64,000 nucleotides of DNA from Hysterangium stoloniferum (taxonomy: Eukaryota; Basidiomycota; Agaricomycetes; Hysterangiales; Hysterangiaceae): positions 62,001-126,000 of the forward strand of contig WHVD01000202.1 of NCBI GenBank assembly GCA_015178975.1, given 5' to 3'. Shown piece after piece: positions 1 through 64,000 of the stretch. The position numbers and the translations under genes are program-made. The notes under the pieces were generated by a model that was given only the letters and a program-made list of their open reading frames with translations, made no database searches and was not told the DNA's origin. Numbering within the stretch: position 1 is the first letter of the stretch; the number at the start of each line of letters is the position of its first letter.

Positions 1-899
1 CTTACAATTCCCAAAGGCTCATTACCGTATATCCGCGACAATTTGTTGGCAAACATATTCGACTTCCCGGTGATAAAGTGAATCTTGAAGTCAAACTCGT
101 TCAAAAGGTCCAGCCAACGTGTCTGCCTTGGAGATAGGTTCTTCTGTGTAAGGATATACTCTATACCTTTATGGTCAGTACACACTCAAAACTTTACTCC
201 CAGTAACTGAGGATGAAACCACTTCAAGGATTCGACAATTGCCAACAATGCCTGCTCATGCACAGGATAGCTCTGTTGAGCCGAATTGAACTTCCCAGAC
301 CAGGAGGACACCAATGCTGCCATTTTTACATCTTCACCTTGACTCAGGATGCCACTGGTGCCTGTCAAGCATGCATCTATAACCAAGTTGATGGTTGAAT
401 GACCTGGTGAGTAGTCCAAAGCAACTCAATACCAATCTCAATGAACCTGAACAATTCATTTTACATCTTCAAAAGCATATTGTTCCATTGCTCTCCATTT
501 GCCACACCTTGTTGACACCAGTAAGCCCAACCAGATTGGCCATCGGAATTCAAATGCCCTCACAGATATTAGCCAGATAGCCAACTGCCCCCAGAAAACC
601 AGCCAAGAGGGCCTTATTGGTAGGTACCTTCCAGTTGGCTACCATGTTTACCTTATGTGGGTCCATCTTTATTCCTTTATCATTTATCACATGCCCTAAT
701 ATGTTCAGTTCTGAGGTGAACAAATGCATCTTGTCGACTGCTAGGTATAGTTTCTCCTGATAGAGCACCTTGAAGATGGTTTGGAGGTGCTTTACGTGAT
801 CTGCAATGGAATCTGAATATACCACAATGTCATCAAGGTATACACATCCATAAACACCCCAATGTATGATGCAAAAATATGGTTCATGAGAGTCTGGTA
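1..899 (-). mobile_element. Ty3/gypsy pol fragment (reverse transcriptase to RNase H), truncated by the window edge
   Basis: Minus-strand reading frames encode the end of a Ty3/gypsy reverse transcriptase followed by RNase H. The catalytic YLDD box (VYLDDIVVYSDS) lies near 815-855. It is followed by the typical LGHVI...G...D..KV stretch at 640-700. Further on are the RNase H motifs IDACLTGTSGILSQ and HEQALLAIVESL, at about 210-385. The frame is broken between the two domains, so this is a decayed copy. The gene runs off the left end of the window, and its 5' side is cut by the long inverted repeat that starts near 900. The family assignment is secure; which of the LTR families below it belongs to is not known. 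Confidence 0.85.
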
Positions 900-900
900 T

Positions 901-1582
901 GGAGGTTGTCCATAATCATTATAATATCAAATGTTTACTAATAAAGCAAAATTGCTAAATTGCTACAAAACTCCACCTTTAAATAGCAGTATCTATTCTG
1001 AGACTATTATATTATTAACCACCAACCATAAGAAACAATTCTCCATATCACATCCTAAACAATTCAGAGTCAATTAATAGAACCTATTGTATATGGTTTT
1101 CCAAGTTATGTAAATACTTGCTAATAATTTTGTTGTTAATTTGTTTTTTAAAAACTAAACTGTAGTTATTTCCTAGTAAAATATGTGAGATGTCATTGGA
1201 AATTTTTCATCCTATGGCCTTCTTTATTAAGTGAAACCACCTATATATTCTAGGTATGTTGAATCAAGTAGAAATCTGTTTAGATTGACAGATTTATTCT
1301 GAAATAATACATATGTATTTAGAGGTGCCAATGATATACATATGCATGGAATGGACTATCTAAAGGTATCTATTTTTTAAAAGTATTCGGGTTTCAAACT
1401 ACTAATTTTTTTTATTGTCTACTCGTGTCTGGAAAGATTCATTAGTTTGTAATGTACGAGAGAGTTTAAAACTTTTAAAAAGTTTTAAAAACCAAATTAT
1501 ATTTGAATCACATCTCAGATGTTTAAATGACCTTTAGAGTATATTAGAATTTGGTATACTTAATAGTTTTCAGATATCCTCC
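901..1582 (+). repeat. Left arm of a large inverted repeat
   Basis: This 682 bp AT-rich arm is inverted at 2702-3378. Both outer ends carry (T)GGAGGTTGTCC, and similarity continues to the inner CAGATATCCTCC. The arms differ by scattered substitutions and small indels. Long terminal inverted repeats around a unique centre fit a non-autonomous DNA transposon or a large foldback element. No target duplication is clear: the left flank reads CTGGTA and the right flank ATGTAG. Confidence 0.8.
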
Positions 1583-1771
1583 TAGATGCTGATGGGTCAA
1601 ATTGGGTCTTATATAAAGTGTGATTAGTTTCAGCATTGACATACTGGAAGTTAATACACTACATCAATGGCCAAGCACAGAAGCCTGACCCACCTGGTGC
1701 TACTGATATCAAAGAGAAGTTAGAAAATGACCTTGAAATGTGGGAAATTGGGAATGAACATGCTTGATCAA

Positions 1772-2634
1772 TGTTAGGATACACACTCAGGCCGGGTTTC
1801 TGGAGAAACCTGCGGGATATCCGGTAGGACTTGGCTTCAGCTTATAGGCTGTGCCCTCGCTAGATCGTGTTGTCCAATTTCAGACAGGCGGACGGGAATC
1901 CCGGGGAGTCCGGGCAGGGGTTCATGGGTTGTGAGTCGTAGGTTGTGAGTCGAGAGTCGTGAATCGAGATAGTCGAGAGAGATAGATGTGCCGGAGCCCG
2001 TGGGCTCCGACTAGTGCGAGCGGTCTGATAAGAGTAGGGTTTTAGAGAGGAAAATGTATTAGATTACTGGGGGGAATCTAAGCTAATTTTCTGACTGGAT
2101 TGTATGTACAACATCTGCCAGTTTATATAGACCGTGGAATGCATGACATACCGAATCCAGTAATAATGAGACGAAATGAGCAAAACACAAAACGGGAATA
2201 GTAAACACGAAATTGGTGTTAGGAACGGGACGGAACGGAGCGGAGTCCGAATCGTGACAAAGTATAACCCATAACGGGAAACGGAGCGGGAGCGGAGTCC
2301 TAAATCGTGACAGGTCATTTGACTAAAACGGGAACAGGGCTCAATTAGAGCGGTGACGGGATTCTAAGCGGGTTCCGGCATTAAGACACATATCAGTCAC
2401 CGGACTTCCCCCGGACCCCGTCTCTGTCTATGTCCGTCTGCTCGACTTCCCGACCTCTCAACCCACAAACCCTGCCCAGACTCCCTGGGATTCCTGTCCA
2501 CTTGTTTGAAATTGGACAACATGATCTCATGAGGGCGCAGCCTATAAGCTGAAGCCAAGTCCTAGTCCTACCAGCTTTCCTGTGGGTTTCTCTGGAAACC
2601 CTCTGTATACACACCCTTAACATAAGGTACTACA
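1772..2634. mobile_element. Family A LTR, rearranged head-to-head into an inverted duplicate
   Basis: From 1772 the sequence is a family A LTR read on the minus strand: TGTTAGGATACACAC, a hairpin motif at 1827-1860, and the U3 promoter region to about 2378. It then switches to the plus orientation of the same LTR, with U3 sequence (CACATATCAGTCACCGG) joined after a deletion to the LTR 3' end. That part has a hairpin at 2533-2562 and ends CACCCTTAACA. The result is a palindromic LTR chimera at the centre of the larger inverted repeat. It could be one LTR with an inversion and deletion, or two LTRs in opposite orientation that recombined. Confidence 0.7.
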
Positions 2635-2701
2635 TATTATTAATTCTTGAATGCCATGCTTCTTGTAGCTGAATGTCTGGTTGTGATGGGACTTTTTCAA
2701 T

Positions 2702-3378
2702 GGAGGATATCTGAAAACTATTAAGTATACCAAATTCTAATATACTCTAAAGGTCATTTAAACATCTGGGATGTGATTCAAACATAATTTGGTTTTTAAA
2801 ACTTTTTGAAAGTTTTAAACTCTCTCTTACATTACAAACTAAAGAATCTTTCCAGACACAAGTAGACAATAAAAAAAATTAGTAGTTTGAAACACTAATA
2901 CTTTTAAAAATAGATACCTTTAGATAGTCCATTCCATGCATATGTATGTATATCATTGGCACCTCTAAATACATATGTATTACTTCAGAATGGATCTGTC
3001 AATCTGAACAGATTTCTACTTGTTCAACATACCCAGAATATATAGGGGGTTTTACTTAATAAAGACAGCTGTGCTATGAAAAATTTCCAATAATATGTTA
3101 CATATTTTACATGGAAATAACTACATTACCACTTTTAAAAAAAAAAGTACTAATAAAAGTATTAGTAGGCATCTATAAAAGGAAGGAAATTGTATACAAT
3201 GGGTTCTATTAATTGACTCTGAATTGTTTAGGATGTAATATGGAGAATTGTTTCTTATGGTTGGTGGTTAACAATATAATAGTCTCAGAGGATATATCAC
3301 TATTTAAAGATGGAGTTTTGTAGAAATATAAATTTTACCAGTAAACATCTGATATTATAATGATTATGGACAACCTCC
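2702..3378 (-). repeat. Right arm of the large inverted repeat
   Basis: This is the reverse complement of 901-1582 and ends GGACAACCTCC. It shares landmarks with the left arm such as the AATTGACTCTGAATTG block (about 3212) and GTTTCTTATGGTTGGTGG (about 3249). It encodes nothing recognisable. Confidence 0.8.
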
Positions 3379-3624
3379 AATGTAGGCCTCTGTGGGTGCA
3401 ATTGACATATTTGGTGTGATGACTGTACTCTGGGTCACTTGGCATTGAAACTCTCCCCCTTGAGTGGGACAGTAGTTATTTCTTTGCCCTTGTTTTCTCC
3501 AGGTATTGGGTACAGTTTAGTATCTGTAATATCAAATGTAATATTTCTAGAAGTTTGAACATGCCTAGTTTTTGTGTTATAGTACTTCCAGGCTTTAGCG
3601 TTCTCAGATACTCCTGTGAATATA

Positions 3625-3840
3625 CAGTGAGGGACAAAACCCTTCCAATGATTTTTAGTTGTGCAAATATTCTTGAATAACTCAAGAACCACTGTAAATA
3701 CAGACCTGAAATTTGGTTATTGGTTAGGTCTATATGTTATCTATATGCCCTTAAAATATTATGACATAAGTATTAGTATTTCCCATGCTATAAATAAAAT
3801 AATAACAAAATCACATTGGAAGGGTTTTGTCCCAGTCACA
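3625..3840. mobile_element. Mariner-type MITE of about 215 bp
   Basis: After a TA dinucleotide the element starts CAGTGAGGGACAAAACCC. It ends with the inverted counterpart GGGTTTTGTCCCAGTCAC, giving terminal inverted repeats of about 24 bp that include CTTCCAATG. The interior is AT-rich and non-coding. CAGTG ends and a TA flank are typical of Tc1/mariner non-autonomous elements. The right boundary is decayed, so the end is approximate. Confidence 0.65.
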
Positions 3841-4302
3841 TGATTGGCACAAAACCTTATTGATTATCTGCAAATAAGGTTTTGTTTAATCATTTGACTT
3901 TTATACTAAATAAATACTAACTAATTACTAATATTTCCGGATACAGGATATCGAGTTGCCGGCCCCATAACATAGCATTAGTGAGCCGCTGACTCATTAC
4001 ACTGGAATATTATGGAGTCGTTTCTAATATTATTATTACTAATAGTTAACAGATCCGACGTTATAGACAACTCGCAGGAAATAGTTAAGACAAAGACAGG
4101 CGGACCTCACCAAACGTTGGGAACGCCATCACTGCTGCGTGAGAATTTCTTTACACGTCACGTCATCGCTGTCCCGTCTCAGTACTGGTCAAGTACTTTT
4201 GGTGTTAGTTTGCACTGAGCCTGACTGATCGTAGGTTCGTCTCCTTATATTTTACTTAGACCCAATTATCTGTTTATGTCTGTCACAATACAAAATTATA
4301 GC

Positions 4303-5647
4303 ATGTCTACCGCTACACCTCTAATCTTGTATGTCTGGCCTCGCCAATGGAACTTGCCGTCCATGGATGCCGGGTGTCTAGAAGCTATTATATTCCTTCA
4401 AATGACATGCCCGCGTCGTTTTTCTATTATTGAAACAGCTGACCCAGACCTATCCCCAAATGGCCAACTTCCTTTCCTTACACACCATCAAGTTACGGTA
4501 TCATCCGTCCCATCAATAATTTCTTATGTATCTGGCCTTAACCCCGCATTACTAAAAATTCCGGATGAAATTGAGCTCGATTTGTCTACCCCCAACTTAC
4601 ACTTGGATGCTGGAATTAGCGCCCGAGAACTTTCGAAACGCCCAGCTTGGAGGGCTTACATCGAAGCGCAGCTGGGAGATCTCCTGGTCGGTCTCCAAAT
4701 AACAAGTATATTGTAGAAATTAACTGTTATCATTTCTTTTCCAGGCGTATTCATTTTTCGTGTTGGAGCCCAATCATAATTTCACACATTCAACTATAGC
4801 ATCCTTGCTACCTGTTCCACAGCGGTATTATGTCCCAAGCCGCATTAGAGATACCTATAGGCCTCGCCTGGAGGCCGCGGGGCTATGGAAAGTTGATATA
4901 GAGCCAGACAAGCCTAAATCTCAGTTCCCTTCATTACTCAAATCTCTAACATCTAAGGAGGAGACAATCAAACGGACATTTGCCCAGGTTGCGGTAAGTT
5001 TCGCTATAAATTGTCTATGGGATTTGTTCTATTATTCTATACTAGCTCACAGAAAGGGCTCGGCCGGTGTTAGATATTTTGTCTAACTTACTGCACCATA
5101 AGAAATTTATATTTGGCAACCGGTCCGTACGTCCCTATGCCGCACAAACTGACAAATTGACGAGGAGGCTTACAGCGCATCTTCTATTGATATCGTTCTG
5201 GCTTCGCGAATATTAATCGTCACTCACGCGCCGCTCCCAAATCTCACTCTAAAAACGTTAATCACCGAATCCTACCCTTCTCTTGTATCACATGCCTCGC
5301 GCGTCCATGCCCTCGCCTTCTCATCCTCAATCCCTCTGCTCATCATCTTGCCGTCGCAGCACACACACCCCTTACAGGTTTTGAAGAGCTCCCTGATGCA
5401 CTTAACACGCGTCGCTGCATCCCACGAGCCTGAGTCTGAGGAAGCCAAAACGTTCCGCCTCTATAGATGGGGGTGGATCGCCTTGGCGGTGACAGGCGCT
5501 GCGGGATATGTTGGATTGATTTCGGCATTAGGATTAATCCGTATTAAAAATGCTGATAAAGTGCGAAGAGACGATTCTGGACAAGGACTTCATGACGAGA
5601 GTCCCGAAACGCAAGCTGAAGAGGAGGAGGAAGAAATAGAAGCATAG
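4303..5647 (+). CDS. SAM37: SAM37/metaxin-like mitochondrial outer-membrane import protein
   Basis: Four exons: 4303-4686, 4745-4993, 5046-5122 and 5176-5647, with introns of 52-58 bp and continuous phase, giving 393 residues. The N-terminus (LILYVWPRQWNLPSMDAGCL, then C-P-R-R-F, then PNGQLPFLT) is the thioredoxin-like metaxin/Tom37 domain. SLLPVPQRYYVPSRIR and the HHKKFIFGNR segment belong to the GST-C-like half. The C-terminus has one membrane segment (WGWIALAVTGAAGYVGLISA) and an acidic tail, as expected for a tail-anchored SAM subunit. In the family this protein helps insert beta-barrel proteins into the mitochondrial outer membrane. An in-frame ATG at 4276 would add nine residues; 4303 was chosen because the metaxin domain starts just after it. 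The donors at introns 1 and 3 are GTCGGT and GTCCGT. Confidence 0.85.
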
Positions 5648-6167
5648 AGCCTCTCAGGGAGTCGAATGTACAGTAAAAGCTTTCCGAGCATCATGACTGA
5701 CAGAGGGCTAAAGTTTAACTAAACGAAGCCAGATGGAATGAGGTTTTTTGGATACTATGTCTGCATGATTCTTCTGTTCCAACGCTCTGATTCCCAATAT
5801 AACACTTCAAAACAGTCAATCGGTTTAAAGATGCGTTGAGATTCCAGATGTGGGTTGGGTGTCCTTCGGAGATTTTTCGATGTCGTTAGTCGCCAATCCG
5901 CAGTAGCATCAGCATTGGTCGTTTAGAGGTCAGTTTTGGTAATACTGTGCCTCCTCTGTCACATAATGGATTCAGTAGCAGTACTTGATGTCTCACAAGC
6001 TCAAAGAAATTTATTGCTGTAGCTAGATATATAAGCCAAAAAAAGGGGGTATAAAAATATAGAAAGATACATAAGATAGAGGGGACTTAAACCGAGTTAG
6101 ATGTTGTTGCGCTGTTGGATTGGATGACAGAAACTTGATGATGCTCGAAATCCAGTAGGTGATTGAG
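5648..6167. other. Intergenic spacer
   Basis: Downstream of SAM37. I see no credible coding region, RNA gene or repeat here beyond short A- and T-rich tracts. Confidence 0.5.
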
Positions 6168-7160
6168 ATGTCAGCTCAAGGGCAACCAAATCTCGATCTT
6201 AGTGCTTCAGGACAGAACTTTCCGCCGTCAACCGGGGAACCCATTAGTCAAGAGGTGGCATTGTACCAAGCTGGATGATGAAATGTCTGGGCTTAAAATT
6301 CCTCTAACAGTTGATCTGAAATTCAAACTTTAAATTCACGGATCGTAGCCCCAGAACAATTCAGGTAGATCGCCATTAAGCCCGCAGTTTGGTGAGTATG
6401 GCATGCTATCGAATATTAATTATTGCTATCTCCACAGGGATCCTAATACCCGCTTCAAATTCAACTCTCGACTTTATCCTCAAGTCAGCATTTAGGTCTC
6501 ACAATTTATTAGTAAATACGAGAAGTCTCCATTGTCCGAAATATGTCCATCACCGGTGGAGGAATTCTCTAATTCGGATGACGAACGACTTTCACTTCCC
6601 GCCTGCTTAGCTTCTGAGTTACTTGGGAGCTCTGCGACTTTGTAAGCAATACATTATCATTTTTTGATTATTATTGTCGATAATTAATATACGCTTCACT
6701 TAGTAGTTACCATATGCTCTCTCCTACATGAATGTCCGCATGGAAAATCCGCCACTCGGTTTCGTCGTCAGGATTCTTTCATCTTGTTAAAATTTAATCT
6801 AACCGAACACAGGTCAATCAAGTGCTTCTTATCCCCGTCATCCCCACCTTGCGCCCCATCTGTCTACGCGATCTTAATCTCGATGGTTTGATGGGCTACT
6901 GGTAAATGTGGATAGCGCCAATACATTATCGGGTAAGAACAGCGATATGTTTTAATAACGTTTCACTAACTGCGACGGCTGCCTATTTTATTCCTAGGTT
7001 CTTCGACATAATAGAGTATGGTGAGGATATATATGGACAGATGAGCAATCAACGGATTGGGCCTCCAACGAGCACGAAAATAATTGTCAAGTCCACATCC
7101 CTGACGTCTGTTCCTTCGCTCCCAGAATGCACCATAGTCCCTTATCGCCGTAAGGTCATC
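6168..7160 (+). pseudogene. Possible multi-exon gene or gene remnant of unknown function
   Basis: Several short segments read like exons but could not be joined into one clean frame. The ATG at 6168 opens MSAQGQPNLDLSASGQNF and continues about 36 residues to a double stop. An exon-like block follows acceptor CGTAG near 6350 and encodes PQNNSGRSPLSPQFG before a GTGAGT donor. Another runs from about 6440 (ILIPASNSTLDFIL). A serine- and acid-rich frame (SPVEEFSNSDDERLSLPACL) at about 6545-6640 needs a one-base shift. The final piece, FFDIIEYGEDIYGQMSNQRI, follows a TTCCTAG acceptor near 7000. I recognise no family. It may be a real lineage-specific gene with unusual splicing, or a decaying one. 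Confidence 0.3.
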
Positions 7161-7164
7161 GGAT

Positions 7165-7812
7165 TAGCTGTAAGCCCTATACTTTATTTCCGAGACTTTC
7201 ACATGCTTGTTTTATATTTACACCTGCTCTTTCTATATTTTTCGCACTTCATCCCTTCTTGTTCGCCTCTGCCGTGCGTTCTACGTCTACTTCCCTCCGT
7301 CACAAACAACAACCATTTATTTCATAGTCCTGAACACCTTGATGTTGACCATAACCTCAAAAACCTCCCACGACAAACGCGCTCTAGTTGTCGCCGCGCT
7401 CCCCGACACCCTGGGACATAAACCCTTGAAGTCCAGCTTTAAACAAGTACTGTGAAAAAAAAATTAAAATACTAAAGAAAAAACATGAAAAAGAAGCCTT
7501 CCAAGTGCGATATACTGTTACCAGTCACATCGCCCATTCAAGCTTGCATCTGTTTTTATGCTCTCATGTTTTTCCCCAGGTGATGATTTGGCCATAGGCA
7601 CTATACCTTATTCCCAATCTTTCGCATGCTTATTCCGTTGGCTTACAATGCGGAGCTTTATACCAGCCCTTTCCGTATTCTCGCACTTCTCTTCCTCCTG
7701 TTCGGCCTGTCGTGAATTCTGTTTTTACTTCCTTACGTCACATAAGCTCGTTGTAATTTTCATAGTTCCGAACGCCTTGATGTCGACCATACGCTCGACA
7801 AACGTCCCACGA
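7165..7812. repeat. Diverged direct duplication, copies at about 7165-7375 and 7596-7812
   Basis: Two non-coding, pyrimidine-rich stretches share an ordered series of landmarks. These include CTATACTTTATTTCC/CTATACCTTATTCCC, TTTCACATGCTT/TTTCGCATGCTT, TTCTCGCACTTC-like blocks, CTACTTCCNTNNGTCACA, TTTCATAGTNCNGAACNCCTTGATGT and a closing TCCCACGA. Identity is roughly 70 percent by eye. No coding potential is shared between copies. Confidence 0.6.
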
Positions 7813-7994
7813 TGAATACATTCTTGCCACCGCATTCCTCTGGAAAGTCACAAGCTTCTGTATCTGACATAGTTGTATTCCAATTGGAAAATCTCCATCG
7901 TAGATATTGTGCATGTAAATGCAGCTGCTCCTGTCTTGTTAGCCATACTATCCTCGATATCTTAGCACATACCATTGATACCCCTCTGACCTAT

Positions 7995-8415
7995 CCGCTC
8001 CGAGTCCACAGTGTCTGTATTAATCTTCGACAGATAAAATATTGATCTCTAGTCTTCCAATCTCCCATTTCATCTGTTAATGTTAAGCACAGAGTATCTG
8101 CAGTATCTCTTTTATATGCCCGACGGATTGGTTTGGTTCCGATTTAGGCTCATTTCATTAATGTTAGTCTCCGGACAATAATCTATCGGTCTGTCTTAGT
8201 TTCTCAGCCTTCTCCTGTATCAATTGCTCATGTTGCATTCCCTACATCAGTTCCGAGTTCCCTGTCTCTGTGTTATTTCTTCGACGGATAAGATATTTGG
8301 TCAGTTTAGTCCCTCACTCTACCTCGATCGCTTCTCTACAATACAGAGTATTTCCAATAGCTAGTTTATATCCTCGGCCTAGTGGTTCCGATTTTTCATA
8401 GAGTTCAAAAGAGTT
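7995..8415. repeat. Second diverged direct duplication (about 7995-8160 and 8240-8410)
   Basis: Shared landmarks in the same order: TCCGAGT, TGTCTCTGT/TGTCTGTAT, CTTCGACNGATAA, ACAGAGTAT, then TTTATATNCNCGNC and GGTTCCGATTT. With the upstream pair this makes most of 7.1-8.4 kb an old, internally duplicated non-coding tract. No gene was found between 7160 and 9081. Confidence 0.5.
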
Positions 8416-9081
8416 TATTCTTCTCTAGTCTTTGTTCATAGTGCACACCTTACAGGGAAATTCCAAACACTAGTACCTAGTGTCGTCCGCATCTTCGCTA
8501 CACTATCCACCGCATGCCACGACTTCCTTTGGAGAATATCTTGCTTGTATCGCCGGGAATTTCTTTCCTTAATAGACAATCAATCAAGTATCGTCTTGTG
8601 TATCCACTCTCGTGTGTTCGATGCATTCTATTTCCTTATTCTGTTCACCTCGATCTGTATGAGTCTTTTTAATGACTAATATACTATGACTTCTCTCTCA
8701 AAACATGCCGTTAGGAAGCAATGTCTGATGATGAGTTCAAATGAACGAGTACTAGTCATTGAATAAAATGAAACGGAATTACAATATCTGATCCGACTCC
8801 GAGCCAGAGAGTCCAAATCCCACACACATCAGGGGTTCCGAATAACATATTTCTACTCCCTTGAATCAATGAAAATCGCTTTCGTACGATCTGGTATCAC
8901 TTCGGGGTGTTCCTCCGAAAATAAAATACCAAAATACAAAATTAAATAATAGAAGAGCGACTTTGGCGCTTCGAAGTTGTACCATTGTTTGCCAAGTCCC
9001 AACTGCCATTGAGGTGGAGGCCATAAGTAACGATTGATGATCTATCTGAATTTTCGTCGGTCTCTTCGACATCGTTAATTA

Positions 9082-10957
9082 ATGGAAGATATCACAGCCA
9101 TCGCTCCCTTAAAGCATGAACTAACTGACGTCGAATGCTTGATCGTCTTTGAATACTTCTCAAGGCGACTGGTCGATCATCGAAACCTCGCAGTCGCATA
9201 TGCCGACGCCGAGCAAAGCTGCTCGAAGAATGAACAACTTAGAATTGAGTATGTGCAAGAAGTCGACAGATGGGCCAATGAAATGTTGCGGCAGGCCTGG
9301 GCTGCGTGCGACGAACCAGGCTCTCGTGAGTTCAGCGTTTCATTCGTCACAACAAGCCTATCAAAGCTGAAATTTATCACAGAATGTCCGCGGCTTGAAG
9401 TACTCACAGAAACATCAATTAGCGACCTCCCTCGCCTCCCCTCGGTCCACCTCACAGCCAAAATCCTCAACACCATAATCTTCCTCCACCTCACCACCAC
9501 CCGCACATACTCCTCTCAAACTCGCGCATTCCTGCTTCGTACATTCGGGACATTCGACGAATGCGCGGTTGCGCGGATCCTGAAGAATCCCGAACAGGCT
9601 ACCCAGGCCGCACAGGCTAAAAATGACCACGCAGACGGCAGTGATATTTGGCGGCGGATAGGTATTGGTGCAGGCGCCGTTGCGGGCGGCATCCTCGTCG
9701 GTATGACGGGCGGTTCAGCAGCCCCTTTGGTCGGTGCGGGACTTGGCAAAGTGCTGGCAATACTCGGAATAGGTGGTCCCATTGGTCTGATTGCGACAGG
9801 TCTCGCGAGCTCAGGCGCTGTATGTGGTGCGCTGTTTGGGGCGATTGGCGCGAAGGAGACGGCGAAGATGGTTGCACGGCATACGAGGGAAATACGTGAT
9901 TTTGCATTTCTGCCTGTTCATGAGCCGAAAGATAGTTTGGCTGTGAGGTTATGTGTCAGTGGGTGGCTGACTTCGGAACAGGATGTAACGGTACCTTGGA
10001 AAGTTTTTGATCTGACGCAGGATACGTTTGCTTTGCAATGGGTAAGTGTTCAAATAATCACCCATATTAGAACCATGTGAATGTCCGCTTATGTTACAGG
10101 AAGTTGAAGCTCTTAAAGAACTCTCGTCGGCATTATACGACCTATTACGACTCCACGCTGTCGGCTACATTACATGGCAGTTCTTCAGCTACACGGCCCT
10201 ATCAACCCTAATGGACGGTCTTTCCCCCTTATTCCTCCTTCAAATCGGACAAATAATAGGCAAGTTCTCTCTCATTACGCCCTATCGGAACTTATTGCCC
10301 ACGCTGAGTTGATAATTGATACAGACAACCCCTGGTCAAACGCGAAAGCCCTTTCCATCAAAGCCGGAAAAGTCCTCGGAACGCTCCTCGCAAACCGCAC
10401 ATTTGGAAATCGCCCCGTTGTTCTCACGGGCTATTCGCTTGGTTCTTTGGTCCTCGTTGAGGCTCTGAAACACCTCGCGACACTCCCCGTCGCGCAGACG
10501 GCGCATGTAGTCCAAGACGTGTTTTTATTTGGGACGCCGGTACCTACCAATGCCAGCTTGTGGACTGCAATGCGCAGAGTTGTTGCTGGCAAGTTTGCTC
10601 GTTTTCACGTACATCCGTGTCTAGTGACCAAGGCACCCTGTCATTTCACCAGGTCGCCTTGTAAACGGCTATGCGGAAACAGACTATGTTCTTGCGATAC
10701 TCTCGCGTACAAGCGATGGCAGCTGGAACGTCGCAGGTCTCCACCCTGTCGAAGTGCAAGGAGTTGAGAATGTACGGTGCGATGAGGTGGGTGGACATTT
10801 GCAGTGGCGGGGGATGGTAGGGAGGTGCTTGCAGATTTGTGGGTTGGAGGGGCTGGTTGTGGAGGAAGTGGAGATGAGGGTTCGGGAGGCGTCGGAAACG
10901 GCGGCGAAGGAGGGGGAGGTGGAAGAGCCCATTAAAGAGGAGGCATTCATTGGTTGA
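9082..10957 (+). CDS. DUF726 family (TMCO4/yeast Mil1-like) membrane-associated hydrolase
   Basis: Four exons: 9082-10041, 10100-10259, 10325-10588 and 10653-10957, giving 562 residues. A glycine/alanine-rich hydrophobic hairpin lies at about residues 190-255 (GIGAGAVAGGILVGMTGGSA, then VGAGLGKVLAILGIGG). It is followed by the family landmarks FALQWEVEALKEL, IIDNPWSNAKALSIKAGKVL, the alpha/beta-hydrolase elbow VVLTGYSLGSLVL, FLFGTPVPTN, VVAGRLVNGYAETDYVL and AGLHPVEVQGVENV. Family members are poorly characterised, likely lipase-fold proteins; yeast Mil1 binds an AP-1 adaptor. Introns 2 and 3 begin GCAAGT and GCAAGTTT and end CAG. Only these GC-AG junctions keep the conserved frame. The conserved serine elbow GYSLG is intact, so the gene is probably functional. 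Confidence 0.85.
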
Positions 10958-12000
10958 AAGACTGGTTTGTAATATCGTGTGATAATTAGAGGGGACCTGT
11001 ATTTAAACGTGGAAAAAATATATTTATATAACTTCGGTTGCAATATTTTGTGTTATCTTACATATGGTGTACAGATCGGGGTGAATAGAAAAAGGAAAGA
11101 AAATGCCCTGACTATACAAGACTGGATACACAAGACTATATTTGATTGATTGCTGATTAAGAAATTCCCGGTGATATAACAAGATATTCTTCCAAGGTTG
11201 TTATGGCATGGGATGACACCAGGAGTGTTTGGGCCTGCTCCTCCGTAAGGGATGCATTATAAGTAATCAAGATTGGATAAAAGTAAACAATTATACTGGC
11301 CGTTACCTGCGTTTTTGCGTCTGCTCTACCGATCGCAGGGACAACAAATGGTTTTAATCGATCAACGTTCGAGTCGCTGCTTGCTGTTAGTCATTCAAGG
11401 GTGAATCCAGATATACGATGGTTATCATAGACATTTTAGGTCATGGAGTTAGAAGTAACCTTTCGGTTGAATTTATTTTCTCAGCAACTATCACATCTAG
11501 TTCAATATTGGGAATGGCAAAATATACCCAAAAATGAGTGATTCAAGGCAACATTCACAGGACATGATAGTTGACAATTTGATGGACTTTGGCAAGGTCA
11601 AAAATATGGCATTTTGTTTCTACTCCGGGAAGCATTTATCTAGTGGTGTGCTTAAAAATAAATTTAGCAATTGAATTGCAAGGTACATCAAAATGAGGTA
11701 TTTAAGAAATGTTTCCCAAAATATCCAAAATGCATATATTTTTGGCCTCGCAAAAGTCCGTCTAATTGTCAACTATTATTTCCTTTTAATGTTGACTTAT
11801 ATCACTCATTTTTTGTGTATTTTGATATGCACGGTATTGAACTAGATATTTACTGAGAAATTAAATTCAACATAATTGGAGAGGTGGCAGATCCGATCTG
11901 CCAATCTTGGAGCAGTCATGACACCGACAAAGGCGCCCGATTAACCGCCTTACGACTGCACTGCAATAGTGCGCTGCGCACGCTCTTGCTTTCTTCCACC
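10958..12000. other. Intergenic spacer
   Basis: AT-rich sequence between the DUF726 gene and the LEA-2 gene. I see no coding region, tRNA or clear repeat. A reading frame open upstream of 12001 continues into the LEA-2 exon but lacks any family support. Confidence 0.5.
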
Positions 12001-13285
12001 ATGTCTTATCCATTCACACAGGCTCAACACAGTTTTCAACACGGATATAAAGACAGCACTTCAGGCTTCCAACCATATGCGCAGAGCGCACCTCAGCCAC
12101 ATGCTTCTTACGAGGAGGACCCGCAGGCGGCCTACAGAGATGAGGGTCCATCACAACAAGGCTCACAATTCCCGGGGGTGAACAGGAATAATAGTATTCG
12201 TGAGAAGGACGAGGTAGATCCATGGCAGGCTCCACCAAAGTGAGTAGAGGTTTCACGTGGGAAGAAGTCTCTGACGGTCTTGGATAGGTCGACTGGTGAC
12301 TTGCGGATGTGGCGACACGACCACCACGGCAATCTATGGTTCAAGGTCTGTAGCACGCTATTGGGATGTTATTTGCAGACTCTAAAAGTTCCCTGCAGGG
12401 AAGTCGGGTGCGGTGTATTGGCAGGTTCTGCTGCTGCACCACCATGATTACCATCGTCATGTTTATCAGTATTGTCTTGACACTAGCCATCGTCAGTCCC
12501 CTAATATGTGGTATAACGACATTCTTTAATCAGTCAATATAGTTCTTACGTCCCCCGGATATTGAGTTTGGTGGCATTGCACCCATGGCCACTGGGAGCA
12601 CAGTAAGTATGACTTGACTTATGGAACGATCACACTGCTAATCGCATCCGCAGGTGGAAGCAACGACCGATGATCTTAAAGTGAATCTGGGAATAAAGAT
12701 ACTGTGCGTAGTCTATCGATACCCTTGACCTTGTGACCGACGCGTTCGCAGGGTCAAGAATCCCAACTTCTTCACCGTAACGTTCAAGTCGATCACGGCC
12801 GCCATCAGCTATCCCATCAACAACGTCAGAATTGGGGGTGGACAGCAAGATAATATCGTGTTCAAATCCAATTCGGAGACCTCGTTCACGTTCCCGTTTA
12901 CCCTGGACTATTCCGAGTCGGCAGACCCGAACGGCACTGTTTTGCAAGATATTGCCAACAGGTGTGGATTTATTCCAGGATCGACAAAGAGACAGTTGGC
13001 TATCAATTATAATTTGAAAGTATGTGGTGTTATGTCTTAACAGGCTTGTTGCCGCGTCTAATGTGGCATTCTCAGCTTGCTATACAAATTCTCGGTATCA
13101 CCATATCTCCGCCGATCAGCGGTACAGCCAATTTTGATTGTCCTTTCACGCTGAACGATATCAAGGTATGACCGTATATATCAAAATAGCTGCTTTTCTA
13201 ATGGCCGTTGTTTCAGCCACTGCTAGGAAGCATTCCCAGCCTGTCTGGTCTTCTGAATGGGAGGACTCCTGATACTATCATCTAA
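12001..13285 (+). CDS. LEA-2 (WHy) domain membrane protein
   Basis: Eight exons: 12001-12239, 12288-12345, 12399-12491, 12543-12602, 12654-12703, 12752-13019, 13076-13165 and 13217-13285. Introns are 48-56 bp and all phases agree, giving 308 residues. The first 100 residues are polar, rich in glutamine, proline and serine, and probably disordered. A basic CIGRFCCC segment precedes a membrane segment (MITIVMFISIVLTLAI). The rest forms the LEA-2 beta-sandwich: LKVNLGIKILVKNPNFFTV, ISYPINNVRIGGGQQDNIVF and ISPPISGTANFDCPF. The layout matches a common fungal group of type II membrane proteins. A role in the plasma membrane or vacuole under stress is only inferred. The C-terminal PLLGSIPSLSGLLNG tail is short. 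Confidence 0.8.
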
Positions 13286-14821
13286 CATATTTCTCGATAT
13301 ATCTATGAGGCATTTTAGTTTAATGAATGCTACACGGACTTGGATATCCAATATTGATATTGCACGACATAATGATGTCCGCCGCATATCCAAATGGTTT
13401 TCGCGATAACGAACTGGTCACGACTTTTATTATTATTCACACTTTTACTGCACCCCATGTGGTGAGCCAAGCCTTAATAGAAGACTACAGTCTACTAGAG
13501 CCCGTGAAAATTGACCGCTTTGCGGTGCACGATAGCTAGTTATGAATATTTAGTAGCCAGGGGGCTTGTAAATTTTTTCAACTTGTAGTTCATGCAATAA
13601 TCAACAAATTAACATACTACAAAAAATCGGGTGGGATGAGCTTAAGTAACAGAATCCTTGTTCTCTGAAAAATAAGAGGATTCATCAGGGATTTGGGAAT
13701 GCCTACACCCACTATGTAGACTCCCTAGATCTATAGTAAGCTTTTATACCTAGTAAATACGGATCTCGCGAAAGTAGGGTGTCTAGCCGAGTCTAGCCGA
13801 GCTAGCTAGCTCCTAGATGGCTCTGGACAATATAGACGGCATACTTACTGATCTTCCCATGTTCTATACATTTGGGGCGAGCGACTTCAGTGCATTGATT
13901 GCAATTTTATTATATATATTTCGTGACAACCCTCCATATTATGGGTTTGAGAAATACAAATTTTTAAGAGCAGATTCGAAATATCAAGAAATAAAATACA
14001 TTATTGAGAAATCCATGTTAACACGACTTTGTGCAAGCGCCGAATCGGCCCGGAAATTTAGTGAACCCTAAGCCAAGATGTCAGTGCGAATAAACTCCTT
14101 GTTGGAGAAATATCTTGTGACACCTTCGAGGAGAATATGCCCAAGGTTTTGACGCGGATACGGCTGAGAAGATGTATGGGTAAATGGATACTGACAGATC
14201 TGGACCTCAGATGCGTAGTTTCACTAGTGCAGATCACATATGCGTATCCTAGAGGCGGTTGCCCATGCATTTGATCGATATCGATATTACAAGGTACAAG
14301 ATATTGTCGTGGGCGAAATTGAAGGTCATCCGAAAGTTTTTTTTCCTCAATTTTGATCTAATAGGAAATGCTTCTGAAACATTTGTTCGTATCACGGGGG
14401 GAACAAAAAAATAGAATTTATTTTGACAATGCGAGAGATAGATGAACTGTACCATATGTTATAACGCTCGGAGTATCCTCGTCGTCCACATCTTTATTAA
14501 GATGACTCGGGGTATCTAACCATTTATCAAGAGCAATTTACTAAACTATACTATTACTCAATGTCAGAAAATGTCTAATTGTCCAGTGGAAAATAAAAGA
14601 GTGGTGACACGGTGGCCCAAACGGCATCTCAGGGACCGAATTGTGACATTCATTTTAGCGTGAGTATTATTAGAATATTTTATTATTGGAAGCGCTGGCT
14701 GTTGGCAAAACCGTTACGGCCACTGGTTCTAGACTCTAGACCATCGCCTAAGATACTTATAAGCAATGTTCAATGTCTTCGCCCACATTCCTTCATCTTT
14801 ACCCCGAGATCCACGACATCC
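13286..14821. other. Intergenic spacer
   Basis: Contains a short direct repeat, GTCTAGCCGA twice then GCTAGCTAGC (about 13781-13811). An 84-codon open frame at 13817-14071 has no recognisable domain. No convincing gene was found. Confidence 0.45.
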
Positions 14822-16292
14822 ATGGGTATTCTGGATCTCCCAAACGAGGTTCTGGACATAGCCTTCAAGTACTTGCTCCCGCCGTTTCGTTCGCAGTCGC
14901 TGGCAGAGACATACGTCTTCACCGTGCCCGTCGACCTCCTCCGCGTGAGACTTGTTTCCAAACGCCTTCACGGCCTCGCAACCCCCCTGGCATGGCGGCG
15001 CGCCCAGCTCCAAATTGCCAGCCCGGCCGCAATGACCTACGGGAACCACGTCGGGCTGCCGGCGCAATGCGCCAGTGCTGCGTTCTCGGCGAGGAGCTCG
15101 CTGCGCTCCCTGGTGCGCTGCCGCTTCTTCCACGAGCAGCCCGAGCTCGCCGCGCACGTGCGCGTGCTCCTGCTGAGCCTCGAGTGGCAGTCGGAGCACC
15201 CGGACCTCGCGCGGAGTGCGCTGCGCGCGGCGACGCAGGCGATGTCGGGGCTGCGCACGGTGCTCGTGTGGGACGCGGACGTGCTCGCGGTGCGGGACAT
15301 CCAGCAGCTGCTGCAGCGGCCGCTGCTGCGCGCGGTGTGCCTCATGGACGTGGACGGCGCGGCGTTCCCGGCGCAGTGCGCGTGGGGCGCGGGGCTGAAG
15401 ATGCTGCATGTGGCGAACTCGGTGTGCCCGGCGCGGCTGATTGCGGGGGCGGCGGCGTCGCTGGAGTGTGTCAGCATTGAGCTGGCGCGGTCGTGTCCGA
15501 TCGCGACGCAGCTGCAGCTGGAGCCGACGCCGACGCTGAAGGAGATGCCGTGGGCGACGCTGAAGGAGGTGTCGTTGGTCGATTGCGTCAATGAGGAGGA
15601 CTGGTTCTGTTTCCTCGACGGGTTCAAGGTAAGAGGTTGTGTGTTGTATGTGGGATTCAGACGAGTGGTCTTTTTAACCCCCGCCCCCCACGAACTTTTT
15701 ACAGCTTCACAAGTCACTCGATCGCCCGAGTGCACTCACTGAGCTCATGGTCGGCGACCTCGCGGGTCTCGAGCCCGACCGCGTCACGCAGCTTTTAAGA
15801 ACATTCTCTGGACAGCCCCTCACCCGCCTGACGCTGTTCCACGTGCTCATGCTCGATCCCTCCATCGCTGCCCTCATCGTCCGTACCTTCCCCACCCTGC
15901 GCCACCTCACGGTCCTCACCGAAGGCGAGCTTGCACCCTGGCCAGGAACCCTCGACACGTTCGCACAAAATTTTGCGCGTCTGCCGCACCTCGACACCCT
16001 GGCGTGGAACAACTTTCCGCTCGGAAACGAGGGCGCTGCCGCCTCGATGTTCTTGCATATGAGCGAGGAATCGCTGGGGACTTTATATGCGCGGCCTGTC
16101 CATGCGCTCTTGAGGCGCATCAAGGGGCTGAAATGTGTCAAATTTGTGAGCTCTACAGACTGCATTGTGGATACTGTGCGAATTGGAACTCGTGGGAGTG
16201 GAAAACGCTTGGTGGAGGTGAGGAGGAGCACTGAGGCTGCGATTCATACATCATCTTGGAGCACGACCTGTGGTGGATTCGAGGATATTTAA
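14822..16292 (+). CDS. F-box/leucine-rich-repeat-like protein
   Basis: Two exons, 14822-15628 and 15705-16292, joined by a 76 bp GT-AG intron, giving 464 residues. The protein starts MGILDLPNEVLDIAFKYLLP and continues LLRVRLVSKRLHGLATPLAW, a typical fungal F-box. The remainder is a series of leucine-rich segments (VRVLLLSLEW, LKEVSLVDC, LTRLTLFHVLML, LRHLTVLTEG, LPHLDTLAWNNFPLGNEGA) like the LRR arrays of basidiomycete F-box proteins. Such proteins give SCF ubiquitin ligases their substrate specificity; the target is unknown. The frame is open upstream to 14612, but 14822 was chosen because the F-box begins there. The middle of exon 1 (about 15050-15560) is strikingly GC-rich compared with its surroundings. 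Confidence 0.75.
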
Positions 16293-17934
16293 TTGGGTAT
16301 TTCATTTGGTTCTTTGGTGCCGTCTTGGGATTTATTACTTTAGGGCAAGGTTAGATGGGTAGTTATAGAAATGTATTGGGTACTGGGTTTTCTTGGGAAA
16401 AACTTGTCATTGCTGAAGCTAAATTATACACCGGTGACAAGATTAAATATGGCCTTTTTTTATGGAATAATATTATTCTGGGCTATCGGATTCGAGGTCC
16501 AATTTCCCGTTTCAACTGTCGATTCTGAAATTAATTGCTCGAGGTATCCGAAAGTATTCTACAAAGGCTCGCTTGAGTTAAATGTCAACTGAACTCTGAG
16601 TCTGTTTACGGTTCGGTCTATATATCAGTTAGTGCGTAATGGACCAGTGCGAAACAGAAAATTCATCTCATAATATACATACTTTCAAACTGGTAAGTCG
16701 TGTTATACTAGACCCAGCGGAACCTCACACTTGTCTCGCCACTTACATCTGTTTTATGGCTTGCACAGTGATCCGATTCCCGACTATGCCAGGACAAACG
16801 CCGTGACTAACTCCCAAACGGCGGTGGATTAAGTCCCGGGTTGGACAGGTCCGTCCGATATTTCCTTATTTGGCTGCCTTTTTAAGAATACAGGAACGAA
16901 CGCTCGTTCGTCTTTGTCTGTCAGGGCAATATATAGTCGCCTAAGAGTGCCCGGCGTCCAAGTAGAAATTCTTGTAGACGCCTTAAATGTTGGTTCGCCG
17001 ACATGGCAACTTTTCCAAATGCACAGAGGTTGGTCGATGGGATGAGTCCACCTCATCTCATGGCAAAGGTCCTTGATGTATACTTGGCCTATCGAACCAT
17101 TTCCTGGAGATGTCTGAGAATTCAACAGAGTGCCTAACAAGCGTTGTAAAAGATAGATATTTTTCTTTGCGCCACACCTCGCAATCCCTGCCTGATCCCT
17201 GCAGAGTGTATTACGGCATCTGAGATATATGAACGTCTGTTAAATGCCGTAAGTGCAGCAGTACAGTCCGGTGGGCGGTCCCAAGATATCTGCCTAGCAT
17301 TTCATTAGAACCCGAGGCTAAAGCAAAGTCCTACAAGGACGACTCCCGAGTGAATTTAAGAAGGAAAGGTTAACGATGGTTCAATGGCTATGAATAACTG
17401 TCAAATGGTTGACGCACTCCATGACAAACGCCGTCGAGGAGTGTTATTCTGGAGCCCTGATGGGAATTCGTCACGAGTCAAAGGGGTCGTCATGAGGGTA
17501 TTTGGGTTCGAGTCAAGTGAGAAAACGGGAGATAAAAATATACCGTGTTTCGTAAGAACCAACCAATAAGGGCGGGATTACGAACGACTGATGGGGCGCT
17601 GTGTGTGGCGCGTGCTCTTGCACAGTCATGGTCAAGGCTCAAGAGGCCGATTTTTCATCTGTTTACCAATCAAGGGCCTTGCGTCAAGTATTATCCCCCT
17701 AAGACTAAGCAAGTTTCTGCGACTGTGAGATTATCGCGTTTTAACACGCCGCCGACGCCGGATCCCCGAAGAATCGGAGAGTTACATAGCAGCCAAGGGT
17801 ACTCAAGCTGCGCCAGACGTTCTTATACATAAGTTCCGGTATTTTATATCGGTTCGCATATGCTAAGATGTGAAAGGATATATGAAGAGGCTGTTTCAGG
17901 GTAGACCATCTTGATAGCAACAAACTGACCTTAG
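16293..17934. other. Intergenic spacer
   Basis: I find no credible gene. Open frames here lack start context, introns and family similarity. The tract is moderately AT-rich with no obvious repeats. Confidence 0.45.
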
Positions 17935-18048
17935 GCCGGCATCCCGGCATGACGCCTGCCGAGATGCAACATGCCAGGTCGTCATCAAATGAGCAGCGAG
18001 AAATACGGAGCTGTTGACATAATCTCCTGCCGAAAAACATTCTGCCGG
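17935..18048 (+). promoter_or_regulatory. Cluster of CCGGCAT and CTGCCG motifs upstream of the transporter gene
   Basis: GCCGGCAT and CCCGGCAT occur side by side at 17936-17951. CTGCCG follows three times, near 17957, 18027 and 18044. All lie 100-210 bp before the transporter ATG. CGG/CCG repeats are typical binding sites of fungal Zn2Cys6 regulators, which often control drug transporters. The regulator is not identified and the reading is an inference. Confidence 0.3.
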
Positions 18049-18144
18049 CTCCTTGAGCCGACCATGGGTAAAAAGGAGTGGTGGTAATGGATGTTTTAGC
18101 TGAGTCTGTCTGTGCCCTCACGTATTTTTTGGCGTCCTTCCTCC

Positions 18145-20990
18145 ATGTCGTCTGGCGAGCAAGCTCAAGACGGTACACAGCCCGCGTCTACTGAGGGTGT
18201 GCCGACCATTCCTGGAGGTCCGAAGAAGGAGCACGGAGCCGCCTGGAAAGCGAATGGTTCAATTCAATTAATTTCTTGCCTTTTCATCCCTTGACCAGAT
18301 GGACTTCACAGAACAGCATGTTGTACCCCATAATAACATGCCATTCGTCTTCTCCGGTCTCATGATGACATTGTTTTTGGTGATTAAATTACATTATCCT
18401 GCGAGTAGCGCGTGTGCTCACCAGAATTAATGCAAGGCGGCGCTTGACCAAACCATGTCGGTGACGATAGTCATACTTCTTTCCATTTATAGTTTTTTTG
18501 TTCATTTTGGTTTTTTAGTGTCGCGACAGCGCTCCCTACGATTGTACAAGACTTGGGTGGAGGAAGGGATTACTCGTGGGTGGGCAGTGCATATCTCCTG
18601 GCCGCATCCGCCCTCTCGCCTCTGTATGGGAAGCTCTCCGACATTATTGGTCGCAAACCTATCTTCTTCACCTGCATTATCATTTTCCTGGTCAGTTGGA
18701 TTTTCACCCCGTATATGTTTTATCGGAATAGATAATAATTCATGTGTCCCCGATAGATCGGATCAGCATTATGCGGTGCTGCGCAGTCAATGACCTGGCT
18801 CATCATTTGCCGTGCAGTGCAAGGCATTGGTGGTGGTGGTGCGTATCTTCGAGTCCTTAATGAAGTATGTTTTATGATTAAAACTCGGCCCTAGGTATTC
18901 TTCAGATGGTGCAGATTACTATCAGTGACATCGTCACTTTGGAGGAGTATGTTTATTCCCGCTCTTATCTTTATTTCCTGTTAAATCACCATAATGCGCA
19001 GTCGAGGAAAATATGCCGGCTTCTTAGGAGCTACTTGGGGTATCGCATCGTGGGTTTCCAATTTCAAATGCCTAAGATATCTTTCTCGCACTAACTATGG
19101 CCCAGCGTTGTTGGACCTTTATTGGGTGGTGTAAGATATTTCTTTATAATTCCCCAGGAAGCGTATTTCTCACGCTGTGCAATAGGTCTTCGCAGACCAT
19201 GTCAACTGGCGATGGTAAGCTTACAAATTTAAAATACCCAAAGAAGCAGGTAGTTATTAATAATGTATACAGGTGTTTCTGGATTAATCTGTACGCAGCC
19301 CCTACCCTAAATGTTCATATCCATGTCACGGACTGACACATCACTGTGATTAGTCCAACTGGCGGTGTCGCTGCTGTCCTTCTGTTCATTTTCCTCCATC
19401 TTAACCCCCATCAAGGACACACCTTGCGTGAATTTGTCGCAATATTCGATTTCTTAGGGCTCTTCTTGCTCGTGGGTGCTGTTGTATGTCTCTTAATAGG
19501 CTTCAATAATAGCGAGAATAGTTGTAAGCATCTCGGTCCTTTCGAAGTATCCAAGCTGACGATAGAAACCGAACAGGGTCCGCTCCAGGAACGCTTGCGC
19601 CGCTTGTCCTAGGAGTTGTCCTCTTCATTGCATCTGGCATTAATGAAATATTCACAAAACGCTCGCCAATCATCCCGCCGCGGTTGTTCAAGACCCGCAC
19701 AACTGGCATTACCCTTATCTCAGTGCTGCTTCATGGGATTGTCTTCTTTGGTGGTGCGTTTTGTCTTTCAAGGCCTGGACAGACATGATAACTCAGCACT
19801 TGCTGTAATGGATAGGAGCATTCTATCTGCCACTGTACTATCAAGTTCTCGGCGCGTCTGCAACAGGAGCTGGCATTCGAATGCTGCCATTCTCACTTGG
19901 CGCTGCAACTGTTTCCGCTGTTGCAGGTATGATAGTTTCGAAATTTGGTGACTATCGCTATGTGACGTGGTTCTCCTGGGTACGTACGCACCTGCTATGG
20001 CTCCTTCCACCAGCCAAGTGTAGAGCTAATAAGTTCGTCCACGTAGACCATCATGGCAGTTGGATTCGGGCTCATGATCATGCTTGACGATCAAACCTCA
20101 ACGTACGGCTCACCATTACTGTTACTCGTGATCCAAGCGGTCATTAATCATCCCTTTGTACAGCGCGCTCAAGGCCATCTACTCACTCATCGCCGCAATT
20201 GGCATCGGAGGTCTGTTCCAAACTCCCATCATTGCGTTACAAGCCGCCATGCCCCTCAAAGACATGGCAACGAGTACTGCGACTTTGGTGCTTATTCGTA
20301 CGATTGGCGGAACGATGGGTATCGCGATAGGGCAGGCCATTTGGTCGAGTGTGCGTGGCTTCAGCTTGTGTGGGAAAACTTGTGTGGCTGACTGACACGT
20401 TTTGCGGTTTGCAGGAATTGAGGAAGCGTATTAAGAACATTCCTGGGTTTGCGACTGATACCTCGGCCGGTGCCCTGACACAGAACGTGCGAGGGTTGAA
20501 GGATATTCAGGTGTGTTTTGACTGCTGGCGGCATGCTGGTTCTTATCGCGACCTATATACATAACATTTGACCCCCGTGACATCAGCCCGCAGCACTTCG
20601 CCAACAAGTCCTCCATGCATACTCTAAGAGTATCAGCACCATTTGGATCGTAGATGTACCTATTATAGTCGTTGGACTTATCATGGGTGCGTCCGGTTGT
20701 TGCCCTTCCTTTATTTCGGCGCTGACGGATTATATACACGATCAGTTCTCTTCATTCACAAATACACACTCAAGCGCGTTGTCATCCGGACCGAAAAAGA
20801 GCCCAAAGCTAAGGGCGGGGCCGTCGCTGAAAAAGACCAAGACCAAGAACAAGAACAAGAGCCGGTGGAGGACAAGGAGCATGACCTTGAGAAAGGACCG
20901 GTGGAAGAGGGATCCGACGAGAATGTCGCTCCGAGTGCCGAGGGGTCGTCTGAGAAGGACAAGGAAATCATAGAAGAACGACAGCATTAG
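18145..20990 (+). CDS. Major facilitator drug:proton antiporter, DHA2-type (14 TMS)
   Basis: Eighteen exons: 18145-18256, 18312-18379, 18437-18456, 18519-18690, 18757-18838, 18895-18946, 19002-19049, 19106-19130, 19186-19214, 19273-19290, 19354-19523, 19577-19753, 19816-19979, 20047-20102, 20164-20350, 20415-20510, 20587-20686 and 20746-20990. Phases agree throughout, giving 606 residues. Landmarks are AALDQTIVATALPTIVQDL (TM1), the loop motif GKLSDIIGRK (motif A), RGKYAGFLGATWGIASVVGP (motif C region), FADHVNWRWCFWINLPTGG, and late helices such as IGGLFQTPIIALQAAMPLKD. The C-terminal tail is long, acidic and lysine-rich. The family exports drugs, toxins or secondary metabolites at the plasma membrane or vacuole; the substrate cannot be read from sequence. 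Exons of 18, 20, 25 and 29 nt are notable. No biosynthetic cluster surrounds it. Confidence 0.85.
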
Positions 20991-21260
20991 TTGCTTTATT
21001 TTGCTCTGCTAATAGGTGGATATTAGACGGCCATTTACCTTATATTGATGTATCTTGTACAGAAGGAACCCACTGTATGATGGTTTAATAGGGCTGTACC
21101 AGGACAAATACGTGTAGCAGGTATTTTTTGGAGTACACATAGCATCTTGTGCGTTGATTATCGTTACATATATTACAACTACAACGACGCTGGAACCGTA
21201 CAAGAGATCAGAATGTATGGGATATAAGCAACCAATGTGATTGAGCTGGGAAATCGAGAT

Positions 21261-22727
<1,467 letters not shown>

Positions 22728-23064
22728 TATCGCTAGCTTACGTAAACCAAATCTATTTATCACACACAACACTCTTCAAAGCCCAACATATTCATAAGCA
22801 GCAAATATACTAAATAATAAAATGCTCAGTAATTACACAGGTCAGTTGTAGCTTGAGGTTCCCTGTTGATCCTTTCAGAGGTAACCGGTACAGACATTAT
22901 GGCGTATCTCATTCGCTCCATCTTCATTGTGTACTTTGGGGAATCCTTCTTCAAGACGCAACAGTCTGTTACTGTATACGAAACAAGATCGACAGCATCA
23001 ATAATAGACACCATTGGGACACCAAGCCCACATCTGCTAACGCATTGCCTGTGAACAAAAGGAG
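22728..23064. other. Spacer between WDR5-like gene start and NAF1 stop
   Basis: This 337 bp stretch must contain the WDR5-like promoter and the NAF1 3' untranslated region, because both genes run leftward. Short open frames occur on both strands but show no family similarity. Confidence 0.5.
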
Positions 23065-24786
23065 CTAAACTGGCGGGCCTATATCTTCCTCTTTTGGCTG
23101 ATTCATTGGACGATCTTGGGAGCCAGTAAGTGGAACTGATAATCCAAAAGCTTGGGCAAATCTAGGATTTATGTGGGGCGCGATGCCATAAGGCAACGTC
23201 TGTGTTTGTTGATGCTCGAATACCTGCGCTTGCTGATATTCGAATTCTTGAAACTGAGAAGGGTAAGAATTATTATACGCGGTCACTTGTGGTTCGTATG
23301 ATCCACTGCCAGATTCAGATTCATAGGGAAAAGGGGTGCCATCTGCCCATTGTCCTGTGGCACGTGCAATGGCTATGGAGGTGGGGGATGGTGGTCGCGG
23401 CACACGAGGGTCGTATTCCTCAAAGGAAAATGAAGAGTGTTCGAGAGTTTGACTTTGATGTGCTTCCCTTGGTTCACCAGATCTCGGCCAATTGCCAGCG
23501 CCGCGACTTCCCCTCCCACGACCTCTTCCTCTGCCTCCGCGACTCCGTGGCTGTGATTGGCCGTGATCGTGTCGTCGATGCCGCGAATTCCTTGCATTCA
23601 TTAGTGCATCCCTAACAATGGGATTCTGGAATGCTGCCGGTGGGGCGTCGAAATTTTGGGTGCTATGAGATGTTGAAGGGGTGATGTCGGGAGGATCGTA
23701 TGAGAGCGTTGAGACGTCCTCAAAGTCATAAGGAGAAACACCGTATAAGGAATGAGCATCATCACCGACCGTCGACACGGCATCATCCTCTGCATTACCG
23801 AAACGATGAGCAGAAGGAGCAAGGGACGGCACACGAGAATCGCCACATCTCCTGCGATTTTGTTCAGTAACTAGACGTCGGGAAATGACGACACATACCG
23901 TGACTTTCTGTGAGCTGCTTCTGCTTCATCATCACTAAACTCGAGTTCATGTTCATCTGGCTCTTCATCGTGCAGATTGCTTGCATCTGAGCCTTTTATC
24001 CTTACCAGAACACCCGGAAAGACAAAGTTACTGAGGGAGGGAAGATGGTAGATGGACTGGGAAACGTTCAGCTTCGAAGGATCCGGTCCAGAATATGACG
24101 AAGTAATCTCCGGCACGGTGAGTGTCGGATCAGTTGCGCTGTCAAATGTTTGGATTGTAGTATCCTTCGATCGTTGAATTCTTATGATGTAATGTGGCAA
24201 AGATGTGGGGCCAAAGGTCTCCCACACGTATCCCAGTGGTGTGCGGTCATGAAAGAGTAGAAGGCTCCCCTCGTCCAACACAGCGTCTCTTCGCTGTGGC
24301 GCGGTTGCCAGAGCTCCCCCGCGTACAATGACACTGTCAGGTAGGACGGTTGAAATCTCCCCAACCAGTTCAAGAATATCCTGAGGAAGGGTCGCTGGGT
24401 CAGGTAAAGGTGGAATTGGAATCGCAGTAGGCGGTAATTCATGGGCCGTTGGAATATAATTATTAGCAAGGGGTGGACCATCTTCATCCAACTCCATGTC
24501 AAGGACAGGCGCGGATGTTTTGAGTTTTCTGGCGGATTCTTCGTCTGAATCCGAATCCGAGTCCGAATCCGAGGGTATTGGCTTCAAATCAAGGTCTTCT
24601 GATTTCCTAAGCAAGCAACAAGTTAAATGGCCGGAAGAAAGCTAGTTCAAGTCAAAATACCACTCACACCTTGGGCTGTAGCATCAAACCAGCGGCTACC
24701 TCATCCTCACTCTCTGTTCCACTACTGGCAATATCATACTCTGTATCCTCAATTTTTACCTGTAATGGGGTCTCTAGAGGATCCAT
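23065..24786 (-). CDS. NAF1: H/ACA RNP assembly factor NAF1
   Basis: Three exons on the minus strand: 24786-24668, 24606-23899 and 23851-23065, giving 537 residues. The N-terminus is acidic with a DSDSDSDSDEE run. The Gar1/Naf1 RNP fold follows, with LELVGEISTVLPDSVIVRG, DEGSLLLFHDRTPLGYVWET, and FVFPGVLVRIKGSDASNL towards its end. After an acidic DEHELEFSDDEAE segment come a basic RGGRGRGRGRGSRGAG patch and a long glutamine- and tyrosine-rich tail. NAF1 escorts nascent H/ACA RNPs in the nucleus before GAR1 replaces it. Length and domain order fit fungal NAF1. Transcription starts opposite LEO1 from a very short shared promoter. Confidence 0.85.
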
Positions 24787-24874
24787 AATTAGCAGCTAAG
24801 TACTTGTCGGAAAAATCCAAAGTAAGATGTTAGTCAGCCCGCTTACATCAGCCGACCATAGCTGAATCTCAACG
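24787..24874. promoter_or_regulatory. Bidirectional NAF1/LEO1 promoter
   Basis: Only 88 bp separate the two start codons. The interval has no TATA box that I can see and holds TTAGTCAGCC and AGCTAAG elements. Both 5' leaders must be short or overlap. Confidence 0.7.
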
Positions 24875-26651
24875 ATGTCCCTCAGTGATGCTCTGGCATT
24901 CCCTCCGAGACCACCACCGCGGGCAATTACGCCTCCAATAGACCCCGATTTGAATAATGATTTTGAAGATGCAGATATGCAAGGTGACGCTGAAGGGGAG
25001 GAAGAGGAGGAAGAGGAAGAGGAAGCCGCGGAACCTAAGGAGGAGGAGGAAGACGACGAGAAAGGGATGAGAGATTTGTTTGGAGACGATGCGTACGTTT
25101 TTTTAGAGCTTATCCCTCACTTCATGGTTTAACGCAGTGTATTTAGAGGGGATACACCGCCGCCTGGGGAAGACGGAATGGAAGATGGATTGACTTCACC
25201 AGAAAGGCGGCAGCGAAAAGCCCTCGAGTATGAAGAGGATGACCAGGAAGAGCCTCAGGAAGAACCTCCACTGAGAGATGCTTCTGTGCAGATCCCCAAT
25301 ATCCCTGTTCCAAAGAGTTCGGATGGCGATGTGAGTGCGACCATTGTTGTATTGCCGTCTGTTAGCGTTAAACAATTGAATCACGCAGTACTGGGTTATT
25401 CGCATGCCTAATTTTGTCAAGATAGATTCAAAGCCGTTCCACCCAGAGACATACGTCGGTCCTGAACATGAGGACGACGATGGCTCACAGCAGCATGCAG
25501 ACGCCATCAAGGAGCGCAGTTTAAGTATTAAGTTGGAAGTTGAAAACACAGTTCGATGGAGGTGGATTAAAGATGAGGAAGGGAATGATGTGGGTCTTTC
25601 TTTCTCGATTTGTTGTGATCGATCTAATCCAGGCCATTAGCGCAAACAATCTAACAGCCGTTTCATCCGCTGGTCAGACGGATCATTAAGTTTACGGTTA
25701 GGCAACGAGTTATTTGATGTAAATCATAATATCGACACCTCAGGCTCCGTCTCTCGATCAGCTCTCGGCGGCAGCCAATCACAATCACAGTCCCAATCGA
25801 CCCTTTCCCAATCACTAGCCCAGTCCCTCTCCCAAAGCCAGGCAGCGACCCAATCACAGCAGTCTAATGTCCGCTCTCAAGGGCTCACATACCTCGTGGC
25901 GCAGCACAAACGCGCCGAAGTTCTCCAAGCTGAGAAACTCATTACCGGCCATCTCACGCTCCGTCCCACGAGTATGCAAGCCGAGACCCATCGTAAGCTC
26001 GTCCGTGCTGTGGGACAAAAGCACAATAAGGTTGCGCGTCTCAGGATGGCGCCTACCGATCTAGTACAGAAGGATCCGGACAAGGAACTTGCAGAGATGG
26101 CGAAGAATGCAGCGAAGAAACCTCGCAAATCTGGCAAGAGGACTGATGATGGGTTGCCTCCGGTTAGAAGGAAACGAGGCGGTAGCAGAAAAGCTCGGGA
26201 TCAAGGTTGGAGTGATGATGATGAGGGGGAACCATTCGCTGGTAGCGATGATTCAGAGGATATTGGAAGGAGGAAAGTCAGGAAGAAGTCGGCTGGTGAC
26301 GAGCCCAAAGGCGGGGATTACCAAACAACCGACGGGTTCGTTGTCTCGGACGAGGATGACGACCTTGAGGACATTCCAAAGAAGGGTAGAAAACGTGTGG
26401 CCGACGACGATGACGAAAAGGATGCTTTGGAGCAGGCTGAAGATAAGCTCGAGGAGGAGTCCAAGAAGCGGCGAAAGGGCAAGGGGGGTAGCGTCACAGT
26501 GAAAGAAGAAGAATCCGAAGACTCTGATAGAATGGAGGTCGAGTCTGAAGAGGACGACGACGACGACCAGGAAGAGGTTGGTATTCGTAAACCTACCACG
26601 GGAGGTCGTCGAAAACATGTTGCGATGAACGAGGATGAGGACGAGGAATAA
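24875..26651 (+). CDS. LEO1: PAF1 complex subunit LEO1
   Basis: Four exons: 24875-25092, 25138-25330, 25389-25589 and 25641-26651, giving 540 residues. An acidic N-terminus (long glutamate run) precedes the Leo1 domain. That domain shows YWVIRMPNFVKIDSKPFHPE, the WRWIKDEEGN segment, NSRFIRWSDGSLSLRLGNEL and HLTLRPTSMQAETHRKLVRA. A Q/S-rich SQSQSQSQS insert sits inside the domain. The C-terminus alternates basic and acidic clusters, as in other LEO1 proteins. LEO1 pairs with PAF1 in the elongation complex that travels with RNA polymerase II. For exon 4, the acceptor at 25640 keeps the conserved NSRFIRWSDG frame. A later AG at 25661 would shift it. Confidence 0.88.
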
Positions 26652-26676
26652 TATATTTTTCTCTTTTTGTTTCTTG

Positions 26677-26925
26677 CTACATGCGTGGGAATATTTTAGT
26701 CCTGACAAATTGCCCTGCCATTTCTTCTTCTCTATTACGCACCAAGGCCTTCTCCAATGCAAAAATATTGGCCTGTAGATCACCCATCTCCCTTTCGTAA
26801 ATTCGGCGTCTCTTCCACTTCCGTCTTTGTTTGGACACCTCAAGGATCTCTTGCACCTGCTCGCAAGCCACACGAACCAACGCTGTTTTAAGGGTGCGTT
26901 CCGCATCGCGAAAAATTTGTCGCAT
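26677..26925 (-). CDS. Small coiled-coil protein of unknown function
   Basis: An 82-codon frame, charged and almost entirely helical in composition. It contains EQVQEILEVSKQRRKWKRRR followed by heptad-like MGDLQANIFALEKALVR and REEEMAGQF. It ends 25 bp from the LEO1 stop, converging with it. It lies at the border between the gene island and the transposon region, so it may be the C-terminal remnant of a transposon protein. The residue pattern is too regular for random sequence, but no family is recognised. Confidence 0.35.
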   Translation of the reverse strand: MRQIFRDAERTLKTALVRVACEQVQEILEVSKQRRKWKRRRIYEREMGDLQANIFALEKALVRNREEEMAGQFVRTKIFPRM

Positions 26926-28191
26926 TCACAAACTGTGGCCGTGATCTGGACCCTTGCCGCGCAATTGCCATGCGTGGTGATGATTTCTGTGCTGAACCGT
27001 CCTCAGCCGCGATACGATTACGTTGTATTCCAAGCACATTTCAGAAAACACAATTGTAGTGTAACCTAGTAGTCAAAATTTTATCTAAAATGCCAGCAAG
27101 CCTTACTCATAATTACAAAAGAGGAGAAAATTGTGACATTGTGCATCTATTCTTCATGCACTAACAGCATTTTTTGCAGTTCAAGATTATATTGGATTCC
27201 AAAACAGAAATAGCACACTTGGATTTTATCTAGGAGATTGTGGGTAAAAGAACTCTATAGCCTCTTCACCTGCTGCCCAGGAGACATTTTCTTTTTTTAT
27301 AGATTCTTTTTGATGAGACTAATATTATGAAATTGCAGCTTACTGGCAGGTGTAGTGCAAAAGAGCATCCACTGCGATAGCCCTTCACCACAAAACAAAT
27401 AGGTCTGAACCTTTTTTTTCTTTGATAGCGCCACTGCAACTGGTGATGGAGATACAGAGATATTCTCTCATTCTGACCTGTACACATGTTGGATTTTGAA
27501 CATCATTCAAGCCTTTGTTCCCTTGCCCTATTGTCCCATTATCTCCCTCTTTGTAAGGGCAACCCCTACTACCTAATATTCACATTAGGCTAGCAGGAGG
27601 GAATCTGAAGATATATTAGAACTAATATATATACAAATAACTACTTAACTCACCTAGCAGGAGGGAATCCAAAGAGAAACAGTCTAAGGAATTCCTTCTG
27701 CAAGGTGTGACCCATAGGCACCCAGTAGTCTAAAAATAACTCTACCTAATACAGAACAGGGGCCTTTCCCACAATGGAACACTAATGCTGTGAGCTTCTA
27801 AGTTAATCACCTACTCCTCAGAGGCATGTATTAGCCAGAGTAGTTGATCTCCACAAGGAGAGGGAAAGTGATGAAAGGCATAGGGTTGGACTGTGGACTC
27901 AGGACTTCAATAAGATGAGAAAATGGTGTTCCCTAGGGTCCGTGACAGAGGGTCCCCTGACACTTTCATACTCCCATTGTCTTCCCCATTTAGAATTCTA
28001 TTGTTCTTAGGGTTTATACAGTACATACATACATTCTATGCAGCTATATGCAAATACAGCTCCCTGCACAATTGCAAGGATCTTATGTGATAAAGGCACA
28101 TGTATTTCAACACAATCATGCAGTATATCCTCCATTCTCCTTTCATGACATCCCAGTGACTTGCTTCTAGTCTTTTACACTACCTTACTTG
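26926..28191. other. Unclassified, probably transposon-derived DNA
   Basis: No gene. Two copies of TAGCAGGAGGGAATC (about 27591 and 27655) and a TGTTGGATTT start near 27488 suggest an unrelated LTR, but no matching end or target duplication was found. Confidence 0.35.
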
Positions 28192-28913
28192 TGTTAAGAA
28201 CTAAAACTGACTAATGTCGGTGGCTGATGGGGACCGATCGGAAGGACTTGGCTTCAGCTTATGTGCTGCGCCCTTGCAAATATCTGTAGGGTGTCCTTAG
28301 ATTTTGGACTGGCGTAGACTAATCCTAAAGAGTTCCTTTCGGGGAGATACTGATCGGGACTGAAGGACAAGTCGAGTGTCAGGCCAGGGGTCGGGGCTGA
28401 GAGTGGACGAGCACACGCGAAGGTGGATGGGGGGATTCTTAGTATGAGACTGTTACAGATGTATGAGGGTATTCTGAGTCGATATTCTGATTGCCTAGTA
28501 ACTACAACTACAGCGGGTTCATATACAAGTAACAGGCGTCTAGAAAATACTAATGGGGAGAAGGGTGGAAAACGGCATTAACAATAAGCTTGACTAGGAA
28601 CGGGAAGTTTATGATTAGTTCAGAGGCCGATAATAACCGAGAGCGAAATTACGATAAAAGGAAATAGTTCAAGGACTACAAATATAGATAGGCATATGTG
28701 AAACATAGAGTGGAACGGATCAACATAATGAAAGGGACGTATCAAAGCATAACCAGACAGAAAGGCGTAGTCAGGTTTGATTGACCGGAAGGCATACGTC
28801 AGCGTCGGGGGACTGACGGCCTCCGAGATATCGTCTTGATTGAAGAAGGATAACTACGACGATATACCATCGGTTACCGTCGGCATGCGAAGGGTTGCGA
28901 CACAGTCGTAACA
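28192..28913 (-). mobile_element. Family C solo LTR, 722 bp
   Basis: Plus strand begins TGTTAAGAACTAAAACTG and ends CACAGTCGTAACA. It is flanked on both sides by the 5 bp target duplication ACTTG (28187-28191 and 28914-28918). The U5 hairpin motif is at 28244-28275, in antisense. No internal region adjoins, so this is a solo LTR. Confidence 0.9.
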
Positions 28914-29400
28914 ACTTGTTAGAATGGGAAGGGGGATCGGGGCACAGAATAGTGACCCTAGTGGACGAATAGACCACCACTCAAACTCAGATTGACTGCA
29001 TGGTGGACAGAACCAAAGCCATGGATAAGGACTACTATGGATATACATATGTGGGTACTTAGGGTTCCAAACCACATATTCCAACATTACTAGCTGTAGA
29101 AGTGGGCACAGTTCCAAAATACTGTAGAAGGCATTGAAATACTGTAAGACTAGCATCTGCCACAGGTGCAACAGACACTACAATGAATGATGAGAACAAA
29201 CCACTACTATGTGCAAAATTCACATGTAGATAATACTGTATATTGTAAGAATATGCAACAGGATTTCATATGGGTGAGGGGATGACAAAGTCCCTACTGA
29301 AATACATGTGATGACTAAGCTACTGTACAGTACTAAATACCCGAGTGTAGTCAGACTGTGAGCACTCTCAACAGCTTGCAATATTCTAACATATATATAA
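28914..29400. other. Unclassified spacer before the minisatellite
   Basis: No gene or recognised repeat. AGGCATTGAAATACTGTAAG-like sequence with ACTGTAGAAGG recurs at about 29121 and 29742, on either side of the minisatellite, hinting at a duplicated flank. Confidence 0.3.
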
Positions 29401-29690
29401 GTGGACAACAAAAGGGGAGTGGACAACAAAAGGGGAGTGGACAACAATGGAGAGTGGACAACAATGGAGAGTGGACAACAATGGAGAGTGGACAACAATG
29501 GAGAGTGGACAACAATGGAGAGTGGACAACAATGGAGAGTGGACAACAATGGAGAGTGGACAACAATGGAGAGTGGACAACAATGGAGAGTGGACAACAA
29601 TGGAGAGTGGACAACAATGGAGAGTGGACAACAATGGAGAGTGGACAACAATGGAGAGTGGACAACAATGGAGAGTAGACAACAATAACA
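29401..29690. repeat. 17 bp minisatellite
   Basis: Two 18 bp units GTGGACAACAAAAGGGGA (29401-29436) are followed by fourteen copies of GTGGACAACAATGGAGA (29437-29674) and a degenerate unit. The 14 copies are identical as far as I can read. Because the period is not a multiple of three, all frames stay open and produce spurious repetitive reading frames on both strands. Confidence 0.95.
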
Positions 29691-29757
29691 ATGGAACCAT
29701 ATGTTACCAAATCACAGTGTAGGGAGTCACACTCCCTTACAATACTGTAGAAGGTGG

Positions 29758-31147
29758 TGTGATTTTCCTTCATCATGAATGTCATCAGTTTATTTCTGCA
29801 TTGCCAGCTTAGTTGTAAGGCCCAAAATTGAGTTAAAATTCTTTGACACATGCATCCCAATCATTGAGCCAAGCCAGAGCTTCATCAGATAATCCAGAGA
29901 GTCTGGGTTTGAACCAATCCTAAGCAGTAACCTTAAGGTAAGAGAGTGTGAAGTTGACTTTTTGACTGTCATTTGTGAACACAGATGGTCAGTCACAGAA
30001 ACAAAAATGACATTAAAGCAGGAAGTTCTTCAACTTCTTCAGATCTTTACTGGAGAATGGTTCAGGTTCTTTGACATTCATATGAGACAGTTCTTTGCCT
30101 TTACTGATGGTTTCTGTTAATATCTAAGTCTAAAAACAAGAGGAGAATGATTTCAGAGGGCTGATGGGTATTTCATACTTAACTGGGAGGTCTGGCTCTA
30201 CAAAACAAGTGGAGCTTGGCTTCAACTTATGTGTGTGTTGCACTCTTGCATGAACTGTTAGGGTGCTCTGGTATTTCAAGAAGAGCAAGTAGTACAAATT
30301 GAGACTAAAGATGATACTTAGCTGAATCAACCAGAAGGCTGAAATGCTAAGGGTTGTGGGGATAAGAGTTGCAGCTGGCCAATGACATCTTCAAGAGTAT
30401 TAGGAGCAAGCAAAGGGGTTTAAACATGAAAGGGGTAATCTAAGTTAATATTAGAACTGAAGAACTATAGCATATATGATAGGATTTTTATACAAAAGTA
30501 TAGTGGATTATCAGAAGGATGATCAAGGAAGTAAGAAGTTGTGCTTGGTCAAAGGAAGTGGGAACAGGAACAAGGATCAAACCAAGACTAAATGTGATGA
30601 AACACAAGTATTCTAAAGGTTGTGAGGTGGCAAATGAAACATACACATTGAATGGGTGATGGAAGAGCATTGGAATGGAGATGGGATGGGATGACCAAAA
30701 AGGTAATCTACAGAGGGATATGTGTTGGGATGCTGCAGGTAGTGACACTGTGGTTGGGGATACTGATAGCAGGGTGCTGGAGGGTTATGAGGATAACACC
30801 AAGTTGCAGGGATCTGAAATGATGGCATCCTAACAGTTTCATTGGCAGATTTCAGATATTCTGAAAAGATTCCAATGGACTTGATGAGTGTGAGGGTTGG
30901 GTTGTCAAGAGATTCAGGTTGTTCCTGAGGACTGGCAGAATTTGAATCTTCCTCATCATCCACAGGATTTTCCTCTGCATCAGGAACTTCCATGACAGGA
31001 TTATCAGAAACTGATGTAGTAGGCTGAGTTGGAGTGTCAGGCTGGGTGGTATAAAGTTGTAAAGGGGATCAAAGTTGAGATGGTCCTTCAGTAGCTCTAC
31101 ATTTGGGACCCATGATGAGCAAGTTGCAGGTGTGAGATCTGATATAC
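29758..31147 (-). pseudogene. Gag remnant of an older family B-related gypsy element (B')
   Basis: Minus-strand sequence matches the gag of the element at 31344-40305. Its start (MGPKCRATEGPSQL-like) is near 31113. The acidic segment EVPDAEENPVDDEEDSNSAS runs 30900-30993, and a C-terminal piece (KLAMQK, near 29790) parallels the one at 38316-38528. It is cut on the left at about 29757, interrupted by the family D LTR at 30115-30835, and full of stops. Its 5' LTR begins at 31148. Confidence 0.75.
30115..30835 (-). mobile_element. Family D solo LTR, 721 bp
   Basis: Begins TGTTAATATCTAAG, ends GGCATCCTAACA, and is flanked by GTTTC on both sides (30110-30114 and 30836-30840). It sits inside the B' gag. 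The hairpin motif at 30211-30250 carries the CAAC/GTTG version of the stem. Confidence 0.88.
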
Positions 31148-31343
31148 TGTTAAGTTCTCATGTCAGAAGGCTTATTTTTGGAAACTATCAGAAAACACTG
31201 GGGAACTCAGATACTTTCAAATAGGGGTAAGGACTTGGCTTCAGCTTATGTACTGTGCCCTTACACAAATACTCAGGTGTCTGTATTTCAGGGAATCAAT
31301 GTATGCCAGAATAATGGAGAATATCCAGGGTTCTGAAGAGTTC
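31148..31343 (-). mobile_element. B' LTR, first part (continues at 40306)
   Basis: TGTTAAGTTCTCATGTCAG starts 2 bp after the 11-base primer site AGATCTGATAT (31135-31145). A hairpin motif lies at 31231-31260. The LTR is split by the family B element. It resumes at 40306 with GTTCTGAATATATAG and still contains ATATCAGATCT at 40359-40369. It fades out near 40620. Confidence 0.75.
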
Positions 31344-31857
31344 TGTTAAGTGCCATGTCAGAACTTATTCCAGAACTATTGGATAGGGTCAGGATGTCAG
31401 CTTCAGCTTATGTGCTGCACCACTATGCAAACACTCAGAAGTCCTTAATTTCAAAGGTGAGACTTATGCTGGAAGATGTGGATATTCAGAGTTCCGAAGA
31501 GTTCTGAATATCGAGGATTCAGAAAGACGGAAGAGGGAATAAGAAACTAAGTCAATATCAGATCTAAAGTAAAGTACAAATTTGTGGAAACTAATATAAG
31601 TCTTCTCATTATTGTACTACAAACTAAGACCACAATAAGATAGAAACAGAAGTATTCTGAAATGGGAATACAATAAGATGAATTGGGGAGACAATATTCC
31701 AAAACAGGAATATAATAAACAAACGAGTGAATACTTGTCAACAGACAAATTACCAAATGTGGAACAAGGGAAGAATATGGAAGATACGGTAACTATGATG
31801 TTCTGTAGTCGGAAGTTGGAAGTCAGATATTGAAACATTTGGGAACAGGTTGTAACA
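31344..31857 (-). repeat. 3' LTR of the family B element, 514 bp
   Basis: Plus strand runs from TGTTAAGTGCCATG to GGTTGTAACA. It contains the hairpin motif (31391-31421) and the self-primer match ATATCAGATCT (31554-31564). It differs from the other LTR at many positions, mostly transitions, so the insertion is not recent. Confidence 0.9.
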
Positions 31858-31870
31858 GTACCCCCCTGTT
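31858..31870 (-). other. Polypurine tract
   Basis: On the minus strand AACAGGGGGGTAC directly precedes the 3' LTR. This is the expected place for the plus-strand DNA primer of the element. Confidence 0.75.
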
Positions 31871-32041
31871 AGGCTGAAGTTCCATAGAGGCGATTAGGTA
31901 CTGAGTGATTGAAGCGATAACTGATCGTTATGTGTTGTGAAATTTACGCAATTCTGGAGGTGAGAGTTTTGGCTGCTGGTCTGAGTATAAAAACTTCCAA
32001 ATATTTGAATTAATGATTTTGTTTCTTTAACCACAACTTGC

Positions 32042-33911
32042 ATGTTGATTCATCAACCCTTGTTTATCATTACCCCAGAAGACTCAGACACTGAAATTTC
32101 CATGCTCCAAAAAATGTTGAAGGTTGAAGAACTTCAATGAAAACAACAGAGGATGGAGGAGATGAAGTGACGACAAGAGGAGGAGGAAAAGGTATTGATG
32201 CGGGAATTGAAGGAGGCAGAAGAGGTGGAAAAGCGTGAGTTGGAGTAGGTGAAGGCAGAAAGGGAGGTGTGGATGCAGAAGATGGTGGAGGATCAGAAGA
32301 AGAAGGATGAGGTGGAGAAAAAGCAGCAGGAGTCTGAGGTGGCAGAAAAGAGAGTGAAGGAGATAAGGGAGGGAAAGTGTTAAGAACTAGAAACTGACTA
32401 ATGTTGGTGGACTGATGGGGACCGATTGGAAGGACTTGGCTTCAGCTTATGTGCTGCGCCCTCGCAGTTGTCCGTCAGGTGTCCTTAAATTTCAGGCGGG
32501 CAAAGACTAGTCCTAACGAATACCTCTCAGTGAAAACTACTGATCGGAATCGAAGGATAAGTCGAGTGTCAGGCCAAGGGGTCAGGGACCAAAGGGGGGT
32601 GAGCACATGTGAAGGTGGAAGACGGAATTCTTAGTGTGAGACTTCTGGAGGCATAAGAGGGTATTCTGAGTCGATATTCTGATTGCCTAGTAACTACAAC
32701 TACAGCAGGTTCATATACAAGTAACAGGTGTCTAGAAAATACTAACTAGGAGAAGAGCGGAACACGGTATTGACAAATAAACTTGACTAGGAATGGGAAG
32801 TTTATGATTAGTTTGGAGGCCAATGATAACCGAGAGAAAGGAAATAGTTCGAGGGTTACAAATATATATAGACATATGTGAAACATAGGATAGAGTGGAT
32901 CATCATAATAAAAGGGATGTATCAGAGTTTAACCAGATGGTTCAAGTGTATTTTGACGTGGGTGTAAACAGAGTTTGATCACCGCGAAAACATACGTCAG
33001 TGTCGGGAGGCCGATGGTTTCTGATGTGGTGACTTGAACAGTAACTTGAATCGTCGATAAGTGGCAATGACCTCGGGGACTGATAGGGTTGCGACACGGT
33101 CGTAACAGAAAGGTAAGTTAAACAACAATTTTCCATGTTTTCATCTGATAACAATTGAATACAGTGAAAAGCCGTGGAGGTGGAGGTAGAGGGAGAGGCT
33201 GGGCCTTCGAGTCCCAAAGTAAGTGACTTTGTAAAAGGTTGGAAGTTGACTAATTTCTGAACAGAAACAAAAGGTCAAAGCTCTGGAATGGATGGAAGTT
33301 GTCCATGACAGTCCATGTTATTGATGTTCAATTCGGAATATAACATGTTGGAAACAGAAGGTAAAATGGGGCAGAACTTGCTATCCCTGTGCAGTTCTCA
33401 AACTTCCATGCACTCTCGCTGTGAAGAGGGTTCCGAAAGGTGAGAAGGCTCAGAAAACTGATGATGTGGAAAATTCAGGAATGGCCAAGATTGTGGAAAC
33501 TGAAGTGCTGAATACGGATAGTTCTGGCATTGAGCTCCTCAAGGACACCATGGACGTGTTGGTTTTTATCAGAACAGAACTTATGAAAATGTGGGATGCT
33601 CTGGAGTGCCATAACAATATCCAGGAAAAAGGTTTCCAGTTGTTGACCTGGAATTTCCAGAGGCAAAATGAATTTCTGGAGAAGGTAATGTTAGCATCGA
33701 CGTTATTGCAGTTTCCAAAAGGTTTTCCGATAAGGCAAGGGACCAGCCAAATGATCCATTGGTGGAATGTGTCGAGAAAAGGTGGGAGTCAGGAAAGGGG
33801 CCAGAAGGTGAAGATGATGAAGTGCGGGATATGGTGGAAAGTGTGGAGGTTGTGGATGATATGGGGGTTGAGGCGGAAGGAGGATTTGGAGTGTCAGAGA
33901 TGTTGAAATAG
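32042..33911 (+). pseudogene. Antisense coding unit inside the gypsy element: coiled coil plus cysteine cluster
   Basis: A plus-strand gene runs opposite to pol between the polypurine tract and the integrase end. The ATG at 32042 opens MLIHQPLFIITPEDSDTEIS. A long K/E/R-rich coiled coil follows (KQQESEVAEKRVKEIREGK at its end, about 32370). An intron GTAAGT...TACAG begins directly after the family C LTR. Next come KAVEVEVEGEAGPSSPK, a second intron (about 33221-33266), then KQKVKALEWMEVV and a CX2C...C...CX2C...C cluster with CYPCAVLKLPC. A helical segment (LKDTMDVLVFIRTELMKMWD) and an acidic tail ending GVSEMLK complete it. Stops are TGA or TAG where CGA or CAG would fit. One shift lies near 33690. 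Pol ends convergently about 100 bp away. No known function is claimed. Confidence 0.7.
32378..33107 (-). mobile_element. Family C solo LTR, 730 bp, inside the antisense gene
   Basis: TGTTAAGAACTAGAAACTG to GACACGGTCGTAACA, flanked by GAAAG (32373-32377 and 33108-33112). The insertion falls at the end of the coiled-coil exon, one codon before the GTAAGT donor. The hairpin motif is at 32431-32462. Confidence 0.92.
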
Positions 33912-34012
33912 TTGCAAATATATATTTTTTGACTTGTATGATTTCAAAGAATGAGTGTGATATTGGAAGTATTGGAAACTGAACAGAAAGAAAACAGAAA
34001 AAGGTCAGAGTG

Positions 34013-37000
34013 ATGATAAAGGTCTAGGTTTACTCGGATAAGCGGTGTGGAAGTCGATAACAATTTCCATAGTGTGTCCAAGTTCTGTGGCCAATATCCA
34101 TGGAGTTTCCTTGTTGGTACCTTCATAACCTGCCCATTTGACTAAATAGAGCAATTTACAAGTACATCAGCAATTGTCGATTTTAGAATCCAAGATCTCA
34201 GAAACTTCAAATTCGGGTTCTCCATCAATGATGACCAGAGGGGGCAGAGGTTGAATATGTTCTGGGATATTGTTAGGAACACAAGGTTCTAACATGGAAA
34301 CATGGAAAATGGGGTGGACTGCTTGCATACTATTGGGAAGTCGGAGAGTCCATGAAAGTGAACTGGCTTGTGCTATAATTTCAAAAGGGTCTAAGAATTT
34401 CTCAGCAAGTTTTTTAGAAGGTTGGGTAGTTCAGAAGAATTGAGCTTTTACAAAAACCTGATCACCAATTTTAAAGTTAGGAGGTGGGATCCTGTTTTTG
34501 TCCGCAGAACGTTGATAATATTCCTGGGCAGAAGAAATAGCTTTCTGAAGTTCTTGATGTAACTCATTGAGATCGGTAATAAATTCTTGAGCATGGATGG
34601 AAGCCAAATCTCATTTGGAATGTACTGTGAGATTCGGATTATAGCCTTTGTTGGCGAAAAAGGGAGAGATGCTGGTAGTTGCATTCAGAGAGTTATTGTA
34701 GGTGAATTCTGCGATCGGAAGAAGGGATTTCCAGTTGTCCTGTTGATAGTTGCAATAGATGTGGAGATATTGTTCCAGTGTTTGATTAACGTGTTCCATT
34801 TGTCCATCACCTTCCAGATGATATCCCGAGGTGAAGTGTAATTTCATGTCGAGGGCTTTTCTGAGGGCCTGGAAGAAATGGGAGATGAACTTGGAGCCTC
34901 AATCAGAAGTTATGTGAGATGGAACACCATGTTTGAGAAATACGTGAATAATGAAAAGTTCCACTAATTGTAAGGATGTGATTGTATCGTTAGTGGGTAC
35001 AAAAATTCCTTGTTTCGAGAATCGATCCACAACAACTAGGATGGATGTAAAGCCTTTGGAAGTCAGAAGTTGTTCGATAAAATCCATGGAAATTGAGTTC
35101 CAGGGTTTTTCCGGTATTGGAAGTTGCTTGAGAAGGCCGTATGGCTTATGTCTCTGGGTTTTAGAGCATAAGCAGGTAATGCATGACTTACAGAACTGGG
35201 TTATGAAATCTCGGAGGTTGGGCCAAGTATATTATTCTCTTTGGATTAGACCAAGAGTATTGTTAATGCCGTAATGTCTGGAGATTGGATGATTGTGTTT
35301 GTACTGAAGTATGTGGAGTCAGAGATTATTGGAATCTGGAACGTAGATACATCCATCAAGATGGATAAAACCTTGAGAGTCTTGTGACCATTGGGGTTGG
35401 TTGGGATTATTGGGAACTTCTAGGTGTGGCTTGAGGGCTGGGTCGGAAGTGAGTGCAGAAAGGATATCTTGATGTAATTGCTCAATGTCCATAATCATAA
35501 TGCTATGCATAATTGGATAGTAGAGGGAAGTCGCTTGAATAGATGTGGAAAGTTGCTGTGTTGTAAAAACCAGTTTCAAGTTATGCAGATTAACAACAGT
35601 GTAGTTACTTTCCCCCTCTTTAGGATAGATGTCCCATTGTGGGGTCATGGCATCTGGTTTTCCACCAAGATGTCCAGGTCAGAAACAGATAATCATGTTG
35701 AAAGCAGAAAGGAATTCAGACCAGTGGGCTTGCTGGCAGGTCAAAAGTTTAGTGGTAGAAAAATATTTGAGATTTTTGTGATTGGTAACAACATCAACAG
35801 GAGTTGTGGAACCTTCGAGGTAATGATGCCAATGTTTGAAAGCTTCAAAGATTGCCAAAAGTTCCTTATCATGGATGTCATAGTTGAGTTCGGACACTTT
35901 CAGTGTCCGAGAAAGGAATGTGACTGGATGAATTTCACCATTGGAATCTTGAATGGAAAGAATCGAGGCAATTGCATAATCAGAAGCATTGGTTTCCACA
36001 ATAATCGGAACCTCAGGTTTCCAATGAGAAAGAATTGGGGTGGAAGTGAAAGCATTTTTTAAAGTCTGGAAAGCAGAGCGGCATTTGTCATCAAAAACCC
36101 ATGGTTGAGATTTACAGGTAAGACGAGTGAGCAGTATTGTAATATCTGAGTAATTCCAAATGCAATGATGGTAGAAGTTTGCGAAACCTAAAAATGACTG
36201 AATGTCTTTGACTTTCCATGGTTCGGGCCAATCAGGGACAACTTGAATCTTGATTTTGACCATACAGAGACCCTCAGTCCAATAATGAAACCTAAGTATT
36301 CAATAGAATCCATGTCAAAATAGCATTGTTTACCATTGGTGAAAAGACCATGTTTTTAGAGTCTTCAGAAAACTTCACAGACTTGTTCATCATGAAGAGC
36401 GGGATCCTCAGAGAATACCAAAATGTCATCCAAATAGACTATAATACATACATCAAGTATGTTGGAAAATATATTGTTAACAAAACATTGAAAAGCTGAA
36501 GGGGCATTGGTAAGGCTGAATGGCATAACCAACCATTCAAAGGTTCCATAGCGAGTCTGAAAAGCAGTTTTCCATTCATCGCCCTCAGCAATTTGGACCA
36601 AATGATAGGTGTGTTTAAGGTCTATTTTGGTGTAGATCCGAGCTTTCCGTGGGGCATTGAGTAAGTCGGTAATGAGTGGAAGTGGGTACTTATCTTTCCA
36701 TGTGATGGAATTTAATCCTCTGAAATCAACACAGAGTCGAAGGGAACCATCCTTCTTTTTGATGAAAAGGACAGGTGCTCCATATGGAGACTTTGAGGGA
36801 CGGATAAAACCTATTGACAAATGTTCATCCAAGAACTCCCGAATAGACAAAAGTTCTGATTGGGATAACAGGTAAATAGGTCCTAACGGAGAGTTTGAAC
36901 TAGGCTCAATATCAATTTTTAAGTTGTAGGGCCTGTGTGGTGCAAGCCAGTCAGCTTTTTGCTTACTGAAAATATCCATGAAATCATGGTATTTTTTGGG

Positions 37001-37552
37001 AACTCCTTCCAGGTCGACTTTTAGCTTGGATAATTCTGGAGTCGCAAAATGTCCAGATGCTTCATCAACTTTTAAGCTGATCGAAAAACACTGTGATCCA
37101 TCCAGTTTACTTGCCCTAACAAATGCTGAAGTGTTGATGAGAGAGATTTTCAGAGGTTCAGAGGTTTCAGTAGAAGCCAGAAGTGCCATCGAGGCCAAAG
37201 AGGCTCTGGCCGGAAAAGATACTGCAGGAGGAATGGAAGTGTTGGGAATCCGGAAATTAATACTGCCCAATACCCAGTCAATCAATGGATTATATCAGGT
37301 GAGCCAGTTGTATCCAAGAACTACCGAACAGCTAGAGTCCAACTGTGTTACGAAAAAAGTAACTGTCTGGGATGTTCCACACGGGAACCAGATAGACATG
37401 TTGCAGGCTTGAGTAATTGCTGTATTGCTAGTGCCATCAAACAGATGCAAAGAAATTGTGGGAACAGAATGGAGTTTCAGATTATGTTTCATGGCAAAGG
37501 TGGTATCTACAAAACAGTGTGTGGAGCCAGAATCTATCAGAGCTCGGAACAC
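34013..37552 (-). pseudogene. Decayed pol of the family B element
   Basis: Read leftward, the protease active site LIDSGSTHCFVD is at about 37510-37545. RT runs from about 37285, with the [20 protein letters not shown] block, the [15 protein letters not shown] block and the catalytic [12 protein letters not shown] near 36420. RNase H has VETNASDYAIASIL and HDKELLAIFEAFKHW (35840-36000). The integrase core has WMDFIEQL-like DFIEQLLTSKG, HGVPSHITSD and EHVNQTLEQYL (34740-35087). A chromodomain follows at about 34030-34235, with EILDSKID, LLYLVKWAGYEG and the aromatic cage-like region to FHTAYPSKPRP. Frames are interrupted by multiple stops. The termination codon lies near 34013. Confidence 0.88.
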
Positions 37553-37599
37553 TAAATTTCCAAGAAGGTCAGAGATGAGTTTTACAAATAATGAGTTGG

Positions 37600-38904
37600 G
37601 ATTAGAGAGAGTGGACGTGTTGAGATGGATAAACTTGGAAACACGGAGAGAGTCAACGCAACCCTCTGTCCGTGCAGATTCCAGAGGGTTGCTTACTCTT
37701 TTTTCAACTCTGTGGCGGGTTTTTCCTTTGATGTTGTAGTCGTAGTGGAAGTTGCCACGCAGGCCTTGGAAGAGTTAGACTTAATGGTACAGTCGGAAAC
37801 CTTGTGTCTGCCTTTCCCACAGAAAAGGCAGAGATCGTTATCCATGCGTCATTGTTTCTCCTTCGGGGTGAGTTTACCATCAGTGCCCAACAAGTGGGAA
37901 ATGTCGGGTTTGTCAGAAGTTGACTGTTTTTCCTTGTTGGATTTCTTGTCTTTTTTCCAATTGGAATTTGATTTGCCAGTATTAGTGCCAGAGTTGCCAG
38001 TGTTATTGCCTGAGTTATTGCCGGAAGACGTGCTAGTCGACACCTTGTTGTTTTGAGAATGTTCCATCAGATTCTCTTGGGAGACCTCAGCTTTTTGTTC
38101 CCAATAACGGGCATCAGATGTCTGAACTTTAATCCACATGAGTTGGAGAGTTTTTGGCTTCCCATCTTTGCCGATCTCGTCTTTAAGGTGTGACAGAAGT
38201 CCCATATAGAAATGGTGCCTGAGGGCAGAATCATCCCATCCACATCATGTGGTGAGGGTATTGAACTTGACAAGATAATCAGAGACTCGTTTATTGTCTT
38301 TCATCTTAAGCATCATTAATTCATTTTCTGCTTCGCCGGATTGATTGTAAGGTCCAAAATTAGTTTCCAGTTCTTCCACAAATGCATCCCAGTCATTGAG
38401 CCATATGGGTGTCTCGTTGGATATTCCAGATAGTCCAGGTTCAAACCAATCCTGAGTGGTATCCTTGAGATAAGAGAGTGTGAAATTGACTTTTCGACTG
38501 TCAGATTTAAATGCAGCGGGTCAATCACAGAAACTGAAATGGCATTGGAGAAGGAAATTCTTCAATTTTTTTGGATCCTTGCCAGTAAATGGTTCAGGTT
38601 CTTTAACTCTGGTATGGGATGATTCTTTGCTATCCTCAGTGGATTTCAAATAGTCAGTGAATTTCACAATGGAGTTGACAAACAACATTTCAGTTGGTTC
38701 ATCGGAAGATTTCTTTTTTGATGTCGCCGGCTGTTCTTCTACTTCATTGTCAGAAGTGCTGGGAGCGTTGAGATCCTTCGCTACCTCAGTAACTTCTTCG
38801 ATGGAAGCCTGTCAGCTGAATTGGGGTTTCGGGTTGAGTGGTATAAAGTTGCAATGGGGATTGAAGTTGAGATGGTCCTTTGGCAGCTTTGCATTTGGGA
38901 CCCA
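37600..38904 (-). pseudogene. Decayed gag of the family B element
   Basis: The start MGPKCKAAKGPSQLQSPLQL lies at about 38904, 16 bp inside from the primer site. The capsid-like middle is broken by stops. A low-complexity NSGNNTGNSGTNTGKSNS linker lies near 37990. A CCHC zinc knuckle follows, CLFCGKGRHKVSDC (about 37790-37830), the usual RNA-binding end of Gag. The N-terminus resembles the gag starts at 31113 and 53281, which ties families A, B and B' together. Confidence 0.82.
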
Positions 38905-38919
38905 TGAGTCATAGAATTG

Positions 38920-38932
38920 AGATCTGATATAC
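38920..38932 (-). other. Self-priming primer-binding site of the family B element
   Basis: On the minus strand the 5' LTR ends ...CTTAACA, then GT, then ATATCAGATCT. These 11 bases are the exact complement of AGATCTGATAT in the LTR (39173-39183), which lies about 25 bp downstream of a TATATTA box. No TGG-type tRNA primer site is present. This is the layout used by Tf1 for self-priming. Confidence 0.75.
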
Positions 38933-40305
38933 TGTTAAGTGCCGTGTAGGAACTTATTCTGGAACTATCGAAAAGTCACCGGGAATTCGGGAACTATCGG
39001 ATAGGGTCAGGACATCGGCTTCAGCTTATGTGCTGCACCTCTACGCAAACACTCAGAAGTCCTTAATTTCAAAGGTGAGACTTATGCTGGAAGATGCGGC
39101 TATTCAGAGTTCCAAAGAGTTCTGAATATCGAGCATACAAAAAGACAGAAGAGGGAATAAGAAACTAAGTCGATATCAGATCTTAAAGTACAAATTCACA
39201 AAAACTAATATAAGTCTTCTCGTTATTGTACTACAAACTAAGACCACAATAAGACAGAAATGGAAGTATTCTGAAACGGGAATACAATAAGACAAATTGG
39301 GGAGACAATATTCCAAAATGGGAATATAATAAACAAATGAGTGAATACTTGTCAACAGACAAATTGCCAAATGTGGAACAAGGGAAGAATACAGAAGATA
39401 TGGTAACTATGATGTTCCGTAGTCAGAAGTTGGAAGTTGGATATTGAAACATCCGGGAACGGTGTTAGGGTATGTACATGGTGGGTTTCCGGAGAAACCC
39501 GCGGGATATCTGGTAGGCCTTGGCTTCAGCTTATAGGCTGTGCCCTCGTGAGATCATGTTGTCCAATTTCAGACAGGTGGACAGGAATCCCAGGGAGTCT
39601 GGGCAGGGTTTGTGGGTCGAGGGGTCATAGGTTGGAGGTCATGGGTTGAGAGATCAGGAGTTGAGATAAATAAGAGAGATAGATGTGCTGGAGCCTGTGG
39701 GCTCCGACTAACGTGAGCGGTGTAATTCAAGTAGGAGTTTAGAGCGGAAAATGTATTAGATTACTGGAGGGAATCTAAGCCGATTTTCTGACTGGATTGT
39801 ATGTACAACATCTGCCAGACTATACTGTATAGACTGTGGAATGAATGACATACCAAATCCAGTAATGATGAAATGAAACTAGCAAAACATGAAATGAGAA
39901 TAGTAAACACCAAATTTGGTGTTAGGAATGGGACAGAACGGAGTGGAGTCCAAATCATGACAGATCATAAACCATAATGGGAAATGGAGCGGGAGCAGAG
40001 TCCAAATCATGACAGCTCATTTGACTAAAACGGGAATGGGGCTCTGTTAGAGGGATGATGGGTTTTCCAAGTGGGGTCCAGTGACTGATGCCTGGGACAG
40101 AGTCGGACATAGACAGGGACAGAGTCCGGTGGGTATTCTGGTGACTGATACACAATGTAACGAAGTCGAACATAGACAAGTCTGATGTACGGAGTCCGGT
40201 GGGAATTCTGGTAAACTGACAATTGGTGCATATAGGGCACAGGTGCATATAAGTTAGTGCCCAGAGTCCGGTGGGAATTCCAGTCATAACAAATGGGTCG
40301 TAACA
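38933..40305 (-). repeat. 5' LTR of the family B element, split by a family A LTR
   Basis: TGTTAAGTGCCGTG at 38933 to GGGAACGG at 39462, then resuming as GTCGTAACA and ending at 40305. It carries the hairpin at 39010-39040, the self-primer source at 39173-39183 and a TATA-like CTTATATTAG (minus strand, 39205-39214). Confidence 0.88.
39463..40291 (-). mobile_element. Family A solo LTR, 829 bp
   Basis: TGTTAGGGTATGTACATG to CCAGTCATAACA. It is flanked by AACGG (39458-39462) and AATGG (40292-40296), a target duplication differing by one C-to-T change. It lies in the last bases of the family B LTR. The hairpin motif is at 39516-39545. Confidence 0.88.
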
Positions 40306-40621
40306 AGTTCTGAATATATAGTGTACAGAAAGAGATGAAGAATAAGCTAACTAAGTCAATATCAGATCTGAGTTGTACATACATGTTTACAGAACTAATA
40401 TAGGTTGTCCTGTAATTGTACTAACTAGGATCACAATAAGATGAATTCAGACAGGGATTTACATTAAGAAGACAATACGTAAATGAATGTGTACTTGTCA
40501 ACAGACAAGTTACCAAATATGGAACAAAGGGTTGAAGTGTGGAATGTCCAGGAACTATGTAAAGTTCCAGAGGTGGGAATTACATTGGAGGATTGAAATA
40601 TCTGGAGAATGGATCATAAAA
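40306..40621 (-). mobile_element. B' LTR, second part
   Basis: Continuation of the LTR started at 31148. It has the same order of landmarks as the family B LTR, including ATATCAGATCT (40359-40369) and the CTTGTCAACAGACAAGTTACCAAAT region. The terminal CA is eroded, so the right edge is approximate. Confidence 0.65.
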
Positions 40622-40689
40622 GTAGATGGAATACTGAGTTGATGCTAAGTTGATTTTCTGATTTATTGTACTACTAATCCAGTGAGATA

Positions 40690-40945
40690 AAAAATAAAAA
40701 ATGGGTGAATAAGAAACAAGGCAGTATTGACCATACTAAGAACAAGGGTCAAGATGGAATAGGGACAAATGCAGGGGATAATAAACCAGATGTCAAACAG
40801 ACTCAGGAACAGATCAGGGAAAAGATCTCTGAGCATCTAAGAGGTTCAGGATATCTGGTCAGTCTGGTTGATAGGTTGTCCTGTAAAAAGAGAGATAAGT
40901 GCTTATAGGGTGGGATCCAGGGCCCAGTGGGTGTCCCAGTCCTAA
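40690..40945 (-). mobile_element. Family F LTR fragment
   Basis: Matches 62528-62747 in order: AATAAACCAGATGTCAA, CAGATCAGG, AAGATCTC, GAGCATCTAAG, GAGAGATAA, and the end CAGTCCTAACA. Only this end is preserved here. Confidence 0.6.
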
Positions 40946-40984
40946 CAAGCACATCCAATTTGCTCAGATAAAAATATTCCCCCT

Positions 40985-41320
40985 ATTCTCTGGGGAGAAT
41001 GTGTCCTCACTGCTGTTCATCTCAAAAACCACTCAGTAACTTGTGCTATTCCTGAATATGAACTGTAGACAAAACAAAAACCAGACCTGTCTCATCAATG
41101 GGAGATAGACTATGCTACATTCATACTAATCCAAAATTATCACAATCCTAAGATCTATGATTGATCTGTTGAATGTTTACTTGTGGGTTACTCATAAAAT
41201 TCAAATTCCTACAGATGTCACAACTGATCATCATGTCAAATTCATGTATCATGCATAGTATTGAGTGATGTTCTTATCTCAGACATTCTGAATGGACATA
41301 AATGACTGAGGGAAAGAAAG
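40985..41320 (+). pseudogene. Ty1/copia integrase fragment
   Basis: One plus-strand frame reads LWGECVLTAVHLKNHSVTCA and KQKPDLSHQWE, and later SVECLLVGYS. This is the copia integrase C-terminal region (usual pattern LW-E-v-TA-yl-NR, then KPdlsHLR-FGc, then sr-c-fvGYs). It contains several stops and has no preserved ends. Confidence 0.6.
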
Positions 41321-42494
41321 GAGTGGCAGCTGGTAAATATATATATTCTTACTTGTCATGGTGTGTGTCCATGTGTATCACAATCTCAACAGAATCCTGA
41401 CAACATTGCTCATCACCCATCACATATCACACACTCACACAACAATAACTTAGATCATCATTTGACCAGCAAGGAAGGTTTGTTCTGGATCACTGTCAGA
41501 CATTGCTGTTTGCCATCACTGCCTATAGGATTTAGAATTAGAGTGGGAATGGGAGTTGAAGTGAAGGAAAATATGTATGTGTGGCAGTACTTGAGATTCA
41601 GGAAGTGCATTTAGTGAGGAATTTAGAGGTTGTTGAATCATTGAGGATGTTTGGAGATGTTCTGAGATGTTCAGGGAAATGAACTTAGGGAAATCAGGTT
41701 TCAGTGAGTGTTCTGGTTATTGTGAGCTCCTTTTCCCTGAGAGAGTGTGCCAGGTATTCAGGATTTAGGTATGCAAGCTGAAAAAAGCTTGAGACCACCC
41801 AGGGATGTTTGGCTGGATTGATATGTGTGTTACTGGGTATAGAAGGAAGAGACATATATTATATGTTAGATTGTGTAATACTAGCATTGTTTCTGCTATA
41901 TACATATGTATATATGCAGAAGCCCTGAGTTCAATTCCCAGTCTGGCCATTTACTTTTAACATTATAGTCCTCATCCAATTATAGTAGTTAACTATCACC
42001 TACTCTATCAAATAGAAAGATACTCAGTCTAGGAATAGCCCCAATATTTTACTTAACAGTCCAAATGACTTATCCCATCCTGTAGCCTCCCAAAACATCC
42101 ATTTGAAGCCTTTTTGAAGTTGTTTCACATGAAAAGATGCTTTTCTACAATGTCCCACAGACTAATGGACATTAGACAAGTTGGGGAAGATTTGGCTTTG
42201 GAAGTTTACTTTACAAAATCATGGCAATGGGGGGATTTTCAGTGTTTTCTGATAGATTGTCTCAGTTTGTTTCAATTCAGACTCCACAAGGTCTAGTGGG
42301 GTTGATGGAAAATTGCACAGGGAACTGCAAGCTATCTAGTAGGAGTATTTATTGTGCCAAAACAACAACCACTCTAGTACATCTTGTAAACTTCTGTCAA
42401 ATTACCTGTGATGATTGGGTGATAACAATATGTGGAGTCATATTCAAGCTTCATTCTATGTTGAACTAACTCATCTCAGTTTCATATCAGTGTG
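41321..42494. other. Unclassified transposon-like DNA
   Basis: No intact coding region. At about 41923-41945, GAGTTCAATTCCCAGTCTGG followed by CCA resembles the T-arm and 3' end of a tRNA (B box GTTCAATTCC). I could not find a matching 5' half, so it may be a SINE tail or pseudo-tRNA. Confidence 0.35.
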
Positions 42495-43030
42495 CAGTGG
42501 CTCAAAAAACTGTCCCAATGTTCTCTCATTTTGAAAGGTTGGGTTGGTATGGACCACTGACATAAGCAGAAAATCTAAGTAAATTATAAATGATACTATA
42601 AGGTAATCCTTGGTTCATGTGATTTGGATCAAAACCCATTGAATAATAAATAAAATAAAACAGCCTCTCATTGGGACAGTTTTTTAACCCATGATTATTT
42701 TACTATCTAGTACTTTGTATGATCCCCTTTTTCCTTTATAACTGCCCTGATCCTTCTAGGCATACTTTCTATTAGATCTTGGCAGACTTCTGGTTGGATT
42801 GCATTCCACTGCTCCATCAATCTCTTCCACAATTCATGTACTCCCTTGGATGATGTATCATATTTTTGAAGTTGGTGCTTGAGGTGTTCCCAAAGATGTT
42901 CTATGGTATTAAGATCAGGGGATTGGGGAGGTCAGGATAATACTTGAATGTCCTTGTCCTTAAACCATTTTGTTGCCTGCTGAGATGTATGCTTAGGGTC
43001 ATTGTCCTGCTGAAAGTAACAGTTGGCCTC

Positions 43031-43868
43031 TGTTACGACCGGACAATCCCACCGGACTCCGGGCACTAACCCATATGCCCCCACGCGCTACAAGCACCAA
43101 TCGTCTGTTTATAGGATTTCCCGCCCGGACTCCGTTACATCAAGACTCGTTACATTCGACCTCATTATGACACATATCAGTCACCGAACTTCCCCCAGAC
43201 TCCATCTCTGTCTATGTCCGTCTTCGTCCCACGCATCAGTCACTGGTCCCCACTTAGAATCCCGTCACCGCTCTAATCGAGCCCCGTTCCCGTTTTAGTC
43301 AAATGACCTGTCACGATTTAGGACTCCGCTCCCGCTCCGTTTCCCATTATGGGTTATGCTTTGTCATGATTCGGACTCCGCTCCGTTCTGTTCCGTTCCT
43401 AACACCAATTTGGTGTTTACTATTCCCGTTTTATGTTTTGTTAGTTTCGTTTCATTATTACTGGATTTGGTATGTCATGCATTCCACGGTCTATATAAAC
43501 TGGCAGATGTTGTACATACAATCCAGTCAGAAAATTAGCTTAGATTCCCCCCAGTAATCTAATAATATTTTCCGCTCTAAAACCTTACTCGATTCACATC
43601 GCTCGCACTAGTCGGAGCCCACGGGCTCCAGTGCATCTATTTCTCTCAACCAACTTGACTCACGACCCACGACCTCCGACTTACGACCCACGACCCGACT
43701 TACAACCTACGACCCACGAACCCCGCCCGGACTCCCTGGGATCCACGTCCGTCCGTTTGAAATTGGACAACATGATCTAGCAAGGGCGCAGCCTATAAGC
43801 TGAAGCCAAGTCCTACCGGATATCCCGGGGGTTTCTCCGGAAACCCGGCCTGAGTGTGTATCCTAACA
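43031..43868 (+). mobile_element. Family A solo LTR, 838 bp
   Basis: TGTTACGACCGGACAATCCC to GTGTGTATCCTAACA, flanked by GCCTC (43026-43030 and 43869-43873). A TATATAAA box (43492-43499) is 33 bp before AGTCAGAAAAT (43525-43535). A hairpin motif is at 43784-43813. It is the best preserved family A copy here. Confidence 0.95.
43784..43813 (+). promoter_or_regulatory. U5 hairpin shared by several LTR families (reference copy)
   Basis: AGGGCGCAGCCTATAAGC then TGAAGCCAAGTCC. It folds as an outer stem GGC/GCC and an inner stem CAGC/GCTG, with one unpaired base on the 5' side, two on the 3' side and a six-base loop (CTATAA). It lies about 260 nt after the inferred transcription start and 55-85 nt before the LTR end. 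Other copies are near 1827, 2533, 28244, 30211, 31231, 31391, 32431, 39010, 39516, 44422, 44871, 48715, 51867, 53162, 55489, 61870, 62420 and 62925. Confidence 0.65.
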
Positions 43869-44241
43869 GCCTCCTCCATTTCCAACTTTTCAAAACTTTC
43901 CACTACTCCCAGCTCCACAATTTCACAGTATTTTTCAGCATTCATCCTCCCCTGCACCTCTATAAGCTTTCCTACCCCATTCCAACCCATACAACCCCAT
44001 ACCATAAGATTGTTTCCTCCTCCATGTTTCACAGTTGGTACTGTAGTCCAGTCAAAAACTGGTTCTCCTCTTTGTTTCCACACATATGTCTCTCCAACTG
44101 ACCCAATCCTATTAATCTTGGTCTCATCTGACCATAACACCCTCTTCTAGTCCTCCACAGTCCAATTTTCATGATATTGGGCAAATTTGAGCCACTTCTG
44201 ACAATGAATAGCCTTGAGCAATGGTTACTTTTGCTTTGTTG

Positions 44242-45842
44242 TGTTAAGATCTAAGCAAAGGGGCAAAAAGGGAGGTTTTTCAGAAGTCTGGAAAGGCAAG
44301 ATCATACAAATTGGGGAGTCTGACCTTTAGGATCTAGGGTTGAAGGATGAAGGAGGAACAATGTCAGAGGGCTGACAAAGCAAGTTGTACTAATCAGGAG
44401 GTCTGATTCTACAAAACAAGTGGAGCTTGGCTTCAACTTATGTGTTGTGCCCTCACATGAACTGTTAGGGTGCTCCAGTATTTCAAGAGAATGGATAGTA
44501 TGAATTCCAACTGAAGACAACACTTAGCTGAATCAACCAGAGGGCCAAAAATGCTAAGAGTTGTATGGGTAAGACTCACAGCTGGCTGATGACATCTTTG
44601 AAGGGAATAGGAGAAGAGTAAAAGGGAATTAAAATTAGAGGAGGGTAATCTAGGTCAATATTCAAACTAGGGAACTGGAGCATATATGCATGAAGAGAGC
44701 TTTATACTACAGTAAAATGGTTAATTGGAGGGCTGATTTAGGAAGTGAGGGGTTAAATGGATCAAAGGGAAGTAAGTGACAAAGCAAGGAAGTGTTAAGT
44801 GCCGTGTTGGGAACTTATTCTGGAACTATTGGAAAATGACTGGGAACTCGGAAACTTCCAAATAGGGTCAGGACATCAGCTTCAGCTTATGTGCTGCACC
44901 TCTATGCAAATGCTCAATGTCCTTAATTTCAGAGATGGGAATGTTACACCAGAGGATACAGATATTCAGAGTTCTGAAGAGTTCTGAATATTGAGCATAC
45001 AGAGAGAAGGAAGGAATAAGAAACTGAGTTGATATCAAATCTAATATAAAGTACAAATTCATGGAAACTAATATAAGTTTTCTTGTTATTGTACTACAAA
45101 CTAAGATCACAATAAGATGAAATTGGAAGTATTCTGAAATGGAAATACAATAAGATGGACTAAGGAAAGTATTTCCAAAATGGGAATACAATAAGTAAAC
45201 AAGTGAATACTTGTCAGTCAACAAGTTACCAAATGCAGAACAAAGGTGAGATCCAGAAGTATGGGAACTATGAGTGTTCTGTAGTCAGAAGTTGGAATCG
45301 GATATTGAGGCAGGAAGTTGGATCAGAGACTTGGGGCGGAGGTCAGAATGTTTCAGATGATATTGGATATTGAAGTATCCAGGAATGCATTGTAACAGGA
45401 AGCAAAGGGGACTAAATGTAAAGTACCAGAACAATACTAAATGGGTCTGAGGTGGCAAATGAGGTATACATGTAGAATGGATGGTGGAGGAGCATTAGAA
45501 CAGAGATGGAATGGAATTACTAAAGGAGTAGTCTACAGTAAACCAAGTTTCAGGAGGCCAAGGCATTGGCTCCATAGTCCAGGGCACTGGTATTGGGGTG
45601 CCAGAAGGTTGCCAGGAGGTGTGACAGAGTAAAACCAAGTGCTGGGGGTGCTGCAAGCAGTGAAACTGAAGTTGGGAGTACCAATGGCAGAGTGCTGGAG
45701 GTTTGCTAGAGTGGAACCAGGTTCCTGGGCCCAAAACTGTGATATTATTATTAGGTACCAATGTCGGGATGTCAGAGAGTTGCTAGAGGGTCACCAAGGT
45801 AGAAATAGGTTACAGGGGCCTGAAATGGTGAGGGTCCTAACA
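44242..45842 (-). mobile_element. Family D LTR with internal repeat expansion and a nested LTR
   Basis: TGTTAAGATCTAAGC to GAGGGTCCTAACA, flanked by TGTTG (44237-44241 and 45843-45847). Without the inner family B LTR it is about 990 bp, against 721 bp for the copy at 30115. The excess lies in a diverged tandem array at about 45580-45840 (units like GGTGCTGGAGG and GGTTGCCAGGAGG). The hairpin (44422-44455) has the CAAC/GTTG stem. Confidence 0.88.
44793..45397 (-). mobile_element. Family B solo LTR, 605 bp
   Basis: TGTTAAGTGCCGTG to GAATGCATTGTAACA, flanked by GGAAG (44788-44792 and 45398-45402), inside the family D LTR. The hairpin is at 44871-44900. The self-primer 11-mer has decayed to ATATCAAATCT. 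Confidence 0.93.
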
Positions 45843-46713
45843 TGTTGCAAAGTAAAAACCATTCTCCTTCAGTACATTTCTGACTGTTTGGGGAGTGACA
45901 GGGTTTGAGGTGATAGAATTAATGAATTGGGTAGCCTGAACTGCATTATGAAGCTGCCCAGAGCTGATTTGACAAATTATTGACTGTTTGTCACAATCAG
46001 AAAGCTTGGAAGGACAGCCTCCAGGATTGTTCTCCTTATTCACATCCACTTCCCTACTAATCCTATTCACAGTACTCTTACCTAGACCAGTTCTCTCCTG
46101 GATTTGGAAATAGGAATAGCCTTCATTGAGGAGGGAGACAACAGAAGAGCATTGAGCAGCAGAAATAGATCTCATGATAGTGGTAAGAAGTCAGGATGTG
46201 GTTGAACCACTTTAAAACCTTATCAAAAAAATACAAATAAAGTCACATGACATGTTGTATCATTCCCACAGCCCCCCTCTGCCTTGTACTGGTGCACAAC
46301 AGTAGGAACACAGGTGAAAAAATAAAGGGTCAAAAAACTGTCCCAATGAGTAACTGTTTTGTTTTATTTATTATTCAATGGGTTTTGATCCAAATCATAT
46401 GAACCAAGGCTTACCATCAAGCCATGATCCTATAGTATCTTTTATAATTTACTTAGATTTTCTGCTTATGTCAGTGGTCCATACCAACTGAACCTTTCAA
46501 AAATGAGAAAACATTGGGACAGTTTTTTGAACCACTGTAAGACAAGTAAAGGAAGAGAGGTTCTAATGACTTAAGAATATCACACTTGTGTTTAGTGGAA
46601 ATCCTAAGAGATTGAAACTGGGGTCTAGTTATGTATATCCTGAAGTATTTATACTAAAGAAAAAACTAAATAAAGTTTAAACTTAATATTTTGATGTGTG
46701 TATCATGTGTTGT

Positions 46714-47750
46714 TCAATGCATGACTAAATAAACTAAAATAAAATAAAATAAACACAAATTTAAACAGAGATAAAAAACAAGAAAAATATTCAGAGTCCT
46801 GACAATGAACAGTGCATGGAGTTCCTTGTACCACTTACATCCAGCTTGTTTTAGACCATATGTATCTGGCCTTGTGAAGCCTGGGGGTTGTTTCATGAAG
46901 ATTGTTTCATCCAAGCTTGCATTAAGATATGCAGTCTTGAAGTTTGCCTGGTGAATGCTCCAACCATTTCAATTTGCAAGTGCATGGATGAGGCAGATTG
47001 TTTTGGGGTTAGTGGTCAGTGTGAATGTCTCATTGAAGTCAATGCCTGGGACATGGGGAAAACCTTGTTCAATGAGTCCTGCCTTGGCTTTGGAGGGATT
47101 GTTTTCAACATCATTTCATCAGGTAGGTCCATCTACTCCCTACTATGTCAGCATCTGGTGGTGGTTTGACTAGGATCCAGGTGTCATTGGTTGTCATGCA
47201 TTCCAGTTCATCCATCATAGCAGGTATCCAAATATCCTTTTGGGGGCCATAGGTGGCTTCCTCAAAGGTGGTGGGGCTACCCAAATGTGATGCTAATATG
47301 GCATATTGGTAGTACTATTGTGTCATTATTTTCCTGCACTATTGCAACTGTCTCTTTTGTGGCCCTCAGGTAGGTGTATGTTTCACAGCTGTAGTCATTG
47401 TAGGTGATGTACCACCTCAGGCAGCACTGATCTTTAACATACTGTATATAAGCTTGTAATTGGTTACCTGAATAGTAACAACTTTCTTCCTGATGATCTG
47501 CATGGCTATGGGTGGGTAGATGTGGCTGAGGTATTGGTGGAGCTGAGTGAGTGTGAGTGCAATGTTGGCACTGGCATATTTGGTGTGGTTGTCAGGCTCT
47601 GCAGTGTGTTGGCATGACCATGCATACTCTTTTTTTCTCAGGAACTTTGAAGATTTTGCTGCCATTTGAGTGCATGAGTCATGTCCCATCTGTTCCAAAC
47701 ATCAGTTTATATGTAGCTGGATTTTTGTGATATGGCTGATGGATATTAGT
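46714..47750 (-). pseudogene. Ty1/copia pol fragment
   Basis: Minus-strand frames contain the copia RT landmarks LDETIFMKQPPGFTRPDTYG and YGLKQAGCKWYKEL (46780-46914). Further upstream is a GAG-pre-integrase-like stretch, LTQLHQYLSHIYPPIAMQII, near 47500-47570 (usual pattern LHrRLGHi). The integrase core between them is missing or unrecognisable. Confidence 0.7.
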
Positions 47751-47782
47751 GGTGTGGGCATGGTTAGTGCATACAGAGTATC

Positions 47783-49079
47783 TGTCACAACTATCACAGT
47801 CACAACATCGTCACAAAAACATCTAAGGTAACATTCAACTCTTCAACTTCGACTTGACCAATGAATTTGACTTGACTCTTATTCAACTTTCTTTGACAAT
47901 ATTGAACATCTTCAACATGTCTCATTTCAATGTCACAAATTATTTCATTATTAAATCATAACATAGTCATAGGTAAACAATGGAAAGTGTTATGACCGGA
48001 AATCCCGCCGGACTCCGGGCATGAACTTATACACACCCACACCCTATACGCACCCATTATCAGTTTACCGGAATTCCTGCCGGACTCCGTACATCAGACT
48101 TGTCCTCGACTTCATTACATTGTGTTTCAGTCACTGGAAAACCCACCGGACTCCGTCTCTGTCTATTTCCGACCTCATCCCGTACATCAGTCACCGGACC
48201 CCGCTCAGAAAACCCATCACCTCTCTAACAGAGCCCCATTCCCGTTTTAGTCAAATGACCTGTCACAATTCAGACTCCACTCCCACTCCATTTCCCATTA
48301 TGGTTTATGATTTGTCACTATTCGGACTCCGCTCCATTCTGTCCCGTTCCTAACACCAATTTGGTGTTTACTTTTCCCGTTTCATGTTTTGCTCGTTTCA
48401 TTTCATCATTACTGGATTCGGTATGACATTCACTCCACGGTCTATTTAAACTGGCAGATGTTGTACATACAATCCAGTCAGAAAATTGGCTTAGATTCCC
48501 CCCAGTAATCTAATACATTTTCCGCTCTAAACTCCTACTTGAATCACACCGCTCACACTAGTCGGAGCCCACGGGCTCCGGCACATCTATCTCTCTCACC
48601 AATCCCAACTCACGACCCACGACCTCTGACCTATGACCCCTCGACCCACGACCCCCACCCAGACTCCCCGGGATTCCCGTCCGTCCATCTGAAATTGGAC
48701 AACACAATCTAGTGAGGGCGCAGCCTATAAGCCAAAGCCAAGTCCTACCGGATATCCTGCAGGTTTCTCTGGAGACCCGCCCTGTACCTATCCTAACAGA
48801 AAGCATAAAAAGGCAATGAAAAGAGTGAAGGACCTCAGTCAGAAAATCTCTCCATTGTATATTAGTTATCTGTATTATTAATCTACCTCTTGATTTTGTC
48901 TTATGTGATCATCAAAACTCTTTGACATTAACATCTGTGAGCCTTCATGACTGGTATTAGCCTCTCACTTCATCAACAGGGTGAATCTATACTTTGTTGA
49001 ATGAGGCTTCTGTATTCAGTTTTGTAGAATAAATTACAATTATTATTCAACTTAATCAAAGGAAACTCAATTCATGTCA
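47783..49079 (+). mobile_element. Family E 5' LTR, split by a family A LTR
   Basis: Probable start TGTCACAACTATCACAG at 47783 and end AATTCATGTCA at 49079; about 480 bp without the insert. The TATA-like CATAAAAA (48804-48811) is 33 bp before AGTCAGAAAAT (48837-48847). The hairpin motif is absent. The family A LTR inserted immediately upstream of this TATA box. The left boundary is inferred from the TG start and was not confirmed by a second copy. Confidence 0.6.
47988..48798 (+). mobile_element. Family A solo LTR, 811 bp
   Basis: TGTTATGACCGGAAATCC to GTACCTATCCTAACA, flanked by GAAAG (47983-47987 and 48799-48803). The hairpin copy at 48715-48743 has GCCA in place of GCTG and so would lose part of its stem. 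Confidence 0.95.
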
Positions 49080-49092
49080 GTATTTTCTGACT
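49080..49092 (+). other. Self-priming primer-binding site of the family E element
   Basis: After the LTR-terminal CA comes GT, then ATTTTCTGACT (49082-49092), the exact complement of AGTCAGAAAAT at 48837-48847. The geometry is the same as in families A and B. Confidence 0.75.
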
Positions 49093-49103
49093 ATCAACTG
49101 TTG

Positions 49104-49740
49104 ATGAAGCCCAGGATGCGATCCGAGACCACCAAAACATCAAGCACCACAGCACTTCAATCCATGGCTCCCATTCCTTTGCCAAGAGCTATTCAGCCAT
49201 TGTGAATTCCAGTATCTCCATTGACCAAAACTCGAAGAGCTATGATGTCTACAATTCAAGAACCCAAAGAAGTTCGAGAGGAGCCAATCTTGCCTATTCA
49301 AGAATCTGAGTCTCCTTTAACACCTTTGCCCAAGTCTCTGCCCCCAGAACCTGTTACTTCTGAGGATGAAACGATGCTTTGGCATTTCAGAGATGTGCTC
49401 AGAAAAGTATTGAAGGAACAGATATCTATGAAGGAGCCTGAAATCACGGTGAATAAGCCTGAAGAGTTTACCGGAGAAGAACCTTTGATGTTAAAGAATT
49501 TCATCACTCAATGCAAAATGGTTTTTTGATCTCATCCACAATCATTCAAATCTGATCAATCAAAAATTACAATGGTAACTTTGTATTTCCAGAAAACAGC
49601 TCAAGAATGGTGGCAACCTTATTTGTTAAATCCCCTGATCCCTGATCCTACTCCATAGCATTTCTCTCTGTTGTCTAGGATGATCTGTCACCTGACTCTA
49701 TTTGGACATCTAGACACTTGGGTTTGCACAATATAGGGAG
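49104..49740 (+). pseudogene. Gag remnant of the family E element
   Basis: The frame starts MKPRMRSETTKTSSTTALQS, 11 bp after the primer site. It continues through an in-frame TGA to TKTRRAMMSTIQEPKEVREE and LMLKNFITQCKMVF. It ends with a capsid-like TMVTLYFQKTAQEWWQPYLL (49570-49625), which resembles the Gag pattern ALSYFkGtAldWfeP. Several stops make it non-functional. Downstream sequence to about 50.3 kb is probably the same element, decayed beyond recognition. Confidence 0.6.
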
Positions 49741-51207
49741 AAATGGATTACCCCAGAGCAATTCTGAGTCCTCAAGAGGCATCACAACCTATCAGTGACC
49801 ACCCTTCTGAATTCATGTCATTTTCCAAAAATCAAACTTTTGTGAGAGGTACTCCTCTGCAGTGCTGAGAATACACTTGCAGAAGTTGCCACTTTTGAAT
49901 GCAGGATTGCAGAACTCCAAAACTTGGGTTTGCCATCATACTCTCACACCTTGAACCTCCATGGATCCCCACTGCCCTGCTGCACATCATGCCACTTTGC
50001 AATGACCATAGCATGTGACCACCTCCCCACACATTACAGAGTGATGTTGTAATGCCCTCCAACCCCTATAATCCTCATATGTGCCCAATGTGCCATCACA
50101 AAACTTTTGTCATGTGCCCCACCCCTACATGCCATTTTTATACATGTGCCCTCAAGGGCTGTCAGCTTTGGTGATTGCTGATCACAGGTTGAAGCCTCCC
50201 TCTCCTGACAGGTGTACTGCCCAACTGTATACTACCCACCATTGGGTCCCAAGATTCTCAGAATTTTGATGCATGTGTAGGATGGCACAAATTTCATTAT
50301 CTTATTACTCCCTTTGGCTCTCAGGCTCAGTAGCAGACTTCTAACCAGTAGCTCTGGAAGGGCAAAATGGTAGGGGTAGTGGTATCCCCCTGATGAGAGC
50401 TTTTGTCAGCTCAAAACCATTACAGTCCATTTCTGCTACTCTACCTTAGCTGACAAAGTTCAATCTTTGGAGACAACTGATCGTGGTGAGTGATAAGGTG
50501 GTCTGCCCAGTGGCACTCTGGTGGATGCTGGTGACCTTGCATTGTCATGGTCACCATGCTATCATACTGAACTATCTATGGGTTTCCCACTGGACCCTAC
50601 TTGTAAGTCCAGAGCTTAACAGGTTGGACCAAAAGAGAACAAGGAAAGGGATGAATGGGTCTAACAAAAGGTATAGGCATAGTTATGTAGATAATTGGAG
50701 GTGGACCTAAACTATAGATAAAGGGAAAGTTAATTGAGTTTGCAAGGGAGGATGGTCACACTTTATTGAATATACAAAATTTTACTGAATAATCCTCATA
50801 TTTTTAAGTGAGACTACTTCCTCTGGCCATGACAACTTATTCTATGAGTTTATATTTAATTACCTGAAATTTCATCTTTAAAATATGCATGCCCTTTTAT
50901 AATACACACAAATGACATAGTTACACAAGATTATTTGGGTTAACCTAGATTATTTGGGTTAAACAAGATTATTTGGGTTATGACTTAATCTTTGGGTTAT
51001 GATGTATTCTCTTGTATACAAACAAACTTTCAAATATATTTCATATAATTTAAATTTAGTAGGTTTAGAGAGTTAACCAGAACTATCTGGGGTACCAATC
51101 CCCATTGTGCAATTTATTCCAAAAGAATAATCTACAGATGATTGTTTGACTAAATTTTGTCAGATATAGGATAAATATTAATATTTTTGCATTCTTCAGA
51201 GTGATAT
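49741..51207. other. Unclassified, AT-rich transposon-derived DNA
   Basis: No coding domain recognised. It contains a short tandem array at 50928-50999, three copies of AGATTATTTGGGTTA with a spacing of about 19 bp plus a partial fourth. Confidence 0.4.
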
Positions 51208-51951
51208 TGTTATGACCATGTCACAACCTGATGGTCCCCGAAGTTATCACCTCATATCGACAATTCAAGTCATCGTTCAAGTCCTCACATCGGAAACCAT
51301 CAGTTTCCCGATGCTGACGTATGCCTTCGTGGTGATCAAACTCCATTTACGCCCCTATCAAAATATACTCGTACTATCTGGTTAAACTCTGATATGTCCC
51401 CTTTTTTATGATGATACGTTCTACTCTATGTTTCACATACATATGTCTATATATACCTGTAACTCTCGGACTATTCCCTTTTCTTGTAATCCCGCTCTCA
51501 GTTATATCACAGCCTCTGAACTAACTGTAACCTCCCATTTCTAGTTGAGCTTATTTGTCAATATTGTTTTCCACTCTTCTCTTAGTTAGTAATTCCTAGA
51601 TGCCGAATACTTGTATATGAACCCATTGTAGTTGTAGTTGCTAGGCAATCAGAATATCGACTCAGAATACCCTCTTACACCTCTAGAAGTCTCATACTAA
51701 GTACTCCACTATCCACCTTCACGTGCACTCGCCCACTCTCGGTCTCCGACCCCTTGGCCGACACTCAACTTATCCTTCATTTCTGATTAGTAGTTCGGCC
51801 GAGAGGTATTTATTAGGACTAGTTTTTGCCCATCTGAAATTTAAGGACATCTGAGGGATAATTGCAAGGGCGCAGCACATAAGCTAAAGCCAAGTCCTTC
51901 CGATTGGTCCCCATCGGCCTACCGACATTAGTCAGTTTTCAGTTCTTAACA
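51208..51951 (+). mobile_element. Family C solo LTR, 744 bp
   Basis: TGTTATGACCATGTCACAACC to TTTTCAGTTCTTAACA, flanked by GATAT (51203-51207 and 51952-51956). The hairpin motif is at 51867-51898. It is in the opposite orientation to the two other family C copies. Confidence 0.93.
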
Positions 51952-52407
51952 GATATCTAATCAACTAAATTTGATTAAATATTAATTTTACAACAAACAG
52001 TATAAATATATATACTTTAGTGGATAAATAACTTTTAAAGTTTTGGGTTATCCTTTAAGTGAGTGTATTTTTGGAGGGGCCTCAGGCTCTGGAGAATGCA
52101 GATTCTTCTTGAGTGGACTGGCAGGAATCAACAGGAAGTAGAATCACTGAAAAGCCAGGTTCTGGGCAGGATCAGGGAATAAGTCTTAACAGATTTGGGA
52201 GGATAAACAAAGGGACAAAGGGGCAAACTGTTATGAAACTATTTCATTTTATTATTTTAAAAAAGTGATAATAGTCAAAACATGGGGATAACCTTTATTA
52301 TTATTGATCACAGGAACTTGAAAAAAGTTAGAGAGGACAGAAGTGCAGTCATAGCTTGGCCTCCTTCAGGTGGAGCTCTTCCTGCATACAAAGATTCAGC
52401 ATGCTGG
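51952..52407. other. Unclassified spacer
   Basis: AT-rich sequence between the family C and family A LTRs with no recognised gene or repeat. Confidence 0.4.
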
Positions 52408-53244
52408 TGTTACAACTGGAAATCCTGCTGGACTCCAGGCACTAACTTATACACACCCATTATCAGTTTACCGAAATTCCCACTGGACTCTGTACGTCAG
52501 ACTTGTCTATGTTCAACTTCATTACATTGTGTTTCAGTCACCAGAAAACCCACTGGACTTCATCTCTGTTTATGTCTGACCTCATCCTGTGCATCAGTCA
52601 CCGGACCCCACTCAGAAAACACATCATCCCTCTAACAGAGCCCCATTCCTGTTTTAGTCAAATGACCTGTCACAATTCGGACTCCGCTCCCACTCCGTTT
52701 CCTGTTATAGTTTATGATTTGTCACTATTCAGACTCTGCTCCATTCCGTCCCATTCCTAACACCAAATTTGGTGTTTACTATTCCTGTTTTATGTTTTGC
52801 TCATTTCGTTTCATCATTACTGGATTCGGTATGACATTCACTCCACGGTCTATTTAAACTGGCAGATGTTGTACATACAATCCAGTCAGAAAATCGGCTT
52901 AGATTCCACCCCAGTAATCTAATACATTTTCCGCTCTAAACTCCTACTTGAATTACACCACTCACACTAGTCGGAGCCCATGGGCTCCAGCACATCTATC
53001 TCTCTTACCTATCTCGACTCAGGACCTCACGACCCACGACCTCCAACCTATGACCCCTCGACCCATGACCCCCGACCTATGACCCCTCGACCCACGACCC
53101 CCGCCCAGACTCCCTGGGATTCCCATCTGCTTGTCTGAAATTGGACAACACGATCTCGTGAGGGTGCAGCCTACAAGCTGAAGCCAAGTCCTACTGGATA
53201 TTCCGTGGGTTTCTCTGGAGACTCACCATGTACGTACCCTAACA
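52408..53244 (+). mobile_element. Family A 5' LTR with internal sequence attached
   Basis: TGTTACAACTGGAAATCC to GTACGTACCCTAACA. TATTTAAA (52851-52858) lies 33 bp before AGTCAGAAAAT (52884-52894). The hairpin is at 53162-53193. Unlike the other family A copies this one continues into a primer site and gag, so it marks a once complete element whose rest is lost. Confidence 0.9.
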
Positions 53245-53257
53245 GTATTTTCTGACT
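53245..53257 (+). other. Self-priming primer-binding site of the family A element
   Basis: GT followed by ATTTTCTGACT (53247-53257) directly after the LTR-terminal CA. It is complementary over 11 bases to AGTCAGAAAAT at 52884-52894 and at equivalent positions in the other family A LTRs. Confidence 0.78.
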
Positions 53258-53280
53258 AAGACTCGCAGATTGTTTTCATT

Positions 53281-53690
53281 ATGCCACCAAGAAGAAAAGT
53301 GAATGCACAGGCATCATTACCTGGACCGTCAACTCTTCATTCCCCGTTAACTTTGTATACCAGCCAGACACTTGTGAACCAGTCGGAACCCATGGAAGAA
53401 GCCTGTATTGAAGAAGTCCCAGAAAACCAGGATGAATCCGAGCATGAGGATGAATCTGTGGTCCCCAACAAGGGCAAAGGTGTCGAAAATCCTCCATCTA
53501 TTGAATGACCGCACTTGGGGGTCCCTACTTCTGAATTTTTAGCAGGTACTATAGATAAATTTATGACACACCTACTCGAAGAATGAAAGAAAAAGGAACA
53601 AGAACCTCCACAGTCAAAAGTCAATGCTCCGGAACCCTTCACGGATTCCAACCCAAACAAACTCTCTACTTAGTCAAGTATTAGGACTGG
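53281..53690 (+). pseudogene. Gag N-terminus of the family A element
   Basis: Starts MPPRRKVNAQASLPGPSTLH, 24 bp after the primer site. It continues through an acidic segment (EVPENQDESEHEDESVV) and, beyond two in-frame TGA stops, to EQEPPQSKVNAPEPF. The opening resembles the family B gag start (SPLQLYTTQ against SPLTLYTSQ). The sequence is cut off near 53700 by unrelated DNA. Confidence 0.7.
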
Positions 53691-53699
53691 GAAACCCAC

Positions 53700-54194
53700 T
53701 GGGACCTGGAACCCATCCTATGTATGGTTGTATACTAGCCAACTCTTAGAGGGTATTTTATATTGTCTCCAGTAATTTTCTCATGTTTTCTAGAGTGCTA
53801 TTCCACCCTCTAGGAATATTCTAAAGTAGAGTATATAATTAGTGCCTGTAAGCTGTCATTCTATTTTTAGACACCCCATGTTTTGGAATACAGTACTTAG
53901 CAAAGATGCCTCCCATATCCTTTTCTCTTTGGATATCCCTCTGTTACATAGGTGAGTAGTTTTCTATCCTGTATATATTAGCTTCCTAATAGACCTTTGG
54001 ATATCCCTCTGCTATGTTAAAATAAAATATAGAAGCTCCAAATGAACTAAAAGAGCAGTATATAAATTTCATTTGTGCGTTTCTCTTGTAGTAAAATTAG
54101 GCAAATGAATGAGTAGATACATGAACACTAGGCTACTTATATATGTCTGCTAAATAATAGAATACTAAATGGGCACCCCAAAACTTGGTTTACT
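53700..54194. other. Unclassified transposon-like DNA
   Basis: Contains two copies of TTTGGATATCCCTCTG (about 53930 and 53996). No coding domain or LTR boundary was found. Confidence 0.35.
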
Positions 54195-54790
54195 ATAGAT
54201 TACCCCTCTAGTTATTCCATTCCATCTCCATTTCAATGCTCTCCCTTCATCTGTTCTATGTGTAAACACTATTTGCCACTTCATACCCTTTAGAATACTT
54301 TTGTTACATCCCATTTAGTTTTAGTTTGATCCTTGCTCCTTTCCATGTTTTCCTTGACCTGTCACTACTTCCACTTCCTTGATTGGACCTCCAACTCTCC
54401 ATTATACCTTTGTGTAAAGTTCCTACTATGTATGCTACAGTTCTTTAGTTTGAAACTCAATTTAGATTACCCCCTCTCTAGTGTTTAATTCACTCTACTA
54501 TCCTCCTATTATCATTGAAGGTGTCATTGGCCAGCCATGACTCTTACCCCCTTCAACCCTTAATATTTTGTCCCCACTCAATTGAGCTAAGTGTTGTCTT
54601 TAGTCTCCATTGTACCATCCACTCAGTTTGAAATACCAGAGCACCTTAACAGTTCTTGTGAGGTCATAACACATACATTGAAGCCAAGCTCCACCTTGTC
54701 TTATAGAATTGGACCTCCTGATTAGTATGATTCACCATTTTCAGACCTCCAAAAACATCCCCTTTTACCCCCTTTGCTTAGATCTTAACA
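54195..54790 (+). mobile_element. Family D LTR fragment
   Basis: The reverse complement of the family D copies. It enters near CTAGTTATTCCATTCCATC and ends CCCTTTGCTTAGATCTTAACA. The left part is missing, so no target duplication can be checked. A decayed hairpin motif lies at about 54661-54692. Confidence 0.65.
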
Positions 54791-55050
54791 AGACCCAGTT
54801 CTTAATACTTCAGTGCAGTTCAGGGGGTTCACTTCAGTTCACCAGAGAGTCCTTACTAGCCTAATGCTCTGGAAAGCAGCTGTTAAGACCTGTGCCCAGA
54901 CTCTGCTCAGGATCCAACTCTTTCTTACTGTACCATCTTCTCCCATTTTGACTCTAGTCACTTTCCCAAGTCATTTTCCACTTCACTTTAGAATCCATGG
55001 CTCCTCCAAGAATATGCTCATTTCTCTTACTCTGTCTCAGAATCTGAGGT

Positions 55051-55184
55051 CCCTCCAAAAATTTGCTTGTCACCAGTATTTCCTTTTAGGACAATCCTTG
55101 TCTCCCAAATAGGACTTCCCTCCAAAAATTTGCTTGTCACCAGTATTTCCTTTTAGGACAATCCTTGTTTCCCAAATAGGACTT
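55051..55184. repeat. 67 bp tandem duplication
   Basis: CCCTCCAAAAATTTGCTTG starts at 55051 and again at 55118. The two units differ at a single position by eye, and a third partial unit begins after 55184. Confidence 0.85.
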
Positions 55185-55269
55185 TCCTCTAATAATCCTT
55201 TATCTTTAGTTTAGGACCTCTGACTACCTGATTTCACTGTACCTCACTACTAGACCCATTTATCTATGT

Positions 55270-55565
55270 CTTTGTTCTTGCTTTTAGTCTATCTTTTGTC
55301 TCCCAATTTGTAGAAGCAACACCTGCTCTTAATATAAATACTATGATGTAAAGTAGCTACACTTTGGTTTGAATATCAACTTTGAATCTAGTTTCATTCT
55401 CAGTCTACTCTAGTTTTGGTCCTCACCCTCTTGTCTGAAAACATGCTAAGCCTTTGCCTGCCTGACATTAGGACACTGTCAGTTTTACCAGGGTGTGGCA
55501 TATAAGCTGAAGCCATAGTCCTATCCATCCTTGGCACACCAGTGACTTTCCTGTTACTTCATTTT
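55270..55565 (+). mobile_element. Family G LTR fragment
   Basis: Shares an ordered set of blocks with 62748-63040: CTTTTAGTCTA, TTTTGTCTCCCAATTTGTAG, TTTCATTCTCAGTCTACTCT, CACCCTCTTGTC and the hairpin (55489-55523). No clear ends. Confidence 0.6.
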
Positions 55566-55803
55566 GTGGCCTGTTCATGCAAGTAGTACAGATTAGGCGG
55601 TCTCTGGTTAATATATAACTCTACCAGCCGCTGTAGAAGTCGACAAGAGTAGTGATTCGACGATTGCCCTTCCATCACTGTATATCACGATACTTATCAA
55701 GGTAAGGGTGTTTCAGACCTCCATGAAGCTGTCCATAACAATAGCTATTATCCACACAAAGGTAAATTATTTAAATCCGAAAATATCGAAAAATCCGGAT
55801 GAT

Positions 55804-58285
55804 TCAACAATCAGGATCAAGCATGCAAACGATCATTGCTTGCAAGACTAATGGCCAATATACTACGCAAACGAAAGGCGCGAACCAGGTACCCAAGACC
55901 TGCCAGTCCCATATTGAGTGAGATATCGGCCGGCTGAATAGAATCCACCACAACGGGAACAATATAGCGTAGTATGCCAAAGCTTTTGCTGTCTTGTTTG
56001 GAAGACCCCTTGTAGGCGATGCCAATGAGAGTGGCACGCCCAGAAGAACGGCCAGGGCCGCTGCGAGTGAGAAGTTTAGGACTGATGTAATCGAAATAAC
56101 TGTGGATGCAAGGCAGAGGTTGAAAGCTTTTAGGAGGGTATGAAGAGGTGCAGGCAATGATTCGACCTTGATGGGCTTTGTATCAGGTGATGTAAGAAGT
56201 GCTGAAAGGCTACTAAAGACAACGAGGGAGAAGGGTATCAGCGGGAGATATGACGTATTACTCTGAAATTGGTAATTTAATATTGGTAGATCATTATGAC
56301 TCGGAACTTACCGTCGGCAGTGTGATAAACCATGTATTCGTCGCAAGCAGGAATGTGAAACCTCCAATTACATGTGTGACAAGCATTATAATAAGGGGAA
56401 GGAGTGCATTTCTGTGTCGTGTCTTCCATTTCACAGTTGTAGGTGCTGCGTTCTTTTCTTGGGACTTCTCGTCAACAGCAGGACGCTGCTCAACCCAACC
56501 AGCGTCTACCCAGATCTGCAAACCGCCGAAAATCATGGCAACACTAACTATGACAGCACTGGGGAGGTATTCGCCAATCTTTAGGAACGTTCCAGATCCT
56601 GTGAGGAGATAGAAGAAGAAAGAAGCGTGGAGGCGTTCTAACAAATTGTTCATAGTTCGGAGAGATGATTCAATGATACTAACAGATCTAAATGAGTCAG
56701 CCATATTCAGTAAATTGCAAGTTTATCGTACCGTCCGATGGCGTGGAAACCATGGGGTCCTGCGGCTGGAACTGCAAATAAAGTAATGGCATCTATCCGA
56801 TAGCTAAAATAAAATTGATAAGAATAGTAGTATGTCGAATAAACTACTAACCAATTGAACAATCCGTGTATTCCACTTGCTCTACCAAAAGTCTGGTATC
56901 CGACATGCTTAACTAGGTTGCGAGCACGAATGAAATAATCCCGAAACTCCTTCTGGTTCCATAATGATTGCGGTAGCCATTTGGGCAAGATATCTTTGAT
57001 CTGTTCATCGAGATGGTCGTATAGGACAACTGGTACGTTGGCCGTATAAGTCGAGATATAGTTAACGCTATTCATCAAATCTTGATTTGGCAGACGGCCA
57101 TTGAGGCCCTCTAAGCGGGTTATAAGTAGGGAAATCATTTAAAATGTGACGATAAAACAACCATAGAAAACGCCTAAGTGAGAGAACGAGTGGCCTGGGT
57201 AATCAATGGTCAAGGCGGTCCAGATGACACCAGAGCGAAGACGTAGTGGCTCCATATCTAGGCCTATATCACCATTAGTAGAATTAGCAATAAGCAGGAA
57301 ATATACACGATATACATACTTGACTGGTCTAGACCGTGATATGCTCCCAGCCACGCTTGCATACCGTCCATGTAGCCATCACTAATGATGAAGACGATAT
57401 CCTTCGCCCAGAGAGAATATTCTAACCCATAATTATGTAGTAGAAACACCCCGTAATCCAAAGGACCTTACTTTTCAGAAAAGAAACTAGAGATAACACA
57501 GTTGCAATACCCCTTAGGTTCGGCTGCCCATTCAAGCTTGTCCATGAAGCCGCGATTACAATAGCTTCTGTCCCGGAAGTTCTCGGGGCAGACAATACGG
57601 CATAAGTGTTTACGCCACTTAAAGGCTACAAGGAAATAAGTACATTAGCAAATTGTTGCTGTACTTTCAACTGAAAGACAGACCGAATTTCCTGTTTGAA
57701 ACGCGTATGCCTGAGTTGTTGCGGTAACGCCCAGGGCGTTGAATGTGGATTTAACATATGCGGCTTTTCTGAAATATTGAAATTGAGCATGTATGTTGAC
57801 GCGTAGTAGTGTCCTAGCTCACTCGGCACTAGACGCATTACGATCCCGTAGTTGTTCTAACTGGCCCAAATATACGTCCGCTGAATGGACGTCACCCCAT
57901 GACCAGTACGTCGCTACCTTTGATAACAGTTATATCATAAAACATGCATCAATTGCCTTAGACACCAATGTAGCTTACTTGTCCTGGTTGTAATGCATTC
58001 TCATCAATATAAGTCTGATTTCCAAAGAGAGATGACGGAAGTAGCAGCATCCATGTATACCCAACAATATAGAGTAACATTCTCTAAAAGTGTAAATACC
58101 AGTGACGGATTATTGACCAGTGGATTTGCTTACCGTATCGTAGGCATGGAACGATAAATTTTGTCAACTGCTGCTCCGCGCCGACGATACTTTTTTGCAA
58201 CAGACGCATTATCTATATTTTCTCCTTTTTCACCATTCTGTGGTCGCCATCGCAGACGAGCAAGGATTTGAGCTAACAAAGGCAT
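55804..58285 (-). CDS. GAA1: GPI transamidase subunit GAA1
   Basis: Eleven exons on the minus strand: 58285-58134, 58081-57979, 57917-57823, 57768-57684, 57625-57472, 57421-57320, 57263-57162, 57110-56852, 56803-56732, 56687-56312 and 56262-55804. Phases agree, giving 652 residues. After a basic start comes a signal-anchor helix (MLLYIVGYTWMLLLPSSLFG). The lumenal domain has IDENALQPGQVATYWSWGDV, VNTYAVLSAPRTSGTEAIVI, FIISDGYMDGMQAWLGAYHG, VIWTALTIDYPGHSFSHLGV, EGLNGRLPNQDLMNSVNYIS and AITLFAVPAAGPHGFHAIGR. Several membrane helices end the protein. GAA1 brings substrate protein and GPI lipid together in the ER transamidase. All landmarks are intact, so the gene is presumably functional despite lying between transposon blocks. 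Confidence 0.9.
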
Positions 58286-58356
58286 GGAGTTGTGGCAATG
58301 CTTAGAGCAGCCTGAAATAGATCTGAGAGTGTGACCGTCACACTAGATTGTGAGCG

Positions 58357-58483
58357 TTTTTTTTTTTTTTTTTTTTTGATATATTTGTATCCCGCTTCAA
58401 GTAACAAGGACTAACTGCGGCCAGGGGCATGGTGTCCCCACTAAACTATGCTACGGAATTATGAAGTGCCGAGTGAGCTACAT
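58357..58483 (-). mobile_element. tRNA-derived SINE-like retroposon in the GAA1 upstream region
   Basis: On the minus strand the body (58480-58378) begins TGTAGCTCACTCGGCAC and contains GTAGCATAGTTTAGTGG, both like RNA polymerase III A boxes. It ends in a 21 bp A tract (T run at 58357-58377). The unit is flanked by the direct repeat TAGATTGTGAGCG(TT), at 58344-58358 and 58484-58498. Poly(A) plus a 13-15 bp target duplication is diagnostic of LINE-type retroposition. It lies about 72 bp upstream of the GAA1 ATG. Confidence 0.75.
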
Positions 58484-58498
58484 TAGATTGTGAGCGTT

Positions 58499-59120
58499 GA
58501 ATACGGAAGTACATGCCTATTTTGTGCTTATTTCTTGCAAATTTCGAGTCAAATTATTCTGCGATCTGGGACAATAGAAAATCAAGGCAAGTTATTTACA
58601 CTTGTATCTATATTATTTTCGTTTAATTTATCTTCCATTTTGTTGGGAGGTTCAACTTTTTTTCAAGTAACCCGCGTTTACAATTGATTTTCTTTGTTTT
58701 TGGTCTTGGGGGTGAGCATTTTTAGGCTCTGGCCTCGGATTAATTGCGGACTTTACAAACCCATTGTACCGATCATTACTCTTATCAATTATTCTTGTCT
58801 TACAGGCGAAACGCTATGCTAGCTCACCAGCCGTGAAACATGGAACAACTCGTGAATTTCCAAGATGCCAACTATTACCGTGCCTTATCTCGCGTTGTGC
58901 GGTGATTAGATATCCCTGGTCACACAATTAATATGATTACAACGACTATATTGTGAACGCCCAAATTACATTGTTGGCGTTGTGGCGTTGTCATTCTCTC
59001 TTTTACCAACAAAATAAAAACACATAAAATTATATTTTATTGAACCTCATGAGTCAGTCAAACAATCAACATAATACATAAAAGATGAAGATGTGAAAAT
59101 AAACTTGTCAGTCGCCGGGT
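58499..59120. other. Intergenic spacer between GAA1 and the DMP-like gene
   Basis: AT-rich, divergent intergenic DNA that must hold the GAA1 promoter. No gene recognised. Confidence 0.5.
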
Positions 59121-59195
59121 CACGTGATTATTGTTGCATCAGCATGAAACAATAGCCACGTGATGTACACGTGACAGTGTGGTTGGTATAAACCA
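59121..59195 (+). promoter_or_regulatory. Three CACGTG E-boxes and a TATA box
   Basis: CACGTG occurs at 59121-59126 (within TCACGTGA), 59157-59162 and 59168-59173, each followed by A. A TATAAA lies near 59187. The cluster is 120-175 bp upstream of the DMP-like start codon. CACGTG is the core site of bHLH regulators such as Cbf1/Pho4 types; which protein acts here is unknown. Confidence 0.5.
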
Positions 59196-59295
59196 GCGCC
59201 GCTTACCGCTTACCAAGTGTCCTGCCCCAATCTCCAGGTGTTAGAATGAGGGGTGCCTAGGCCACTCTTCAGACCTCTACAGAAAGCAAGCTGAT

Positions 59296-60736
59296 ATGAC
59301 CGCGAGAGACCGTGACACATCTATGGACATTGAGTCTGGTACCATAACGGGCCTACCCCCGAATATACCTCCAATGTCGTATCCGATTCAGACTTCCTCG
59401 ACTCTCCAGAATCAGCCCCCAGCATCTGATTCTACAGGTATTATGGGATCAATAGGCAGTCTTGCAAAGTTACAAACGTAAGTGCACGAATCATTGTTGT
59501 ATTCAGTGGTAATGACCTCAGTTTATAGATTTTTGCCAACGGGCACGTGGATGGTACGTTCTTTTAACTTCATTTCTCCACAAAAGAATCTTACACTTTA
59601 CAATGGAGGCGTACACCGCTTTACAAACTTGGGCATTCACAATTGGGTTCGTCGATGACCTTCTCTTCATACTCACGGCTCACTAGTTTATTCATGTCCT
59701 CACACAGATCGCCCAATATGGTGCCGCCGCCCTCCCCACCTTGTAATTCGCAGCAGCGGATAGCTCTTCTATGTGTGACCAGCATCTTATCTGCTATTGC
59801 TTTCGGTTTAAGCTTTATAAAGCGATTCGTTTATGATCCAACGGGCTTTCACGTTCTTTATCCACGTCCTGATATGCTGGAAGTCTCGTCTGAAATAAAA
59901 GATCCAGTTACGAAGATATCGTTTCCTCACAGAACTAACCATCACAAAACTGCATGGCCATTTGTCGATATCAATAATGACTTCGTGTATAATGACAAAA
60001 GGGGGATCAGGGCGTTTGTCTTTAAACGCGGCGTTGATGTGCGAGTAAAGCATACTACGGGGGCCACCAGCACTTGGAGATCAATATTTGGACGAGTAAG
60101 TGATTTCGGGTCATACACAGACATACACTAAAAATTTATCAGCAACGTAGTTATGAATCGTTCAGGATGCCCCCTGGCGCCGCCGGGCAAACATTCACAA
60201 TTGGTGATACCATTGAGGTTGAAATCGACCGGGTTGTTGCATCAATTCCTGTCCTGAAGCCTCGATGGACGCGTATAACATTGTGCCCAGATGGGACTAA
60301 ATGTTATCTAGACTTTCGTGGTCGCGTGTGGGAACATGCAGTTGTTAGTTTGCTTGCATTTGGGACGCTTGCGCTGCTATCGAACCCAGTATGACTTCTT
60401 ATTTGCTTCTTCTATATCTTTTCCCTCACAGAGAAACAGATTAAAAGTTGCTTCTTTCCCAGCTTGGCCGATTATATAGCTTCCTTAATTCAAACCGGCA
60501 TGCTGATTCTCCTTGTAGTCATCAGCGCTGGCTTCCTTCGTGACGACACCGTGAACCTAGGACAAGCTTCACCTTGTCAGTTGCTGACTGAAGAAAACAA
60601 GGATGCCGCTCAGAATAGATCTTCTATATCGGTTGGCCGTCCAAATCAACGATTAGGAGATGACATACCACCCGAACTTAAATCCCTGGTAGATATGGTG
60701 GTTTGGATGCGAAGAACGGATCGGACACAAGCTTGA
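59296..60736 (+). CDS. DMP (DUF679)-like membrane protein
   Basis: Six exons: 59296-59477, 59529-59553, 59609-59646, 59708-60095, 60143-60388 and 60440-60736, giving 391 residues with continuous phase. After a disordered N-terminus comes SLAKLQTFLPTGTWMAYTAL, where FLPTGT is the opening motif of plant DMP proteins. A helix follows (RIALLCVTSILSAIAFGLSF). After a polar insert of about 140 residues come RVWEHAVVSLLAFGTLALLS and SCFFP, matching the DMP pattern HA--S-L-F--iAl...v-sC-fP. A last helix is MLILLVVISAGFL. Plant DMPs are four-helix endomembrane proteins involved in membrane remodelling and gamete fusion. The assignment rests on motif order, and the large polar insert is not typical. 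Exon 5 starts at 60143, the only acceptor that keeps the frame. Confidence 0.55.
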
Positions 60737-61458
60737 TTACGATAATCTTATGTTTTTCACAGAACCTCACGCAATGTCACAATGTACCCGAGATGTAACG
60801 CGGCCACGCGGGGACCGTCCCGTTGCTATTAAGCAGAGGATCTCCAGCATGTAAAAGAAGCCTCTTACCCGACAAATGTTGTATATGTGAGGGTCAGTCA
60901 GCAACCTCGTCAGGCGGAAGGGCTCATGGTCGATAATGTTTGTATTTGTGTGCGTGGATCTGACCATAAAAAAAGGACTTATCAGATATCCCCTTATTCG
61001 ATAAATACAATAGTCGATTTGTTTTCTTATATACTAGGTAGATGAAATAGATGAGTGCGTTATTCTCCTTGTATGATCCGTGTCTCGCCGCTATCCTAGA
61101 AGACAACCGCAGGAGCCATAACCACTCACGTTCTATGGTGCGCTTCACTTAGCCACCGCTTACTGTATATACTGTAAGGCATAATAAGCTCATTCAAAAA
61201 CCAATGAATTTCTTATTCTTCTTACAGTATGACTCCTTTTGATAAATGGGTTAAATGTGCTACAGGGATTTCAGTGACAACCACAACTGAGTGAGTTGCA
61301 CAAAAAATTAGGGTCAATTTGGCAAGGTGTAGAAATATTCTGGCTGAAAGCTGTAGCCACATTGTCTAGGATGCATTGATGAGATGTATACTTTGTTGAT
61401 CTAAAATTTGGGACATAGATCTGAGCATTTCAGTTTCCCATCCCATCCCAGTATGCTT
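60737..61458. other. Spacer at the border of the right transposon block
   Basis: No gene or repeat recognised. From about 61.2 kb the sequence becomes transposon-like. Confidence 0.4.
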
Positions 61459-61968
61459 GTTAAGATACTAGACAGGGGGATCTAAACTAGGGTATTTATC
61501 AGGAGCTGAGGGTTAACTAATTGTTAAGATAGTGGAGATGGGCTAAACTAAGGTATGTATATAGTGAAGGCCAATGATGAACTGAACTCAGAAAGGATGT
61601 GGTTTTACATAGCTTATGTGCTGCACCTTTGCAAATTGTTAAGGACTGAGTTGAGGACTAATACTACTATGTATATCATTAAGGGTTGGGTGTTAGGGGT
61701 GTATCTGATGTACTGTAGGGAGTCAGAAGACAATTACAATTACAAATATGGAGAAGGGACTAATGATTCATATGATCAGAAACCAAAGTTGTCCAAACCA
61801 TGAGACATTGTAAGGGACTAAAGTCTCTAAGTAATCTCTAAAGGCTGGGGGGAGTGACTAAGAGTAAGTAGGACTTGGCTTCAGCTTATGTGCTATGCAC
61901 TCACAAAGTGTTGAGTTGCCTTTATTTTAAACAAACTTAGTGTATTCTTGGTTTGAATGATGGGCCAA
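61459..61968 (-). mobile_element. Family F element fragment, left part
   Basis: Repeated TGTTAAGATA starts at 61459 and 61525 (TAGACAGGGGGATCTAAACTA and TGGAGATGGGCTAAACTAAGG) suggest overlapping LTR starts. A degenerate hairpin-like TAGCTTATGTGCTGCACC is near 61609. A good hairpin motif is at 61870-61902. The unit is interrupted by the family B LTR and seems to resume at 62528. Confidence 0.45.
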
Positions 61969-62527
61969 TGTTATGACCCATTCCTGGATACTTCAATCTT
62001 CTGTAATTATCTTACTTTCTGCCCCAAGTCTTTGATCCAACTTTCTGACTCAACATCCAACCCAACTTCTGACTACAGAACATTCATAGTTCCCATACTT
62101 CTGGACCTCATCCTTGTTCTGCATTTGGTAACTTGTTAGTCAACAAGTATTCACTCATTTGCTTGTTGTATTCCCATTTTGGAATACATACTCACCTTAA
62201 TCTGTCTTATTATGATCCTAATTTGTAGTACAATAATGAAAGAACTTATATTAGTTTCAATGAATTTGTACTTTACCTTAGATCTAATATCGACTTAGTT
62301 TCTTATTCCTTCCTTCTTTCTGTACACTCAATATTTGGAACTCTTTGGAACTCTGAATATCCATAACTTCCAGTGTAAGTCCCATCTTTGAAATTAAGGA
62401 CTTCCAAGTGTTTGCATAGAGGTGCAGCACATAAGCTGAAGCCAACATCCTGACCCTATTTGATAGTTTCCAAGTTTCCAGTGACTTTCCGATAGTTCCA
62501 GAATAAGTTCCGACACGGCACTTAACA
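61969..62527 (+). mobile_element. Family B LTR, 559 bp
   Basis: TGTTATGACCCATTCCTGG to ACACGGCACTTAACA, in the orientation opposite to the family B element at 31344. The hairpin is at 62420-62450. Flanking bases (GCCAA and TAGGG) do not match, so it is not a simple solo LTR with an intact target duplication. Confidence 0.8.
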
Positions 62528-62747
62528 TAGGGACAAGGCTGGGACAAAACAGGAACATCCACAGGGGACATAATAAACCAGATGTCAACCAGGTTCAGGG
62601 GCAGATCAGGACAAGATCTCCAAGCATCTAAGGGATCTGGGATACCCAGGCTGAGCCCAGTTGGCAGGTCATACTGTGCAAGAGAGATAAAGACATATAG
62701 AGTAGGATCTAGGACCTGGCAGGTTTTCCAGTCCTAACACTTTTAGT
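62528..62747 (-). mobile_element. Family F LTR fragment, right part
   Basis: Aligns with 40690-40945 and ends CCAGTCCTAACA. Confidence 0.6.
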
Positions 62748-63050
62748 CTACCTTTTGTCTCCCAATTTGTAGAAGAAGCTACACCTGCTCTTAGTATAAA
62801 TACTGCAATGTAAAATAGTTGCACTTCAGTTCAAATACTAGCTTTTAATCTGGTTTCATTCTCAGTCTACTCTAGTCTTGGTCCCCACCCTCTTGTCCAA
62901 AATTAGGACACTGACAGTTCTACAAGGGTGCAGCATATATGCTAAAGCCATAGTCCTACATATCTGTCCACAGCACACCCATGGCTTTTCTGGTACTTTG
63001 TTGTGCAGTCTGTCAGGAGCTCCTGAAAAACTTGGTCCTCAACAGAAACC
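62748..63050 (+). mobile_element. Family G LTR fragment
   Basis: Second copy of the sequence at 55270-55565, with the hairpin at 62925-62957 (loop ATATAT). Confidence 0.6.
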
Positions 63051-63072
63051 TACTCAATGTCTACTTATCTTA

Positions 63073-63292
63073 CTTATTGCCCATCAAATAAAATAAGTGT
63101 GAAATTAAGCAGAAGACCCTACTTATTCACTATTGATGTATGTACATATTCATCTTATTTTTAACTAACTTCTTTAATAAATCATTTCAAGTCAGTCTAA
63201 GTAAGAAATAAGTAAAAAAAAGTAGCAAATAAGTAGTGAATAAGTAGGGTCTTCTGTTTAATTTCACATTTACTTACTTAATGGGCAATAAG
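63073..63292. mobile_element. Palindromic MITE, 220 bp
   Basis: Starts CTTATTGCCCAT and ends ATGGGCAATAAG. The inverted repeats extend about 60 bp on each side and share GTGAAATTAA and CAGAAGACCCTACTTATTCA. The centre is non-coding. Target duplication is unclear. Confidence 0.75.
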
Positions 63293-63731
63293 CATGGCAA
63301 GAAGACATCAATCTTGGATTTTCCTAATGTAGTTATACTTAGTTAGTTGCTCACCTAGAGGTTCCAGCTAAGGCTTAATATCACTTAGTCCTTCACTCTT
63401 TTGTGTCTACAGGAGGATCATTAGAGCTGCATTAACTCAGTAGTTTTCAATAAAATATAAAAATTGTAAGTGTTATCCTTTGTTTTTGAAAATTGCATTG
63501 ATTTGATTTTTATTTTTGTATTTGTATTTTTGTTGGCACAAAGAGAGTGGCATTGCCACAATTGTAATTTATATATTACAATAGAGAGTATTTGCAACTA
63601 ATAATTATCAGCTCCGGAATGATCTGGACATCAACTCCACCTATTATTTATCGTCAATCAAAATATTTCCCAATGTGTGACCTAAAATGTGACAGCTGAG
63701 TCTCCAAACTGGGCTCTTTACCCTAACAGAC

Positions 63732-64000
63732 GTGTTCTCAAGGCCATCACCTTGTGTTCCAGTGGTCCCCAGTGAGTTCAACCCATCCCCTCTGTTTTCT
63801 ATACTAACTGACTCTTTTCTGAGGCTGTCATCATGTTTTCCAGGTTTCTCAGTGCATCCAAACCATATCCCTTCTTCCTAATCCAACACATGTGTTCTCA
63901 AGGCCATCACTTCGTGTTCCAGTGGTCCCCAGTAAGTTCAACCCATCCTCTCTGTTTTCTATGCTAACTGACTCTTTTCTAAGGCTGTCATCACGTTTTC
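63732..64000. repeat. Tandem repeat with a 160 bp period, running off the window
   Basis: GTGTTCTCAAGGCCATCAC begins at 63732 and again at 63892. Both units contain GTTCCAGTGGTCCCCAGT, TTCAACCCATCC, TAACTGACTCTTTTCT and GGCTGTCATCA. The array continues past the right end. Confidence 0.8.

Follow-up and report, generated by a model that had tools for sequence, protein, structure and literature searches.

Long terminal repeats (LTRs) in the genome of Hysterangium stoloniferum, an ectomycorrhizal, truffle-like agaricomycete, carry a short module that is conserved across LTR families which share little else. At its core lies a hairpin in which a GGC/GCC stem (P2) and a CAGC/GCTG stem (P3) enclose a six-base loop. 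The hairpin is the core of a larger unit that consists of a TGAAAT box, a probable outer stem (P1), a variable spacer and the P2/P3 stem-loop. The host LTRs belong to self-priming elements, and the module lies between the self-primer and the primer-binding site (PBS). On balance, it probably acts as a cis-acting signal in the leader RNA, for packaging or for self-primed initiation.

An earlier sequence-only reading of the window (the whole stretch of 64,000 nucleotides analysed) described the motif as a hairpin of about 30 nt. Its observation is confirmed and its interpretation partly supported; the hairpin is real, but the conserved module is larger than the hairpin. The family letters A–N used below belong to the present analysis and may differ from those of that reading.

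Occurrence and genomic context

In the window, the pattern GGNGCAGCN6GCTGAAGCC occurs 18 times at up to three mismatches, against a mean of 0.18 and a largest value of 3 in 100 shuffles. Two decayed D-type copies, near 54663 (plus strand) and 30218 (minus strand), have four and five mismatches and complete the roughly 20 copies originally counted. A scan of the whole genome (111 Mb, 554 contigs), which the sequence-only reading had proposed, bears the motif out: GGNNCANCNNATAAGNTGAAGCC matches at 11,347 places with up to two mismatches, and the reversed control pattern at 6. The index copy is composed of GGC (43785-43787), CAGC (43789-43792), the loop (43793-43798), GCTG (43799-43802), GCC (43805-43807) and GTCC (43810-43813); by these stem and GTCC coordinates, the span first assigned to it, 43784..43813, is exact. 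The features of the window are as follows.

43785..43807, plus strand: index hairpin, family A, GGC-G-CAGC-CTATAA-GCTG-AA-GCC; P2 43785-43787/43805-43807, P3 43789-43792/43799-43802
43758..43763, plus strand: TGAAAT box, 5' of the index hairpin
43765..43768, plus strand: GGAC, the 5' side of P1, the probable outer stem
43810..43813, plus strand: GTCC, the 3' side of P1, the probable outer stem
43031..43868, plus strand: solo LTR of family A holding the index copy; 838 bp, TGT...ACA, 5-bp target-site duplication (TSD) GCCTC
43525..43535, plus strand: self-primer AGTCAGAAAAT of the index LTR, located 33 nt downstream of TATATAAA (43492) and agreeing with the self-primer of family A
53163..53185, plus strand: family A hairpin in a 5' LTR; self-primer 52884-52894 and PBS 53247-53257 kept
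39017..39039, minus strand: family B hairpin in a 5' LTR; self-primer 39173-39183, PBS 38920-38930
31399..31421, minus strand: family B hairpin, first of two in one leader; self-primer 31555-31565, PBS 31135-31145
31237..31259, minus strand: family B hairpin, second of two, in the leader of the 31399 copy
44878..44900, minus strand: family B hairpin, solo LTR 44793-45397, TSD CTTCC
62421..62443, plus strand: family B hairpin
28250..28272, minus strand: family C hairpin, solo LTR 28192-28913, TSD CAAGT; another, less probable set of bounds exists
32438..32460, minus strand: family C hairpin, solo LTR 32378-33107, TSD CTTTC
51869..51891, plus strand: family C hairpin, solo LTR 51208-51951, TSD GATAT; one P3 pair lost
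44429..44451, minus strand: family D hairpin with CAAC/GTTG and outer stem TGGAGC/GCTCCA
54663..54685, plus strand: decayed family D copy
30218..30240 (approximate), minus strand: decayed family D copy, solo LTR 30115-30835, TSD GAAAC
1833..1855, minus strand: family A hairpin
2534..2556, plus strand: family A hairpin
39522..39544, minus strand: family A hairpin
48717..48739, plus strand: family A hairpin, solo LTR 47988-48798, TSD GAAAG; two P3 pairs lost
55492..55514, plus strand: family F hairpin with G-U wobbles in P2 and P3
62927..62949, plus strand: family F hairpin
61877..61899, minus strand: family G hairpin, TGC opposite GCC

Seven window copies, the index copy among them, lie in LTRs that have 5-bp target duplications and are without an internal region. 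The motif had been placed 50-135 nt before the LTR 3' end wherever that end is visible, and this agrees with the distances found. They are 55-105 nt for 17 of the 20 window copies, the 55-nt value (copy 31399) being measured to an LTR-like end inside a duplication; the copies at 44429, 55492 and 61877 have no clear LTR end. In the genome leaders measured, the range is 59-135 nt, given as PBS distances less 2 and with one duplicated leader set aside. The irregular copies also recur as described: the G-U wobbles of a copy near 55489 are present at 55492, and the lost pairs reported at 48715 and 51867 correspond to two at 48717 and one at 51869.

The motif has no match in viral contigs. Rfam gives no match above the gathering cut-off in the 64-kb window and, around the index copy, two irrelevant matches only (E 2.4 and 3.3). 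A literature search with the motif letters returned unrelated topics only.

The family B leader at 31135-31565 (minus strand) contains a 162-nt tandem duplication and thereby two modules. After the first comes an LTR-like end that lacks a PBS, after the second the PBS itself; the leader measures 420 nt from self-primer to PBS. Elsewhere in the window, about 20 head-to-tail 17-bp repeats form an array at 29378-29737, and host genes lie among the repeats: a DUF726 protein (9079-10767, plus strand), a Gar1/Naf1-type protein (23871-24641, minus strand) and Leo1 (25641-26651, plus strand).

Self-priming host elements

Where an internal region is kept, the LTR terminates in YTAACA; the dinucleotide GT comes next, and then an 11-nt PBS. 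This PBS, 2 nt past the LTR end, has its exact reverse complement in an 11-mer of the same LTR, the self-primer. Self-primers differ between families, and each can pair with the PBS of its own family: family A has AGTCAGAAAAT, B AGATCTGATAT, C AATCAGAATAT, D AGTTCTAATAT and N GATCAGAAAAT, and relatives of D have AGTTCAAATAT and AGTTCAAAAAT. A self-primer/PBS match is found in 15 of 89 copies (12 at AACAGT), compared with 4 of 89 when the downstream sequence is shuffled. The position between self-primer and primer site, as claimed at the outset, holds for the hairpin in all 30 leaders with an exact pair, some of these loci having been fetched through the motif itself.

A motif-blind probe, composed of the LTR end and the PBS start, matches at 1,221 genome places, against 25 for its control. 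In an even sample (every fifth of the 100 probe matches listed, n = 20), the motif is present within one mismatch at 17 LTR/PBS junctions. These include all 15 junctions with a self-primer within one mismatch; at the other two (L091 and L096) the module is present and the self-primer absent. The three junctions without the motif are also without a self-primer within 520 nt, and at one motif-less junction the LTR end is intact and the module interrupted by other sequence. In a hand-picked set of 18 further usable probe places, many of them chosen for a rare PBS class, the motif occurs within three mismatches in 15, and in 9 of the 9 with an exact self-primer. Taken together, the motif is found in 22 of 22 exact self-primer leaders (13 from the even sample, 9 hand-picked), with no mismatch in 18 and at most two in any; the 22 include some elements that the motif searches had already retrieved.

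A TATA box lies 29-34 nt upstream of the self-primer in 10 of 12 module-bearing leaders, and one also precedes the self-primer in most leaders of the motif-blind set. This spacing suggests that the transcript would start at about the self-primer 11-mer, and the module should thus be inside the transcript.

A second short box follows directly after the self-primer (43536-43546 in the index LTR, and at the same place in genome leaders). It reads GCTTAGATT in A, GACTTAGATT in D, GACTTAGTTT in B, GACTCAGAAT in C and AACTTAACTT in N, and sits where the primer would need to be cut off.

Behind the family B 5' LTR lies a broken gypsy element (34899-38520, minus strand) with gag, protease, reverse transcriptase (RT), RNase H and integrase. 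In this one element checked, broken frames preserve the Ty3/gypsy order gag-PR-RT-RH-IN; its integrase matches are weak and below Pfam cut-offs, and no chromodomain was found in the 12 ORF pieces scanned, of 29 listed for the region, in what is a decayed element. Among the 120 RT matches listed, the species named are Trametes cinnabarina and Paxillus rubicundulus. Judged by the self-primer/PBS match and by the gypsy gene order of that element, the hosts of the motif are self-priming, Tf1/sushi-like Ty3/gypsy retrotransposons. The gag piece also matches DUF4939, below the cut-off.

Conservation among LTR families and spacing in the leader

Twelve hand-chosen LTR representatives form 66 pairs, of which 56 align at the module and 12 align elsewhere at a threshold of 25 bits. 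Nine of the ten pairs scored as module misses involve a decayed F copy. The tenth, B-K, has a long alignment that runs through the module and was scored as 'elsewhere'. Most families thus do not otherwise align, as the sequence-only reading had it, but J-N-A and B-K-H are similar outside the module too, so that about five or six LTR lineages are probably represented.

The distances on either side of the hairpin behave differently. From the presumed transcript start to the hairpin, family A (13 leaders) spans 226-353 nt and family C (6 leaders) 146-223 nt; from hairpin to PBS, the same leaders span only 61-71 and 61-64 nt. In family B both distances are fixed (143-144 and 86-87 nt), one duplicated leader apart, and in family D (3 leaders) they are 206-215 and 106-137 nt. 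In A and C, near-fixed spacing to the PBS combined with loose spacing to the start suggests a tie to the priming end of the leader. In family A, part of the contrast may come from repeats that lie between the start and the hairpin.

Spacing also bears on the possibility that the module is an element of translation or RNA export, serving ribosome shunting, internal entry or nuclear export. Stem-loops of this size do such jobs elsewhere, and the module does sit in a long leader 5' of the coding region; its spacing, however, follows the PBS within families A and C, and such a function seems distinctly improbable.

Pairing and sequence conservation in the stem-loop

P2 and P3 positions are paired in 93-96% of cells, compared with 2-37% when the partner is slid. 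Among 135 copies, the seven P2/P3 pairs form in 95.6-99.3%. The AUAA of the loop is near-invariant (A 135, T 134, A 134 and A 130 of 135) and GAAGCC likewise, an invariance that is inflated because the copies were collected by motif likeness. Taken alone, the 27-nt hairpin has modest stability (z -0.4 to -5.4, 16 copies). In folds of whole leaders, P3 reaches at least 0.70 in 7 of 8 and P2 at least 0.5 in 2 of 8; the D leader forms neither.

Compensatory change had been proposed from the outset, and it is found at one pair in one lineage. The family D double change CAAC/GTTG is real and family-wide: P3 G-C becomes A-T at 254 places, the sole double change found to be fixed in a family. At this pair, the 135 copies comprise 117 GC, 13 AT, 3 AC, 1 GT and 1 CC. 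Fifty distinct hairpins yield 10 double-changed cells against 3.7 after shuffling, a value reached by none of 1000 shuffles; all of these cells fall in one pair, and since the shuffles ignore relatedness, related copies inflate the excess. Genome-wide searches at three of the six other pairs gave two places for P3 pair 1 (one of them paired), seven scattered places for P2 pair 1 (four of them A-T) and, for a changed 3' base at P3 pair 2, 15 places of which none is compensated. At these three pairs, one searched from the 3' side only, no double change is fixed in a family. Within the window alone, covariation does not stand out: the number of double-changed pairs was reached by 182 of 500 shuffles and the covariation score by 53 of 500. 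Covariation is thin, confined to one pair in one family, and sequence conservation dominates.

Summed over the 135 copies, single transitions outside the CpG site make a wobble 17 times and break a pair 14 times, which is no clear mark of RNA pairing. CpG decay (CG to TG/CA) seems to be widespread and would account for the GGC/GGT variation as well as wobble does.

These numbers also bear on a DNA-level explanation, according to which the module is a nested inverted repeat that recruits a factor, of the host or of the element, to drive or silence transcription. CAGC-N6-GCTG is palindromic and CAAC-N6-GTTG would be too; moreover, sequence is kept more than pairing, and wobbles are not clearly favoured. 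Less easily accommodated are the U-G at P2 pair 3 in 60 of 135 copies (possibly a product of decay, since the pair is a CpG site), the spacer on one side only, and the distance to the start site, which is not kept within families A and C. A role of this kind is considered unlikely.

Genome-wide, family D copies alternate between CTGG and CCAG and between TG and CA at fixed places, in a manner resembling CpG decay. The alternation looks like decay of older CCGG and CG, and these copies may thus have been methylated.

Architecture of the module

TGAAAT is present within one mismatch in 116 of 124 sampled genome copies, against 14 of 124 shuffled, and exact GAAAT in 110 of 124, starting 20-33 nt 5' of the hairpin. 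The spacer inside the module measures 11-20 nt across 11 representatives. The GGAC that follows TGAAAT can pair with GTCC just 3' of the hairpin, and this outer stem, P1, probably belongs to the module. It reads AAGGAC/GTCCTT in family C, ATGGAC/GTCCAT in H, TAGGAC/GTCCTA in F and GGAGC/GCTCC in D, where a coupled pair is gained; the A-T of B, C and F is T-A in H. In family A, the fifth P1 pair is a T-T mismatch, and many listed D copies read CAGAGC and lose one pair. Among the 100 places listed, of 324, with a non-T fifth base, about 80 are by eye of the H type. In 11 representatives, the outer pairs of P1 give p values of 0.06 (pair five) and 0.09 (the two outermost), which is suggestive and not significant; D was left out, its stem being one pair longer. 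A P1 helix of at least five pairs forms in 43.5% of the 124 copies compared with 28.7% of shuffled ones, a weak difference.

A hairpin in the spacer (P4), which would create a three-way junction, looked good in single folds; it was dropped because its third pair is U-A, A-U, A-A or C-A depending on the subfamily (by eye, in the 100 listed of 1,955 C-type copies). A further hairpin, close to the LTR end, is of inconsistent stability (z -2.8 to +1.3, 16 copies) and was likewise rejected.

The loop follows NYAUAA and then G; it ends in AUAA, after which the block GAAGCC is conserved. CTATAA occurs in families A, H and K, and ACATAA or ATATAA in other families and in part of A, H and K. The loops ACATAA, ATATAA and CTATAA contain no 6-nt palindrome (at most TATA) through which they could kiss, as dimerisation hairpins of retroviruses or Ty elements may do.

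The sequence-only reading left the choice between function and exchange. Recent gene conversion or recombination that spread one functionless segment among families would be consistent with the sharing of loop variants just described. Against this, the spacer sequence and length, the outer stem and the flanks are all family-specific, conserved blocks alternate with variable ones, and all 30 intact leaders contain the module. The module is kept while the rest diverges, and constraint fits better than exchange given that families differ in the spacer, in its length and in the outer stem; exchange without function is thus regarded as very unlikely.

The loop also invites comparison with poly(A) hairpins. 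On this reading, AUAA(G) would position polyadenylation from within a hairpin close to the R/U5 border, masked in the 5' LTR and active in the 3' LTR, like the poly(A) hairpin of HIV-1. It is almost invariant and lies 59-135 nt before the LTR end, and the available part of PMC2645353 describes an HIV-1 hairpin that encloses AAUAAA. Both would also be hairpins of an LTR transcript that present an A/U-rich signal. The module differs in that AAUAAA is absent from the hairpin and that GAAGCC, needless for a poly(A) signal, is as invariant as the loop beside it. A search for the module followed by a run of 12 A within 5-35 nt gave no place, as did its control, and is a weak test. Poly(A) positioning is accordingly a doubtful explanation, both as regards the signal itself and its alternating use in the two LTRs.

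Proposed role and comparison with known systems

The role favoured on balance, that of a leader RNA signal, would involve the module being read as RNA and serving as a docking site for an element protein, Gag or reverse transcriptase. Docking would mark genomic RNA for packaging and would hold the folded leader so that the 5' end anneals to the PBS and primes. The spacing between hairpin and PBS, which differs between families (B and D), and the B leader with two modules count against this explanation. So do the single covarying pair, the absence of a clear wobble preference, the weak P1 and P2, the modest stability of the hairpin and the junctions L091 and L096, where the module has no self-primer.

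A more far-reaching version, to which little probability is attached, supposes one code across the self-priming gypsy families of this fungus, with Gag or RT recognition between families, together with a two-state switch. GGAC (GGAGC in D) would pair either with a GTCC 5' of TGAAAT or with the GTCC 3' of the hairpin, and would so toggle between translation and packaging or priming. The upstream pairing of GGAC was seen by eye; in some H copies, L072 and L073 among them, it is weak or missing.

Self-priming with a structured leader is already known. According to the available parts of PMC7175516 and PMC10085805, the RNA of Tf1 has an 11-nt 5' end complementary to the PBS that adjoins the 5' LTR, and leader structure between self-primer and PBS is reported to be needed. 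Schizosaccharomyces pombe Tf1 and its relatives, as far as these sources describe them, share with the present elements the self-priming 11-mer and an intervening leader structure. In the three-duplex 'pretzel' of Tf1, PBS-adjacent sequence pairs with LTR sequence downstream of the self-primer. The module is instead a stem-loop formed locally, 61-137 nt upstream of the PBS, and its sequence is strongly conserved. A crude test for a pretzel-like PBS-adjacent duplex gave z -1.5 to +2.2 in 29 leaders (the downstream side in 11), none of them clear.

In Ty1, leader structure has been linked to initiation of reverse transcription and to Gag binding (PMC4974528, in part). The likeness to Ty1 lies in the leader structure; Gag docking is here proposed only. 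Ty1 differs in being a copia element with a tRNA-iMet primer and a pseudoknot, and a packaging role could not be shown for it in the available part of the same source. Benachenhou et al. (2013) modelled LTRs clade by clade, Sushi included, and discussed hairpin priming (PMC3601003); the available part of that paper contains no such leader hairpin among its LTR models.

A sequence-conserved leader module common to many LTR families of one genome appears to be undescribed in the literature searched, and no such element was recognised in the accessible portions of that literature, including PMC3601003, PMC7175516, PMC4600332, PMC2864245, PMC4974528 and PMC10085805. In these portions, the leader needs of self-priming retrotransposons are described for Tf1 and yeast relatives. 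With thousands of natural module copies in diverged families, the binding protein and the role, be it packaging, folding or 3' end formation, become testable, and the module provides a marker for self-priming elements whose LTRs are unalignable.
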